A DNA stretch of 64,000 nt. It comes from Platanthera guangdongensis. Lineage: Eukaryota > Streptophyta > Magnoliopsida > Asparagales > Orchidaceae. The stretch is taken from assembly GCA_039583875.1 (NCBI GenBank), contig CM077151.1, positions 116,950,609-117,014,608 of the forward strand. The letters are read 5' to 3'. Positions 1 through 64,000 of the stretch are shown here, piece after piece. A program made the position numbers and the translations under genes. The notes beneath the pieces are model-generated. The model did no database searches. It had not been told where the DNA came from and saw only the letters and a list, made by a program, of their open reading frames with translations. The stretch's first letter is position 1. Every line of letters starts with the position of its first letter.

Positions 1-1238
1 TCGACGATAGTTGAGCTCAGATCGACGATCTCTGTTGCTGTCTAAGTCCAAATCGCTGAGCTCAGTTCGACGATAGCAGAGCTCAGTTCGACGTTTTTCT
101 GATGAGTTAAAGGATTTTCAAGATTCAAATTCAGGACAGTTAAGGAGTTATTCAGCAATTAATTCAGAAGATTTTCTAGCCGTTTTCATTTATTCTGGAC
201 CAAGTTTCAAGGGATTATCAAGGAATGTTTCTTTGGACTTTCCCCCAAAAGACAATTGCAATTAAGGAAGTCAATTAATGACAGGCTAACGGCTATTCTT
301 GACAGAGGATCATTTTCTATTCAGAACCGGGGAATAAAACTCAAGATTTTTGAATCTAACAGATAACACAGACAGCACAGACAAGAAGAACAAAAAAAAT
401 ATTCTCTGGAACAACATCTTTCTCAACACCAACTGTTCACAAGAAAAAGTGTTGTAGACATTCTCTGTCTAAAAGAATTCATACAAGAACACACAACAAA
501 AGGAGATCAACAATCTCAAATCTTCAGATCTCTGTTGATTCAAGTGTTCAAGGCCAACATCATTCAAAGACTCTAGACACCTAACATTTCAGCTGTTGCT
601 GAAATCATCAATTGCTGGAGATCAAATTTCTTAAGGCCTATCACCCTACATCAAAGCTTCATTTCCTGAACATCTCAAGAACTCAGGGGGAGCTTTGACA
701 ACACCAAATCCACATAGTCTTCTCAACTGCTCTGAGAAAGAGAAGACTTGCTTCACTCTCTCATCCCCATCTCTGTAAAGGGTTTTTCAAACTCCCTTCA
801 AAAGTTTGTACTTGGTTTTTGAGCACCTTGTCAAAAGCTCATTGGTGGCAAGACACCTGATCAAAAAATCTGATTTGGTTTTTGAGCACCTTATCAAAAG
901 CTCATTGGTGCCCATGATACCTGATGAACTCATCCTGCAGTGGATTCCTACCTAGGGTGGTAGAAGAGTGGATGTACCCAAGTTTAGGGGAACCACTATA
1001 GCTCCTTGTGTCTTTTGGCTTGCTTGTCTTTATTTTTGTTTCTGGCTGTGATTATTCTGTGATTAGTTAGGATCTGTGATTAGTTTCATTTGTAGGTTGT
1101 AATTAGTTATCTCCTGTGCTTAGGTTTATTATTTGCTTCCCTGTTCACTCAGATTACAACAACTGTTGTAAAAAGTTTTTAAGCACCATACTCTATTCAC
1201 CCTCCCTCTAGAGTATTTCAGATCTAGCTGCACTTTCA
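1..1238 (+). repeat. Element A 5' LTR (left part outside window)
   Basis: It matches the 3' LTR from about 10645 onward, jumping at 10705 to 19147, so roughly 360 bp of its left end is missing. It ends in GCACTTTCA just before the PBS. The first 95 bases are the end of a CGTCGA palindrome array. An AATAAAAC stretch near 331-338 is the only TATA-like candidate and is weak. No coding sequence. Confidence 0.92.
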
Positions 1239-1240
1239 AT

Positions 1241-1252
1241 TGGTATCAGAGA
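1241..1252 (+). other. Primer-binding site of element A
   Basis: TGGTATCAGAGA starts two bases after the LTR end. It is complementary to the 3' end of plant initiator tRNA-Met, the usual primer for copia reverse transcription. Confidence 0.9.
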
Positions 1253-1369
1253 GAGGTTGGTTAAATATACCACATCTCAGTGGTTGCACAGGCTAACACC
1301 TGAACCCTAAGATTCCTAGTTAGATCTATTTTCTTTTGATTTTATTATTAGATTTTGTTTTCACCAATC

Positions 1370-3386
1370 ATGGCCCAAAACAAAGATTATGCTAGCACCA
1401 GACCTACAGTGTGCAATCTGTCTAAGTTTGCACTTTGGAAAGCAAGGATTAGATTATACATGAATTCTATTGACGAGGATATTTTTAATTCTGTTTTGAC
1501 AGTTTGTCCAAGACCTCCAGAGAACACAAGTACAAATGCTGTTCCACCTCCATCAGGAACAGATGCTGATATCAAGAAGTGGAAGGTTGCAGATGCAAAG
1601 GCTATGAACATCTTAGCCCAGACCATGTCTGATGACATCTTTCAAAAGGTGGCTCAATGTAATTCAACAAAGGAAATCTGGGATAAACTCTCTGAAATAG
1701 TCTCAGGCTCAGCTGATGAAAGAAAGGACAGGAGATCCCACCTCATATCTCAATATGAGAATTTCAAGAAGGGAGAAGCTGAATCAGTTGGAGATATGTA
1801 CAATAGACTCAGTCTGATAGTCAGTGAACTCAGGACTTTGGATAAGGAGATATCATTGACTGAACTTAATGACAAAAATCCTAATGTGCTTCCCAAGCAC
1901 TTGGGACTCAAGAATCTGGCCAATCAAGGATGCCAGAAGTCTGAAGGAGATCACCACATAAGCTCTTTTGGGCAAGCTCAAATCTTATGAGCTGCTCATT
2001 AAAAATAGAGAAGAAGAGCAGAAGGCTGCCTCACCAGCCACAAGAAAAGAGAAGACAATAGTTTTCAAAGCAACTGAAGATCAGCCTGAAGACAAAGTCA
2101 CAGGCAATGATGAACTGCTCAGTCTATTGGCCAAAAGATTTTACAAAATGGACAGAAAGGACTTCAGAAGGAGATCATACAAAGAGCATGATAAGCCAAG
2201 GTATGATAAGTCTAACAATAAAGAAATTGTTTGCTTTGGTTGTAGGAAACCAGGGCACATTGTACCTGACTGTCCAGCGAACAAAAATAAGGACAGAAGG
2301 GACAAGAAAGAAAGGAGAAAGGAGAAAGACTTCAAGAAGAATGGCAATGGAAAACCCTCCTCAAGCAAGAACAAACACACAAGGAAGGGATTTGTTGCTG
2401 AATCCTGGAGTGAAACTGAAGAGGAATCAGAAGCCTCATCCAGCTCCAGTGATGATGAAGATGATGCAGAAGAGATGGAGTTCTGTATGAGGGCAATCAA
2501 TGCCTCTCAACATAATTCAAATGAAGAAGAGTCAGAGTCAGACTCAGAGACTCAACTTGAAGAGGACCAGGTAATCAGTTCTTTTGACTTCAATTCAGAG
2601 GACTTTAAATCTGAGTTTAAAGCATTATGTTTAGACTTACTAAAATCTGAGAAAGAAATTATCTCTCTCAGAAATCATTTATCTGAACATAATATCTTAA
2701 AGTCAGAAAATCTCAAACTCTCTAAGGAGTTGGAGTGTTGTATGGAGCAGATAGCTTCACTGAAAGGTGAGCTATCAGAGGCCAAGAAGCTTGAAGAATC
2801 CCTTAATGGGAGAAGTATCAAGCTGATGGACATCACAAGCACAGTGAACTCCATATTCAATAGTATACTGGGCTTGGGTGCTTCATCCAGCCAACCTATA
2901 GTCCTAACAACCCCAATCAAGTTCATTTCTAACAAAGGGAAGGGAGTTGTAGAGGTAGCTAGGAAAAATTCTGATCTGCCTAAGAAAACTAAGTTTCAGC
3001 AGAAATCGTCGAACGGAGCTCGACGATCGCCGAACGCAAATCGACGATCTCAGGTAAAATCATCGAACTCAGGTCGACGATCTCTAATTCCTGAACTCTG
3101 CCACAATCGACCGTCGAACGGAGCTCGACGATCTGACCCAAGATCGTCGAACGCAGCTCCACGATCGTCGAACAGAGATCAGAGCTCTGGAAATTCTTTC
3201 TAGGGCAAATCAAAATCCAATCCTAAGGGTCCTTCATCCCAAATCTTTAACCCTTATACTGAATGGATAATACCTCCAAGGAGATATCATCCTGAAGGTT
3301 ATAAGAGTCAACCTAGGATGTCTTTCATTTCTGAGTTTAAAGGTTATCAACCTAGGCCCAAGGTAAACTGGGTCAAAAACAAATGA
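1370..3386 (+). pseudogene. gag: Element A gag (capsid-nucleocapsid), broken
   Basis: Gag forms the virus-like particle and binds the element RNA. The start is the ATG at 1370 (MAQNKDYAST), the same as in element C. The N-terminal 200 residues resemble the copia gag/UBN2 domain (FALWKARIRLYM, EIWDKLSEI). A CCHC zinc knuckle (C-X2-C-X4-H-X4-C, CFGCRKPGHIVPDC) lies at 2233-2274, followed by Lys-rich, acidic/Ser-rich and coiled-coil-like segments. The last part (3004-3180) is encoded by a CGTCGA array and reads as Arg-Arg-Ser repeats such as SSNGARRS. Breaks: one extra A near 1873 (five A's against four in element C), TAA at 1959-1961 and TAG at 3201-3203. The gag frame then ends at TGA 3384-3386, just before pol, which is in the +1 frame. 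Confidence 0.9.
3004..3180 (+). repeat. CGTCGA palindrome array inside gag of element A
   Basis: Repeated ATCGTCGAACGGAGCTCGAC-type units form short inverted repeats and are translated in the gag frame as SNGARRS-like peptides. The same motif occurs in this element's LTRs and in the spacer before ORF3. Confidence 0.85.
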
Positions 3387-3402
3387 ATTATTTTATGTGC
3401 AG
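3363..3402 (+). promoter_or_regulatory. 40-nt GT...AG segment at the gag/pol frame change (element A)
   Basis: The segment begins AAG|GTAAAC and ends TGTGCAG|GTG. Its length of 40 equals 1 modulo 3, so leaving it out would join the gag frame (Pro-Lys) to the pol frame (Val-Lys-Thr-Tyr-Pro). If it is kept, gag stops at TGA 3384-3386. Elements C and D have the same segment at exactly the same length. It could be a very short intron or the region of a +1 frameshift; 40 nt is shorter than normal plant introns. Confidence 0.5.
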
Positions 3403-6400
3403 GTGAAGACCTATCCAACATCAAACCAGCAATGGTACTTGGATAGTGGGTGCTCTAAGCACATGACAGGAAACAAGGACAACCTCACATCCTTTAAAGG
3501 CAAGCTTGGACCCAAAGTTATTTTTGGTGATTCAGACTTTGGACAAACTAAAGGATATGGTGCAGTCCAGATTGGGACAATAACATTCAAGAAGGTAGCC
3601 TATGTGGAAGGACTGAAGCACAACTTAATAAGCATCAGTCAGCTATGTGATGAAGGCTACCAGGTGACTTTCAGTAAAGCATTATGCAAGATCAAGTTAG
3701 AGGACAACACAACTGTGTTGACAGGTAAAAGGAAAGGTAACATCTATCTAGTAGATTTTCTTTCAACAGATGTAGATATTTGCCTATTTAATTCTGTTTG
3801 TAGACCTAATATTTTATGGCATAAGAGACTAGGACACTTAAACCTTAGAACTATTGCTAGGCTATCCAAGGACAACCTTGTTAGAGGACTACCTTCTGGC
3901 CCCTACAAGAAGGAAGGACTCTGCAGGGCTTTTCAATTAGGCAAGCAAACTAAAAACAGTTTTAAATCACTTAATAAGAGTGATTCACCTAGAATCTTGT
4001 ATCTGTTACACATGGATCTTTTTGGACCCATTACAGTACAAAGCCTAGGAGAGAAATCTTACACCTTAGTAGTTGTAGATGACTTCTCTAGATTCACATG
4101 GGTGTTCTTTCTGAGGAAGAAGTCTGATAACTTTAAGTTTTTGACAGAGTTTCTCAAATGTATACAGATTGAGTTCAATACTCACATTGCCCTGATCAGA
4201 AGTGATCATGGGACAGATTTTGATTCTCTTCTTATGAAAGAGTTCTGTCAAAGTGAAGGGATCAGGCATACTTTCTCAGCTCCTAGAACTCCTCAACAAA
4301 ATGGGGTAGCTGACAGGAAAAATAGAACCCTTATTGAATCTGCCACTACATTGTTGTCAGATGCTCACCTTCCTCTATCTTTTTGGGCAGAGGCAGTGAA
4401 CACCTCCAACTATGTGCTGAATATAGGTTTAATACATAAACTAAAGGGCAAGACTCCATATGAATTACTCAAAGGGAAGAAACCTAAAGTTGATTATTTT
4501 AGAATTTTTGGCTGCATTTGTTATATACATAATAATGACAAGAGATATTTAGCAAAATTTCAAGCTAAAGCTGATGAATGAGTGTTTCTGGGATACTCCA
4601 TGATCAGTAAGACTTATAGGGTTTATAATAAATCATCTCTTAAAATTGAGGAATCTGTTCACATATCATTTGATGAATCTAACATGTCTTTCAAGGAGAA
4701 GAACACTTCTACCATAGAACCCTTGCAGGAACATTCTCTTGTTGAAGATTTGAACAAGTTACAGGTTACTCAAAAAGAGGAAAGCAGTGAAGATGAAGAA
4801 AGCATTCAACATGCTGAAGAAAAACAACTTGAAGATCCAGTTGTTGTACCACAAGAGGAAATAACAACATAGGTTGGTGAACAATCAACACCCCCTATTG
4901 ATTTAGTAACATCAAGAGACCATCCAATTTCCTAAATAATTGGAGACATCTCAGCTGGTGTGCAAACCAGAAATCAGGTCAACCAAAACCTGTTGCACAC
5001 TTGCTTCCTATCTCAAATTGAACCTCAGTCCATTCAAGATGCAGAGCAAGATCCGCACTGGATCATTGCAATACAAGAAGAGTTGCATCAATTTGAAAGT
5101 AACAAAGTTTGGAAACTAGTGCCTAAGCCTAAGGATCACTCCATTGTTGGAATAAAGTGGGTGTTCAGAAACAAATTGGATGATCAAGGAGTAATTGTAA
5201 GGAACAAGGCAAGGCTAGTTGCTCAAGGATATTCTCAAGAAGAAGGCATAGACTATGACCAGACTTTTGCACCAGTGGCAAGATTGGAAGCCATCAGAAT
5301 GTTCTTAGCTTATGCAGCACACAAAGGCTTCAAGGTATATAAGATGGATGTAAAGAGTGCATTTCTCAATGGAGACATCAAAGAAGAATTCTATGTTAGA
5401 CAACCTCCAGGTTTTATCTCTCCAACTTACCCTGATTATGTTTTCAAGTTGAACAAAGCATTATATGGTCTCAAGCAAGCTCCTAGAGCATGGTATGAGA
5501 CCCTAGCATGCTTCCTTCTGGAAAATGGATTTATAAGGGGTAGAGTAGACCAAACTCTTTTCATTAGAACCCATAATTCTCATACCCTACTAGTACAGAT
5601 TTATGTAGATGATATTATTTTTGGCTCTACTGATTCAAAATTATGCAGAAGATTCTCCAACCTAATGCATTCTAAATTTAAAATGAGTAGCATGGGTGAG
5701 CTATCCTTCTTTCTAGGATTGCAAGTCAAACAACATGCTGAAGGCATCTTTATTTCTCAAACCAAATATGCAAATGAATTGGTCAAGAAATTTGGTATGT
5801 CTGAAGCATCTTGCATGAAAACACCTATGCCTACTAATGTTGTATTGGATGCTGATGAACATGGGAAACCTATTGATCAGACAACATATAGAGCAATGAT
5901 TGACTCCTTACTGTACCTTACAGCTAGTAGACCAGATATAATGTTTGCTACATGCATATGTGCTAGATTCCAAGTAAGCCCTAGAGAGTCACACCTAACA
6001 TTAGTTAAAAAGATTCTCAGGTATGTTAAAAGTTGTCCAAATCTAGGTCTCTGGTATCCAAAAGATTTAGCATTTGATTTAACTGGATTTTCTGATGCTG
6101 ATTATGCTGGATGCAGAATTGACAGGAAAAGCATCACTGGAACTTGTCAGTTCCTTGGTGACAGACTTGTCTCTTAGTTTTGCAAGAAACAAACTTCTGT
6201 GTCAACTTCAACTGCTGAAGCTGAATATATGGCTGCAGGCAGTTGTTGTTCACAAATCTTGTGGATTCAAAACCAACTCCTAGACTATGGCTACAACTTA
6301 GAGAAGTCTAAAATCTTTTGTGATAACACTAGTGCTATTTCTATAGCTCAAAATCCAGTCCTCCATAGTAGGACAAAACACATAGAAATTAGGCATCACT

Positions 6401-6555
6401 TTTTAAGGGATAATGTTGAGAAGAATAAAATTGAACTTCAATATATCCCAACTGATTTGCAAAGGGGAGATATTTTCACCAAACTCTTGGATGAAAAGAA
6501 ACACACCTTCTTCCTAAATCAGTTAGGAATGTCAGATGGAGGAAGTCTAAAATAA
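3397..6555 (+). pseudogene. pol: Element A pol (protease-integrase-RT-RNase H), four nonsense codons
   Basis: The polyprotein is about 1,052 residues in one frame. Protease: WYLDSGCSKHMTG with the catalytic DSG near residue 15. Then the GAG-pre-integrase HHCC region, integrase core (HMDLFGP, RSDHGTDF, NGVADRKNR), RT ([20 protein letters not shown]) and RNase H ([28 protein letters not shown]). Breaks: in-frame stops at 4579-4581, 4870-4872, 4933-4935 and 6175-6177. Two integrase key residues are also changed relative to C and D: the last DDE glutamate is Asp (VADRKN instead of VAERKN), and one zinc-binding Cys is Phe (CRAFQLGK instead of CRACQLGK). The frame is otherwise intact, so decay has been by point mutation. 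Confidence 0.94.
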
Positions 6556-7053
6556 GTTCCAAGATTTTAAAACTTTAAAAATTGTCCAAGACTAGGCAAA
6601 CATCTTGATTTTTCTTAGTGTCTAGAGTGTATTTCTGGTCTCTGAACTGCGCTCGACGATTTTCCCCCAGATCGTCGAACGGAGATCGACGATTTCCGAA
6701 ATCGTCGACCTGAGTTCAGCACTTCTCAGATAGTCTGAACTATCTCTTCCGGTCAACGATCGTCGAACGGCGCTCGATGATTTTGTTCCCTGAACTATCG
6801 TCGAACGGAGCTCGACGCTCTCCAATATCGTCGAACGGAGATCGACGATATTGAAGACCTTTCAGATTCCTTTAGAAGCCCCAATCATCGAACTGAGTTC
6901 AACGATCTTTCCTTTTCTGCGTCGAACCCTAATATAAAATTCATTTTTCGCCGTCGTTCTCATTTTACGCTTTCGATTTCTCTGCAAAAATTCTCTTTCC
7001 CTCCAAACATCTCTACACTTGGTCGTTTTGTTTGTTCATTTTTGCAGGTAACC
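6556..7053 (+). promoter_or_regulatory. Spacer between pol and ORF3: CGTCGA array, TATA-like box, leader and acceptor-like site (element A)
   Basis: About 500 bp without an ORF. From 6648 to 6915 it is packed with CGTCGA/TCGACG inverted repeats. TATAAAAT follows at 6933-6940, then a pyrimidine-rich leader (TTCTCTTTCCCTCC) and TTTTTGCAG|GTAACC directly before the ORF3 ATG at 7054. Elements C and D keep the TATA-like box, leader and TTGCAG site in the same order. The arrangement looks like a promoter for a separate ORF3 transcript, or a splice acceptor that would place ORF3 on a subgenomic RNA. Confidence 0.55.
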
Positions 7054-10000
7054 ATGGCCGTCTGTGTTGCTGTTCTTGCCGCAATGAAATTCGATGCTGG
7101 ATTCAATATAGACATGGAGTCTTTCAGCACCACTGATCAAGTTTTTCAAGATATTCTGGAACTATTCAAGGAGCAAAAACTTGCTACCATCATGACCACC
7201 AGAATCAAGTTGGCTGCTGATGAGATTAAGGAGTGGGTCTACACTGCCCACAACCAGGATCAAAACATAATAGTTGGTTCAATTTCTGGAACCCAGGTAC
7301 CTTTGACTCCAGCCATTCTGACAGAAGTTTTTGAGTTAAGTTCTGGAAGAGATTCTGCTGAGTTATCTGGAGAGGAATTTGCTGATTTGCTTGCAAGAAT
7401 GGGTCACTCTGATGCTAACCCTAGCAAGCTGCTGAAGAAGAACCTAGCTGTGGAATACAGGTTCTTGGCTGATGTAGTGGGCAAAGTTTTGTTGGCCAAG
7501 CATTCAGCACATGATACTATCTCTAGGTATCAGCTGTGCTTGATGGGAGCCATTGTGGATAAGAAGCAATTGAACTGGGGAGAGGTCTTCTTTGACCTGA
7601 TTAAGAAGAAACTCAATAAGAACTTTGTGAATTTTGGGAGGATCCTAGGGCTCTTTCTTTAGAATAGATGCCTTACCCTGCTTGTATCATCTGGGATACA
7701 TATTAATGCATCTAAGAGGCTGTCCTGTGCCCTCTTTGGCAAATGGGTCAGGCAGATAACAAAGCCCAACAGGACCTCTGCAAGCACACCTTCAGGCACC
7801 AGGACTGTAACAGTCACTTCCCCTCAAGTCTCTACCCCTACAGATGACTTGCCTACTGCTGCTTCTCCTCCTCCTACTCCAATTCCATCTCCTCCAGTTC
7901 CATCCACCATTCAAACTCCATAAACTATCATCATCTCCAGCCCATCTCCAACATCAATACCATCTCCAATTCCAACTCTACCAGCCACAGAAGAAATCTT
8001 CCATCCATTATATTCCTACCCTCAACTAGACATTGAAACATCATCCACCATTCCATCCTTCAATCTTCTTGATGATTCCTTCATGGATGATTCACCCTCA
8101 TCTCCTCCTGAGCTACCCTCCTCATCAACTTCTTATCAACAACTTCTGCAAGACATTATTGATCAACCCACCTTCACACCCTCTATCTCAATCCCACTAT
8201 CTTCCATTTCCACAATCCCCTCACCTCAACCATCACTTCCCCCATACACCAGCTCTCCACCACCATCACCAATTGCTCATCCATCCCTCTCTACCTCTGC
8301 TCAATTGCCTGCTGAGCAAGTCGATATTCCCGCCCTAGCTGACAAGTTATATGAACTGCTAGCCCCCAGGCTATCACTTCTATTGGAGACCTCCTTGGCT
8401 CCATTACTTCAGTCAGTGGCAGCTCTTTCTGCCAGGCTATCCTCCTTATTTCCTCAGGCAATCCCTCCATCAGTGTGCCTTGATCCAGCATTCTCTGAAT
8501 CTAGGCAGGGGGAGATGCCTCATGAAGTGGTGAGATTTCCTGCTGCTACTGTTTCTTCAGTTCCTGCTGCTGCTACTTATACCCCAAATCAAGCTCTAGT
8601 TTCAACTCCTATAGTTGCTGTCTTTTCAGTAGACCTCAGGTCACTGCTCTCAGATTTTGATTCACTTTATTTCAGTTGTCTTCCAGAGATAGTTGCAGTC
8701 CAGCCCTCAGAGGATCTTTCCAAGGCCATTGTGCCCTTCTCTAGCTGTGACACCAGCATTATTTATTCATTCATAAATACAGTTTATTCTGTTGAGACTT
8801 CTGGTTCCAGCAATGCTGCTGCTATTTCTGTTGCTGCTGCTGTTTGTTCTGATATTGCTGATGATATTCCAATTTCTGAGGATATGCAGACAGAGGCATA
8901 TGATTTTGAGCCTTCTGTTTTTGCTGATGTTATTCCTGCTGTTATTACTGATGTTGAGGCTCATGTATCTGAAAAAGCTTTGTCTGAAACTGTTGCTGCC
9001 CCAACTGCTGCTGATATTACTACTGCTATACCTTCTAAGAGTGTTGCTCCAGAAAACTTTGTGTCTGTTGTTACAACTGCTGCTACAACTTCTGTTGCTG
9101 TTAGTGCTGTATCTGCTGCTGTCACCACTGCTGTTTCATCTGCTCCAACTCAACTTCAGAAAGAATATATGAAAAATATTGATGCTCTACATGATGAGCA
9201 AAGTTCTGAAAGTGATGAATTCAAGACTGATTCTGATGACTCCTCTGCCACTATTTCCAGGAAGAGAAAGGCAAGAAGCAAAGCTATGAAAAGAGTACCT
9301 CCAGCCAAAGTCAAGGACACTAATGACATACCTTATTACATTCTTCATGACTGCCCCATTACTTAGCATTGGATGCAGTATTCCAAGAACCAATTGAAAG
9401 CCATGAAGAAGAAGAGGAAGTATGAGAAAGGATCTTCTCAGTTTCATCATCCTCATCCTCCTCCACCACCTCCTCCTAATGCAGGTGCAGGTGGAAGATC
9501 AGCTGCTCAACCTTATGCTAAAAGTCAAACCCCCTATCAGCCTCATGCAAGATCTTATTATAGGGGAAGCCAGTCTAGAGGTTCTCAATCTAGAAGAGGA
9601 AGTTACAGAGGAAGCCAGAGGGAATTCCAAGTTTACTCAAAAGGCTATTCTAGACAACATCCATACTCTAGGGAAGGACAAGCTTCATCAGACACAACTT
9701 CAGGTCCTTTTCCCTACAAGTTAAAAGAAGTAGTCTCATCGAGAGCTCCTCCAGACAATCCATCCAACAGATATGAGCCTCCAGTGCCCTTTGAAGATCC
9801 AGAAAACAACCCTACTGCTTGGACTGCCAGGATGAAAGAGCTAGCTGCCCTGGATCAAATTAAGAAAGCTAAAGAGCAAGGCAGAGATTCTTCCAACATT
9901 ACTACATTGTCTGAACAAAGAAAGAAAGAACTGGAAAGATATGCATCAAGCATATTCTTTGATTCTGATAGATATATGGAGCTGCATCCTGAAGCTTTTG

Positions 10001-10077
10001 TACCAAGGCCCAAACAACAAACTTCTTTAGGTGCAGCAGATGACAGAAGGTCAAACAAAAGAAGCTCTCAATCCTAA
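7054..10077 (+). pseudogene. Element A ORF3 (post-pol protein of unknown function), three nonsense codons
   Basis: One frame of about 1,007 residues begins MAVCVAVLAAMKF. Residues 1-210 form a conserved domain (WVYTAHNQD, ADVVGKVLLAKHSAHDTISR, LNWGEVFFDLIKK) that resembles the 'putative plant transposon protein' type, judged by eye. Residues 210-480 are Pro/Ser-rich, followed by a long Ala/Val/Thr-rich stretch. A basic cluster (SRKRKARSKAMKRVPPAKVK) near residue 740 could be a nuclear localisation signal. The tail has an Arg/Ser/Gly/Tyr-rich segment (SRGSQSRRGSYRGSQ) and a conserved FEDPENNP...WTARMKELAALDQIKK block. Stops are at 7660-7662, 7921-7923 and 9364-9366. No signal peptide or membrane helix is evident, so an envelope role is not supported. 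Confidence 0.85.
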
Positions 10078-10270
10078 TAGAGAAATCAAACTTATAAAGA
10101 GCAAGGAGAAAGAATAATTATGTAAGGTGACAATCATTCTGAATTCTGAATTCTGTCTGAGATAATATATATCTGTGCTTCTGTAATGTCCTACTTATTG
10201 CATTTCTGTATTGTTGCTTTGTATGTTGTTATTTAATTTTTCCAAGTTCTGTAAATATTAATCCTAACCC

Positions 10271-10284
10271 AAATAGGGGGAGAT
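10271..10284 (+). other. Polypurine tract of element A
   Basis: AAATAGGGGGAGAT lies immediately before the 3' LTR start TGTTGG and is the expected primer site for plus-strand DNA. The 193 bases between ORF3 and this tract hold no other feature. Confidence 0.88.
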
Positions 10285-10705
10285 TGTTGGAACACCCTAT
10301 TACTAATTTATGTCAGGATCACTATGTCTTTAGGAAACCTATCTTTGACCTCCTATATAGATCTAAAGGTCAACTAGAATTGAGTCTAAGGGTTTGTAGT
10401 TAGGTTTGGAAGCTTCCCTCAAGACCAAGGATTTTCAGTTTGGAGACTAAGTCATATCGTCGAGCTCAGTACGACGAATCGTCGAACTCCAATCGACGAT
10501 CGTCTAGCTCAACTTTGACGGATCGTCGAACTCCATTCGACGATCGCTGAGCTCAACTTTAACAAATCGTCGAACTCCATTCGACGATCTGCGAGCTCAG
10601 TTCGACGATCTTGACTCAGTATTGATTCTCTATCTCTGAGCTCAGTTCGACGATAGTTGAGCTCAGATCGACGATCTCTGTTGCTGTCTAAGTCCAAATC
10701 GCTGA
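10285..10705 (+). repeat. Element A 3' LTR, left part
   Basis: It begins TGTTGGAACACCCTATTACT and runs into a CGTCGA array at 10455-10680. There, hairpin units with arms GATCGTCGAA and TTCGACGATC around five bases recur every 43-45 bp. It is cut at 10705 by element B, and the last five bases, gctga (10701-10705), are the target site of B. Confidence 0.93.
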
Positions 10706-11036
10706 TGTTGGGTATTGTATCCACGATTACCTGGATTTAAGGAAGCCCCCTGTCAAGCTAAGATGAATTCACAATGTATTTGATAAACTTTTTCAAGTTG
10801 TACTTGCAGTTTCTCCACGCTAAGTGCACACCAATGTCAGGGTGCAGTAGGTCAATATACACGGGTCTGCACGACGTAATCCCTCGTTGAGCAGATCAGT
10901 GTGTTGGCCTATGTGTACTCTCTCTATTGGAGTGCACTTACTTTCAAGTACAGGGTCGTTCATATGCAAGAGAAGACAAGGAGCATGGAGGATCAAGGAG
11001 CAGCTCCTAGGTGGAAGACGAAAAATCGTCCAAGGC

Positions 11037-11255
11037 AAATTCGACGAGAATCACCAAGTGATTCTCGCCGAATCGACGAGAATCACTTGTGATTCCCGCC
11101 GAACCAGTGGTCAAGCAGCCCATGTATAAAGTAAAATTCGTTGAGAATCGACAAGTGATTCGACGAGAATCACAAACGATTCTCGACGAATCGTCGAGAA
11201 TCACTTGGTGATTCTCGCCGATTCGTCGAGAAACGTCTGCGATTCTCGCCGATTT
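11037..11255 (+). repeat. Inverted-repeat array in element B LTR
   Basis: Back-to-back palindromes: GAGAATCAC-caa-GTGATTCTC, GAGAATCAC-tt-GTGATTCCC, and GATTCTCGACGAATCGTCGA. It lies directly upstream of the TATA box. The copy at about 17940-18155 in the 3' LTR is nearly identical. Confidence 0.85.
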
Positions 11256-11375
11256 TGACTTGGCGTTTTCTCAGAATGCTGCTGGACCAGATTCTGCTTC
11301 TGGACTTGTTTGAACCGGATTTTGGGGATTTCTTTTGTGGGTCCCACAACGGTCAAATGTGATGTATCTACAGGG

Positions 11376-11383
11376 TATAAATA
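11376..11383 (+). promoter_or_regulatory. TATA box of element B 5' LTR
   Basis: TATAAATA follows the palindrome array, and transcription would be expected to start about 30 bp downstream near AACAGTAAAGCACGG. The same box is at 18279-18286 in the 3' LTR. Confidence 0.75.
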
Positions 11384-12242
11384 CATGGGTATTTTGAACA
11401 GTAAAGCACGGAGAAAAAGAAAAAGGAACCGAGTCGCAACAAAACCCTAAATCCGCGACTCATCTCCGCCGCCGCCGTCTCGCTCGGGAACGTCCGTCGC
11501 CGCCACTGATCGATCTTCTTCCCGATCTCCGGCGACAGTAGCTTAGCAAGGCTTGAGTCTCACGCGTCTATCCAGAGATCCTTTGTCTCTCGATTTGTTG
11601 ATCGGAAACACTTCCCATCCGAATCGATCGAGACGACCGATCCTCGTGTGACCGTTGGTAGACCGAGCTTGCTTCGCAACGAAGTTTGGATCTCCAAGTT
11701 CAGCAGCTGCTCTTCATCGTAGCCGCCGATCCCGAAACTAGCCGCCGCTCGTGTGCCGCCGCCGGTTCCGGGGAAATCCTCTCCAAGAGAGACCAAGGTC
11801 GTAGACTCTTCATCGACTTCAAGAACACGTCGTCGAACAAAGAGGAACACCGTAGTCTCCAAGAGAAGTTTGTATCACGTGTACATTCTACATTTATTTT
11901 ATTGTAAAGGAACTTTTGTTCCGTGTTGTAAGGGTTGGGTGCAACCCGTTTTGTGGGAGTGTTGACTCTCACGTGTGGAAGGGCTCCTTCCGTTAGTGCA
12001 GGGATTGGATTTCAATCCCGTTGGAGAAGTGACCGAGTCGTCCCTTGTTGGGGAGATAGGTCGTAGGGGGAAAGTGGATGTACCCAAGTCGGGGAACCAC
12101 TATAAATTTGCTGTGTATTCTGTGTGCTGTGGTTTTTGTTTTTATTGTGCAGGTACATCCGTAAATTCCGCAAAAGAATCACACGTCACCTATTCCCCCC
12201 CCCCCATAGGTGCACATAGTTGACACTAGTTGGACTTTCAAG

Positions 12243-12254
12243 TGGTATCAGAGC
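12243..12254 (+). other. Primer-binding site of element B
   Basis: TGGTATCAGAGC lies two bases after the LTR and matches the complement of the initiator tRNA-Met 3' end. Confidence 0.92.
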
Positions 12255-12314
12255 GAGGTTACTCTTCAAAAAGGTTAACACATTGAGTGGAATCCTGCCA
12301 CCAGTGTCAGAAGC

Positions 12315-13886
12315 ATGGATCTGGATTATGACGTATTGCCACTCAAACTCCCTGCATGCTCAAAGGATTATTATCCTATCTGGAGGATGAGAGTATTATT
12401 TCACCTGGATGCCATCGATCCACGAGCATCCCTCATCCTGGAAGAGGGTCCGTTTATCCCCATGAAGACCTCCGACTCGGGGATCCAAGTGCCCATGTGC
12501 ATTGCTGAGATGACAGAGATGGAACTCTCATTTTTCCAACTGGACCAGAGGATTCGACAAATTATTATGGATGTCTGGTCTGGAGCCTCTCGCTCCAGGT
12601 TGGAAAAATGTAAAACGGCTAAATCTCTGTGGATGATGATCTCAGAGCTGATGGGGGGGTCTGAGAAAGCTGAAATATGCTGCCAATCAGAGGATGAAGC
12701 GTATGTGGGGGTCCTCACTTCTGAAGATGAATGCAAGGATCCTTCGGATTGCATCAGAGCTCCAGTATCCTTGTCAGAGACTGAAGAAGATAGTGAGGAA
12801 AGCAGCTCCGACGAGGAAGAAACATTGGTCACTGATTCTAATGACAATAACCCAGATGAGCAGGTATCATCTTCATCCTGTCCCACATCTTTTGACTTTT
12901 CTGAAGATAGAAACTGCTCTCCTCCAGAAAATACTGATTCCCTGAAGAGAGCCCTTCAGGAAAGCAATCTACTTGCTGAGGAGCAAGCTCGAGAGATTGC
13001 TCGACTGAAGATCTTGTTGGTTCTCCAATTGGCATCCAACAAGGTCAAGGACTCTAAGATCTCAGCTCTAGAGAATAGTCTAGATAATGAGAAACGTATA
13101 GTATCTAACTTTTCCAAAGTTGATGCTATAAAGAGAAAACAAGAAACCGGGTGGATCTCCCGGATTATCCAGGGATGGAGAAATGGGGAAACAGTGTTCC
13201 GACCTCCCACTCCAAGCAGGAAGGCAACTCATCATGCCTTCAGGTATGACCACAGGAATAATCGTGGTCACTGCAAGGGTGAATTGTCCCCATGTGGAAA
13301 CGTCCATAGTGCAAGAGGCGTCATGGCCACCCATGAGGAAATACCTAAGGCTCATTCTGAGCCCTTTGTATTCACGGCCACTGCCACAACAAAGTGTGGA
13401 TCTGCATGTCCTAGTTCACAGAAGAATTCTCTCCATTCGAGGACACGGGATAGGGAGAATAGAAGTCATGATGTCAGGCGTCATGGAGCCTCAGCAAGGA
13501 AGATGCCTGAAAGAATGGCACCACCTTCTCGGCCTCATAACGCTCACATCATGCATTCGTTCCACCCTTCATCATGCCTCGATGGAAGAGGAATTTGTGC
13601 AACAAGAACATGCCCTATCCCTTTGAGACCTAGGACCGTGATTACATCAGTCACTAGATCAGGTCGAAAACGGCGATACAACATTCACTCTTGTTGGTGC
13701 TGCGGCAAAGTGGGACACTTTGCCATTGACTGTTGGCACAACCTCTCTGTGCCCACAGCAAGGGCTTATCCACATTATAGGGACAGAGGCAGTCTTCCAG
13801 ACAGGTTTTCTCAAGGAAGGCAGTTGCATGCTTATGCTAATAGAAACCTAGGACCCAATATGATTTGGGTTCCTAAGGTAAAGTAA
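12315..13886 (+). CDS. gag: Element B gag protein
   Basis: An uninterrupted frame of 523 residues starts at the ATG at 12315 (MDLDYDVLPLK), 75 bp after the LTR. The first 120 residues resemble the copia UBN2/gag domain (YYPIWRMRVLFHLD, SRLEKCKTAKSLWMMISEL). The domain appears shortened, and an acidic Ser/Glu-rich segment follows (EEDSEESSSDEEE). A coiled-coil-like part (SLKRALQESNLLAEEQAREIARLK) precedes a long basic His/Arg-rich stretch and a CCHC zinc knuckle CWCCGKVGHFAIDC (13692-13733). It ends IWVPKVK and no pol follows. The intact frame in a pol-less element suggests Gag is still under selection or was very recently active. Confidence 0.88.
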   Translation: MDLDYDVLPLKLPACSKDYYPIWRMRVLFHLDAIDPRASLILEEGPFIPMKTSDSGIQVPMCIAEMTEMELSFFQLDQRIRQIIMDVWSGASRSRLEKCKTAKSLWMMISELMGGSEKAEICCQSEDEAYVGVLTSEDECKDPSDCIRAPVSLSETEEDSEESSSDEEETLVTDSNDNNPDEQVSSSSCPTSFDFSEDRNCSPPENTDSLKRALQESNLLAEEQAREIARLKILLVLQLASNKVKDSKISALENSLDNEKRIVSNFSKVDAIKRKQETGWISRIIQGWRNGETVFRPPTPSRKATHHAFRYDHRNNRGHCKGELSPCGNVHSARGVMATHEEIPKAHSEPFVFTATATTKCGSACPSSQKNSLHSRTRDRENRSHDVRRHGASARKMPERMAPPSRPHNAHIMHSFHPSSCLDGRGICATRTCPIPLRPRTVITSVTRSGRKRRYNIHSCWCCGKVGHFAIDCWHNLSVPTARAYPHYRDRGSLPDRFSQGRQLHAYANRNLGPNMIWVPKVK

Positions 13887-15078
13887 TTCTGTCTTGTAGG
13901 GTAGTCTAGGTCCCCGTGAGTATTATGGGAACTAGACAGTAGGTGGGTCAAGGCTAACTTGGAACAAGCGTCTGCAATAACAGATGTACTACCTGTTGAG
14001 CATACTCACTTCAAGCTACTAATATGTTCTACCTGTGGGACTAAGACGATAACTCTCCAAATCCCAGGTAATTTTGATCAGTTCAAGGACTTGTGTCATG
14101 ATGCATCCTCATTCAAAGTAAATATATATATATATATTTCTATCCTTGTGTATACGTATACTTATGCTCATCACGAGGCATGCAAACCATTACACATCAA
14201 TAAAGGGTTAACGAAGACATGTCGTTGTAAATCTCGACAACATACAATTGACATTAAGAAGACTTTGCAATAACCTCAGTAAAATTCAAATAGATTGACT
14301 TTAGAATATACTTGTACTTATCATTCTTTTTATTGACTTGACATCGCAAAATCTCTAAAATATTGCAAGCTTCTCAAATGTGAAAATCCCTAGTCAAGAG
14401 ACCCCTCAATTTCGAATTAGATAAATAGTATCAGAAGCCGAATTAATCAAATCTCCTGAATCCCGCCGAACTTAACAAAGCCGAATCAGTCAAATACCGC
14501 AAGACCCTTCGCATTCTTGACAAATCTCGCCGAATAGTTTAAATCCCGCAAAACCCTTCACCTTCCTCACAACTCCCGCGTCACGCTGCAGCAAGTACCC
14601 CGACACCCTGGTGACCACAGTGGGAGCTTCGCCGACTCTTCCCGCAAGAACTCTCCCGACAACCCGCAGGAGCTTCGCCGATTCTCCGCAACCCGCAGGA
14701 GTTCTTCCGCGGACAGCAGCTCGTGAGGTCTCCTCCTAAGCTCCCGCTAGGGTCTCGCAAAGTTCTCTTCGAAAGGATCCCGACGACTCTCGCCGAAACC
14801 CGCAGCCCTCCGACGCTCTCGTCGAAGTGAGCGCATCGCTGCTGTGTTTCCCACAGGATACTCTTCCCACAGGATCTTCTTCCCGTGAGACTATAGCTAG
14901 GCCGAATCCCAAAGGATACTCTTCCTTCCACCAAAGATCTTCCCGAAGCTCATCAACTCTCTTCCGTGTAAGCCCTTAGGTAACCTTCTCCTCACCCGCA
15001 CTTGGACGCGCTCACTAGTGATGCTTTCTCTTTGAATGTTCACTAATGCTTAGAGTAGGGCTTCTCTCCAGATCTTCA
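13887..15078 (+). other. Element B spacer between gag and ORF3 (no pol)
   Basis: About 1.2 kb without recognisable coding sequence or pol remnants. It begins with GTAAAGTAATT...TTGTAG right after the last Lys codon of gag, similar in style to the gag/pol junction of the A family. A short AT run sits near 14120-14134. From 14460 to 14830 it has many GCCGAA/CCCGC motifs, like the spacer before the ORF3 remnant of element F. A 104-residue ORF at 13959-14273 resembles nothing I know. Confidence 0.7.
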
Positions 15079-17349
15079 ATGGCTCCAAGGACTACTGCAG
15101 GCTTGATTTCTGGCTGCGAGCTGGTTCGCACTGGATTCTCTCATGCCTCGGACGAGTTCCGGAATATCATTCTCATGCTGGAAGAGGCCGGGCTAACCTT
15201 CATATTGGAGCACCCTTGCAAAGTCCTGGATAAAGAGGTGCTGGAGTTCTTCTCTACCGCAAGACTCCGAGATAGAGACTCCATCATCAAAAGCAAGGTT
15301 GCTGGGACAAAAGTAAAGATGTCTGCCAGTAAGCTAACTCGCTACCTGCAGCTTTCCAGTTCAGAGGAGGAGGACTATCTGGAGGACGAGGACAAAGCCA
15401 GAACTCTCCTGTTCTGCGGTCTTCCAAGAGGCACTCGATCAGTAAAGCGAAAAGAGATGAATGAAGAAGGGAAGCTCCTATCTGACGTAATAGGAAAAGT
15501 GCTTATCTGCAAGCCGGGGTCCCATGATCATATCTCCGGAGATATGTTTAAAATTCTCACAGCTGTGGTCTGCCGAAAGAGGTTCAACTGGGGGGAGTTG
15601 CTGTTCCAAAAGATCAAGGACACTCTGGGCACTCCAAGTTTCGGCCGCATCATCAGTCTATATCTCAACCAGCTCAACGGAGACAAGTTCGACATGAGCA
15701 AAGGAGTTCCTCTCCACTACTTGAAAAAGATGGATGCTACTGTGTTTGATCGATGGGAGCGGCGCATCGGGCAGCCTGCTGTAGAAGAGCATGAGGAAGT
15801 ATCTCCCGCAGCCTCCCCCCGTGAAATTCCTGATACCCTGACTGCAGGAATCGAGGGGGAGACTCTACCCACTCATATGGATATAATATCTGAAATCGCC
15901 CAGGTGGCCAAGGATGCGGTAGCCGCAATTCCTGAAGTAAGTGAACCTGAGATGGAGGATGAGGAGGTCCTGAACAGAAATAGTCACGGAACCGAAGCTG
16001 CTGATATTGATGAATTCTTGGATGAGGACGGAGAGGACGATGTAAATGAGGGCCATGAAGTGTTGGAGTCTCCAGATACTGTTGAACCTCCTTCTGATAA
16101 GTCTGCACCAGTGGAGGGGGAGTTAAATAAATCTACAGAGGCCGCCCACACTCCTCCTGTAGAGACTGTGATGGTATCCAGCTCCACCGATGCGTCTGCT
16201 GACGAGCAAGAGCAAGGCCAAGAAGTGCCTCCGGCTATTCCATTACGAGATGACCTAGCCATTCACACCGTACATATAATTCAGGGCATCGTGAATGAGC
16301 TTAAAACCTATTTTGATAAAGCTCAGAAAACAATGCTGCAAGAGATTAAGACTTCTGAAGATCTCATGCTGAAGAATATGGTGGAAATCAACCACAAGCT
16401 GGACGTGATGGAGAAGAAGTTCGAAGAAAAGTATACTGCGGCCGGCGAAGCTGTCACACTTTTAATGGCCGGCTTGAAAAAGAATACTGATACTCTGGCT
16501 GTTGTAAATCAGAATGCACACGTTGTAGCCAACAATATTCAGAAATTTGATGGTAATATGGTCATTTTAAATGCAAATCAGCAGGCCCTGATCACTGAAT
16601 TCACCAAGACAACTAAGCATATTGATGCCTCCCTGCACTCATATGCCAACTGCATAGCTGACGAAGCCAAAAAGGGGGAGAAAGAGTATATAGCTAAGCT
16701 GGCCGAGCTCCAAGAAAGCATGGATGCAAACTTTGCCCAATCAAGCAAATACGTCTATGAGAGTTGCTGGTGGATGCTACAACAGGCACTGGGCACGTTG
16801 GGCGTCGTCCTACCTGACCAACCTGCCGGTATTCAGGTTCCTGAGACTTCTAAGGCTGCTGAGGAAGTAAATATTGCTGAGGCTGTAAGTACAAGTGCTG
16901 CAGAAATTTTCACTGATGAAGCTGATGCTAGGGCCATCTTCAAATCCAAGCTGAGGAGTATGTTTGACCAGGAGGCTTTAGCTAAAGCCAGGGGAAAGAG
17001 GAAAGTTCAGGAAGGGACATCCAAGGAGACACAGGCTGCAAAGAGAATTCGAATGAATGAGGAGGATGTACGAAATGAAAGGTGGAGTCCAGTCTCAAGG
17101 AACATCATCTTAGACACCTTCCGGCTGCAAGAAAGAGGAGAGATCAATCGAAATGAAGCATATAGCCAGTATGAATGGGAAACGCACAAAGCATTTGAAG
17201 CGAAACGCAACATCTTCTTCAGAAACAACAAGGATCCTGACAAAGTTGCTCCTCCTAGGTACTACCCGAAGCCCAAGGAATACATGGAAAGGCAAAGCAA
17301 AAAGTACTTGGCTCAAACTCTTAAGGGTGACGTAGCTAAGGACAAATAG
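15079..17349 (+). CDS. Element B ORF3 (unknown function, related to A-family ORF3)
   Basis: An open frame of 756 residues from the ATG at 15079 (MAPRTTAGLISG). I chose this start because the F copy begins MAP at the same place; an upstream in-frame ATG at 15046 is also possible. Residues 1-215 hold the conserved core (EEGKLLSDVIGKVLICKPGSHD, FNWGELLFQKIKD, FGRIISLYLNQL), matching the N-terminal domain of ORF3 in A, C and D. The middle (240-400) is acidic. Residues about 410-590 look like an extended coiled coil (NHKLDVMEKKFEEKYTAAGE). The tail is basic with a possible nuclear localisation signal (ARGKRKVQ, AAKRIR) and ends KGDVAKDK. No membrane segment. Conservation in a pol-less element suggests a role in RNA or DNA handling rather than catalysis. 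Confidence 0.85.
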   Translation: MAPRTTAGLISGCELVRTGFSHASDEFRNIILMLEEAGLTFILEHPCKVLDKEVLEFFSTARLRDRDSIIKSKVAGTKVKMSASKLTRYLQLSSSEEEDYLEDEDKARTLLFCGLPRGTRSVKRKEMNEEGKLLSDVIGKVLICKPGSHDHISGDMFKILTAVVCRKRFNWGELLFQKIKDTLGTPSFGRIISLYLNQLNGDKFDMSKGVPLHYLKKMDATVFDRWERRIGQPAVEEHEEVSPAASPREIPDTLTAGIEGETLPTHMDIISEIAQVAKDAVAAIPEVSEPEMEDEEVLNRNSHGTEAADIDEFLDEDGEDDVNEGHEVLESPDTVEPPSDKSAPVEGELNKSTEAAHTPPVETVMVSSSTDASADEQEQGQEVPPAIPLRDDLAIHTVHIIQGIVNELKTYFDKAQKTMLQEIKTSEDLMLKNMVEINHKLDVMEKKFEEKYTAAGEAVTLLMAGLKKNTDTLAVVNQNAHVVANNIQKFDGNMVILNANQQALITEFTKTTKHIDASLHSYANCIADEAKKGEKEYIAKLAELQESMDANFAQSSKYVYESCWWMLQQALGTLGVVLPDQPAGIQVPETSKAAEEVNIAEAVSTSAAEIFTDEADARAIFKSKLRSMFDQEALAKARGKRKVQEGTSKETQAAKRIRMNEEDVRNERWSPVSRNIILDTFRLQERGEINRNEAYSQYEWETHKAFEAKRNIFFRNNKDPDKVAPPRYYPKPKEYMERQSKKYLAQTLKGDVAKDK

Positions 17350-17594
17350 TCATTATTTTATAGCTGGTCACTGTGTCTTAAGAACGTTTAATGATTATTA
17401 CTGTCATATGAACAATTCTGAATTATATGTGAATATATTTCTCTTGGTATATATATATATTCTTGAATGTGTGAATGACTCAAGTCTTGTTCTGATTGAA
17501 TATATTCCCTTGTGTTGCATATTTAATTTTTAAATGCTATAATTATTATTTGATAGGTGTTATTCATCTTAGCTAGTAGGGTTTTGGCTTCGTC

Positions 17595-17608
17595 AAATAG
17601 GGGGAGAT
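17595..17608 (+). other. Polypurine tract of element B
   Basis: AAATAGGGGGAGAT directly precedes the 3' LTR. It is the same 14 bases as the PPT of element A. The 245 bases between ORF3 and this site are AT-rich and empty. Confidence 0.88.
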
Positions 17609-19141
17609 TGTTGGGTATTGTATCCACGATTACCTGGATTTGAGGAAGCCCCCTGTCAAGCTAAGATGAATTCACAATGTATTTGATAAACTTTTTCAAG
17701 TTGTACTTGCAGTTTCTCCACGCTAAGTGCACACCAATGTCAGGGTGCAGTAGGTCAATATACACGGGTCTGCACGACGTAATCCCTCGTTGAGCAGATC
17801 AGTGTGTTGGCCTATGTGTACTCTCTCTATTGGAGTGCACTTACTTTCAAGTACAGGGTCGTTCATATGCAAGAGAAGACAAGGAGCATGGAGGATCAAG
17901 GAGCAGCTCCTAGGTGGAAGACGAAAAATCGTCCAAGGCAAATTCGACGAGAATCACCAAGTGATTCTCGCCGAATCGACGAGAATCACTTGTGATTCCC
18001 GCCGAACCAGTGGTCAAGCAGCCCATGTATAAAGTAAAATTCGTTGAGAATCGACAAGTGATTCGACGAGAATCACAAACGATTCTCGACGAATCGTCGA
18101 GAATCACTTGGTGATTCTCGCCGATTCGTCGAGAATCGTCTGCGATTCTCGCCGATTTTGACTTGGCGTTTTCTCAGAATGCTGCTGGACCGGATTCTGC
18201 TTCTGGACTTGTTTGAACCGGATTTTGGGGATTTCTTTTGTGGGTCCCACAACGGTCAAATGTGCTGTATCTACAGGGTATAAATACATGGGTATTTTGA
18301 ACAGTAAAGCACGGAGAAAAAGAAAAAGGAACCGAGTCGCAACAAAACCCTAAATCCGCGACTCATCTCCGCCGCCGCCGTCGCGCTCGGGAACGTCCGT
18401 CGCCGCCACTGATCGATCTTCTTCCCGATCTCCGGCGACAGTAGCTTAGCAAGGCTTGAGTCTCACGCGTCTATCCAGAGATCCTTTGTCTCTCGATTTG
18501 TTGATCGGAAACACTTCCCATCCGAATCGATCGAGACGACCGATCCTCGTGTGACCGTTGGTAGACCGAGCTTGCTTCGCAACGAAGTTTGGATCTCCAA
18601 GTTCAGCAGCTGCTCTTCATCGTAGCCGCCGATCCCGAAACTAGCCGCCGCTCGTGTGCCGCCGTCGGTTCCGGGGAAATCCTCTCCAAGAGAGATCAAG
18701 GTCGTAGACTCTTCATCGACTTCAAGAACACGTCGTCGAACAAAGAGGAACACCGTAGTCTCCAAGAGAAGTTTGTATCACGTGTACATTCTACATTTAT
18801 TTTATTGTAAAGGAACTTTTGTTCCGTGTTGTAAGGGTTGGGTGCAACCCGTTTTGTGGGAGTGTTGACTCTCACGTGTGGAAGGGCTCCTTCCGTTAGT
18901 GCAGGGATTGGATTTCAATCCCGTTGGAGAAGTGACCGAGTCGTCCCTTGTTGGGGAGATAGGTCGTAGGGGGAAAGTGGATGTACCCAAGTCGGGGAAC
19001 CACTATAAATTTGCTGTGTATTCTGTGTGCTGTGGTTTTTGTTTTTATTGTGCAGGTACATCCGTAAATTCCGCAAAAGAATCACACGTCACCTATTCCC
19101 CCCCCCATAGGTGCACATAGTTGACACTAGTTGGACTTTCA
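17609..19141 (+). repeat. Element B 3' LTR
   Basis: Near-identical to the 5' LTR, with the TATA box at 18279 and palindromes at 17940-18155. The differences I could see are single substitutions and a shorter C-run. It ends TTGGACTTTCA and is followed by the duplicated target gctga (19142-19146). Confidence 0.95.
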
Positions 19142-19146
19142 GCTGA

Positions 19147-20323
19147 GCTCAGTTCGACGATAGCAGAGCTCAGTTCGACGTTTTTCTGATGAGTTAAAGG
19201 ATTTTCAAGATTCAAATTCAGGACAGTTAAGGAGTTATTCAGCAATTAATTCAGAAGATTTTCTAGCCGTTTTCATTTATTCTGGACCAAGTTTCAAGGG
19301 ATTATCAAGGAATGTTTCTTTGGACTTCCCCCAGAAGACAATTGCAATTAAGGAAGTCAATTAATGACAGGCTAACGGCTATTCTTGACAGAGGATCATT
19401 TTTTATTCAGAACCAGGGAATAAAACTCAAGATTTTTGAATCTAACAGATAACACAAACAGCACAGACAAGAAGAACAAAAAAATATTCTCTGGAACAAC
19501 ATCTTTCTCAACACCAATTGTTCACAAGAAAAAGTGCTGTAGACATTCTCTGTCTAAAAGAATTCATACAAGAACACACAACAAAAGGAGATCAACAATC
19601 TCAAATCTTTAGATCTCTGTTGATTCAAGTGTTCAAGGCCAACATCATTCAAAGACTCCAGACACCTAACATTTCAGCTGTTGCTGAAATCATCAATTGC
19701 TGGAGATCAAATTTCTGAAGGCCTATCACCCTACAGCAAAGCTTCATTTACTGAATATCTCAAGAACTCAGGGGGAGCTTTGACAACACCAAATCCACAT
19801 AGTCTTCTCAGCTGCTCTGAGAAAGAGAAGACTTCCTTCACTCTCTCATCCCCATCTCTGTAAAGGGTTTTTCAAACTCCCTTCAAAAGTTTGTACTTGA
19901 TTTTTGAGCACCTTGCCAAAAGCTCATTGGTGGCAAGACACCTGATCAAAAAATCTGATTTGGTTTTTGAGCACCTTATCAAAAGCTCATTGGTGCCCAG
20001 GACACCTGATCAACTCATCCTGCAGTGGATTCCTACCTAGGGTGGTAGAAGAGTGGATGTACCCAAGTTTAGGGGAACCACTATAGCTCCTTATGTCTTC
20101 TGGCTCGCTTGTCTTTATTTTTATTTCTGGCTGTGATTGTTCTGTGATTAGTTAGGATCTGTGATTAGTTTCATTTGTAGGTTGTAATTTGTTATCTGCT
20201 GTGCTTAGGTTTATTATTTGCTTCCCTGTTCACTCAGATTACAACAACTGTTGTAAAATGTTTTTAAGCACCATACTCTATTCACCCCCCCTCTGGAGTA
20301 TTTCAGATCTAGCTGCACTTTTA
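19147..20323 (+). repeat. Element A 3' LTR, right part
   Basis: It resumes exactly where the left part stops, with GCTCAGTTCGACGATAGCAG as at 56-75 in the 5' LTR. It ends GCACTTTTA, where the 5' LTR has GCACTTTCA, so the terminal CA has become TA. The junction with gypsy gag follows at once. Confidence 0.93.
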
Positions 20324-20860
20324 GAAGTCATTTTCCATGGCTATCCGTTGAGCCGCAAGAAGGTGCTTCGCTAGGAAGAGTCTGAAGAATTCTTCCATGG
20401 ATACTTGTGTTAAGGGACGACCCACCAAGTGATGTAGCTCCATCTCGTCCCACCACAATCAAGCTTCTCCTTCAAGCAGGAAGGTAGCTAAAGTGACTTT
20501 CTGATGCTCCTCCGATCCAATCGCCGTCATGATTCACTTGACGCGCGATAGCCAATCCTCAGCCTGCGTAGGAGTTCCCGCTCCTGAAAACGTGGGCGGA
20601 TGGAAACTCATAAACCGCGTCAACTGCTTCTCAGCCGCTCGAGGAGCCACATCCATTACAGGTTCAGGCCTTACCGCCACCTGTTCTGGCCTCACAGCCG
20701 CTTGTTCCTACCTAAGTGGCTCGTCTTGGATCATGGCAAACAAAGCCTCAGCAACTAAACACACATGTTCCACAGACGGTGGAGGTGTAGGCACCGCGGC
20801 TGGTGCTGTACTTTCATCAGAATACTGGGGCTCTGACTGCCTAGCTCCACTCCGTGTCAC
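20324..20860 (-). pseudogene. gag: Ty3/gypsy gag fragment (element E), interrupted by element A
   Basis: On the minus strand the frame reads FMSFHPPTFSGAG, AEDWLSRVK, LATFLLEGEA, WWDEMELHHLVGRPLT and EEFFRLFLAKHL. This is the signature of the Ty3/gypsy retrotransposon gag domain. It is broken by stops at 20708-20710, 20534-20536 and 20459-20461 and cut at 20324 by the insertion of element A. The frame opens just after a TTTAG|GTG site, so the true start is unclear; it could lie upstream or be reached by splicing. The rest of the gene would be left of element A, outside the window. Confidence 0.85.
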
Positions 20861-21080
20861 CTAAAGGTGGACAAGACACACACATTAGCGGCCTTACACA
20901 AGCAAACAACACAAAATAGGAACACGCAGGTTCCTCAAACACATAAATTTGCATTCCTATCATGGAAATTCAGGAGTTCAATCGTATAAACGTGGTTTGC
21001 ACAGACACGTGCTCGCCACCCCACAAAAGAAGTCGACCACGACTTCAAGAGGGAAAGACCAAGACAGCTGATACCAAAAA
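20861..21080 (-). other. Element E leader and primer-binding site
   Basis: Non-coding leader between gag and LTR, read on the minus strand. CTGATACCA at 21068-21076 is the reverse complement of TGGTATCAG, a tRNA-Met-type primer site four bases from the LTR edge. Nothing else seen. Confidence 0.7.
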
Positions 21081-22089
21081 TGTAACAACCTCATCCGTTC
21101 ATATGGTATATACTAGAAGGTCCAGTCGGGGCCCCACAGCATATATCACAAAACAGGCGGAAAAGTTACGGGATGATACCAGAGTAGCGCAGCGCACCTA
21201 AACACATTGCATTCTAGCGGAAGCCTATACTCATACTTGAACTCTACACTTGAATGTCCAACATATAAAACAACTCCACATTGTATATATAATAGTAATG
21301 TCTTACAACAACAGGAAAGTTGGCCTTATGGCCTTACATGACTTTCAAACAGTGGCCTAAACATTGGCGTGCAGGCCGACCACAATAAAAGAAAACACAA
21401 CATCATTACAAAATAGCCTTCGAGGGATAGCAGCAGCAGCAGCAGTAGGGACATCAACCTTTATGCGTCCCGCTTGGCTCTCCAGCACCTGTATAGGGAC
21501 AATCCACCCAACGGTGGCAAACAGAAGCAACGGTCAGCGTTCAGCTGACCAAATTATAACGACCCTACCCCTTTCCCGGGGTAGCGGTATTCTTCCCAGC
21601 AGGCATAGCATTCACAAGCATGTATATAATACAAATAACTTTGCTCTCACGCACACACATGCCATCACAATCATCAGCCACCCGACCCGACGATCCGTGC
21701 ACTCAGGGCACATTCTTGGTGTACCGGTGAACCAGTTTCCCACCACCGTATTAGGGCCACAACCCAACGATAACTCTCTTGAGCATTTACTCCATGGCGT
21801 GCAGCCGGAGTTCTAGTCTTACAACACTGGGATGGCCCGTAGCCCCCATTGTGTCATGGCACGTAGGCCTAAGACTCTCGCTATGCGCTCCAACAGACCG
21901 CACCTTCTGGTCCACGTCGGACGGACATAACGCAGGTCGGATCCTCCACCCCCCGTTGCTCAAATCCCCTTGTCTTGACCGAGTACGGCGTACTCGCGCC
22001 TTAATCAAAGGCGCGGGTCGGTCTCACCAATCCTGTTCTTGGCATTCAAGCCTGGGTATTTATTACACTCATTTATCTTACAACATCAG

Positions 22090-22375
22090 CGGGTCTTTCC
22101 TGGGCACACCAGTACTTCCTGTTCCTCGTTCACAGGTACGACACCGCAATATCACAAATGTCAGGGGTCTTTCCTGGGCACACCAGTACTTCCTGCTACT
22201 CTCTTCATAGGTACCACCTACGACATCAATCAGCACAAAGGGCCTTTCTTGGTCACACCAGTACTTCCTGTTACTCATTCACAGGTACGACCCAATAGCA
22301 TAAGCATAACACAGATATTTTCCTGGACTACCACTCCAGTACTTCCTGCTACTACCCGTCACAGGAATAAACTGT
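22090..22375 (+). repeat. 75-bp tandem repeat in element E LTR, four units
   Basis: The landmark CAGTACTTCCTG recurs with spacings of 74, 75 and 78 bp (its AGTACTTCCT begins at 22111, 22185, 22260 and 22338). Units share TTTCCTGGGCACACC before it and CACAGGTACGAC after it, with drift between units. Confidence 0.85.
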
Positions 22376-23049
22376 TGACTCCTTAAACGACACGTTTATC
22401 ATGGAGTCTTCTCCGGTTCGTATGCAACATCACCAATCCAGACCAACCTGTCCAGATGGGCTTCACACAACATTCCTATTCCGTACTCTAATTCTGGATC
22501 TATATGCCAACAATGGGGATTTCATGAATCCACCCAAAATCAGCCACCTCTTAGTGGGGGAATCACAAACATATGCCAAAAAGGAAGCCTTCACATGGCT
22601 AGGAAGAAAAGTTGTTACCCTTGAAGCCCGCTTTGGTGTCATGAAGTTCCTAGCTGGCTAGAAAGAGCGTTTCCTCCGCAAAATTAACCTCGGATCACTG
22701 ATGGACACTCACCAGCTCCACCACCGAAAAGCCCCTCTTCTTCTTCTCCGTCTTCCTTTCCCTTTCTCTCTCTAAACTTATATAAAGATGAAGGCAATAA
22801 TAAAATGAGAATACGTTCTCTGTTTTCGACCTTAAGGAAGCAGGAAAGAAGTGCAGCCCTTGGATCCAAGCTGAGAAAAATGGACGGCTACGAAAAATCG
22901 GGAAAACCGATTTCCGCGTCCGACACGCCCTGTGACACGCCCGTGTCATAGGCCATGTCGCTAAGCGGTGCTCAACCCGCCTTATCCCAAAATAGGTCAC
23001 TGCCACGGGACACGCCCCATGTCAGCCAGGTCACGCTCGTGACACAAAT

Positions 23050-23340
23050 CTGCGCTCGACGATCTGCGTTCGACGATTAGGCAGCGATCGTCGAGCTCAC
23101 CAGCGATCGTCGAGCCCGCCAGCAATTGTCAAACAGCGCGTTCGACGATTTCCGTTTGACGATCAGGCAGCGATCGTCGAATTGGCCCAGCGCTTGACGA
23201 TTGGCCCAGCATTCGACGATCTCCGTTCGACGATTCCGCGCGTTCGATGATTTCCATAGCGTTCGACGATTTCCGTTCGACGATTTGCCAACCCACGGAG
23301 CCTTTTCTAAATCGTCGAGCTCAATTCGTTGAACACAACA
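23050..23340 (+). repeat. CGTCGA palindrome array in gypsy LTR
   Basis: Many TTCGACGATT, GATCGTCGAG and GTTCGACGATTTCC units, the same core motif as in the copia elements of this window but with different spacer words (GGCAGC, GGCCCAGC). Confidence 0.85.
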
Positions 23341-23463
23341 TTTTGTCGAGATGACGCCGAACCCGAGTGGGACACGCCCTCTGTCATGCCCGTGCTCCAG
23401 GGCATGACCACCAAAAACTTTCCGTCGAACGAATTTTACCTGCTGAAAAATTGGGCTGTTACA

Positions 23464-23820
23464 GACCGTTAGTCAAAAAGACTAAGTCATTTCCTCCGCA
23501 CCTCGCCCCGCAACTCCTAGGCACCAGGCGGGAGGACGAAGTGGAGGACAACAAGGGGTAAAACAAGGAAGCAGGTGACAATGGAACTATACTATCATGT
23601 ATATATATCAATATCTCTATTCTAGCAGTTTTATATTTATAGTGCAGGAAAGTAAAAGAACTGAACAGGAACAAGTATGTGCAGTAAATAAACAGTACTG
23701 GAAGTAAGCTGAGTAAAGACGATAAGTAAAGTAAACTACCACTACTATCACAGAAGTACCTTAACTTATATGAATGCCCATACAAACAGAAGCCTTTTAC
23801 TTGAGTATATCCCAGTATAA
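23464..23820. other. Unassigned interval between element E and element F
   Basis: About 350 bp with no recognisable coding motif. A short frame near the left (KKTKSFPPHLAPQLLG) resembles nothing I can name. It may be part of F ahead of its recognisable pol sequence, or an older insertion. Confidence 0.5.
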
Positions 23821-25007
23821 GACGGACCAAAAGTGATCTTTGGAGGGTCAGACATGGGACAACAAAAGGTTATGGTATGATTTCCAACTGTGTAGTCTCT
23901 TTCACAAACGTTGCTTATGTTGAAGTATTACACCAAAATATGATAAGCATAAGTCAGCTATATGATAATGGATACATTATCGAGTTCTGTAAGGACAAGT
24001 GCTTGATAAAATCGTCTGCAAATCTGGAGATGATATTAACAGACACTCGGAGCAGAAATATTTTCTGTTTAATTTTCTTGGCATAGAAAATTCAACCCTA
24101 GTTTATTTTATGGCTAAAAATAGTACGTCTCTTTGTGACCAATAACACAAGAGATTAGAACATATTAATTTCAAAACTATAAATATGATATTTTCTCACA
24201 ACTTATTCCATGATGCCCCCAACCTTAAGTACCTTAAAGAGAGTCCACGTCACTCCTGTCAAATATGTAAGCAGACACGGGCTACCTTCAAGGGTATTAC
24301 TAAAAAAGATTCTTCACGAAGTTTATACTTACTTCATATAGACTTATTCGGTACTATTCCTATTCACAGCTTAGGAGGTAAGGTCTACAGGTTAGTAATT
24401 GATGAGGACTACTCGTATTTTACTTGGGTGTTCTTTTTGAAACACAAGTCAGACACCTTTGAGTCTTTCACCAATTTTGTCCGCAAATTCAAAATGAGTT
24501 GGACTGCTCAATGGTCAAAATCAGAAGTGACCACGAAACAGAGTTTTAGTCTAGTGCCATGATAAAATTTTGTGAAATTCAAGGAATCTTTCATGAGTTT
24601 TCCTCCCCGCGCACTCAATAGCAAAATGAAGTTACTGAGAGAAGGAAAAGAACCCTAGTTGAAGCATGTACAACTATGATGAATGACGCTTCACTTCCGG
24701 AGTACTTCTGCACTGAAGCAATCAATATAACATGTCACATGCAAAATAGAGCACTTATCAACAAAATCTATCGTAAGACCCCCTATGAGCTATTGAAGTG
24801 CAGGAAACTGACTGTGTCCTATTTTAGAATATTTGGAAGTTAATACTTTGTACTTAATAATGAGAAGTATTGCAGCACAAAGTTTAGTGAAAAATGTTTT
24901 GAAGGTATTTTTGTAGGATATAGTAGCCATAGTAAGGCATATACGATTTTTAATAAGGAAACTCTGGTGGTAGAAGAGTCATTAAATGTTATATTAGATG
25001 AGACAAG
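23821..25007 (+). pseudogene. pol: Element F pol, first part (pre-integrase and integrase), degraded
   Basis: Pieces in several frames read KVIFGGSDMGQQK, NVAYVEVLHQNMISISQL, SPRHSCQICKQTR, HIDLFGTIPIHSLGGK, TERRKRTLVEACTTMM and KTPYELLKCRK. Together they follow the order of copia GAG-pre-integrase, integrase core and integrase C-terminus. Numerous stops and frameshifts show an old copy. Words differ from A, C and D at many positions, so F is another lineage. It is interrupted by element G just after VEESLNVILDETS; the last five bases, acaag (25003-25007), are the target site of G. Confidence 0.85.
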
Positions 25008-28000
25008 TGTAACATCCCATTTCCAACTAGACCCCTAGGAGTGGTTTTGCCCATGACTAGGTCATGGCAAACCCTAGGAAGCCAGGAATGGGCCAAGGGA
25101 GATCAAGGGCCTCTCCAATTGATTACAAAGGCTGAATACATTCCCCCTCATCAGTTTTGAGGAGTTTAATAGCCATGGCCAGCCACCCAAGGTGGCTGAA
25201 TTTAATTCCTCCAATAGGGAAGAGAGAGAAAGAAGAAAAAGAAGGTCATTCATGGTGGGGAAGGTGAATCACCCCTCCATTCTTCACCAATTAATTAGTA
25301 TTCATCTCCCCTATCTGTTTTGAGGAGTTTCCAAATGAATTGGGACAAAGGGGAGGTGAATTTCCATGGATTTTCTCCAAAACCGAAATTCCAATTCATG
25401 ACCATTAATGGATTTGAAGCCATGACCCTCCCTTCCCCCCCCCATTTGATGCTTTTAAAAGCTTCCCTGGGCCAAGAGAAATCGTTTCCACCCTTCACCT
25501 AAAGAAACCGGGCGGTTTGGTAGTGAAGTTGCAAGCATCGGAAAGCTCCACCACCGGCCATGGCGCACCACCACCACACTCGACGACAAGCTCGGTTAAA
25601 GGTCCTCCTCAACTCCTTCTTCCGTGGGTAGATCTTAGGAATCGTTTAGGACAAGAATCAGACTCAATTGAGCCGATCCAAGTTTTCATTTCCATGGTTT
25701 TTCCAAAAAAATGGTGGTCGGGTTCGCCGGAAACCACCCCTCCGGCGGCCATGCCGCCGCCCGGCGATAGCCCCCACCTCAACGAAGGTGGTGGCGGTGG
25801 TGGCCGGCCAGGGAGGTGGCCGTGTGGCCGGGAAATGCTCTTGGAATAAGCTCCAGGTTCGGCCAATCATGGCCCTTGGCTGGAGGAAGAAGATGACCAG
25901 GAGCCCCACGATTTGCTTTAAGATCCGTGCCGATCATTTATTTTATTAAGTTTAGATTTCTGAATTTATGTCCTGTAAACTAGGCTATTTTAAAATAAAT
26001 ATTAAAAATACTTAGGCCCACCAAGTGGGAAAATCGACAATATGAAAGTTGTAGCCCTATGGGTTTACTTTAATTCAAAATTGATTTGGACCAATTTGGC
26101 CAAATGGTTGGACCAGGGCATCCAATTTGGTGGGACCTGTACCTAGGGCTAACCTGAGATTCAAATGGATGCCCACCCTTCATCCCTTGTCCAAATGACC
26201 TGAGAATTTGGCAGGGAGTCTACCATAGCTATACCTAGGGGCAGTCCAAAAATGAGAATTTTTGGAGAAAATATTTCTATAGTTTTTATAAAAATTTAAT
26301 AATCCATAAATAAATTAAATAGGTGTCCTAAACATCTCCAAACCCTCCCAAATTTTGGTGAGTGGTCCCTGTCATCACTAACTAGCTTTGAACAAAATAT
26401 CAGCTCAATTGGATTGGTTTTAGTTAGTGAATCACCAAACCATAGTTTGACCTTAGGGTGGTCACCTCCCATCAACAGAGGCTGAGGTTTTGGGCACTGA
26501 CTTGGCATGGCCAATGTCACCCTCCTAGGGAAAATGGGAGGATTTAGGCTTGAGTTACCCTAGGGTTCAACCTCAAACCCTAAGGAATGACGTTTGGGGG
26601 TTGTGAAGGACATGGGGGCACATGCCCTTGTATGGCCTTGGAAACTTAGTAGAATTGAGGGTAATGTAACCTAAGTTCTCTGGTAGGAACCTTAGAGGAG
26701 TTGGAGCAAGGTAGACACCTCAAAACCCTAACCCTAGTTTTAGGGTAGGAGCAAAAATTTGAAGACTCAGCCACTAAACCTTAACCAAAAGTTATGGAAC
26801 TTGGGTAGAGTAGGTTTTAGGCCATCTAGAACCCCTGGTAATTTCTATAGAATTTTATGGATTTTATTACTGGTACTTCATTTGTTAATTACCAAAAGTC
26901 CCAAAATGATTTTTGATTTTCTTATGGTTAATCTGTGCATTTGAATCTAGTGAAACTTGGTCAGCATATCTTAAAGCCTAAGTGAATATCCCTGAATTTT
27001 ATTATAATTTTTACTTGAGTTTACTTAGTACTTCCTTCACAAGTTTTGGAAAGGGGCTTAGAAGAATAAAATTAATTAATGATGTTTTATCTGTTGAAAA
27101 ATCATAAGACTTAGGTTTTGATGTTTCCAGGCCAAAAAGTACTTGTAGAAATTTATTTATAATTTTTAGAAGTCTGTTTTCAGAACTTCCTTTACAAGCC
27201 ATATTTTTGAGAATTGGATAGTAATTAATTTAGGGAATAAGTCTTTCGAAAAAAATTATGAAACTTTACTTAGAGGTTTTATGTGCCCTTACAATCATCC
27301 TGGATGTTTCTCTGAATTTTTGGAAGTATTTTTGTTGTACATCCCCTTTTAATGATTTATTTTGTAATAAATTGGAAATAAAATTTATGGGCTTAAACCT
27401 TGCTGAAAAATTGGGAGATTCTGGATTTTTAGATGATTATTCATTTTGCATTTAACATAAATTTAGTGGAATTTTATCTTGTCTAAAACTTGTACTTCAT
27501 GTTCAAACTTGGAACTTCTGTTTATTAGAATAAATAAATAAATTATCAGTTAAATTATGAAAATTAGGAAATTTTGGATTCAAGCTACAAATGCCAATAT
27601 AGTACTCCAATAATTATTATATGAGTACTGGATGATCATTTGGTATACTTCCCATTTTACGGGTCATATAGCTTAAGTGGTCTGCATTTAGTAAAACTGC
27701 AAGAAATCATTCGGGTTATGAATTAGAGCACATGTGTTGGGTTTTGTTGGTTTGCTGGAAAGGATAAATAGAAATAGGTGCATTATTGGAAGATAAAGTG
27801 AGTAGGATGTTGTTTTGTCTAGGGTTTAGAGGCGCTCGGGTCCGACGAAAGATCGTCCTCCCCAAGGTGAGGTAGAGTCAAGTCACCTTAGGATTAGCCT
27901 ATCGTAACATGAGAAAGTAATGGGTAAGGGGATCAACCAATAACATAAATAAGTACCTTGCGAAAGGGAACGCTGGGCATAATCCCAACATAGTTCCTAG

Positions 28001-28314
28001 TGCCCCTTGAGAGCCCTTCACAGGGAATACCAGGGGCAGTCCTGGGTTAACGTAAACTGTTTTAACAAGCTGAAAAGAGTAACTTAGTAATTAGGGTTGC
28101 ACCTTTCAGAAACACTGATAGCACCGGAAGTTAGCTGGGAGCTTCGGCTCGGATGGTTAAAAGACGGACTTTGGGTCCGGGGAGCTACGGCTCGATTGTT
28201 TGAGATGGACGTGTTGGTCCGGGGAGCTTCGACTCGGTTTTTCATTACGCTAAATTTGCATGTGCATAAAAGAAAGAAAAAAAACGGGGGGGGGGGGGGG
28301 GGGGGGGTCTTACA
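25008..28314 (+). repeat. Element G 5' LTR
   Basis: A long LTR with several regions: a leader-like part containing CCGCCGCCCGGCG near 25740-25800, a long AT-rich part (26000-27800), three partly repeated words around GGGGAGCTTCGGCTCG near 28130-28240, and a run of about 22 G's (28286-28307) before the end. Short ORFs such as 25517-25849 are shared with the other LTR but resemble no protein I know, and I do not call them genes. Confidence 0.9.
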
Positions 28315-29376
28315 AGTGGTATCAGAGGGAGGTTCGATCGAAAAGTAGCAGTCCACAACCCTGGGTCACCCCCGCACAAGTTTAGTTTGGGGACAAACTA
28401 AGCAGCGGAAGCAGTGGTGTGCCCATAGGGGAAATCACATTTAAAAGTCCACTCTATATTGTCCATTCTTTCCATTTGTACGCTATCTAACAATTGGAAT
28501 CCTTCTTTGTAGCCTGCGGCAAACCCTGCCCCTAGCAGGGAGCACTTTAGGCTGCAAAGACCTCATCTTATAATTCTTTAGTCAATGAGTTAGACTCAAC
28601 CCACTAGGATACATGACTAACCATGATAACTTATAGTATGCCCTAGTTTGAAATATTCTTTTGGTATGAACTTGGTTAAGCTAAGGAGATACCTAATGAA
28701 AATAAAGGAGGAGTATAACACGAGAATGGCTACATAAGCCATAATAAACTCAGGTAGCCCTACGGTCCCTATCAAGGATTACTCAAACCGGAAGGACTGC
28801 TTTAAGGAGAATTGATACCAATAATCCATTAACAGAATGGTAGAAGACACATAGTCTCAACGCTCATGCCAGTAACAAGATTACCTGGAGACCACCATCA
28901 CGACAAACACCGAAGGTCGGATAGGAATTCAAGTTCAGAAGAGACCCAGTTGGGATTGGGAACATTTTGACAAGGATAAGGTTGTCGTAAATATGACTCA
29001 GAGGGTTTAAAATATGGAGTATATCAACAGATTCCGGTTGGAACCCCAAGTCAAAGATTGATGCCCTAGGGATTGTGCACCCAGCTAGGACGGATATAAC
29101 ATGGTAATATCAAAGATACTCAGCCCAAGGCAGGTAGAGGCTTATCTTTTGTTTATTGGGGGCTTATCTTTTGTTTATTGGGGGCTTATCTTTTGTTTAT
29201 TGGGATCTTGGCTCATCAATTAGGCGAATTGGGTATAGACTTAAGTTTCCCTCAAAACTTAATTTAGCAAACCTGGCATCGTGATGGGATGTTACAAGTT
29301 TCTTTTCTACGGTAGGAATTCCCGTAGGCTTAACCTTGATTTTGGGGACGAAATCTTTGTTTTGTTTATTGGGATT
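28315..29376 (+). other. Element G internal region, non-coding
   Basis: It begins AGTGGTATCAGAGGGAGG, a PBS for initiator tRNA-Met at 28317-28328. No frame with gag or pol motifs exists on either strand. The right part has a triple 25-bp repeat and TTGGGGACGAAATC (29341-29354), then TTTGTTTATTGGGAT up to the 3' LTR. Confidence 0.85.
29130..29204 (+). repeat. 25-bp tandem repeat, three units
   Basis: GGCTTATCTTTTGTTTATTG plus a G-run is repeated three times without change. A fourth related word, TTTGTTTATTGGGAT, lies at 29361-29375 against the 3' LTR. Confidence 0.85.
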
Positions 29377-32300
29377 TGTAACATCCCATTTCCAACAAGA
29401 CCCCTAGGAGTGGTTTTGCCCGTGACTAGGTCATGGCAAACCCTAAGAATCCAGGAATGGGCCAAGGGAGATCAAGGGTCTCTCCAATTGATTCCAAAGG
29501 CTGAATACATTCCCCCTCATCAGTTTTGAGTAGTTTAATAGCCATGGCCAGCCACCCAAGGTGGTTGAATTTAATTCCTCCAATAGGGAAGAGAGAGAAA
29601 GAAGAAAGAGAAGGCCATTCATGGTGGGGAAGGTGAATCACACCTCCATTCTTCACCAATTAATTAGTATTCATCTCCCCTATCAGTTTTGAGGAGTTTC
29701 CAAACGAATTGGGACAAAGGGGAGGTGAATTTCCATGGATTTTCTCCAAAACCGAAATTCCAATTCATGACCATTAATGGATTTGAAGCCATGACCATCC
29801 CTCTCCCCCATTTGATGCTTTTAAAAGCTTCCCTGGGCCAAGAGAAATCGTTTCCACCCTTCACCTAAAGAAACTGGGCGGTTTGGTAGTGAAGTTGCAA
29901 GCATCGGAAAGCTCCACCACCGGCCATGGTGCACCACCACCACACTCGACGACAAGCTCGGTTAAAGGTCCTCCTCAACTCCTTCTTCCGTGGGTAGATC
30001 TTAGGAATCGTTTAGGACAAGAATTGGACTCAATTGAGCCGATCCAAGATTTCATTTCCATGGTTTTTCCAAAAAAAAAATGGTGGTCGGGTTCGCCGGA
30101 AACCACCCCTCCGGAGGCCGTGCCGCCGCCCGGCGATAGCCCCCACCTCAACGAAGGTGGTGGCGGTGGTGGCCGGCCGGGAGGTGGCTGTGTGGCCGGG
30201 AAATGCTCTTGGAATAAGCTCTAGGTTAGGCCAATCATGGCTCTTGGCTGGAGGAAGAAGATGACCAGTAGCCCCACGATTTGCTTTAAGATTCGTGCAT
30301 ATCATTTATTTTATTAAGTTTAGATTTCTGAATTTCTATCATGTAAACTAGGCTGTATTAAAATAAATATTACAAATACTTAGGCCCACCAGGTGGGAAA
30401 ACCGACAATATGAAAGTTGTAGCCCTATGGGTCTACTTTAATTCAAAATTGATTTGGACCAATTTGGCCCTCTGGTTGGACCAACGCACCCAATTTGGTG
30501 GGAGCTATACCTAGGGCTAACCTGAGATTCAAATGGATGCCCACCATTCATCCCTTGTCCAAATGACCTGAGATTTTGGCAGGGAGTCTGCCATAGCTAT
30601 ACCTAGGGGCAGTCCAAAAATGAGAATTTTTGGAGAAAATACTTCTATAGTTTTTATAAAAATTTAATAATCCATAAATAAATTAAATAGGTGTCCTAAA
30701 CATCTCCAAACCATCCCAAATTTTGGTGGGTGGTCCCTGGCATCACCAACTAGCTCTGTACAAAATATCAGCTCAATTGGATAGGTTTTGTTTAGGGAAT
30801 CACCAAACCATAGTTTGACCTTAAGGAGATATTTTTTTTGATTAAAAGTGCACTATGGACTTAGGGTGGTCACCTCCCCTCAACAGAGGCTGAGGTTTTG
30901 GGCACTGACTTTGCATGGCCAATGTCACCCTCCTAGGGAAAATGGGAGGATTTAGGCTTGAGTTACCATAGGGTTCAACCTCAAACCCTAAGGAATGACT
31001 TTTGGGGGTTGTGAATGACATGGGGGCACATGCCCTTGTATGGCCTTGGAATCTTAGTAGAATTGAGGGTAATGTAACCTAAGTTCTCTGGTAGAAACCT
31101 TAAAGGAGTTGGAGCAAGGTAGACACCTCAAAACCCTAACCATAGTTTTAGGGTAGGAGCACAAATTTGAAGACTCAGCCACTAAACCTTAACCAAAAGT
31201 TATGGAACTTGGGTAGAATAGGTTTTAGGCCATCTAGAACCCCTGGTAATTTCTATAGAATTTTATGGATTTTATTACTGGTACTTCATTTGTTAATTAC
31301 CAAAAGTCCCAAAATGATGTTTGATTTTCTTATGGTTAATCTGTGCATTTGAATCTAATGAAACTTGGTCAGCATATCTTAAAGGCCTAAGTGAATATCC
31401 CTGAATTTTATTATAATTTTTACTTGAGTTTATTTAGTACTTCCTTCACAAGTTTTTTAAAGGGGCTTGGAAGAATAAAATTAATTAATGATGTTTTATC
31501 TGTTTAAAAATCATGAGACTTAGGCTTTGATTTTTCTAGGCCAAAAAGTACTTGTAGAAATTTATTTATAATTTTTAGAGGTTTGTTTTCAGAACTTCCT
31601 TTACAAGGCCATATTTTTGAGAATTGGATAAGTAATTAATTTAGGGAATAAGTCTTTCAAAAAAAAATTATGAAACTTTACTTAGAGATTTTTTGTGCCT
31701 TTACAATTATCCTGGATGTTTCTCTGAATTTTTGGAAGTATTTTTGTTGTACATCCCCTTTTAATGATTTATTTTGGAATAAATTGGAAATAAAATTTAA
31801 GGGGTTAAACCTTGCTGAAAAATTGGGAGATTCTGGATTTTTAGATGATTATTTATTTTTCATTTAACATAAATTTAGTGGAATTTTATCTTGTCTAAAA
31901 CTTGTACTTCATGTTCAAACTTGGAACTTCTGGTTATTAGAATAAATAAATAAATTATCAGTTAAATTATGAAAATTAGAAAATTATGGATTCAGAATAC
32001 AAATGCCAATATAGTCCTCCAATAATTATTATATGAGTACTGGATGATAATTTGGTATACTTTCCATTTTACGGGTCATATAACTTAAGTGGTCTGCATT
32101 TACCAAAACTGCAGGAAATCATTCGGGTTATGAATTAGAGCACATGTGTTGGGTTTTGTTGGTTTGCTGGAAAGGATAAATAGAAATAGGTGCATCATTG
32201 GAAGATAAAGTGAGTAGGATGTTGTTTTGGCTAGGGTTTAGAGGCGCTCGGGTCCGACGAAAGATCGTCCTCCCCGAGGTGAGGTGGAGTCAAGTCACCT

Positions 32301-32713
32301 TAGGATTAGCCTATCGTAACATGAGAAAGTAATGGGTAAGGGGATCAACCAATAACAAAAATAAGTACCTTGCGAAAGGGAACGCTGGGCGTAATCCCAA
32401 CATAGTTCCTAGTGCCCCTTGAGAGCCCTTCACAGGGAATACCAGGGGCAGTCCTGGGTTAACGTAAACTGTTTTAACAAGCTGAAAAGAGTAACTTAGT
32501 AATTAGGGTTGCACCTTTCACAAACACTTATAGCACCGGAAGTTAGCTAGGAGCTTCGGCTCGGATGGTTAAAAGACGGACTTTGGGTCCGGGGAGCTTC
32601 GGCTCGATTGTTTGAGACGGACGTGTTGGTCCGGGGAGCTTCGGCTCGGTTTTTCATTACGCTAAATTTGCATGTGCATAAAAGAAAGGAAAAAAAGGGG
32701 GGGGGGTCTTACA
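29377..32713 (+). repeat. Element G 3' LTR
   Basis: A second copy of the 3.3-kb LTR. Besides scattered substitutions it has about 37 extra bases near 30822-30858 (ATTTTTTTTGATTAAAAGTG) that the 5' LTR lacks, and a shorter terminal G-run (about 11). The many differences make G clearly older than B. Confidence 0.9.
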
Positions 32714-32718
32714 ACAAG

Positions 32719-34588
32719 AATGCTCCATAGCAGCTCATCTAGTGTTATTGGTGCAGATGCAGGTACCAGGTTCAAGGAGGTAAGATTGGATGAAGCTGTC
32801 AAGGAAGAAGCTCCAAGCTCAGTCAAGTTCGTCGATCCAGGCTTGGTGGATGAACAACCGCTAGAGGAAGAATTGCTACAACCTATAAAGGATGCACCAG
32901 ATGTTGTAGAGCCTGTTGGATGGATAGAAAGGAACCTAGGATTTAGACACCTAAGAGATCATCCAGCTGATCAAATAATAGGATAGTCAGGCGACATCGT
33001 CAAAACCAGAAGAGGTACAGCTCTTGAGATTATGCATCTTAGTTTTATGTCTCTGGTTGAGCCGAAGAAGTTCGAGGAAGCAAACAAAGATGCCTCGTGG
33101 ATCATGGCAATGCAAGAGGAGGTCAACCAGTTTGAACGATTCAAAGTCTGCGAGCTGGTACCCAGGCCAAAGGTATAGAATGTGATCGACACCAAGTGGA
33201 TATTCAGAAACAAGATGGACGAACACGGAGTAATCATCAAGAATAATGCCAGACTTATAGTACAAGGATATAAACAAGAAGATGGTTTCGAATTCGACAA
33301 GACCTTTGCTCTAGTGGGTCGGTTCGAGGCGATCATGTTGTTTCTTGCGTATGCTGCCCTCAAAGGCTTCACCGTCTACCAAATGGACGTGAAGTCAGCA
33401 TTCCTCAACGTGAATCTGAAAGAGGAAGTATACGTAGCACAACACCCAAGTTTTGTAAATTCTCAATTCTATGATAACATTTACTTTCTGAATTAAGCAA
33501 TATACGGCCTAAAACAAGCTCCCCGAGCTTGGTATGAGACGTTGTCTACCTTTCTTCTTGAGAACAAGTTCACAAGGGGAAAGATAGACAAGTCATTATT
33601 TCTTAGGGAAGTTAAAGGTAAGATTCTGCTAGTGTAAATCTATGTCGATGATATTATTTTTGGCTCTGCGGAAGACAACCATTGCAAGAAGTTTTCTAAA
33701 CTTATGCAAGAGAAGTTTGAAATTAGCTGTATTGGCGAGCTGTAGTATTTCTTAGGACTTCAAGTGAAGCAATCTGAATATTGAATTGTCATCTCTCAGA
33801 CGAAGTTCACCAAGAAGATTCTTAAGAAATTCTGAATTGAGAGCGCATCCTCTATGAGGACTTCAATGTGGTCAACTGTGTCTCTGGACTTGGATGAGAA
33901 AGGGAAACATTTTGATGAAACCAAGTACAGAAGCATAATTGGATCCTTTCTCTATCTCACTACCAGTAGACCAGATATAATATTTTCAACGTATGTTTGG
34001 GCTAGATATCATGTGAACACTAAGGAATCTCATTACGTCGCATCAAAACGGATTTTAAGGTACCTTAAGGGTACACCCAATCCTGACATATGGTATCCAA
34101 GAAATAATGATGTCGAGCTAATTGGTTTTTCAGATGCTGAATTTGCAGGTAGCAGGGATGATAGGAAAAGCACTTCTGGGACGTGCCAATTCCTCGGAAG
34201 ACGGGTTATTTCATGGAGCAGTAAGAAGCATAATTGTGTGGAAACATCTATTACTGAGTCAGAGTATATCTCTGGTAGTAGTTGTTGCTCACAGTTTCTA
34301 TGGATCAGAAATCAACTTGAAGATTATAATTTGAAGTTCAGAGAGATTCTGATGTATTGCGATTCATCCAGCACAATAGCAATCATGAACAATATAGTAT
34401 CCCACAGTCGGACAAAGCACATCAAGGTGCGTTGCCACTTCATCTGGGAGCATGTGGAGAACAAGGACATAGCCCTCAGCTATTTCCCGACAAACAAGAA
34501 GGTTGCAGATATTTTCACGGAGCCGTTATACGAGGCCACATTTTTGTTCTTCAAAATGGAACTAGGCATGCTAAAAATTGACTCCTGA
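32719..34588 (+). pseudogene. pol: Element F pol, second part (RT and RNase H), degraded
   Basis: Resumes after element G. RT reads [42 protein letters not shown]. RNase H is open from 33854 to 34588: [63 protein letters not shown]. The RT half has stops, for example before NVIDTKWIF, near 33494-33496 and in front of IYVDD. Order and motifs are those of SIRE-type copia pol. The long open RNase H frame is notable against the broken rest, but is probably chance given the age. Confidence 0.9.
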
Positions 34589-34639
34589 AGAAGCCCAGGA
34601 AAGCAAAAGATCTCTCAGGTTCTACTTCAGAAAAGAAAT

Positions 34640-34905
34640 AAATTTTGCACAAGGCAAATTCGGTGTATATCGGCTGATTTGTCGGATATTCTGGTAATAC
34701 TCGTCGAATTGGACTCATCCACCAACGAATCTCGCCGAATTCATCTTTGGACAAAATTTCGCACTTTAGAAAAGCAAGAAATTTTGCACAAGGCAAATTC
34801 GGTGTATATCGGCCGATTTGTCGGACATTCTGGTAATACTCGTCGAATTGGACTCCTCCACTAGCGAATCTCGCCGAATTCATTTTTGGAAAAAATTTCG
34901 CACTT
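34640..34905 (+). repeat. 138-bp direct duplication in element F spacer
   Basis: TTTTGCACAAGGCAAATTCG occurs at 34643 and again at 34781, and the following sequence through TCGCCGAATTCAT and AAAATTTCGCACTTTA is repeated with a few changes. Confidence 0.88.
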
Positions 34906-34969
34906 TATATTAAATCCTTTGGTAATCAATATTAAGATACGCGCCTATTTTAGGACAACTATAACTATC

Positions 34970-34972
<3 letters not shown>

Positions 34973-35033
<61 letters not shown>
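34973..35033 (+). repeat. TA dinucleotide microsatellite
   Basis: About 29 uninterrupted TA units; length is likely variable between individuals. Confidence 0.95.
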
Positions 35034-35037
<4 letters not shown>

Positions 35038-35409
35038 TCTAAAGGGGGAAACCGCACGATACTCGCCGAAACTCGCAACCAAAGCCGATTCATCGATTCG
35101 GCAATACCCAACTGTTTGGCGCCCGCATCAGTGCTTCTTCCTCCCGTGCCCCTGGTCGGGTTCTACCTTTGCCAATTGCAGTGGAAGGTTTGAAGTGGAA
35201 GGTCATGTCGGCTTGCCCTAACTCCTGATTCGCACTCACCTATTCCGACAACTCTGCCTCACCGACTCATCGTTTCCAGTGCAGTGATTTACACTTGGAT
35301 CCTGTAGCTGATTCCGTCTTCAGTCCTGTATAGTGAAGTGTTTTGAATTCCAGCAACAACTAGAAGCTTCATTTTATAGAGTTTTGCATTCAAGTTTTCT
35401 TGAGTTTCA

Positions 35410-35957
35410 ATGGCTCCTGGAAGTACGAGTGGATTGCTAAGATGACGGGAAGTTGTTTGGCACTGGTTTTGCTCATGCCTCAGATGAGTTTCACAACATG
35501 ATTCTCATGTTGGAGACCGCATGACTGTCCTTTGTCCTAGAACACCCATGCAAACTTTTGGACAAGGAAGTTCTTGAGTTCTTCTAGAACGCCAAGCTTG
35601 GACACGAAGATACAGTGATTAAGAGCACGATTCAGAAATTCAAAGTGAAAGTGAAAGCCCTTCTTTTGTCTAGTTACTTGTGGCTTCTAGTTTGTGATCA
35701 AGCCGATTACCTTGATGAGGCAAATTTCTCCAGAGCTCTGTCTTTCTTTGGACTGCCCAGAGCCACCAAGGCCATCAAGCGTAAAGGAATGAATGAGGAA
35801 GGCAAGCTTCTCTCAAACATCATCGGCAAGGTGCTGATTTGCAAGACAAGCTCTCATGATTACATGTCTTCAGAGATGTTCAAAGTTCTATTTGGTATCT
35901 TCTTCAGGAAAAAGGTAAATTGGTGTGCGCTGCTGTTTGACAAGATTAAGGATAGCG
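35410..35957 (+). pseudogene. Element F ORF3 remnant, related to element B ORF3
   Basis: It begins with an ATG at 35410 reading MAPGSTSGLL, then FAHASDE-like and PCKLLDKEVLEFF-like pieces in shifting frames. It continues GLPRATKAIKRKGMNEEGKL, NIIGKVLICKTSSHDYMSSE and KVNWCALLFDKIKDS. These align along the first 185 residues of element B ORF3. Stops occur in the first third (for example TGA after LLR). Similarity ends abruptly after KIKDS near 35957, where TCCGC-rich sequence starts, so the rest was cut off by an insertion or deletion. This shows that a pol-bearing element carried the B type of ORF3. Confidence 0.82.
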
Positions 35958-37215
35958 ATGCGAGTTCACGGGGTCCGCCACTGCAGAGCTCAGATTGTCC
36001 GCCTGCTGCTGGGGTGGCGGATGTTGGAGGCTAATTTGCAAACTGCGAGGGGAATCCGCTGAGTCCGCCACTGCCGAACTGGGAATGCGCTAAGGGTGCG
36101 AGCTTGTGAGTTCTCGCTGAGTCCGTAGAGTCTGCACGAGGCTATGCAGTCTGGGACTGCCTCGAGGAAGTTTTGCTGCCAGGCGGGCTGGAAGAAGTCC
36201 GCCGCTACTGCGTCAAGCCAGCGGACTGAGGAGAAATTGAGCCTAAGGAGTGGCGGGCTGCATGGCAAGTCCGCTAAGTTTTCCACAACTGATTGAGCCC
36301 GCACCTAGACTGCAGGCTGAGGGATGTTGACCCTGCTGCTGGAGAAGATCGGGTGGAGGCCAAGGAAAGGCGGAATGCACGGTGAGTCCGCTGAGTCCGT
36401 GGAGTCCGCACCTGCTGCTAAGCTGAGTCCGCCTATGTTGGGACGGAGAGGCTGGCTGTTGAAGTTATTCACCAATTAAGGCAGACTGGAAGTATTGGTC
36501 ACACTTCGAGTCCGCCGAGCTCGCGAGGAACTGGGTATTTCTGCTGATCTTCGCGGGTAGTCAGAGAGCTTGAGTGTCCGCGCTCTGCAGGCAGACTAAA
36601 GGGGTTGGATGCCCATGCTCCTGGTGGCCAAGAGCTGAGCGACCTACCGGACTGATGAGGCAGGCCATGCGGGTTAGCGAGGAAGTTGAGCTAGCTGGCT
36701 GGCGGCCTGTGTGTAGGTCACCACTATTGTTTTGGCAGTTTGAGCGGTCTGGTCTTCTTGAAGAGTGACCTGCAGGAGCGGGCAGAAAGAAGCCAATTCC
36801 TGCAAAGGATGCGGCTTGTTGCCGACCTGGGTAGATAGGCAACCGAGTTCGGTAAAGGGAGACCTATGGAGACAATCTTGCGGTTAAGCTGAAAAAGGGG
36901 CGGCATGCAGAGGCGGACTGCATAAGCAGTCCGCGGCCCCTGTTAACCAAGGGAAGGTGCGCGACCTGGGCAGTCAGACCGCTGAGACTGCCAAAGCCAT
37001 GCATCCTGAGTAGACAGAGAATTTTGTCCGCCCACACTAAGGAGCGATCTCCAGGAGGAAACCAGAGCAGGCCGTGACGAGCGAGCTGGCTACCTTGGGA
37101 AGGATCGCCGATTCCAGGGTTTACATAATCCCCGCACTTTTTAAAGTTCCGGATAGAACTTCGAAAAAGTAGGAGACCGATGAAAATCATGATCCACCAC
37201 AAGGGAAAAGAAGGG
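35958..37215. other. Unassigned GC-rich interval rich in AGTCCGC/GCGGACT words
   Basis: No protein I can recognise on either strand. The repeated words GAGTCCGC, GTCCGCC and GCGGACT recall the LTR of element H in the opposite orientation, so this may be a related LTR fragment. I could not find its edges or a target duplication. Confidence 0.45.
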
Positions 37216-37219
37216 GGCA

Positions 37220-38480
37220 AGGAGAGATAGAACCTGATGCCTCTCCTTTAGAAGGTTGCTGATGCCTGTCTATTTCCTGCAAAGGAAAAGTTAATGTAGG
37301 CATGGAAGGTACGTCTTGCGTGTACCTGGGTTTTCCTTTACAAGACGAATAATGTGTGTCTTCCACTGAGTTCTGCAAAGTGAAAGTGAGAAAAAAGCAT
37401 AGAAGCTTAATAACTCGCAAGTATCTGATGGAGGCTTGCAAGTACCTGTTATCTTCTGCAAAAAGAAGTGTGAGGAGTATGTAAGATAGAAAAAATGAGT
37501 TTCAAGTACCTGAAAGGAACTTGCAAGTCTTCGTAGGTTTCTGCAAAAGAGAAGTTAGAAGCAAATATGGCAGTGAGGAAGAAGCCGCAAATACTTGAAG
37601 GAAACTTGCATGTGTCTGCTGGTTTCTGCAAAAGAAGAGTTAGAGGTAGACAGTATATGAAAGTAACTTGCAAGTAACTATGAAGAATCTTACAAGTATC
37701 TGCTGATCTCTGCAAAATGAGTGTTAGAAGAAAATATGGGATAAAAGTAGCTTGCCAGTACCCGAGCGGAACTTGCGAGTTCCTACTAATCCATGTAAAG
37801 AGACGAGTGAGCAACAGACATATTATAACGAACTAAGCTGCATGTACCTAGATGAGGCTTGTAGGTTCTAACTGTTGTTCTCTGTAAGAAAAGAGTTAAA
37901 AGTAGACATATATATGAAAAAAACTTGCAAGTACCTAGGAGGAGACTTGCGAGTGTCTGCTAATCTCTGCAAGAAAAGAGCTAGAAGTAGACATATATAT
38001 GGAATAAGCTTACAAGTACCTGGGAGGAGGCTTGCAAGTGTCTGCTAATCTCTGCAAGAAAATAGTTAGAAGTAGACATATATATGAAAGAAGCTTGCAA
38101 GTACATGGGAGGAGGCTTGCAAGTGTCTGCTAATCTCTGCAAGAAAAGAGTTAGAAGTAGACATATATATGAAATAAGCTTGCAAGTACCTGGGAGGAGG
38201 CTTGCAAGTGTCTGCTAATCTCTGCAAGAAAAGAGTTAGAAGTAGACAAATATATGAAAGAAGCTTGCAAGTATCTGGGAGAAGGCTTGCAAGTGTCTGC
38301 TAATCTTTGCAAGAAAAGAGTTAGAAGTAGACATATATATGAAAGAAGCTTGCAAGTACCTGTTAGGAGGATTGCAGGTGTCTACCGATCTCTGCAAGAG
38401 TAGAGTTAGTAACAGATATGATGAAAAGACTAAGCTGCAAGTACCTGGACAGAACTTGTGAATGCTAACTGTTGATGAGA
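37220..38480 (+). repeat. 85-bp minisatellite, about 14 units
   Basis: TAATCTCTGC recurs at 37961, 38046, 38131, 38216, 38301 (TAATCTTTGC) and 38386 (CGATCTCTGC), exactly 85 bp apart. More diverged units extend left to about 37220 with the landmark CTGCAAA(A/G). Each unit holds two TTGCAAGT words flanking CCTGGGAGGAGG and a GTAGACATATATATGAAA part. Units in the middle are most alike, and the edges are diverged. Confidence 0.92.
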
Positions 38481-39305
38481 TAAGGTCGATATGACCAAAT
38501 AGCAGAGGAAATGTCTGACGAACTCTGCTGATAATTGGATGAATATTAGACTAAAAAAGCAATGATCTTCTTGCTATATTAGAGATGTCTTCAATATGAC
38601 ATCCAGATCAATAAGTCGAGCGTTGACATTTGATAATAGTAGTGAAGAGCTTATAAGTGATCATCTGATAGTGCTTTGAGCAAGCAATGCATATTAGATG
38701 AGCATAAGCAAAGTGAATGTTGCGAATCCTTTTGGTAGGTCGGATTAACCTATTCACCTGTGAAAAAGGCAGCTGGGAAAGATGGAGGTCTATACTCGGA
38801 GATGACCAAGAAAGACTGGATGCTGCCACAAGAGATCACCCGTGGGCCTTATGCATTGCTTGCCTGAGAAAGGTCGTCACGAGTATAGTCCTACTAAGAG
38901 AGGGCTAGCCGCACATCCTCTTGGAGGGCACAAAAGAGAAAAGCCTGGGGAGTCCTAAGAAGGATCGCTAGATGCACTGATCACATGCTTCGGGTTACTA
39001 CGTCACTGATCAATGAGAGTGGTTACGCGAAGAGGCTTATAGCTTGTCTGTGGATTGATCACTGGAGTTGAGGACCATGCGAAAGCATGGATTGAGAGCA
39101 CTAGAGAGTTAGAGAGCGTTCAGCCATCACAGTTATGAGATGATCGAAGCGACAAGTGATGAATTGTAAATATACCTAGTTTTATGTACATTATATCAGT
39201 CGTTTTACTTTATTTTTGTTATTTTTACTTATTTTTGTTCAATAAAATGTTTCTTTTATTGTAAATATTTGGGGAATTTATTTTATTTTGTTTTGCAGAT
39301 AAAAA
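38481..39305. other. Unassigned interval right of the minisatellite
   Basis: No ORF I can name. The right part (39180-39300) is AT-rich with ACTTATTTTTGTTCAATAAA, a plausible polyadenylation region of an LTR, followed by TTTGCAG. Confidence 0.45.
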
Positions 39306-39529
39306 GCAAACAATCTGTCCAAAGTACATATGCCACGCCCGTGTACTGATGGTCATGCCCGTGACCTGGGCGTGACCCATCAAATGCCAGTGAAATCAAA
39401 GATTTTTGAAGAGAAAAGCCTGACACGCCCGGCCATACGCCCGTGTCAATCCTACACGGGGCGTGACCAAGCCCCTGTCCATCCCGCTCGACGATTTCAA
39501 CTCGACGTTCGTCGAATCAAGAGGGACAC
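39306..39529. repeat. Sequence J, left part: ACACGCCCGTGT-type palindromes
   Basis: Dense near-palindromic words CACGCCCGTGT, GACACGCCCGG, CATGCCCGTGACC and ACACGGGGCGTGACC, ending with a short CGTCGA patch at 39485-39515. It is the left flank of element C, and J continues at 52221 after the duplicated target gacac. Probably the LTR of an unidentified element. Confidence 0.65.
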
Positions 39530-41533
39530 TGTTGGAACACCCTATTACTGATTTGGGCAAGGATCACTATGTCTCTTAGGAAACCTGTTTTGACCTCATT
39601 GTATAGATCTAAAGGTCAATTAGAATTGAATATAAGGGTTAGTAGTTAGGTTTGGAAGCTGCCCTCAAGACCAGGTTTTTCAGTTTTGGAGACTAAGTCA
39701 TTTCGTCGAGCTCAGTACGACGAATCGTCGAACTCCATTCGACGATCGTTGAGATCACTTCGACGGATCGTCGAACTCCATTCGATGATCTCTGAGCTCA
39801 ACTTCAACAAGTCGTCGAACTCCATTCGACGATCTTCGAGCTCAGATCGACGATCTTGACTCTAGTTTGATTCTCTATCTCTGAGCTCAGATCGACGATA
39901 GTTGAGCTCAGATCGACGATCTCTGTTTCTGTCTAAGTCCAAATCTCTGAGCTCAGTTCAATGATAGTGGAACTCAGTAGGATGTTTCTCTGAAGAGTTC
40001 AATGATTTTTCAAGATTCAAATTCAGACATTTGTGGAATTATTCTCAACATTTAATTCAGAGATCTTGTAGCCGTTTTCATTTAATCTGGAGCAAGTTTC
40101 AAGGAATTTTCAAGAAATGTTTTATTGGACTTTCCTCCAGAAGACAAATACAATTAAGGAAGTCATTTATTGACATGCTAACGGCTATCTGGGACAGTGG
40201 ATCATTTCTATTCAGTCAGACAAAATAAATAAAAGATTAGATTGTTCATTCAAAAAAAAATAGAAGAACAAGAAGTCAGACACATATTCTCTGCAACAAC
40301 AACTCTTACAACAACAATTACCCAAGAGAAAGAAAGAGTGTTGCAGACTTTCTCATTCTCAAAGATTCATACAAGAACACTCATCACAAAAGGAGATCAA
40401 TCAACTGCTCAGTTCGATGTTTCTCTGAAGAGTTCAATGATTTTTCAAGATTCAAATTCAGACAGTTGTGGAATTATTCTCAGCATTTAATTCAGAGATC
40501 TTGTAGCCGTTTTCATTTAATTTGGAGTAAGTTTCAAGGAATTTTCAAGAAATGTTTTATTGGACTTTCCTCTAGAAGACAAATACAATTAAGGAAGTCA
40601 TTTATTGACATGCTAACGGCTATCTTGGACAGTGGATCATTTCTATTCAGTCAGACAAAAGAAATAAAAGATTAAATTGTTCATTCAAAAAAAATAGAAG
40701 AACAAGAAGTCAGACACATATTCTCTGCAACAACAACTCTTACAACAATAATTACACAAGAGAAAGAAAGAGAGTTGCAGACATTCTCAGTCACAAAGAT
40801 TCATACAAGAACACTCATCACAAAAGGAGATCAATCAACTGAAACTTTCAGATCTCTCTTGATTCAAGTGTTCAAAGGCCATCATCATTCAAGACTCCAG
40901 ACACCTCACATTTCAGTTGTTGCTAAAATCATCATTTGCTGGAGATCAAATCATTTGAAGGCCTATCACCCTACTGCAAAGCTTCACTTCCTGAACAAAT
41001 CAAGATTTCAGGGGGAGCTTTGACAACATCCACAATCTTCTCTCTGATTGTTGACAGAGAAGATCATCTCATCCCTCTCTCTCTCTCTCTCTCTCTCTAC
41101 TGTAAAGGGTTTTTCAAACTACCTTCAAAAGTTTGTGATTGGTTTCTGAGACCTTATCAAAACTCAGTGGTGGCAAGACACCTGATCAAAAAATCTGGTT
41201 TGGTTTTTGAGCACCTTATCAAAAGCTCATTGGTGCCCAGGACACCTGATCAACTCATCCTGCAGTGGATTCCTACCTAGGGTGGTAGAAGAGTGGATGT
41301 ACCCAGGTTGATTGGGGAACCACTATAGCTCCTTGTGTCTTCTGGTTGCTTATTTTTCTTTTGTTTCTGGCTGTGATTTGTGGTTGCTTTTTGTTTAGAT
41401 AATTGTTGTGTTTATTTAATTATTTGCTTCCCTGTTCACTTAAAAATACAACAACTGTTGTAAAAAGTTTTTAGCAAGCACCATACTCTATTCACCCCCC
41501 TCTAGAGTATATCAGATCTAACTTGCACTTTCA
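39530..41533 (+). repeat. Element C 5' LTR
   Basis: TGTTGGAACACC...GCACTTTCA, 2,004 bp. CGTCGA array at about 39700-39970. A tandem duplication makes it about 400 bp longer than the A and D LTRs. A CT microsatellite is at 41077-41098. Confidence 0.93.
39981..40848 (+). repeat. 445-bp tandem duplication within element C 5' LTR
   Basis: GATGTTTCTCTGAAGAGTTC begins at 39981 and again at 40426, each copy ending near GAGATCAATCAACTG. The same duplication is in the 3' LTR (50669 and 51115). A and D have a single copy, so it arose in the lineage before C inserted. Confidence 0.9.
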
Positions 41534-41535
41534 AT

Positions 41536-41547
41536 TGGTATCAGAGG
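41536..41547 (+). other. Primer-binding site of element C
   Basis: TGGTATCAGAGG, two bases after the LTR; initiator tRNA-Met type. Confidence 0.9.
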
Positions 41548-41666
41548 CCGGTTGGTTAAAAATACCACATCTCAGTGGTTGCACAGGTTAACACCTGAAC
41601 CCAAAGATCCCTCTAGTTAGATGTGCTTATTTTGATATTGTTATTAGGATTATTTCTTCACAAAAC

Positions 41667-43665
41667 ATGGCCCAAAATAAAGATTATGCTAGCACTAGAC
41701 CTCTAGTGTGCAATCTATCAAAGTTTGCACTTTGGAAGGCAAGGATTAGACTATACATGAACTCTATTGAAGAGGACATGTTCAATTCTGTTTTGACAGT
41801 GTGTCCAAGACCTCCAGAGAACACAAGTACAAATACTGTTCCACCTCCCTCAGGAACAGATGCTGACATCAAGAAATGGAAAGTTGCAGATACAAAAGCT
41901 ATGAACATTCTAGCCCAGACTATGTCTGATGAAATTTTCCCAAAGGTAGTTGAATGCAACTCAGCAAAGGAGATCGAGTATAAGCTATCTAAAATAGTCT
42001 CAGGATCTGCTGATGAGAGAAAAGACAGAAGATCTCACCTCATAACCCAGTATGAGAATTTCAAGAAAGGAGAAGCTGAGTCAGTAGCAGACATGTATAA
42101 TAAACTCAGTCTGATAGTCAATGAACTGAAAACTTTGGATAAAGAGATCTCATTGACTGAGCTAAATGATAAAATCCTAATGTACTTCCCAAGCACTTGG
42201 GATTCAAGGATCTGGCCAATCAAGGATTCCAGAAGTCTAAATGAGATCACAACAGAAGCTCTCTTGGGCATGCTCAAGTCTTATGAGCTGCTCATTAAAA
42301 ATAGAGAAGAAGAGCAGAAGGCTGCCTCACTAGCCACAAGAAAGGAAAAGTCAATAGCTTTCAAATCCACTGAAGATCAGCCTGAAGACAAGGTCACAGG
42401 CAATGATGAGCTGCTCAGTCTACTGGCCAAAAGATTTTATAAAATGGCCAGAAAGGATTTCAGGAAAAGATCATACAAAGAGCATGACAAGCCAAGGTAT
42501 GATAAATCAAATAACAAAGAGATTAACTGTTTTGGTTGCAGGAAACCGGGCCACATTGTGCCTGACTGTCCAGAGAACAAAAACAAGGACATGAAAGAAA
42601 GAAGAAAAGACAAGGACTTCAAGAAGAATAGCATTGACAAACCCTCCTCAAGCAAGAACAAACACACAAGGAAGGGATTTGTTGCTGAATCTTGGAGTGA
42701 GACAGAAGAAGAATCTGAAGCTTCATCCAGCTCAAGTGATGATGAGGATGATGCTGAAGAAAAGGAATTCTGCATGATGGCTATCAATGCCTCACAACAC
42801 AATTCTGATGCAGAAGAGTCAGAATCTGAATCAGAGACTCAACCTGAAGAGGATCAGGTAATAGACTCATCTGATTTCAACTCTGAGGACTTCAAGTATG
42901 AATTTAAAGCACTATGTTTAGACTTATTAAAATCTGAGAAGGAAATCATCTCTCTCAGAAATCAATTATCTGAATATAGTACCTTAAAATCAGAAAATCT
43001 CAAACTCTCTGAGGAGTTGGAGTGATGTAGGGAGCAGATAGCTTCACAGAAAAGTGAGATATCAGAGGCCAAGAAGCTTGAAGAATCCCTCAATGGGTGA
43101 AGTATCAAGCTAATGGACATTGCAAGCATAGTGAACTCAAGATTCAACAGTACACTGGGCTTGGGTGCTTCATCCAGCCAACCTATAGTACTAACAACCC
43201 CAATTAAGTTTATCTCTGATAAAGACAAGGGAGTTGTAGAGGTAGCTAGGAAAATTTCTGACTTACTTAAGAAAACCAAGTTTCAACAGACATCGTCGAA
43301 CGGAGCTAGACGATCGTTGAATGCAGATCGACGATCTCAGGCAAAATTGTCGAACTCAGGTCGACGATCTCTAAACCCTGAACTCTGCCACAGTCGATCT
43401 TCGAATGGAGCTCAATGATCTGACCCAAGATCGTCGAACGCAGCTCAACGATCATCGAGCAGAGATCAGAGATTTGAAAACTTAGGGTAAATCAAATTCC
43501 AATCCTAAGGGTCCTTCATCCAGATTTACCCCATATACTGAATGGATAATACCTCAAAGGAGATATCATCCTGAAGGTTATAAGAGTCAACCAGGGATGT
43601 CATTTATTTCTGAATTTAAAGGTTATCAACTTAGGCCCAAGGTAAACAGGGTCAAAAACAAGTAA
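41667..43665 (+). pseudogene. gag: Element C gag, broken near its end
   Basis: Open from the ATG at 41667 (MAQNKDYAST) for 452 residues, which covers the UBN2-like domain, the CCHC knuckle (CFGCRKPGHIVPDC, from 42528), the acidic Ser-rich segment and a coiled-coil-like part. Stops follow at 43023-43025, 43098-43100 and 43416-43418, and small indels shift the frame near 43480. The CGTCGA array (43290-43455) again lies in the C-terminal coding part, giving SSNGARR-like peptides. The final frame ends at TAA 43663-43665 inside the 40-nt GT...AG segment. The N-terminal three quarters is the best-preserved A-family gag in the window. Confidence 0.9.
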
Positions 43666-43681
43666 ATTATTTTATGTGCAG
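43642..43681 (+). promoter_or_regulatory. 40-nt GT...AG segment at the gag/pol junction (element C)
   Basis: AAG|GTAAAC...TGTGCAG|GTG, the same length and borders as in A and D. A TAA within it (43663-43665) would end gag if the segment is kept. Confidence 0.5.
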
Positions 43682-46600
43682 GTGAAGACCTATCCAACAT
43701 CAAACTAGCAATGGTATTTGGATAGTGGGTGCTCAAAGCACATGACAGGAAATAGGGACAACCTCACATCCTTCAAAGCCAAGCTTGGACCCAAAGTCAT
43801 ATTTGGTTATTCAAACTTTGGACTAACAAAAGGATATAGTGCAGTCTAGATTGGCACAGTCACATTCAAGAAGGTAGCCTATGTGGAAGGACTGAATCAC
43901 AACTTGATCAGCAACAGTCAGCTATATGATGAAGGCTACCAAGTGACTTTCGGCAAATCCTTATGCAAGATCAAGTCAGAGGACAACACAATTGTGTTGA
44001 CAGGTAAAAGGAAAGGTAACATTTATTTAGTAGACTTTTTTTCAACAGAAGTAGATATTTGCATGTTTAATTCTATTTGTAGACCTAATGAGTTATGACA
44101 TAAGAGATTAGGACATATAAACCTTAGAACCATTGCTAGGCTATCGAAGGACAACCTTGTTAGAGGACTACCTTCTGGCCCCTACAAGAAGGAAGGACTC
44201 TGCAGGGCTTGTCAATTAGGCAAGCAAACCAAAAATAGTTTCAAGTCACTTAATAAGAGTGATTCACCTAGGATTTTGTATCTGTTACACATGGATAGTT
44301 TTGGACCCATTACAGTACAAAGCTTAGGAGGGAAATCTTACACTTTATTAGTTGTAGATGACTTCTCTAAATTCACATGGGTGTTCTTTCTGAGGAAGAA
44401 GTCTGATAACTTTAAGTGTTTGACAGAGTTTCTCAAATGCATACAGACTGAGTTCAATACTCACATTGCCCTGATCAGAAGTGATCATGGGACAGAGTTT
44501 GATTCTCTTCTTATGCAAGAGTTCTATCAGAGTGAAGGGATCAGGAACACTTTCTCAGCTCCTAGAACTCCTCAACAAAATGGGGTAGCTGAAAGGAAAA
44601 ATAGAACCCTTATTGAATCTGCGACTACATTGTTGTCATATGGTCACCTTCCTCTATCTTTTTGGGCAGAGACAGTGAACACCTCCAACTATGTGCTGAA
44701 TAGAAGTTTAATACATAAACTGAAGGGCAAAACTCCCTATGAATTACTTAAAGGGATGAAACCTAAAGTAGATTACTTTAGAATTTTTGGTTGTATCTGT
44801 TACATTCACAATAATGACAAGAAGTACTTAGCAAAATTTCAAGCTAAAGCTGATGAAGGAGTGTTTCTGGGATACTCCATGATCAGTAAGGCTTATAGGG
44901 TATATAATAAATCAACTCTTAAAATTGAAGAATCTGTTCACATATCTTTTGATGAATCTAACATGTCTTTCAAGGAGAAGAATACTTCTACCATAGAACC
45001 TTTGCAGGTACACTCTCTTGCAGAAGACTTGAACAAGTTACAAATCATTCAAAAAGAGGAAAGCAGTGAAGATGAAGAAGACATTCAATATCTTGAAGAG
45101 AAACCTCTTGAAGAGCCAGTTGTTGTACCACTAGAGGAAACAACAACACAGGTTGGTGAACAATCAAAACCTCCTGTTGATTTAGTAACATCTAGAGACC
45201 ATCCAATCTCCCAAGTGATTGGAGACATCTCAGCTGGTGTACAAACCAGAAATCAGGTCAACCAAAACCTGATGCACACCTGCTTCCTTTCTCAAATTGA
45301 ACCTCAATCCATTAAAGATGCAGAGCAAGATCCACACTAGATCATTGCAATGCAAGAAAAGTTGCATCAATTTGAAAGGAACAAGGTTTGGGAACTAGTA
45401 CCAAGGCCAAAGGATCACTCCATTGTTGGAACAAAGTGGGTGTTCAGAAACAAATTGGATGATCAAGGAGTTATTGTAAGGAACAAGGCAAGGCTAGTTG
45501 CTCAAGGGTACTCTCAAGAAGAAGGGATAGATTATGACCAGACTTTTGCACCAGTTGCAAGGTTGGAGGTCATAAGAATCTTCTTAGCATATGCAGCACA
45601 CAAAGGTTTCAAAGTATACCAGATGGATGTAAAGAGTGCTTTTCTCAATGGAGATATCAAAGAAGAAGTCTATGTCAGAAAACCTCTAGGTTTTATCTCT
45701 TCAACTCATCCTGATTATGTTTTTAAATTGCACACAGCATTATATGGTCTAAAGCAAGCTCCTAGAGCATGGTATGAGACCCTACCATGCCTCTTTCTGA
45801 AAAATGAATTTATAAGGGGTAGAGTAGACCAAACTCTCTTTATTAGAACCCATAAGTCCCATACCCTACTAGTACAAATCTATGTAGATGATATTATTTT
45901 CGGTTCTACTGATTCAAATTTGTGCAGAAGGTTATCCAATCTAATGCATTCTAAATTTGAAATGAGTAGCATGGGTGAGCTATCCTTCTTTCTAGGATTG
46001 CAAATAAAACAACATGCTGAAGGCATATTTATTTCTCAAACTAAGTATGCAAAAGAACTGGTTAAGAAATTTGGCATGTCTGAAGCATCATGTATGAAAA
46101 CAGCTATGCCTACTAATGTTGTATTAGATGCTGATGAACACGGGAAACTTGTTGATCAGACAACATATAGAGCAATGATTGGCTCTTTACTGTACCTTAC
46201 AGCTAGTAGACCTGACATAATATTTGCTACATGCATATGTGCTAGATTCCAAGTGAGCCCTAGAGAGTCACACCTAACATTAGTAAAAAGGATTCTTAGG
46301 TATGTAAAAAGTTGTCCAAATCTAGGTCTCTGGTATCCAAAAGATTCAGCATTTGACTTACTGGATTTTCTGATGCTGATTGCTGGATCAGAATGAGTGG
46401 AACTGTCATTATGCTGGTTTTGCAAGAAACAAACATCTGTGTCAACTTCAACTGTTGAAGCTGAATAATGGCTAGAGTTGTTGTTCCCAAATCTTGTGGA
46501 TTCAAAACCGACTCCTAGACTATGGCTACAACTTAGAGAAGTCTAAAATCTTTTGTGCACCAGTGCTATTTCTATAGCTCAAAAAGTCCTCCATGTAGGA

Positions 46601-46771
46601 CAAAACACATAGAAAGCATCACTTTCTAAGGGATAATTGAGAAAAATAAAATTGAACTTCAATATATCCCAACTGATTTGCAGATATTTTCACCAAACCC
46701 TGGATGAAAAGAAAAAAATACACCTTCTTCTGAATCGGTTAGGAATGCTAGATGGAGGAAGTCTAAAATAA
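43676..46771 (+). pseudogene. pol: Element C pol, broken, RNase H eroded
   Basis: The protease WYLDSGCSKHMTG is preceded by a stop at 43706-43708. Further stops are at 43847-43849, 44096-44098 and 45338-45340. Integrase keeps the zinc Cys pair (CRACQLGK) and the DDE glutamate (GVAERKNR), though the first-Asp motif reads HMDSFGP rather than HMDLFGP. RT is open with YVDDIIFGS and [12 protein letters not shown]. From about 46360 the RNase H region contains many deletions of one to several bases, so the frame is lost although the sequence can still be followed to the TAA at 46769-46771. Confidence 0.92.
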
Positions 46772-47083
46772 GTTCCAAGATTTTACAACTCTAAAAAATG
46801 ACCAAAACAAAGTGTTTCTGGTCTCATCTGTGTCAACTTCAACTGTTCGAACGAAGCTCAGCGAATATATCTCTCTGGCTCTCCAATATCTCGACGGAGC
46901 GAGGTAGTTGTAGAAGCCCAGATCGTTCGGAGATCCAAATCTTCGTGTTCAACGATTCTAATATAAAATTCATTTTTCGGCCGTCGTTCTCCCTTTGCGC
47001 TTTCATTCTCTCTGCAAATTTTCTCTTTCCCTCCAAACTTCTCTACACTTGGTCGTTTGGTTGTTTATTTCTTGCAGGAATCA
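46772..47083 (+). promoter_or_regulatory. Element C spacer before ORF3, array mostly lost
   Basis: About 310 bp against roughly 500 in A and D. Only remnants of the CGTCGA array are left (46845-46960). TATAAAAT (46962-46969), the pyrimidine leader and TTTCTTGCAG|GAATCA before the ATG at 47084 are retained. Confidence 0.6.
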
Positions 47084-50068
47084 ATGGCCGTCTTAGTTGC
47101 AGTCCTGGCCGTAATGAAATTTGATGCAGGTTTTGACATTGACATGGATTCTTTCAGCACCAGTGATCAAATTTTCCAAGATATTCTAGAACTTTTCAAG
47201 GAACAAAAAGCTAGTTACAATAATGACTACCAGAATCAAGTTAGATGCAGATGAAATCAAGGAATGGAGTATATACTGCCCACACTCAGGATCAGAATAC
47301 AGTTGTTGGAACAATTTCAGGAACCCAGGTATATCTCACACTTGCTGCCCTGACAGAGATTTTTCACTTAAATTCTAGAGAAGACTCTACTGAACTGTCT
47401 GGAGAAGAATTTTCTGATATGCTTAATAGAATGGGACATTCAGATGCAAACCCTAGCAAACTGCTGAAGAAAAATCTATCTGTTGAGTATAGATTCCTAG
47501 CTGATGTGGTTGGAAAAGTACTGTTGGCCAAGCACTCAGCCCATGATACCATCTCCAGGTATCAGCTCTGCTTGATGGGCGCTCTTGTGGATAAGAAACA
47601 ACTGAACTGGGGAGAAATATTCTTTGACCTAATCAAGAAGATGATTAACAAAAATATTGTTAATTATGGGAGAATATTAGGGCTGTTTCTTCAGAACAGA
47701 TGCCCTGCTCTGCTAGTTTCCAGTGGGGTGCACATTACTGCCTCTAAGAGGCTTACCTGTGCCCTGTTTGGAAAATGGGACAGGCAAATTGTGAAGCCTA
47801 GCAGGCCCTCTGCATCTAGTACTTCAGGCACAAGGACTGTTCCAGTCACTTCCCCTCAAGTTTCTGCCCCTGCAGAAGACTTGCCTGCTTCTTCTCCTCC
47901 TCCTCCACCTCTTGTTTCTTCTACACCAATAACATCCACCATCATTATTTCCACCCCATCACCTACTTCAATTCCTTCTCCACCTCCACCACTCACAGAA
48001 GAACTCTTCCATCCCCTACATCACAATGCACAATAAGAAATTTATTCATCATCTCACATTCCATCTTTCAATCTGATAGATGATTCCTTTATGGATGATT
48101 CTCCCTCATCCCCTTCTGAGCCACCATCTTCATCCACCTCATATCAACAACTTCTTCAGGATATAATTGCCCAACCATCCTTCACCCCATCCATTTCCAT
48201 TCTACTATCTTCCATTTCCATAATTCCCACCTCACAACCTTCATTTCCACCATCCATAAGCTCTCCACCAACATCTCCTGTTGCTCCACCTTCTATTCCT
48301 ACCTTTGCTCAAGATCCTCTTGAGCATGTAAATCTTCCAGCACTTGCAGACAGGCTCTATGAGCTGATGGCTCCCAGGCTATCACTCTTGATGGAGACCT
48401 CATTGGCTCCCCTTCTCAAAACAGTCCAAGAACTGTCTGTCCGACTCTCCTCTCTTCTTCCCTCTCAGGCAATCCCTTCCTTTGGGTGCCTTGATCCAGC
48501 TTTCTCTGAATCTAGGCAGGGGGAGATGCCTCATGAAGCTAATAGATTGCCTGCTGCTGCTCCTCCTGCTGCTGCATCTTCAGTCCAAGCCTCAATAGAT
48601 CCAGTTGCAGTTATCACAGTGGACCTCAGGTCACTATTATCAGCTTTTGATTCTATTTATTTCAACTGTCTGCCAGTCCAGCCATCTGAAGATCTGTCTA
48701 AGGCGATTGTGCCAATTTCCAGCTGTGACACCAGTTTAATAAATTCTTTTGTAAATTCCCTCTATGCTGCTGCTCCTTCTATTGTTGTTGAAAGTACTGA
48801 TGCTGCTCCTACTGCTGACATTGATGTTACTGTTAGTTCTGATATTGATATTTCTGAGGACATGCATATGACAGAGGCACTTATTCTTGATCCTACTGTT
48901 ACTGCTGCTATTGCCCCCTCTGATGTTGATTTTCCAGTTTCAACTGATATTACTGCTACTGTACCTTCTATTTCTCAAAGTGTTGTTGCTGAAAGTATTG
49001 TATCTGAATCTGTTGTTACAACTTCTTTTGCCAGTTTTGCTTCCCCCCTCTTCCTGATATTGTTGCTGCTACTGATGCTGTCTCTGCTATTACATCTGCT
49101 CCATCTCAACAACAAAAAGATTATCTTAAAAGGATTGATGCATTATATGATTATCAAAGCTTAGAAAGTGATCAGTTCAGGACTGATTTAGATGATTCTT
49201 CTGCTACTATTGCAAGGAAAAGAAAGGCCAGAAGCAAAGTAATGAAAAGAGTTCCTCTAGCAAAAGTCAAAGACACAAATGATATTCCTTACTACATACT
49301 GCATAACTGTCCTATCACAGAACATTGGATGCAATACTCCAAAAATCAATTGAAGGCTATGAAGAAAAAGAGAAAGTATGAGAAAGGATCTTCTAAGTTT
49401 AATCATCCTCCTCCACCTCCTCCCTCACCTGATGCAGGTGCAGGTGGTAGTTCAGCTGTTCAACCTTCTGCCAGAAGACAATCCTCTTATCAACCTCAAG
49501 GAAGATCCCAATACAGAGGAAGTCAATCTAGAGGCTATCAGTCAAGGAGAGGAAATTATAGAGGAAATCAAAGAGAATTCCAAATTTACTCCAAAGGTTA
49601 TTCCAGGCAACACCCTTATTCAAGGGAAGGACAAGGTCCATCTGATACTACTTCAGGTCCCTTTCCCTACAAGCTGAAAGAGTTAGTCTCCTCCAGAGCT
49701 CCTCCAGACAATCCCTCAAATAGATATGAGCCTCCAGTTCCATTTGAGGATCCAGAGAACAATCCTACTTCATGGACAGCTAGGATGAAAGAATTGGCTG
49801 CCCTAGATCAGATCAAGAAATTCAGAGAACAAGGCAAAGACACATCTAGTATTACTACTTTTTAGATCAAAGAAAGAAGGAACTTGAAAGATATTCATCT
49901 AGTAAATTCTTAGATTCTGAAAGCTACATGAAGCTGCACCCTGAAGCTGTAGTGCCCAGGCCTAAGCAACAAACATCTTTAGGTGCAGCTGATGATAGAA
50001 GATCTAAAAAGGAAGCTCTCAATCCAAACAGAGAAATAGTACTTATAAAGAGCAAGGAAAAAGAGTAA
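47084..50068 (+). pseudogene. Element C ORF3, frameshifted
   Basis: Begins MAVLVAVLAVMKFDAGFDI. A frameshift near 47215-47250 moves to a second frame (TAHTQDQNTVVGTISGTQV, ADVVGKVLLAKHSAHDTISR, LNWGEIFFDLIKK). A stop lies at 48034-48036, another frameshift near 49050, and one near 49860 (ITTF). The Pro/Ser-rich middle, the basic cluster (KRVPLAKVKDTNDIPYYILH), the Arg/Ser/Gly-rich tail (SQSRGYQSRRGNYRGNQRE) and the FEDPENNP block are all recognisable. The end by comparison with A is TAA at 50066-50068. Confidence 0.85.
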
Positions 50069-50203
50069 TTCTGTAAGGTGACAGTACATTTTGATTTCTG
50101 AACTATCTGTGACAATATCTGTGATTCTGCAATGTCTTGTTTGTTATATTGTTGCTTTGTATGTTTTTAATTTTCCAATATCTGTAAATAGTAATCATAA
50201 CCC

Positions 50204-50217
50204 AAATAGGGGGAGAT
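50204..50217 (+). other. Polypurine tract of element C
   Basis: AAATAGGGGGAGAT just before the 3' LTR, identical to A and B. Confidence 0.88.
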
Positions 50218-52215
50218 TGTTGGAACACCCTATTACTGATTTGGGGAAGGATCACTATGTCTCTTAGGAAACCTGTTTTGACCTCATTGTATAGATCTAA
50301 AGGTCAATTAGCATTGAGTCTAAGGGTTAGTAGTTAGGTTTGGAAGCTGCCCTCAAGATCAGGTTTTTCAGTTTTGGAGACTAAGTTATTTCGTCGAGCT
50401 CAGTATGACGAATCATCGAACTCCATTCGACGATCGTTGAGCTCACTTTGACGGATCGTCGAACTCCATTCGACGATCTCTGAGCTCAACTTCAACAAGT
50501 CGTCGAACTCCATTCGACGATCTTCGAGCTCAGATCGACGATCTTGACTCCAGTTTGATTCTCTATCTCTGAGCTCAGTTCGACGATAGTTGAGCTCAGA
50601 TCGACGATCTCTGTTTCTTTCTAAGTCCAAATCTCTGAGCTCAGTTCAACGATAGTGGAACTCAGTAGGATGTTTCTCTGAAGAGTTCAATGATTTTTCA
50701 AGATTCAAATTCAGACAGTTGTGGAATTATTCTCAACATTTAATTTAGAGATCTTGTAGCCGTTTTCATTTAATCTGGAGCAAGTTTCAAGGAATTTTCA
50801 AGAAATGTTTTATTGGACTTTCCTCCAGAAGACAAATACAATTAAGGAAGTCATTTATTGACATGCTAACGGCTATCTGGGACAGTGGATCATTTCTATT
50901 CAGTCAGACAAAAGAAATAAAAGATTAGATTGTTCATTCAAAAAAAAAATAGAAGAACAAGAAGTCAGACACATATTCTCTGCAACAACAACTCTTACAA
51001 CAACAATTACCCAAGAGAAAGAAAGAGTGTTGCAGACATTCTCATTCTCAAAGATTCATACAAGAACACTCATCACAAAAGGAGATCAATCAACTGCTCA
51101 ATTCGATGTTTCTCTGAAGAGTTCAATGATTTTTCAAGATTCAAATTCAGACAGTTGTGGAATTATTCTCAGCATTTAATTCAGAGATCTTGTAGCCGTT
51201 TTCATTTAATCTGGAGCAAGTTTCAAGGAATTTTCAAGAAATGTTTTATTTGACTTTCCTCCAGAAGACAAATACAATTAAGGAAGTCATTTATTGACAT
51301 GCTAATGGCTATCTTGGACAGTGGATCATTTCTATTCAGTCAGACAAAAGAAATAAAAGATTAGATTGTTCATTCAAAAAAAATAGAAGAACAAGAAGTC
51401 AGACACATATTCTCTGCAACAACAACTCTTACAACAATAATTACACAATAGAAATAAAGAGAGTTGCAGACATTCTCAGTCACAAAGATTCATACAAGAA
51501 CACTCATCACAAAAGGAGATCAATCAACTGAAACTTTCAGATCTCTCTTGATTCAAGTGTTCAAAGGCCATCATCATTCAAGACTCCAGACACCTCACAT
51601 TTCAGTTGTTGCTGAAATCATCATTTGCTGGAGATCAAATCATTTGAAGGCCTATCACCCTACTGCAAAGCTTCACTTCCTGAACAAATCAAGATTTCAG
51701 GGGGAGCTTTGACAACATCCACAATCTTCTCTCTGATTGTTGACAGAGAAGATCATCTTATCCCTCTCTCTCTCTCTCTGCTGTAAAGGGTTTTTCAAAC
51801 TCCCTTCAAAAGTTTGTGATTGGTTTCTGAGACCTTATCAAAACTCAGTGGTGGCAAGACACCTGATCAAAAAATCTGATTTGGTTTTTGAGCACCTTAT
51901 CAAAAGCTCACTGGTGCCCAGGACACCTGATCAACTCATCCTGTAGTGGATTCCTACCTAGGGTGGTAGAAGAGTGGATGTACCCAGGATGATTGCGAAA
52001 CCACTATAGCTCCTTGTGTCTTCTGGTTGCTTGTTTTTCTTTTGTTTCTGGCTGTGATTTGTGATTGCTTTTTGTTTAGATAGTTGCTGTGTTTATTTAA
52101 TTATTTGCTTCCCTGTTCACTTAGGAATACAACAACTGTTGTAAAACGTTTTTAGCAAGCATCATACTCTATTCACCCCCCCTCTAGAGTATATCAGATC
52201 TAACTTGCACTTTCA
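50218..52215 (+). repeat. Element C 3' LTR
   Basis: 1,998 bp with the same internal duplication as the 5' copy and the CGTCGA array at 50390-50660. It ends GCACTTTCA before gacac (52216-52220). Confidence 0.93.
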
Positions 52216-52220
52216 GACAC

Positions 52221-52644
52221 GCCCGTGTCTGATGAGCGCCACGCCCGTGTCAGCCCGACACGCCCCGTGCCGAAGCCCGTGACCATCTCTCGACAATTTC
52301 TGCTCGACGTTTGTCGAGTGTCGACTCAACTCGACACGCCCACCGTCACGCCCGTGACTAGGGGCGTGACTTTCTCCACCTCGCCCGATAAACTGCCGTC
52401 GGCGAATCCCGAAGTCAACAACGCCTTTAATCACCAAACGACATGCCCACCGTCACGCTCGTGACCAGGGGCGTGACCGCCGCGTTTTCGGCCGCATAGT
52501 CAAATTACCGTCAAATCCGTCACTTCACCGAAATCTGCTGTTTAATAGTGCTGACACTGTTAAAATTTCAACAAACCCGCAGACGCCTACTCGGATACCC
52601 TGTTGAGAACTCAACAAACCAGAGGAGGACACGCCCACTTATAA
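52221..52644. repeat. Sequence J, right part: ACACGCCCGTGT-type palindromes
   Basis: Continues J after element C: CACGCCCGTGTC, CACGCCCCGTG, GTCACGCCCGTGAC and a short CTCGACG/GTCGAG patch (52292-52335). It is cut at 52645 by element H, whose target copy is tataa (52640-52644). No coding sequence. Confidence 0.65.
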
Positions 52645-54442
52645 TGTTGAATGATTTCCCGGATCTTGGAGTTAGCAGGGATTATATCAACAAAGCAGTA
52701 ACAACCAGCAATACATGCAGCACAAATGTCTTTATTGATCAAGAGCAAACTTGTTTACAAGGCAAGACATACATGGCGAGACATGCTTCACCAACACCCA
52801 AACCAGGAGAGCAGAAACAGTTACAAAGACAAGAATCAGAACAAGCCGCGCGGACTCAATCAACAAGCCGCCGGCCTACTGCCGTGGAGTCCACTCAGTC
52901 CGCCAGGTCGCCAGACCGCAACCCAAGCCGTGCGGACTCACCCCTTTCCAATCCTAGCACTTCACCGATGATCTGTAGGCCGCCTGACTGCGAGGTCGCA
53001 TAGCCTCCAGACCGTACACGCTGCACCACCGATGGAACAGTACGCCTGAGCAGGCGACTTCCTGAACCCGGAACCAAGTTGCCAAAGAGAAGACCGCCCA
53101 GTCGCTATCCACGACCTGCTGTTTACCGCCTGTTGCTTAACCGCAGAGTCTGCACTGTCCCTGACCGCAATCAGAGCCAATTCCTGGCTTTCCAGCGCTA
53201 TCCGCACAACCTGCACAGCACAACCCGGTCAACTCAATCAATCCGCGTGGACACAAAGTCCAGTCCGCAGCAACTTGCGCGAGCTCGGATTACTGTTCAC
53301 TTACTCCTGGAGGTTCTCTCTGGTCTCTCTCCTCCTGATGTTACATGGGTCCTATTTATAGGCACGATGATGAGTATGGTCACCGCCCTAGCCGATAGGA
53401 TCACCGCCACATCCCGCAGCAAGAGCAAGTGTGTCCGCCAGCCTACGGACACACACTAGTTCACCGCTCCTGTGCAAATAGCCAGTCTGCCCCAGCTTCA
53501 CCAAGGCCGGACTCCAATCTCTAGTCCGCCTTGTCGCCAAAGGCCAGGCCAGGACCACCACAGCCGGACTCTGCAACAGCTGTGTCCGCCAATCCACGGA
53601 CACAGCGCCAGCCCTCTTAAACCAAGCCCGTTGTCTTGCCATCAAGGCACCTGCCGGACTCAGCGGACACCCGACGCCTGTCCGCACATCCCGAGTCCAC
53701 TGCATTTCCCAAGGAACCTTCCGGACTCAGCGGACACGCCGAACTCGTCTGCATCCCTGCAGACTCCATCCGTCCACAGCCTGAGTTCACAACCTCATAG
53801 GCTAAACCGAACTCTGCGGACACAAGCTCCAGTCCGCATGCTCTTGCACAAGCAAGCCTCCAGTCCGCATATCCCCAAGCTAGCAATCAAGGAAACAACA
53901 CTTCTACTAAGCTTGGCGGACTGAGAAAGCAGCCCGCGCTCCACTGCGTGATCTCCCCGGACTGTGCCACCCTGGACTTGGTTCAGAACCCACCAAGTCC
54001 AGCCCACTGGCCACAAGGGCCAGTCCGCAATTACTGGCGGACACTGGATCTAGCCCGCCATACCGGGCAACCTCCAGTTTCTGTCCGCGCTGACCGGCGG
54101 TCTCCGCGGCTTCCCGCTACACCAGAGCAAAACCAAGGCAACTGCCAAACCGGTCTGCCGAGCTCCAGTTCTTCAGTCCGCTTCATGCCGGACTCCGCGG
54201 ATAAGGTTTTCATCCGCTCGGTTACTTCCTGGGATCCAACTGCCAGCTAAGCACGAGCCGTCCTGGCTGACCGCAATTGCTGTCCGCGTAGTCCGCGCGA
54301 ACAGCCTACCCAGGCCGCTACAGAGCAAACCGCCCGCAACATCCCTGCCGACTTCGCAGTCCGCCACACCTGTCTGCGTAGTCCGCGCGGGTAGGTTTTC
54401 CAAGTGCTCCATTCACGCACTTTCACTTCACAATTTTCAACA
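52645..54442 (-). repeat. Element H (Ty1/copia) 3' LTR
   Basis: Ends TGTTGA...TCAACA on the plus strand with matching inverted tips. The element is on the minus strand because CTCCCCCTTGA, the complement of its PPT, lies at 54443-54453 beside pol. It is rich in GTCCGC/GCGGAC words, and frames across it show no known protein. The internal region continues to the right until element D. Confidence 0.75.
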
Positions 54443-54453
54443 CTCCCCCTTGA

Positions 54454-55510
54454 AGTGAGAAGTGGTGAATAACTCCATCAGCTCCAGTAACCTTGCACCT
54501 GGTCCCTCCGATAGCATCTACGAAGAAATGTCCAGGACATAGTCCTCGCCCCGCATATCATGGACCATGAGGGAGCCCTCCAGCATCTCCCAAAGGGAGC
54601 CATGTTTCCCTCTACCTTCCTGAGCTTCATCCTCCACTCATGCATCACAGGAGTATCACCGACTACCTTGGGCATAGAGGCCCAAGCCTTGTTATCTCTG
54701 AGAGAAGTCACCTCTTCAGCCTTGGTGTCAACCACCTCCTTGATTCTAGTGGGGTCATCACAGCCAGAAGTACCTTGCTCGACCTGAGGGCTAACAAGGA
54801 AACACGGGACCAAGTCCGCCGTGTTGCCTTCGCTATATCGAGCTGGTGGCTTACTGATCCTCTTCGATCTCCGAAGAACCTGATCATGGCTAACCACCTC
54901 CGCTGCTCCTGAACCAGCTCTGTTCCCGGGCAAACCCGAAACAATGCTCCCCTTACTTCCTGAACAAGGCGCCTCCTTTCTGGAACCAGAAGCACCTGGA
55001 GCAACGCTCCCCTTGCTACCTGAACCAGAAGACTCCCCTCTTGAACAAGAACTACCTGGAACATCGCTCCCCATGCTTCCTGAACCGAAAGTCTCCGCCT
55101 TCAAGTCAGAAGTACTTGGAGCATCGCTCCCCCTTCTTCCCGACCTTGACGCCTTTGCCCCGGAGCTAGAATAGCCTGGAGCACCTGGTGACTCAGGAAA
55201 TTCCATTTCTTTAGCAGCAGCCTCCTTCAGCCCATCATCTGACCTGCTTATCTCTAGCTCCCCATGAGAGCTACCCCAATACGGCGTCAACTCATCAAAG
55301 ACAATGTCCTTAGACACTATGAGTTTCTTCGTCGCAGGATCCATACACCTCCATCTTCTCCTTTGCTCATCATACCCAACAAAGACTAGCTTTGTCTTGA
55401 GAGCACCCGGAGAGTGTATGTAGCAGGTAGATCCAAACACCCGTAGGTGCTTCACACTGGGCTTTACTCCAAACATCAGCTCATAAGGAGTCTTTACATA
55501 GATCGGACTA
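54454..55510 (-). pseudogene. pol: Element H pol fragment (integrase C-terminus to start of RT), cut by element D
   Basis: On the minus strand: TPYELMFGVKPSVKHLRVFG, CYIHSPG, VFVGYDEQRRRWRC, VSKDIVFDE, the usual end of copia integrase. A Ser/Gly-rich linker of four 20-residue repeats follows, then RRSKRISKPPARYSEG and the region leading into RT (VTSLRDNKAWASMP). The RT core, YVDD and RNase H are missing: the sequence goes on for about 60 residues and reaches the PPT and LTR, so a large internal deletion removed most of RT and RNase H. The 5' side is cut by element D at 55511. Confidence 0.82.
54946..55185 (-). repeat. 60-bp coding repeat in element H pol linker, four units
   Basis: GCTCCCC landmarks are at 54946, 55006, 55066 and 55126, exactly 60 bp apart. 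Each unit encodes about 20 residues of the type GSGSKGSVAPG, within the linker between integrase and RT. Confidence 0.88.
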
Positions 55511-57036
55511 TGAAAGAGCAACTAGATCTGATATACTCTAGAGGGGGGTGAATAGAGTATATGGTGCTTTAAAAACTTTTACAAACTTTTATAACAATTG
55601 TTGTAATATGTGTGAGCAGGGAAGCAAAAATAAATCTAATCACAGCACTAAGCAAAGCAAAAACTAAGCACAGAAAAATCAAGGCCAGAAACAAAAATTG
55701 AAAACAAGCAAAACCAGAAGACACAAGGAAATATAGTGGTTCCCCAAACTTGGGTACATCCACTCTTCTACCACCCTAGGTAGGAATCCACTGCAGGATG
55801 AGTTGATCAGGTGTCCTGGGCACCAATGAGCTTTTGATAAGGTGCTCAAAAACCAAAGCAGATTTTTTGATCAGGTGTCTTGCCACCAATAAGCTTTTGA
55901 CAAGGTGCTCAAAAACCAAGCTCAAACTTTTGAAGGGAGTTTGAAAAACCCTTTATAGAGTGGGGGTGAGAGAGTGATGGAAGTCTTCTCTTTCTCAAAC
56001 AACTGAGAAGACTATGTGGATTGATGTCAAAGCTTCCCCTGAATCCTTGAAATCTTCAGGAAGAAAAGCTTTGCTGAGGGTGATAGGCCTTCAAAGATTG
56101 AACTCCAGCAATAGATGATTTCAGCAAATAGCTGAAAGGTTGAATGTATGGAGTCTGGAAAATATGTTGGCCTTGAACACTTTGAAAACTAAAAGAGATC
56201 TGAAGATTTGAAAACTTGATCTCCTTGGATGTCTGTTCTTCAGAATTCTTTGAGACAGAAGATTTTTGAGAGTGTCTCTGTAGTCAGTATATCTCTCTCT
56301 ATATTGTGTGTGTTCTTCTGTGTGAGAGATTCAAAAATCCTATCTTTTATTCTCTGGTCAGAATAGAATATCATTCTCTGTCAAGTATAGCCGTTGGCCT
56401 GAATTAATTGCATCCTTAATTGCATAATCTCTTCTGGAGGAAAGTCCACAGAAACATTCCTTGAAAAATCCCTTGAAACTTGGTCTAGAATTGAATGAAA
56501 ACGGCTAGCAAATCTCTGAATTAATTGCAGAATAACTCCTAACTGATTTTGAATTTGAATTCTGGAAGTTATTTGAAATCGTCGAACTGAGCTCTGCTAT
56601 CGTCGAGCTGAGCTCAGCGATCAGGAAATCTTAAGCAGCAAAATATCGTCGATCTGAGCTCAAAGATCGTCGAACTGAGCTCAGAGATAAACATCCAAAG
56701 CATAGTCAAAATCTTCGACCTGAGCTCACCGATCGTCGAATGGAGTTCGACGATATAATGAAGTTGAGCTCAGCGATCGTCGAATGGAGTTCGACGATCT
56801 GTCGAAGTTGAGCTAGACGATCGTCGACCGGAGTTCGACGAATCGTCGTGCTGAGCTCGACGATATGACTTGGTCTTCAGACAGAGAATCCTGGTCTATC
56901 AGGGCAGCTTCCAAACCTAGACTTCTAACCCTTAGACTCAATTCTAATTGACCTATTAAGCTATACAGAAGGTCAAGCAAAGGATTCCTAGAGACATAGT
57001 GATCCTGACCCAAATTAGTAATAGGGTGTTCCAACA
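55511..57036 (-). repeat. Element D 3' LTR
   Basis: 1,526 bp, the reverse complement of TGTTGGAACACC...GCTCTTTCA. CGTCGA array at about 56575-56870. It lacks the 445-bp duplication of element C. The PPT complement ATCTCCCCCTATTT follows at 57037. Confidence 0.93.
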
Positions 57037-57050
57037 ATCTCCCCCTATTT
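57037..57050 (-). other. Polypurine tract of element D
   Basis: Reads AAATAGGGGGAGAT on the minus strand, directly before the 3' LTR; identical to A, B and C. Confidence 0.88.
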
Positions 57051-57209
57051 GGGTTAGGATTACTATTTACAGACTTTGGAAGAACTTTAAATAACAACAT
57101 ACAATCAGAAAAACAAAAAAAAACAACAGCTAGACATGCAGAAACATCACAGAGATATATATATAGCATCCAGATAATCAGAAGTTCCAGAAATTATCAC
57201 CTTACAATA

Positions 57210-60200
57210 TCACTTCTTCTCTTTGCCTTTAACCATTTTAATTTCTCTGTTAGGATTTAGGGCTTCCTTGTTGGACATGGTGTCATCTGCTGCACCCAAA
57301 TATGTTTGCTTTGAAGGCCTGGGAACCACAGCTGCAGGATGTAATTCCATGTATCTGTCAGCATCAAAGAATCTACTTGAACCATATCTCTCTAGTTCTT
57401 TTTGTCTCTGTTCAGACATAGTAGAGATGTTGGAAGAATCTAATCCTTGTTCTTTGGCCTTCTTAATCTGATCCAGTGCAGCCAATTCCTTCATCCTGGC
57501 AGTCCAAGCAGCTGGATTGTTTTCAGGGTCCTCAAAAGGTACAGGTGGCTCATACCTGTTGGAAGGATTGTCTTGAGGAGGCCTGGCAGACACAGTCTCT
57601 TTCAGCTTATAAGGGAAAGGACCTGATGATGTATCAGATAAGATATGTCCTCCCCTAGAATATGGGTGCTGCCTGGAGTACCCTTTGGAATATACTTGAA
57701 TATCTCTCTGATTACCTCTATATCCTCCTCTCCTAGAATATGAACCCCTGGATTGGCTTTCCCATTGATAGGATCAGGCATGAGGTTGATAGGGAGCCTG
57801 GCTTCTGGCTGGGGGTTGACTTGCAGAGCTTCCACCTACACCTGCATCAGGAGGAGGTGGTGGAGGAGGATGAGAGTGCTGGAATGGGGATGAACCCTTC
57901 TCATATTTTCTCTTTTTCTTCATGGCTTTCAGCTGGTTCTTGGAATACTGCATCAAGTGTTCAGTGATTAGGCAATTATGAAGGATATAATAAGGGATAT
58001 CATTGTTATCCTTAACTTTAGCAGGAGGAACCCTTTTCATAGCCTTGCTCCTTGCCTTCCTTTTTCTGGCAATGGTAGCAAATGAGTCATCAGAGTCTGT
58101 TTTGAATTCATCAGATTCAGAGCTCTGGTCATCATATAGAGCATCTATTTTCTTCATCAAATCTTTCTTAAGCTGAGCAGAGGCAGAAGCTGAAACAGCA
58201 GCAGCAGTAGGTGTTGAGATGGTAACAGCAGGGACAGCAGCAGATGGAGAAGGTGCAACAACAGCAGCAGCAGGCTCTGGACAAGTGACAACAGCAGCAA
58301 CTTTACTAACAGCCACAGAAGCTGGAGAGATGATAGCAGCAACAACTTCACTGATAATAGCAGTAACAGCAGAAACATCATCAAAATCTGCAGCAGGCAC
58401 AATTTCAGTGGCCTCGGACATCAGAATGTCCTTGGATATTGGCTCATCAGAAGCAGCAGAAACTTCAGCATCAGTGTTAACAATCTCAGCAGCAGTATCA
58501 ACAATCCTTTGTTCAGAAGCAGCAGCAATGACTGAATTTACAAAGGAGGAGATCATGCTAGGGTCACAACAAGAAAAAGGCACAAGTGCCTTGGATAAGT
58601 CTTATGGAGGCTGGACAGCATGGACCTCTGGCAGATAGCTGAAGTAAGCAGAGTCAAAAGCAGATAGCAAAGACCTGAGGTCTATTGCCAGAACTGGAGT
58701 TGAAATCTGACTCTCTGGAGGCACAGCAACATCAACAGGAGGAGCAGTAGAAGAAGCAGAACTAACAGAAGCAGCAGACAGAGGGCTTGCAGAAACAGCA
58801 GCAGCAGCAGCATGAAGGTTCTCTTCATATGGCATCTCCCCCTGCCTAGATGCAGATACATCTGGATCAAGGCACACTGCTGTAGGTGCTGCCTGAGGGA
58901 AGAGGGAAGAGAGCCTGGCAGAAAGAGTTGCCACTGACAGGTGTAGAGGAGCCAAGGAGGTCTCCAATAGTAGAGTTAGCCTGGGGGCAAGTAACTCATA
59001 CAACTTGTCAGCTAGGGCTGAGAGGTCTACTTGCTCAATAGCTGGAGCAGAGGTAGATGGTATGGAAGCAGCTGGGGATGCTGGAAGGGAAGGGCTGGAG
59101 AATGTTGGTATGGATGGCTGAGGTGTTGGTAGGGTGGATATGGAGGACAGGGGAATGGAGATGGATGTGGTGAATGTTGGTTGATCTAGGATGTGGTGTA
59201 GGAGATCCTGGAAAGAAGTGGAGGAGGAGGGTAACTCAGGAGGAGATGATGGGGAATCATCCATAAAGGAGTCATCTAGTAGGGTGAAGGATGGAATAGA
59301 GGGTGAGGAGGTGATATCTGGTGGAGGGTAGGAGAACAGTGGTTGGAATTGGTCTGCTGGTGGAGGTAGAATGGGTTCTAGAGATGGAGTTGATGTTGGA
59401 GATGAGCTAGATATGGTGATGGTGGATGGAGCTGGAATGGTGGATGGTGGGGGAAGGGATGGAATAGGAGGAGGAGGAGAGACAACAGCAGCAGCCAGGT
59501 CATCTGCAGGGGCAGAGACCTGTGGAGGAGTGACTCTTTGAGTCCTTGTGCCTGAAGGAGCACTGGAGGAGGGCCTGCTAGGCTTGCTGATTTGACTGTC
59601 CCACTTTCCAAAGAGGGCACAGGTCAATCTCTTGGAGGCATTTATATCAACTCCAGAGGAGACTAGCAAGGCAGGACACCTATGCTGCAGAAATACTCCA
59701 ATAATCCTTCCAAAATTAACAAAACTTTTGTTTATTTTCTTTTTAATGAGGTCAAAGAAAACCTCTCCCCAGTTCAGATTTTTCTTATCCACAAGAGCTC
59801 CCATGAGACAGAGCTGATGTCTGGATATTGTATCATTGGCTGAGTGCTTTGCCAGGAGCACTTTTCCTACCACATCTGCCAGGAACCTATATTCAACAGA
59901 CAGATTCCTCTTGAAGAGCTTGCTAGGGTTTCCCTCTGGATGACCCATCCTGGCAAGCAGGTCAGAATACGCTTCTCCAGATAACTCAGCAGATTCTTCT
60001 CCATTTCTCAACTCAAAAACCTCTGAAAGAATGGTTGGGGTCAAGGGTACCTGATTTCCAGCTATTGACCCAACTATAGTGTTGTTATCTTGATTATGAG
60101 CAGTATAAACCCACTCCTTGATTTCATCAGAAGCCAACTTGATCCTGGTAGTCATGAGGGCAGTCAGATTCTGATCCTGGAACAAACCCAGTATATCTTG

Positions 60201-60293
60201 AAAGATCTGATCAGTGGTGCTGAAAGATTCTATATCAATATCAAAACCTGCATCAACCTTCATTGCAGCTAGGACAGCAACTGACACAGCCAT
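57210..60293 (-). pseudogene. Element D ORF3, two nonsense codons
   Basis: One continuous frame of about 1,027 codons from the ATG at 60293 (MAVSVAVLAAMKVDAGFD) to 57210, with only two stops (58602-58604 and 57774-57776). This makes it the clearest copy of this protein. It has the N-terminal conserved domain (residues 1-215: WVYTAHNQDNN, ADVVGKVLLAKHSANDTISR, LNWGEVFFDLIKKK), a long Pro/Ser-rich part (240-420) and an Ala/Val-rich part. A Lys/Arg cluster (KRKARSKAMKRVPPAKVK) and an Arg/Gly/Ser/Tyr tail with FEDPENNP and MKELAALDQIKKAKEQG follow. No signal peptide or membrane segment. The function is unknown; nucleic-acid binding is plausible from the basic low-complexity tail. Confidence 0.86.
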
Positions 60294-60791
60294 TGTACCT
60301 GCAAAAACTCAACTAACAAAACAACCAAGCGTAGAACTGTTTGGAGGGAAAGAAAATTCTTGCAGAGAAATCGAAAGCGCAAAAGAGAACGACGGCGAAA
60401 AATGAGTTTTATATTAGGGTTCGACGCAGAATTGGAAAGATCGTTGAACTCAGTTCGATGATCGAGGCTTCTAAAGGAATCTGACGAGACTTCAACATCG
60501 TCGATCTCCGTTCGACGATCTTGGAGAGCGTCGAGCTCCGTTCGACGATCGTTCAGAGAACAAAATCGTCGAGCACTGTTCGACGATCGTTGACCAGAAG
60601 AGATAGTTCATACTATCTGAGAGGCGCTGAGCTCAGTTCGATGATTTTTGGAAATCGTCGATCTCCGTTCGACGATCTTAGGGCAAATCGTCGAGCGCAG
60701 TTCAGTGAGCAGAAAAAAATTCTAGACACTAAGAAAAATCAGAATGTTTGCCTAGTATTGGTCAATTTTTAAGCTTTCAAAATCTTGGATA
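60294..60791 (-). promoter_or_regulatory. Element D spacer before ORF3: CGTCGA array, TATA-like box, leader and acceptor-like site
   Basis: Read on the minus strand: array (60715 to 60420), TATAAAAC (60413-60406), pyrimidine-rich leader, TTTTTGCAG|GTACA and the ATG of ORF3. Same order and similar spacing as in A. Confidence 0.6.
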
Positions 60792-63700
60792 TTATTTAAG
60801 ACTTCCTCTATCTAACATTCCTAACTGATTTAGGAATAAGGTGTGTTTCTTTTCATCCAAGGGCTTGGTGAAAATATCTCCCCTTTGCAAATCAGTTGGG
60901 ATATATTGTAATTCAATTTTATTCTTTTCAACATTATCCCTTAAGAAGTGATGCCTAATCTCTATGTGTTTTGTCCTACTATGGAGGACAGCATTTTGAG
61001 CTATGGAAATAGCACTTGTATTGTCACAAAAGATTTTAGACTTCTTTAAGTTGTAGCCATAGTCTAGGAGTTGGTTTTGGATCCACAAGATTTGTGAACA
61101 ATAACTGCCTGCAGCCATATATTCAGCTTCAGCTGTTGAAGTTGACACAGATGTTTGTTTCTTACAAAACCAAGAGACAAGTCTGTCACCAAGGAACTGA
61201 CAAGTTCCACTGGTGCTTTTCCTGTCAATTCTGCATCCAGCATAATCAGCATCAGAGAATCCAGTTAACTCAAATGCTGAATCTTTTGGATACCAGAGAC
61301 CTAGATTTGGACAACTTTTAACATACCTGAGAATCCTCTTTACTAATGTTAGGTGTGACTCTCTAGGGCTTACTTGGAACCTAGCACATATACATGTAGC
61401 AAACATTATATCTGGTCTACTAGCTGTAAGATACAATAAAGAGCCAATCATTGCTCTATATGTTGTCTGATCAACAGATTTCCCATGTTCATCAGCATCC
61501 AATACAGCATTAGTAGGCATGGGTGTTCTCATACAAGATGCCTCAGACATGCCAAATTTCTTAACCAATTCATTTGCATATTTGGTTTGAGAAATAAAGA
61601 TGCCTTCAGCATGTTGCTTGACTTGCAATCCTAAGAAGAAGGATAGCTCACCCATGCTACTCATCTCAAATTTAGAATGCATCAGGTTAGAAAACCTTCG
61701 GCACAATTTTGAGTCAGTAGAACCAAAAATGATATCATCTACATAAATTTGTACCAGCAGGGTATGGGACTTATGGGTTCTAATAAAAAAATTTTGGTCT
61801 ACTCTACCCCTTATAAAACCATTTTCCAAAAGAAAGCATGCTAGGGTCTCATACCATGCTCTAGGAGCTTGCTTGAGACCATATAATGCTTTGTTCAGTC
61901 TAAAAACATAATCAGGATAAGTTGGAGAGATAAAACCTGGAGGTTGTCTGACATAAACTTCCTCTTTGATGTCTCCATTTAAGAAAGCACTTTTGACATC
62001 CATCTGATATACTTTGAAGCCTTTGTGAGCTGCATAAGCTAGAAATATTCTGATGGCTTCCAATCTTGCAACAGGTGCAAAGGTCTGGTCGTAGTCAATT
62101 TCTTCTTCTTGAGAATATCCCTGAGCAACTAGTCTTGCCTTGTTCCTTATAATTACTCCTTGATCATCCAGTTTGTTTCTGAATACCCATTTTGTTCCAA
62201 CAATGGAATGATCCTTAGGCTTTGGCACTAGTTCCCATACTTTATTCCTCTCAAATTGATGCAACTCCTCTTGCATTGCAATGATCCAGTGTGGATCTTG
62301 CTCTGCATCTTGAATGGACTGAGGTTCAATTTGAGATAGGGAGCAGGTGTGCAACAGGTTTTGGTTGACCTGATTTTTGGTTTGGACACCAGCTGAGATT
62401 TCTCCAATTATTTGGGAAATTGGATGGTCTCTTGATGTTACTAAATCAACAGGGGGTGTTGATTATTCACCAACCTGTGTTGTTGTTTCCTCTTGTGGTA
62501 CAATAACTGGCTCTTCAAGTTGTGCTTCAATGTTTTGAGCATTCCCTTCATCTTCACTGCTTTCATCCTCTTGAGTAACCTGTAACCTGTTCAAGTCTTC
62601 AACTAGAGAATGTTCCTGCAAAGGTTCTATGGTAGAAGGAATCTTCTCCTTGAAAGACATGTTAGTTTCATCAAATGAAATGTGAACAGATTCCTCAATT
62701 TTCAAAGATGATTTATTATAGACCCTATAGGCCTTGCTGATCATGGAGTATCCCAGAAACACTCCTTCATCAGCTTTGGCTTGAAATTTTGCTAAATATT
62801 TCTTGTCATTATTGTGAATGTAGCAAATACAACCAAATACTCTAAAATAGTCAACTTTAGGTTTCTTCCCTTTGAGTAATTCATAGGGAGTCTTTCCCTT
62901 TAGTTTATGTATCAGACTTCTGTTCAGCACATAGTTGGAGGTGTTCACTGCCTCTGCCCAAAAGGATAGAGGTAGATGAGCATCTGACAATAATGTGGTG
63001 GCAGATTCAATAAGGGTTCTATTTTTCCTTTCAGCTACCCCATTTTGTTGAGGAGTTCTAGGAGCTGAGAAAGTATGTCTGATCTCTTCACTCTGACAGA
63101 ACTCTTGCATAAGAAGAGAATCAAACTCTGTCCCATGATCACTTCTGATCCGGGCAATGTGAGTATTGAACTCAATCTGTATACATTTGAGAAACTCTGT
63201 CAGACACTTAAAGTTATCAGACTTCTTCCTTAGAAAGAACACCCAAGTGAATCTAGAGAAGTCATCTACAACTACTAAAGTGTAGGATTTCCCTCCTAGG
63301 CTTTGTACTGTGATGGGTCCAAAGAGATCCATGTGTAACAGATACAATATCCTAGGTGAATCACTCTTATTAAGTGACTTAAAACTGTTTTTAGTTTGCT
63401 TGCCTAATTGACAAGCCCTGCAGAGTCCTTCCTTCTTGTAGGGGCCAGGAGGTAGTCCTCTAACAAGGTTGTTCTTGGATAGCCTAGCAATAGTTCTAAG
63501 GTTTACGTGTCCTAATCTCTTATGCCATAAAACATTTGGTCTACAGACAGAGTTAAACAAGCAGATATCTACATCAGTTGAAAGAAAATCTACTAGATAG
63601 ATGTTACCTTTCCTTTTACCTGTCAACACTGTTGTGTTGTCCTCTGACTTGATTTTGCATAAGGCTTTGCTGAAGGTCACGTGGTAGCCTTCATCACACT

Positions 63701-63947
63701 GCTGACTGATGCTAATTAGGTTGTGCTTCAGTCCTTCTACATAAGCTACCTTCTTGAAAGTTACTGAACCAATCTGGACTGCACCATATCCTTTAGTCTG
63801 TCCAAAGTTTGAATCACCAAAGATAACTTTGGGTCCAAGATTGGCTCTGAAGGATGTGAGGTTGTCCTTGTTCCCTGTCATGTGCTTAGAGCACCCACTA
63901 TCCAAATACTATTGCTGGTTAGATGTTGGATAGGTATTCACCTGCAC
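60792..63947 (-). pseudogene. pol: Element D pol, nearly intact (two nonsense codons)
   Basis: One frame of about 1,051 residues with stops only at 63909-63911 (just before the protease motif YLDSGC, at a Trp position) and 62463-62465 (in the linker between integrase and RT). Protease DSG, integrase zinc motif (HKRLGHVNLRTIAR, CRACQLGK), DDE triad (HMDLFGP, RSDHGTEF, GVAERKNR), RT ([22 protein letters not shown]) and RNase H ([27 protein letters not shown]) are all present with catalytic residues in place. The copy is inactive as it stands. Confidence 0.93.
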
Positions 63948-63981
63948 ATAAAACAATTTACTTGTTTTTGACCCAGTTTAC
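63942..63981 (-). promoter_or_regulatory. 40-nt GT...AG segment at the gag/pol junction (element D)
   Basis: On the minus strand AAG|GTAAACTGGG...TATGTGCAG|GTG, exactly 40 nt as in A and C, with a gag-frame TAA inside. Confidence 0.5.
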
Positions 63982-64000
63982 CTTGGGCCTAGGTTGATAG
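63982..64000 (-). pseudogene. gag: Element D gag, last codons only
   Basis: The final bases (Tyr-Gln-Pro-Arg-Pro-Lys, as in A) before the gag/pol junction; the rest of gag, the PBS and the 5' LTR lie beyond the window end. Confidence 0.75.

What the first reader, a model, noticed from the sequence alone, without database searches (positions are those of the whole stretch)
23050..23340. The same hairpin-forming CGTCGA motif is amplified in copia and gypsy LTRs
Seen: arrays with a TCGTCGA/TCGACGA core occur in the LTRs of A, C and D (copia), in the LTR of E (gypsy) and in patches of J. The LTR of B has a variant (GAGAATCAC palindromes joined by CGACGA). In A the units have perfect arms GATCGTCGAA and TTCGACGATC around five bases, every 43-45 bp. 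The linker words differ between families, so this is not simple shared descent of one LTR. Inference: independently amplified binding sites for one host factor, or a structure/siRNA source that unrelated elements converged on or exchanged. I know of no described element system with this motif.
Basis: partly seen in the sequence, partly recalled or inferred. Interest (0 to 1): 0.75.

Follow-up and report, generated by a model that had tools for sequence, protein, structure and literature searches.

The report
Shared TCGACGA arrays in retrotransposon LTRs
In this large plant genome, unrelated families of jumping genes (copia and gypsy retrotransposons) carry dense clusters of the same seven-letter DNA word in their control regions, and the word stays fixed while the DNA around it changes, as expected of docking sites for a shared DNA-binding protein.

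Summary
TCGACGA occurs 103 times in the window against 1.7 in shuffles; the 4.25-Gb genome holds 764,664 direct pairs within 30 bp. Elements A-D have Sirevirus-type (copia) LTR junctions. E is genuinely Ty3/gypsy: relatives with two array-bearing LTRs encode gypsy gag, protease, RT, RNase H and integrase.

The copia part is a new-core example of a described feature, the Sirevirus "repeated motif" boxes (PMC2829016). What goes beyond that paper is the sharing with gypsy. With cores masked, copia and gypsy arrays show no linker homology. In each lineage the core's non-CpG letters are nearly invariant while linkers diverge: 1.0% v 8.1% in 13 E loci, 0% v 11.7% in five Sirevirus insertions. A second word, GTGTCGACAC, is also found with both copia and gypsy elements.

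The shared unit is the half-site, not the hairpin: neighbour orientation is near random and folding z-scores run from -10.4 to +2.0. Best reading: independently accumulated LTR binding sites for a common trans-acting protein. The protein, its source (host or element) and its effect are unknown.

The parts
23056..23318 (-). E: 11 cores in the upstream part of a Ty3/gypsy LTR; the LTR starts at 23463 on the minus strand and the array lies 146-408 bp inside it
   Evidence: gypsy domains in relatives L025 and L026
10457..10674 (+). A: 10 cores in the 3' LTR of a Sirevirus-type copia element, convergent dimers every 44 bp followed by direct sites
1..73 (+). A: three cores in the part of its 5' LTR that lies in the window
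39703..39919 (+). C: 9 cores in the 5' LTR (LTR from about 39531, TSD GACAC)
50391..50607 (+). C: 9 cores in the 3' LTR
56579..56863 (-). D: 11 cores in the 3' LTR of a minus-strand Sirevirus-type copia element
11041..11229 (+). B: variant array (TCGACGAGAATCAC words, 6 exact cores) in the 5' LTR
   Evidence: B TSD GCTGA
17944..18132 (+). B: the same variant array in the 3' LTR (LTRs 99.4% identical)
6653..6848 (+). A: 8 cores at the 5' side of the extra ORF behind RT (stop-to-stop frame 6781-7662)
60498..60694 (-). D: 8 cores 5' of the extra ORF (58602-60308, minus strand)
3006..3171 (+). A: 7 cores near the gag-pol junction, inside the open frame 1962-3203
43293..43437 (+). C: 4 cores at the place that corresponds to A 3006-3171
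39488..39515 (.). two cores in the sequence into which C inserted; that flank groups with gypsy-type LTRs

Best explanation
Each array is a cluster of binding half-sites, core TCGACGA, in the upstream part of an LTR (about 100-550 bp inside it) and, in some Sireviruses, also ahead of the extra gene. A sequence-specific DNA-binding protein of the cell, most likely a host transcription factor, binds the half-site in either orientation; clustering raises occupancy, and bound LTRs are transcribed more (or silenced less). Copia and gypsy lineages gained and multiplied the site independently because the same protein is available to all of them. Shown: the arrays and their places, their presence in both superfamilies, unrelated linkers, near-random orientation, and conservation of the core's non-CpG letters in two unrelated lineages. 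Inferred: that a protein binds, that it is one protein and host-made, and that it activates.
For: Excess over shuffles and over a permuted word. E shown to be gypsy; further spaced-sample loci have arrays beside gypsy domains, L029 in both of its LTRs, L036 and L037 inside a TGTAACA-type LTR end. Footprint: in 13 E sequences, one per element or duplicated locus, A/T letters of the core differ in 1.0% of comparisons, linker A/T in 8.1%, linker A/T beside a CpG in 4.5%, the core being lower for 13 of 13 reference copies; in five Sirevirus insertions 0% against 11.7% (earlier versions). Slid masks reach the observed value in 0.14% (E) and 1.2% (Sirevirus) of shifts. Masked linkers separate copia from gypsy. 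Orientation near random. A second word shows the same copia-gypsy sharing.
Against: No binding, expression or methylation data were available and no factor is named. Core sequences alone cannot say whether one or several proteins are involved: positions -2 (G) and +1 (T) are shared by Sirevirus A, E and several others but not by B, L029/L030 or L036, and +1 is not conserved in the Sirevirus LTR (33 of 208 comparisons differ). Sirevirus linker A/T beside a CpG differ in only 5.0%, and the core was lower than these in 3 of 5 references. TATA-like words downstream of the array were found in B, D and E but not in C or in one LTR of L026. B and A arrays do fold significantly (z -10.4 and -5.6).
Confidence: 0.55

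Rival explanations
1. The arrays act as hairpins: folded LTR transcripts feed small RNAs (or DNA cruciforms are recognised), as proposed for maize Sirevirus palindromes.
For: A and B arrays fold far better than shuffles; L001, E and L041 moderately. In maize, palindrome-rich LTR regions are small-RNA hotspots (PMC5311732 and PMC10760457, passages seen).
Against: Neighbour orientation is near random; L001 is all-direct though its fold, helped by other palindromes, is still z -4.0; L004 folds worse than shuffles. Orthologous conservation is letter by letter at the core, down to half-sites without a partner.
Confidence: 0.13
2. The binder is encoded by the elements, VANC-like: for example the extra ORF of the Sireviruses recognises the motif to counter silencing, and gypsy elements use it in trans.
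For: Arrays lie directly 5' of the extra ORF in A and D. In Arabidopsis, VANC targets accumulate as tandem motifs and one such motif also lies in an unrelated element, AT9TSD1 (PMC5735166, passages seen).
Against: C has the ORF but no cluster ahead of it. The ORF's only Pfam similarity is sub-threshold PF20167; no DNA-binding domain was recognised. Gypsy arrays need it only in trans.
Confidence: 0.13
3. Arrays were exchanged between copia and gypsy LTRs by recombination or template switching and then rearranged.
For: The elements are nested in each other, for example C inside a gypsy-type LTR.
Against: No copia-gypsy similarity remains once cores are masked, in 27 segments at E 1e-6 or in six GTGTCGACAC segments at E 1e-3. 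Old exchange followed by replacement of linkers would escape this test.
Confidence: 0.07
4. Neutral tandem amplification of a chance word.
For: Several families show regular units: 44 bp in A, 41 bp in L002, about 34 bp in L045/L052/L053, 14 bp in L004.
Against: It predicts neither the same core in unrelated lineages nor lower divergence of core letters than of linkers at orthologous positions; spacing in E is irregular.
Confidence: 0.07

Closest known systems
Sirevirus repeated-motif (RM) boxes, Bousios et al. 2010 (PMC2829016; abstract, sections 9 and 19 and passages seen)
   Same: Palindromic motif in high copy number in the upstream half of Sirevirus LTRs, with further copies 5' of the env-like gene; CpG-containing core; letters around it diverge
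   Different: Core is TCGACGA instead of CGG-CCG; half-sites also in direct arrays; also near the gag-pol junction; also in gypsy LTRs, whereas the paper reports the motif as Sirevirus-specific among the copia elements it compared
Palindrome clusters of maize Sirevirus LTRs (Bousios et al. 2016, not held; seen only as cited in PMC5311732 and PMC10760457, passages)
   Same: Palindrome-rich cis region of the LTR; the maize word is also reported in Helitron structured regions, so sharing across superfamilies has a precedent
   Different: Different core; small-RNA mapping is known there and not here; no gypsy sharing in the passages seen
VANC target motifs of Arabidopsis VANDAL elements (Hosaka et al. 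2017, PMC5735166; passages seen; authors' name recalled)
   Same: Short motif accumulated as repeats in non-coding parts of elements, and also present in an unrelated element
   Different: DNA transposons with a known element-encoded binder; no binder is known here

Membership tests
Sirevirus (elements A, B, C, D) | conserved PPT / 3' LTR junction | tested here: met
   ATAGGGGGAGAT then TGTTGG in all four; that this is the Sirevirus sequence is recalled, the paper passages seen describe a conserved junction without letters
Sirevirus (elements A, B, C, D) | multiple PPT copies upstream of the 3' LTR | tested here: inconclusive
   one further GGGGGAGA in the linker of A, C and D and two in B; not tested against chance
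Sirevirus (elements A, B, C, D) | copia-type pol | tested here: met
   A and C: integrase and RVT_2; D by DNA alignment to A and C. B: not met, no pol domain in its two long ORFs, so B is Sirevirus-like by its ends only
Sirevirus RM boxes | palindromic motif, at least eight copies per element, in the LTR | tested here: met
   10, 9 and 11 exact cores per LTR in A, C and D, with convergent dimers; B has 6 exact cores plus variants
Sirevirus RM boxes | extra copies 5' of the env-like gene | tested here: inconclusive
   met in A and D, not in C; that the extra ORF is the env-like gene is inferred from its place
Sirevirus RM boxes | CGG-CCG core | tested here: not met
   core is TCGACGA/TCGTCGA; the paper lists one Sirevirus, Tnd-1, without CGG-CCG
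Sirevirus RM boxes | restricted to Sireviruses | tested here: not met
   E and spaced-sample gypsy LTRs carry it
Ty3/gypsy (element E) | pol order protease-RT-RNase H-integrase with gypsy-type domains | tested here: met
   in relatives L025 and L026; E's own coding part was not examined in the window
VANC-like anti-silencing targets | bound by an element-encoded protein that removes methylation | not testable with these tools
   needs binding and methylation data

The most novel reading that the evidence does not exclude
One trans-acting protein of this plant has become the common transcriptional switch of many unrelated retrotransposon lineages, copia and gypsy alike: each lineage independently evolved a dense array of its half-site TCGACGA in the upstream LTR. 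A second word, GTGTCGACAC (1.41 million close pairs genome-wide), marks a parallel switch, so that the growth of this genome ran on a few shared promoter codes.
Probability: 0.4. Interest if true: 0.8.

Novelty: new variant of a known kind. Interest (0 to 1): 0.6.

Why it matters
Which factors drive retrotransposon bursts in large plant genomes is mostly unknown (my general knowledge), and the 2010 paper left the role of the Sirevirus repeated-motif boxes open (PMC2829016, section 19). Here the candidate site is one clear 7-mer, present in hundreds of thousands of close pairs and conserved in two unrelated lineages. The binder can be fished out and tested directly, and the same assay would show whether gypsy and copia elements depend on one protein.

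Tried and rejected
Hairpin as the shared function: six arrays folded and orientation counted; not supported as the common feature. Exchange between superfamilies: masked-linker comparisons gave no copia-gypsy link; unmasked, L037 and L035 do match over 117 bp at 68%, which disappears on masking. 'E array is a copia fragment': rejected; the copia integrase and RT pieces at 24365-24663 and 33098-34317 belong to another, interrupted element. Simple composition effect: rejected by shuffles, by k-mer ranks (first of 30 seven-letter words of the same composition with two CpG, in both the window and the spaced sample; by Markov excess rank 6 to 11 of 6,605 in the sample, so other words are more in excess) and by a permuted word genome-wide. 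Helical phasing: among the first 100 listed direct pairs spacings peak at 14 and 20-22 bp; this mixes families and repeats of one family and was not pursued. Whether L045/L052/L053 (about 34-bp unit) are LTRs: not resolved; a 1.2-kb stretch farther downstream showed no long ORF and the copy search did not complete. The class of L004 is unknown. Literature for the words: TCGTCGA with retrotransposon, TCGACGA with LTR, GTGTCGACAC, TTCGACGATC with repeat, CACGGGCGTG with LTR: no listed title describes such arrays; only 20 of 47, 15 of 1,622 and 20 of 31 papers were listed. The species was not identified.

In my first attempt to file, the footprint rested on 20 E sequences; the check showed that these include LTR pairs of one element and a duplicated locus, so repeats it on 13; the result became slightly stronger.

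Full report
WHAT IS THERE. A (window start to 10705, continued 19142 to about 20321), C (about 39531-52215) and D (minus strand, from about 57038 to the window end) are related copia elements. A and C have integrase and RT of copia type; D aligns to them at the DNA level. Behind RT all three have an extra ORF with sub-threshold similarity to PF20167. B (10706-19141) sits in A's 3' LTR with TSD GCTGA; C has TSD GACAC. A, B, C and D share the junction ATAGGGGGAGAT|TGTTGG, which I know as the Sirevirus one (recalled). B has no pol domain in its long ORFs.

E IS GYPSY. A search with 22600-23800 scored 40 of 10,265 candidates and listed 52 matches; apart from the window itself and L006 none runs past query position 869. 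That puts the LTR edge near 23463, where the minus strand reads TGTAACAG. Relatives L025 and L026 each hold two LTR copies, 93% identical to each other, around gag, protease, RT, RNase H and integrase pieces in gypsy order on the minus strand. All four LTRs carry the array.

EXCESS. TCGACGA: 103 in the window, 1.69 +/- 1.13 in shuffles, largest 5. In 18 stretches of 10 kb at round-number positions fixed before seeing them (L027-L044; the other 2 of the 20 were E relatives and left out): 98 against 13.3 expected from dinucleotides, with at least one core in 17 of 18 and a cluster of four or more in 6 of 18. In that sample the word ranks 6 to 11 of 6,605 seven-mers by Markov excess, so others are more in excess, above all GTCGACA and GTGTCGA. 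Whole genome: GTTCGACGATC 83,007 + 83,986 (backward control 568 + 547) against 706 + 727 for the permuted word GTTCGATCGAC. Direct pairs TCGACGA-N0-30-TCGACGA: 382,721 + 381,943 (control 4,248 + 4,154).

ARCHITECTURE. In the Sirevirus LTRs convergent dimers with starts 14 bp apart repeat about every 44 bp, followed by direct sites. E has irregular spacing of 14-51 bp and mixed orientation. L001 has 11 of 11 and L004 13 of 15 sites in one direction. L002 has 32 sites in a 41-bp unit, behind a purine tract and TGTTGGAG. L001-L004 were picked by a pattern with two direct sites and L045-L054 by the 11-mer, so neither is a random sample. Neighbours within 37 bp: window 29 direct, 19 convergent, 18 divergent; spaced sample 19, 6, 16; L045-L054 47, 21, 24. 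RNA folding z-scores: B -10.4, A -5.6, L001 -4.0, E -2.6, L041 -2.35, L004 +2.0. The constant element is the half-site.

POSITION. Arrays lie 173-389 bp (C), 176-460 bp (D), 336-524 bp (B) and 146-408 bp (E) inside the LTR; TATA-like words follow at 671 (B), 1082 (D) and 680 (E), and none was found in C or in the right LTR of L026. Arrays also lie at the 5' side of the extra ORF in A and D but not in C, and near the gag-pol junction in A and C (the corresponding part of D is outside the window).

FOOTPRINT. The motif was defined on one copy and differences were counted among the others. In 20 E sequences A/T letters of the core differ in 1.5% of comparisons, linker A/T in 7.2%, linker A/T beside a CpG in 4.9% (core lower in 18 of 20 references), core CpG in 13.0%, linker CpG in 16.7%. 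These 20 include LTR pairs and a duplicated locus. With 13, one per element or locus: 1.0%, 8.1%, 4.5% (13 of 13), 11.9% and 16.5%. By offset T0, A3, A6 and the T after the core stand at 0.8-2.3%, other flanking positions at 7-17%. So the CpGs decay, as expected of methylated copies (inference), while the other letters are held. In the Sirevirus LTR, five sequences of four insertions (the comparison of C's two LTRs left out) give core A/T 0 of 642, linker A/T 274 of 2,063, core CpG 31 of 856, linker CpG 55 of 330, and +1 A/T 33 of 208; these comparisons repeat the same columns. With five insertions (A, C, D, L003, L051): core A/T 0% in about 26 columns, linker A/T 11.7%, linker A/T beside a CpG 5.0% (core lower in 3 of 5 references), core CpG 4.5%, linker CpG 13.3%. 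Masks slid along the array are as low as observed in 0.14% (13 E), 0.32% (20 E) and 1.2% (Sirevirus) of shifts on average. The internal arrays show a weak trend only: core A/T 2/49 against linker 13/123 (A v D) and 3/38 against 12/90 (A v C), in a pairwise and biased version.

NOT BY DESCENT OF THE ARRAY. With cores masked, 27 array segments fall into nine groups at E 1e-6: Sirevirus A/C/D with L051; B; pre-ORF with L050; gag-pol; one gypsy-type group of 13; L001; L002; L004; L045/L052/L053. No copia-gypsy link appears. The gypsy-type group is joined mostly by short matches, many of them probably at a further repeated word (GACACGGGCGTGTC-like), so its arrays may or may not be homologous to each other.

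A SECOND WORD. GTGTCGACAC followed by itself within 30 bp occurs at 1,414,958 places (the pattern is its own reverse complement, so both strand counts are the same places; backward control 58). It fills LTRs of Sirevirus-type elements (L035, behind AAATAGGGGAGAT|TGTTGG; L038, beside copia gag, integrase and RT) and stretches beside gypsy RT-integrase (L037, L039), with unrelated linkers. Whether the gypsy stretches are inside an LTR was not established.

KNOWN AND NEW. Bousios et al. 2010 describe repeated-motif boxes in 13 Sireviruses: palindromic, at least eight copies, mostly in the upper half of the LTR and 5' of the env-like gene, core CGG-CCG with one exception, absent from the classic copia elements compared, function open (PMC2829016, sections 9 and 19). 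The copia arrays here are the same kind with another core. Maize work ties such palindromes to small RNAs and reports the same word in Helitron structured regions (PMC10760457, PMC5311732, passages). VANC targets show how a short motif can accumulate as repeats and also occur in an unrelated element (PMC5735166, passages). What I did not find described, in nine searches of an open-licence library (listings partly capped), is one core shared by Sirevirus and gypsy LTRs with a footprint in both.

CONCLUSION. The evidence favours binding half-sites for a shared trans-acting protein, independently accumulated. Binding, the protein's identity and the sign of the effect remain inference.

Noticed in passing
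L035:3286-3851, L037:6102-6571, L038:6212-7109, L039:6897-7355 and 9670-9975: Arrays of the palindrome GTGTCGACAC, with 1,414,958 close pairs genome-wide, in Sirevirus-type LTRs and beside gypsy pol.
   Followed up: partly
L029:1178-1583 and 8725-9374, L048, L049, window 22936 and 52219: A third repeated word, GACACGCCCGTGTC or GACACGGGCGTGTC-like, in gypsy-type LTRs.
   Followed up: no
window about 1-23800 and G000 contig C5 near 93.85-93.89 Mb: The E region and A's LTR array have 97-99% copies in matching arrangement about 23 Mb away on the same contig, including sequence beyond the E LTR: looks like a segmental duplication.
   Followed up: no
window 10706-19141: B: LTRs 99.4% identical, Sirevirus-like ends, two long ORFs (535 and 775 aa) without pol domains; its second ORF has a 92.5% relative in L036 and a 36% relative in L035: looks like a recent non-autonomous family.
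   Followed up: partly
window 25008-32706: An LTR pair of about 3.3 kb each (94.8% identical) with only about 1 kb between, inside an interrupted copia element.
   Followed up: no
window 3006-3171: The array near the gag-pol junction of A lies inside an open frame of 413 aa and its 21-bp steps keep the frame.
   Followed up: no
window 34624-34907: A 139-bp unit duplicated in tandem, each copy with one core.
   Followed up: no
window 37605-38409: An 85-bp tandem array of about 9.5 copies without the motif.
   Followed up: no
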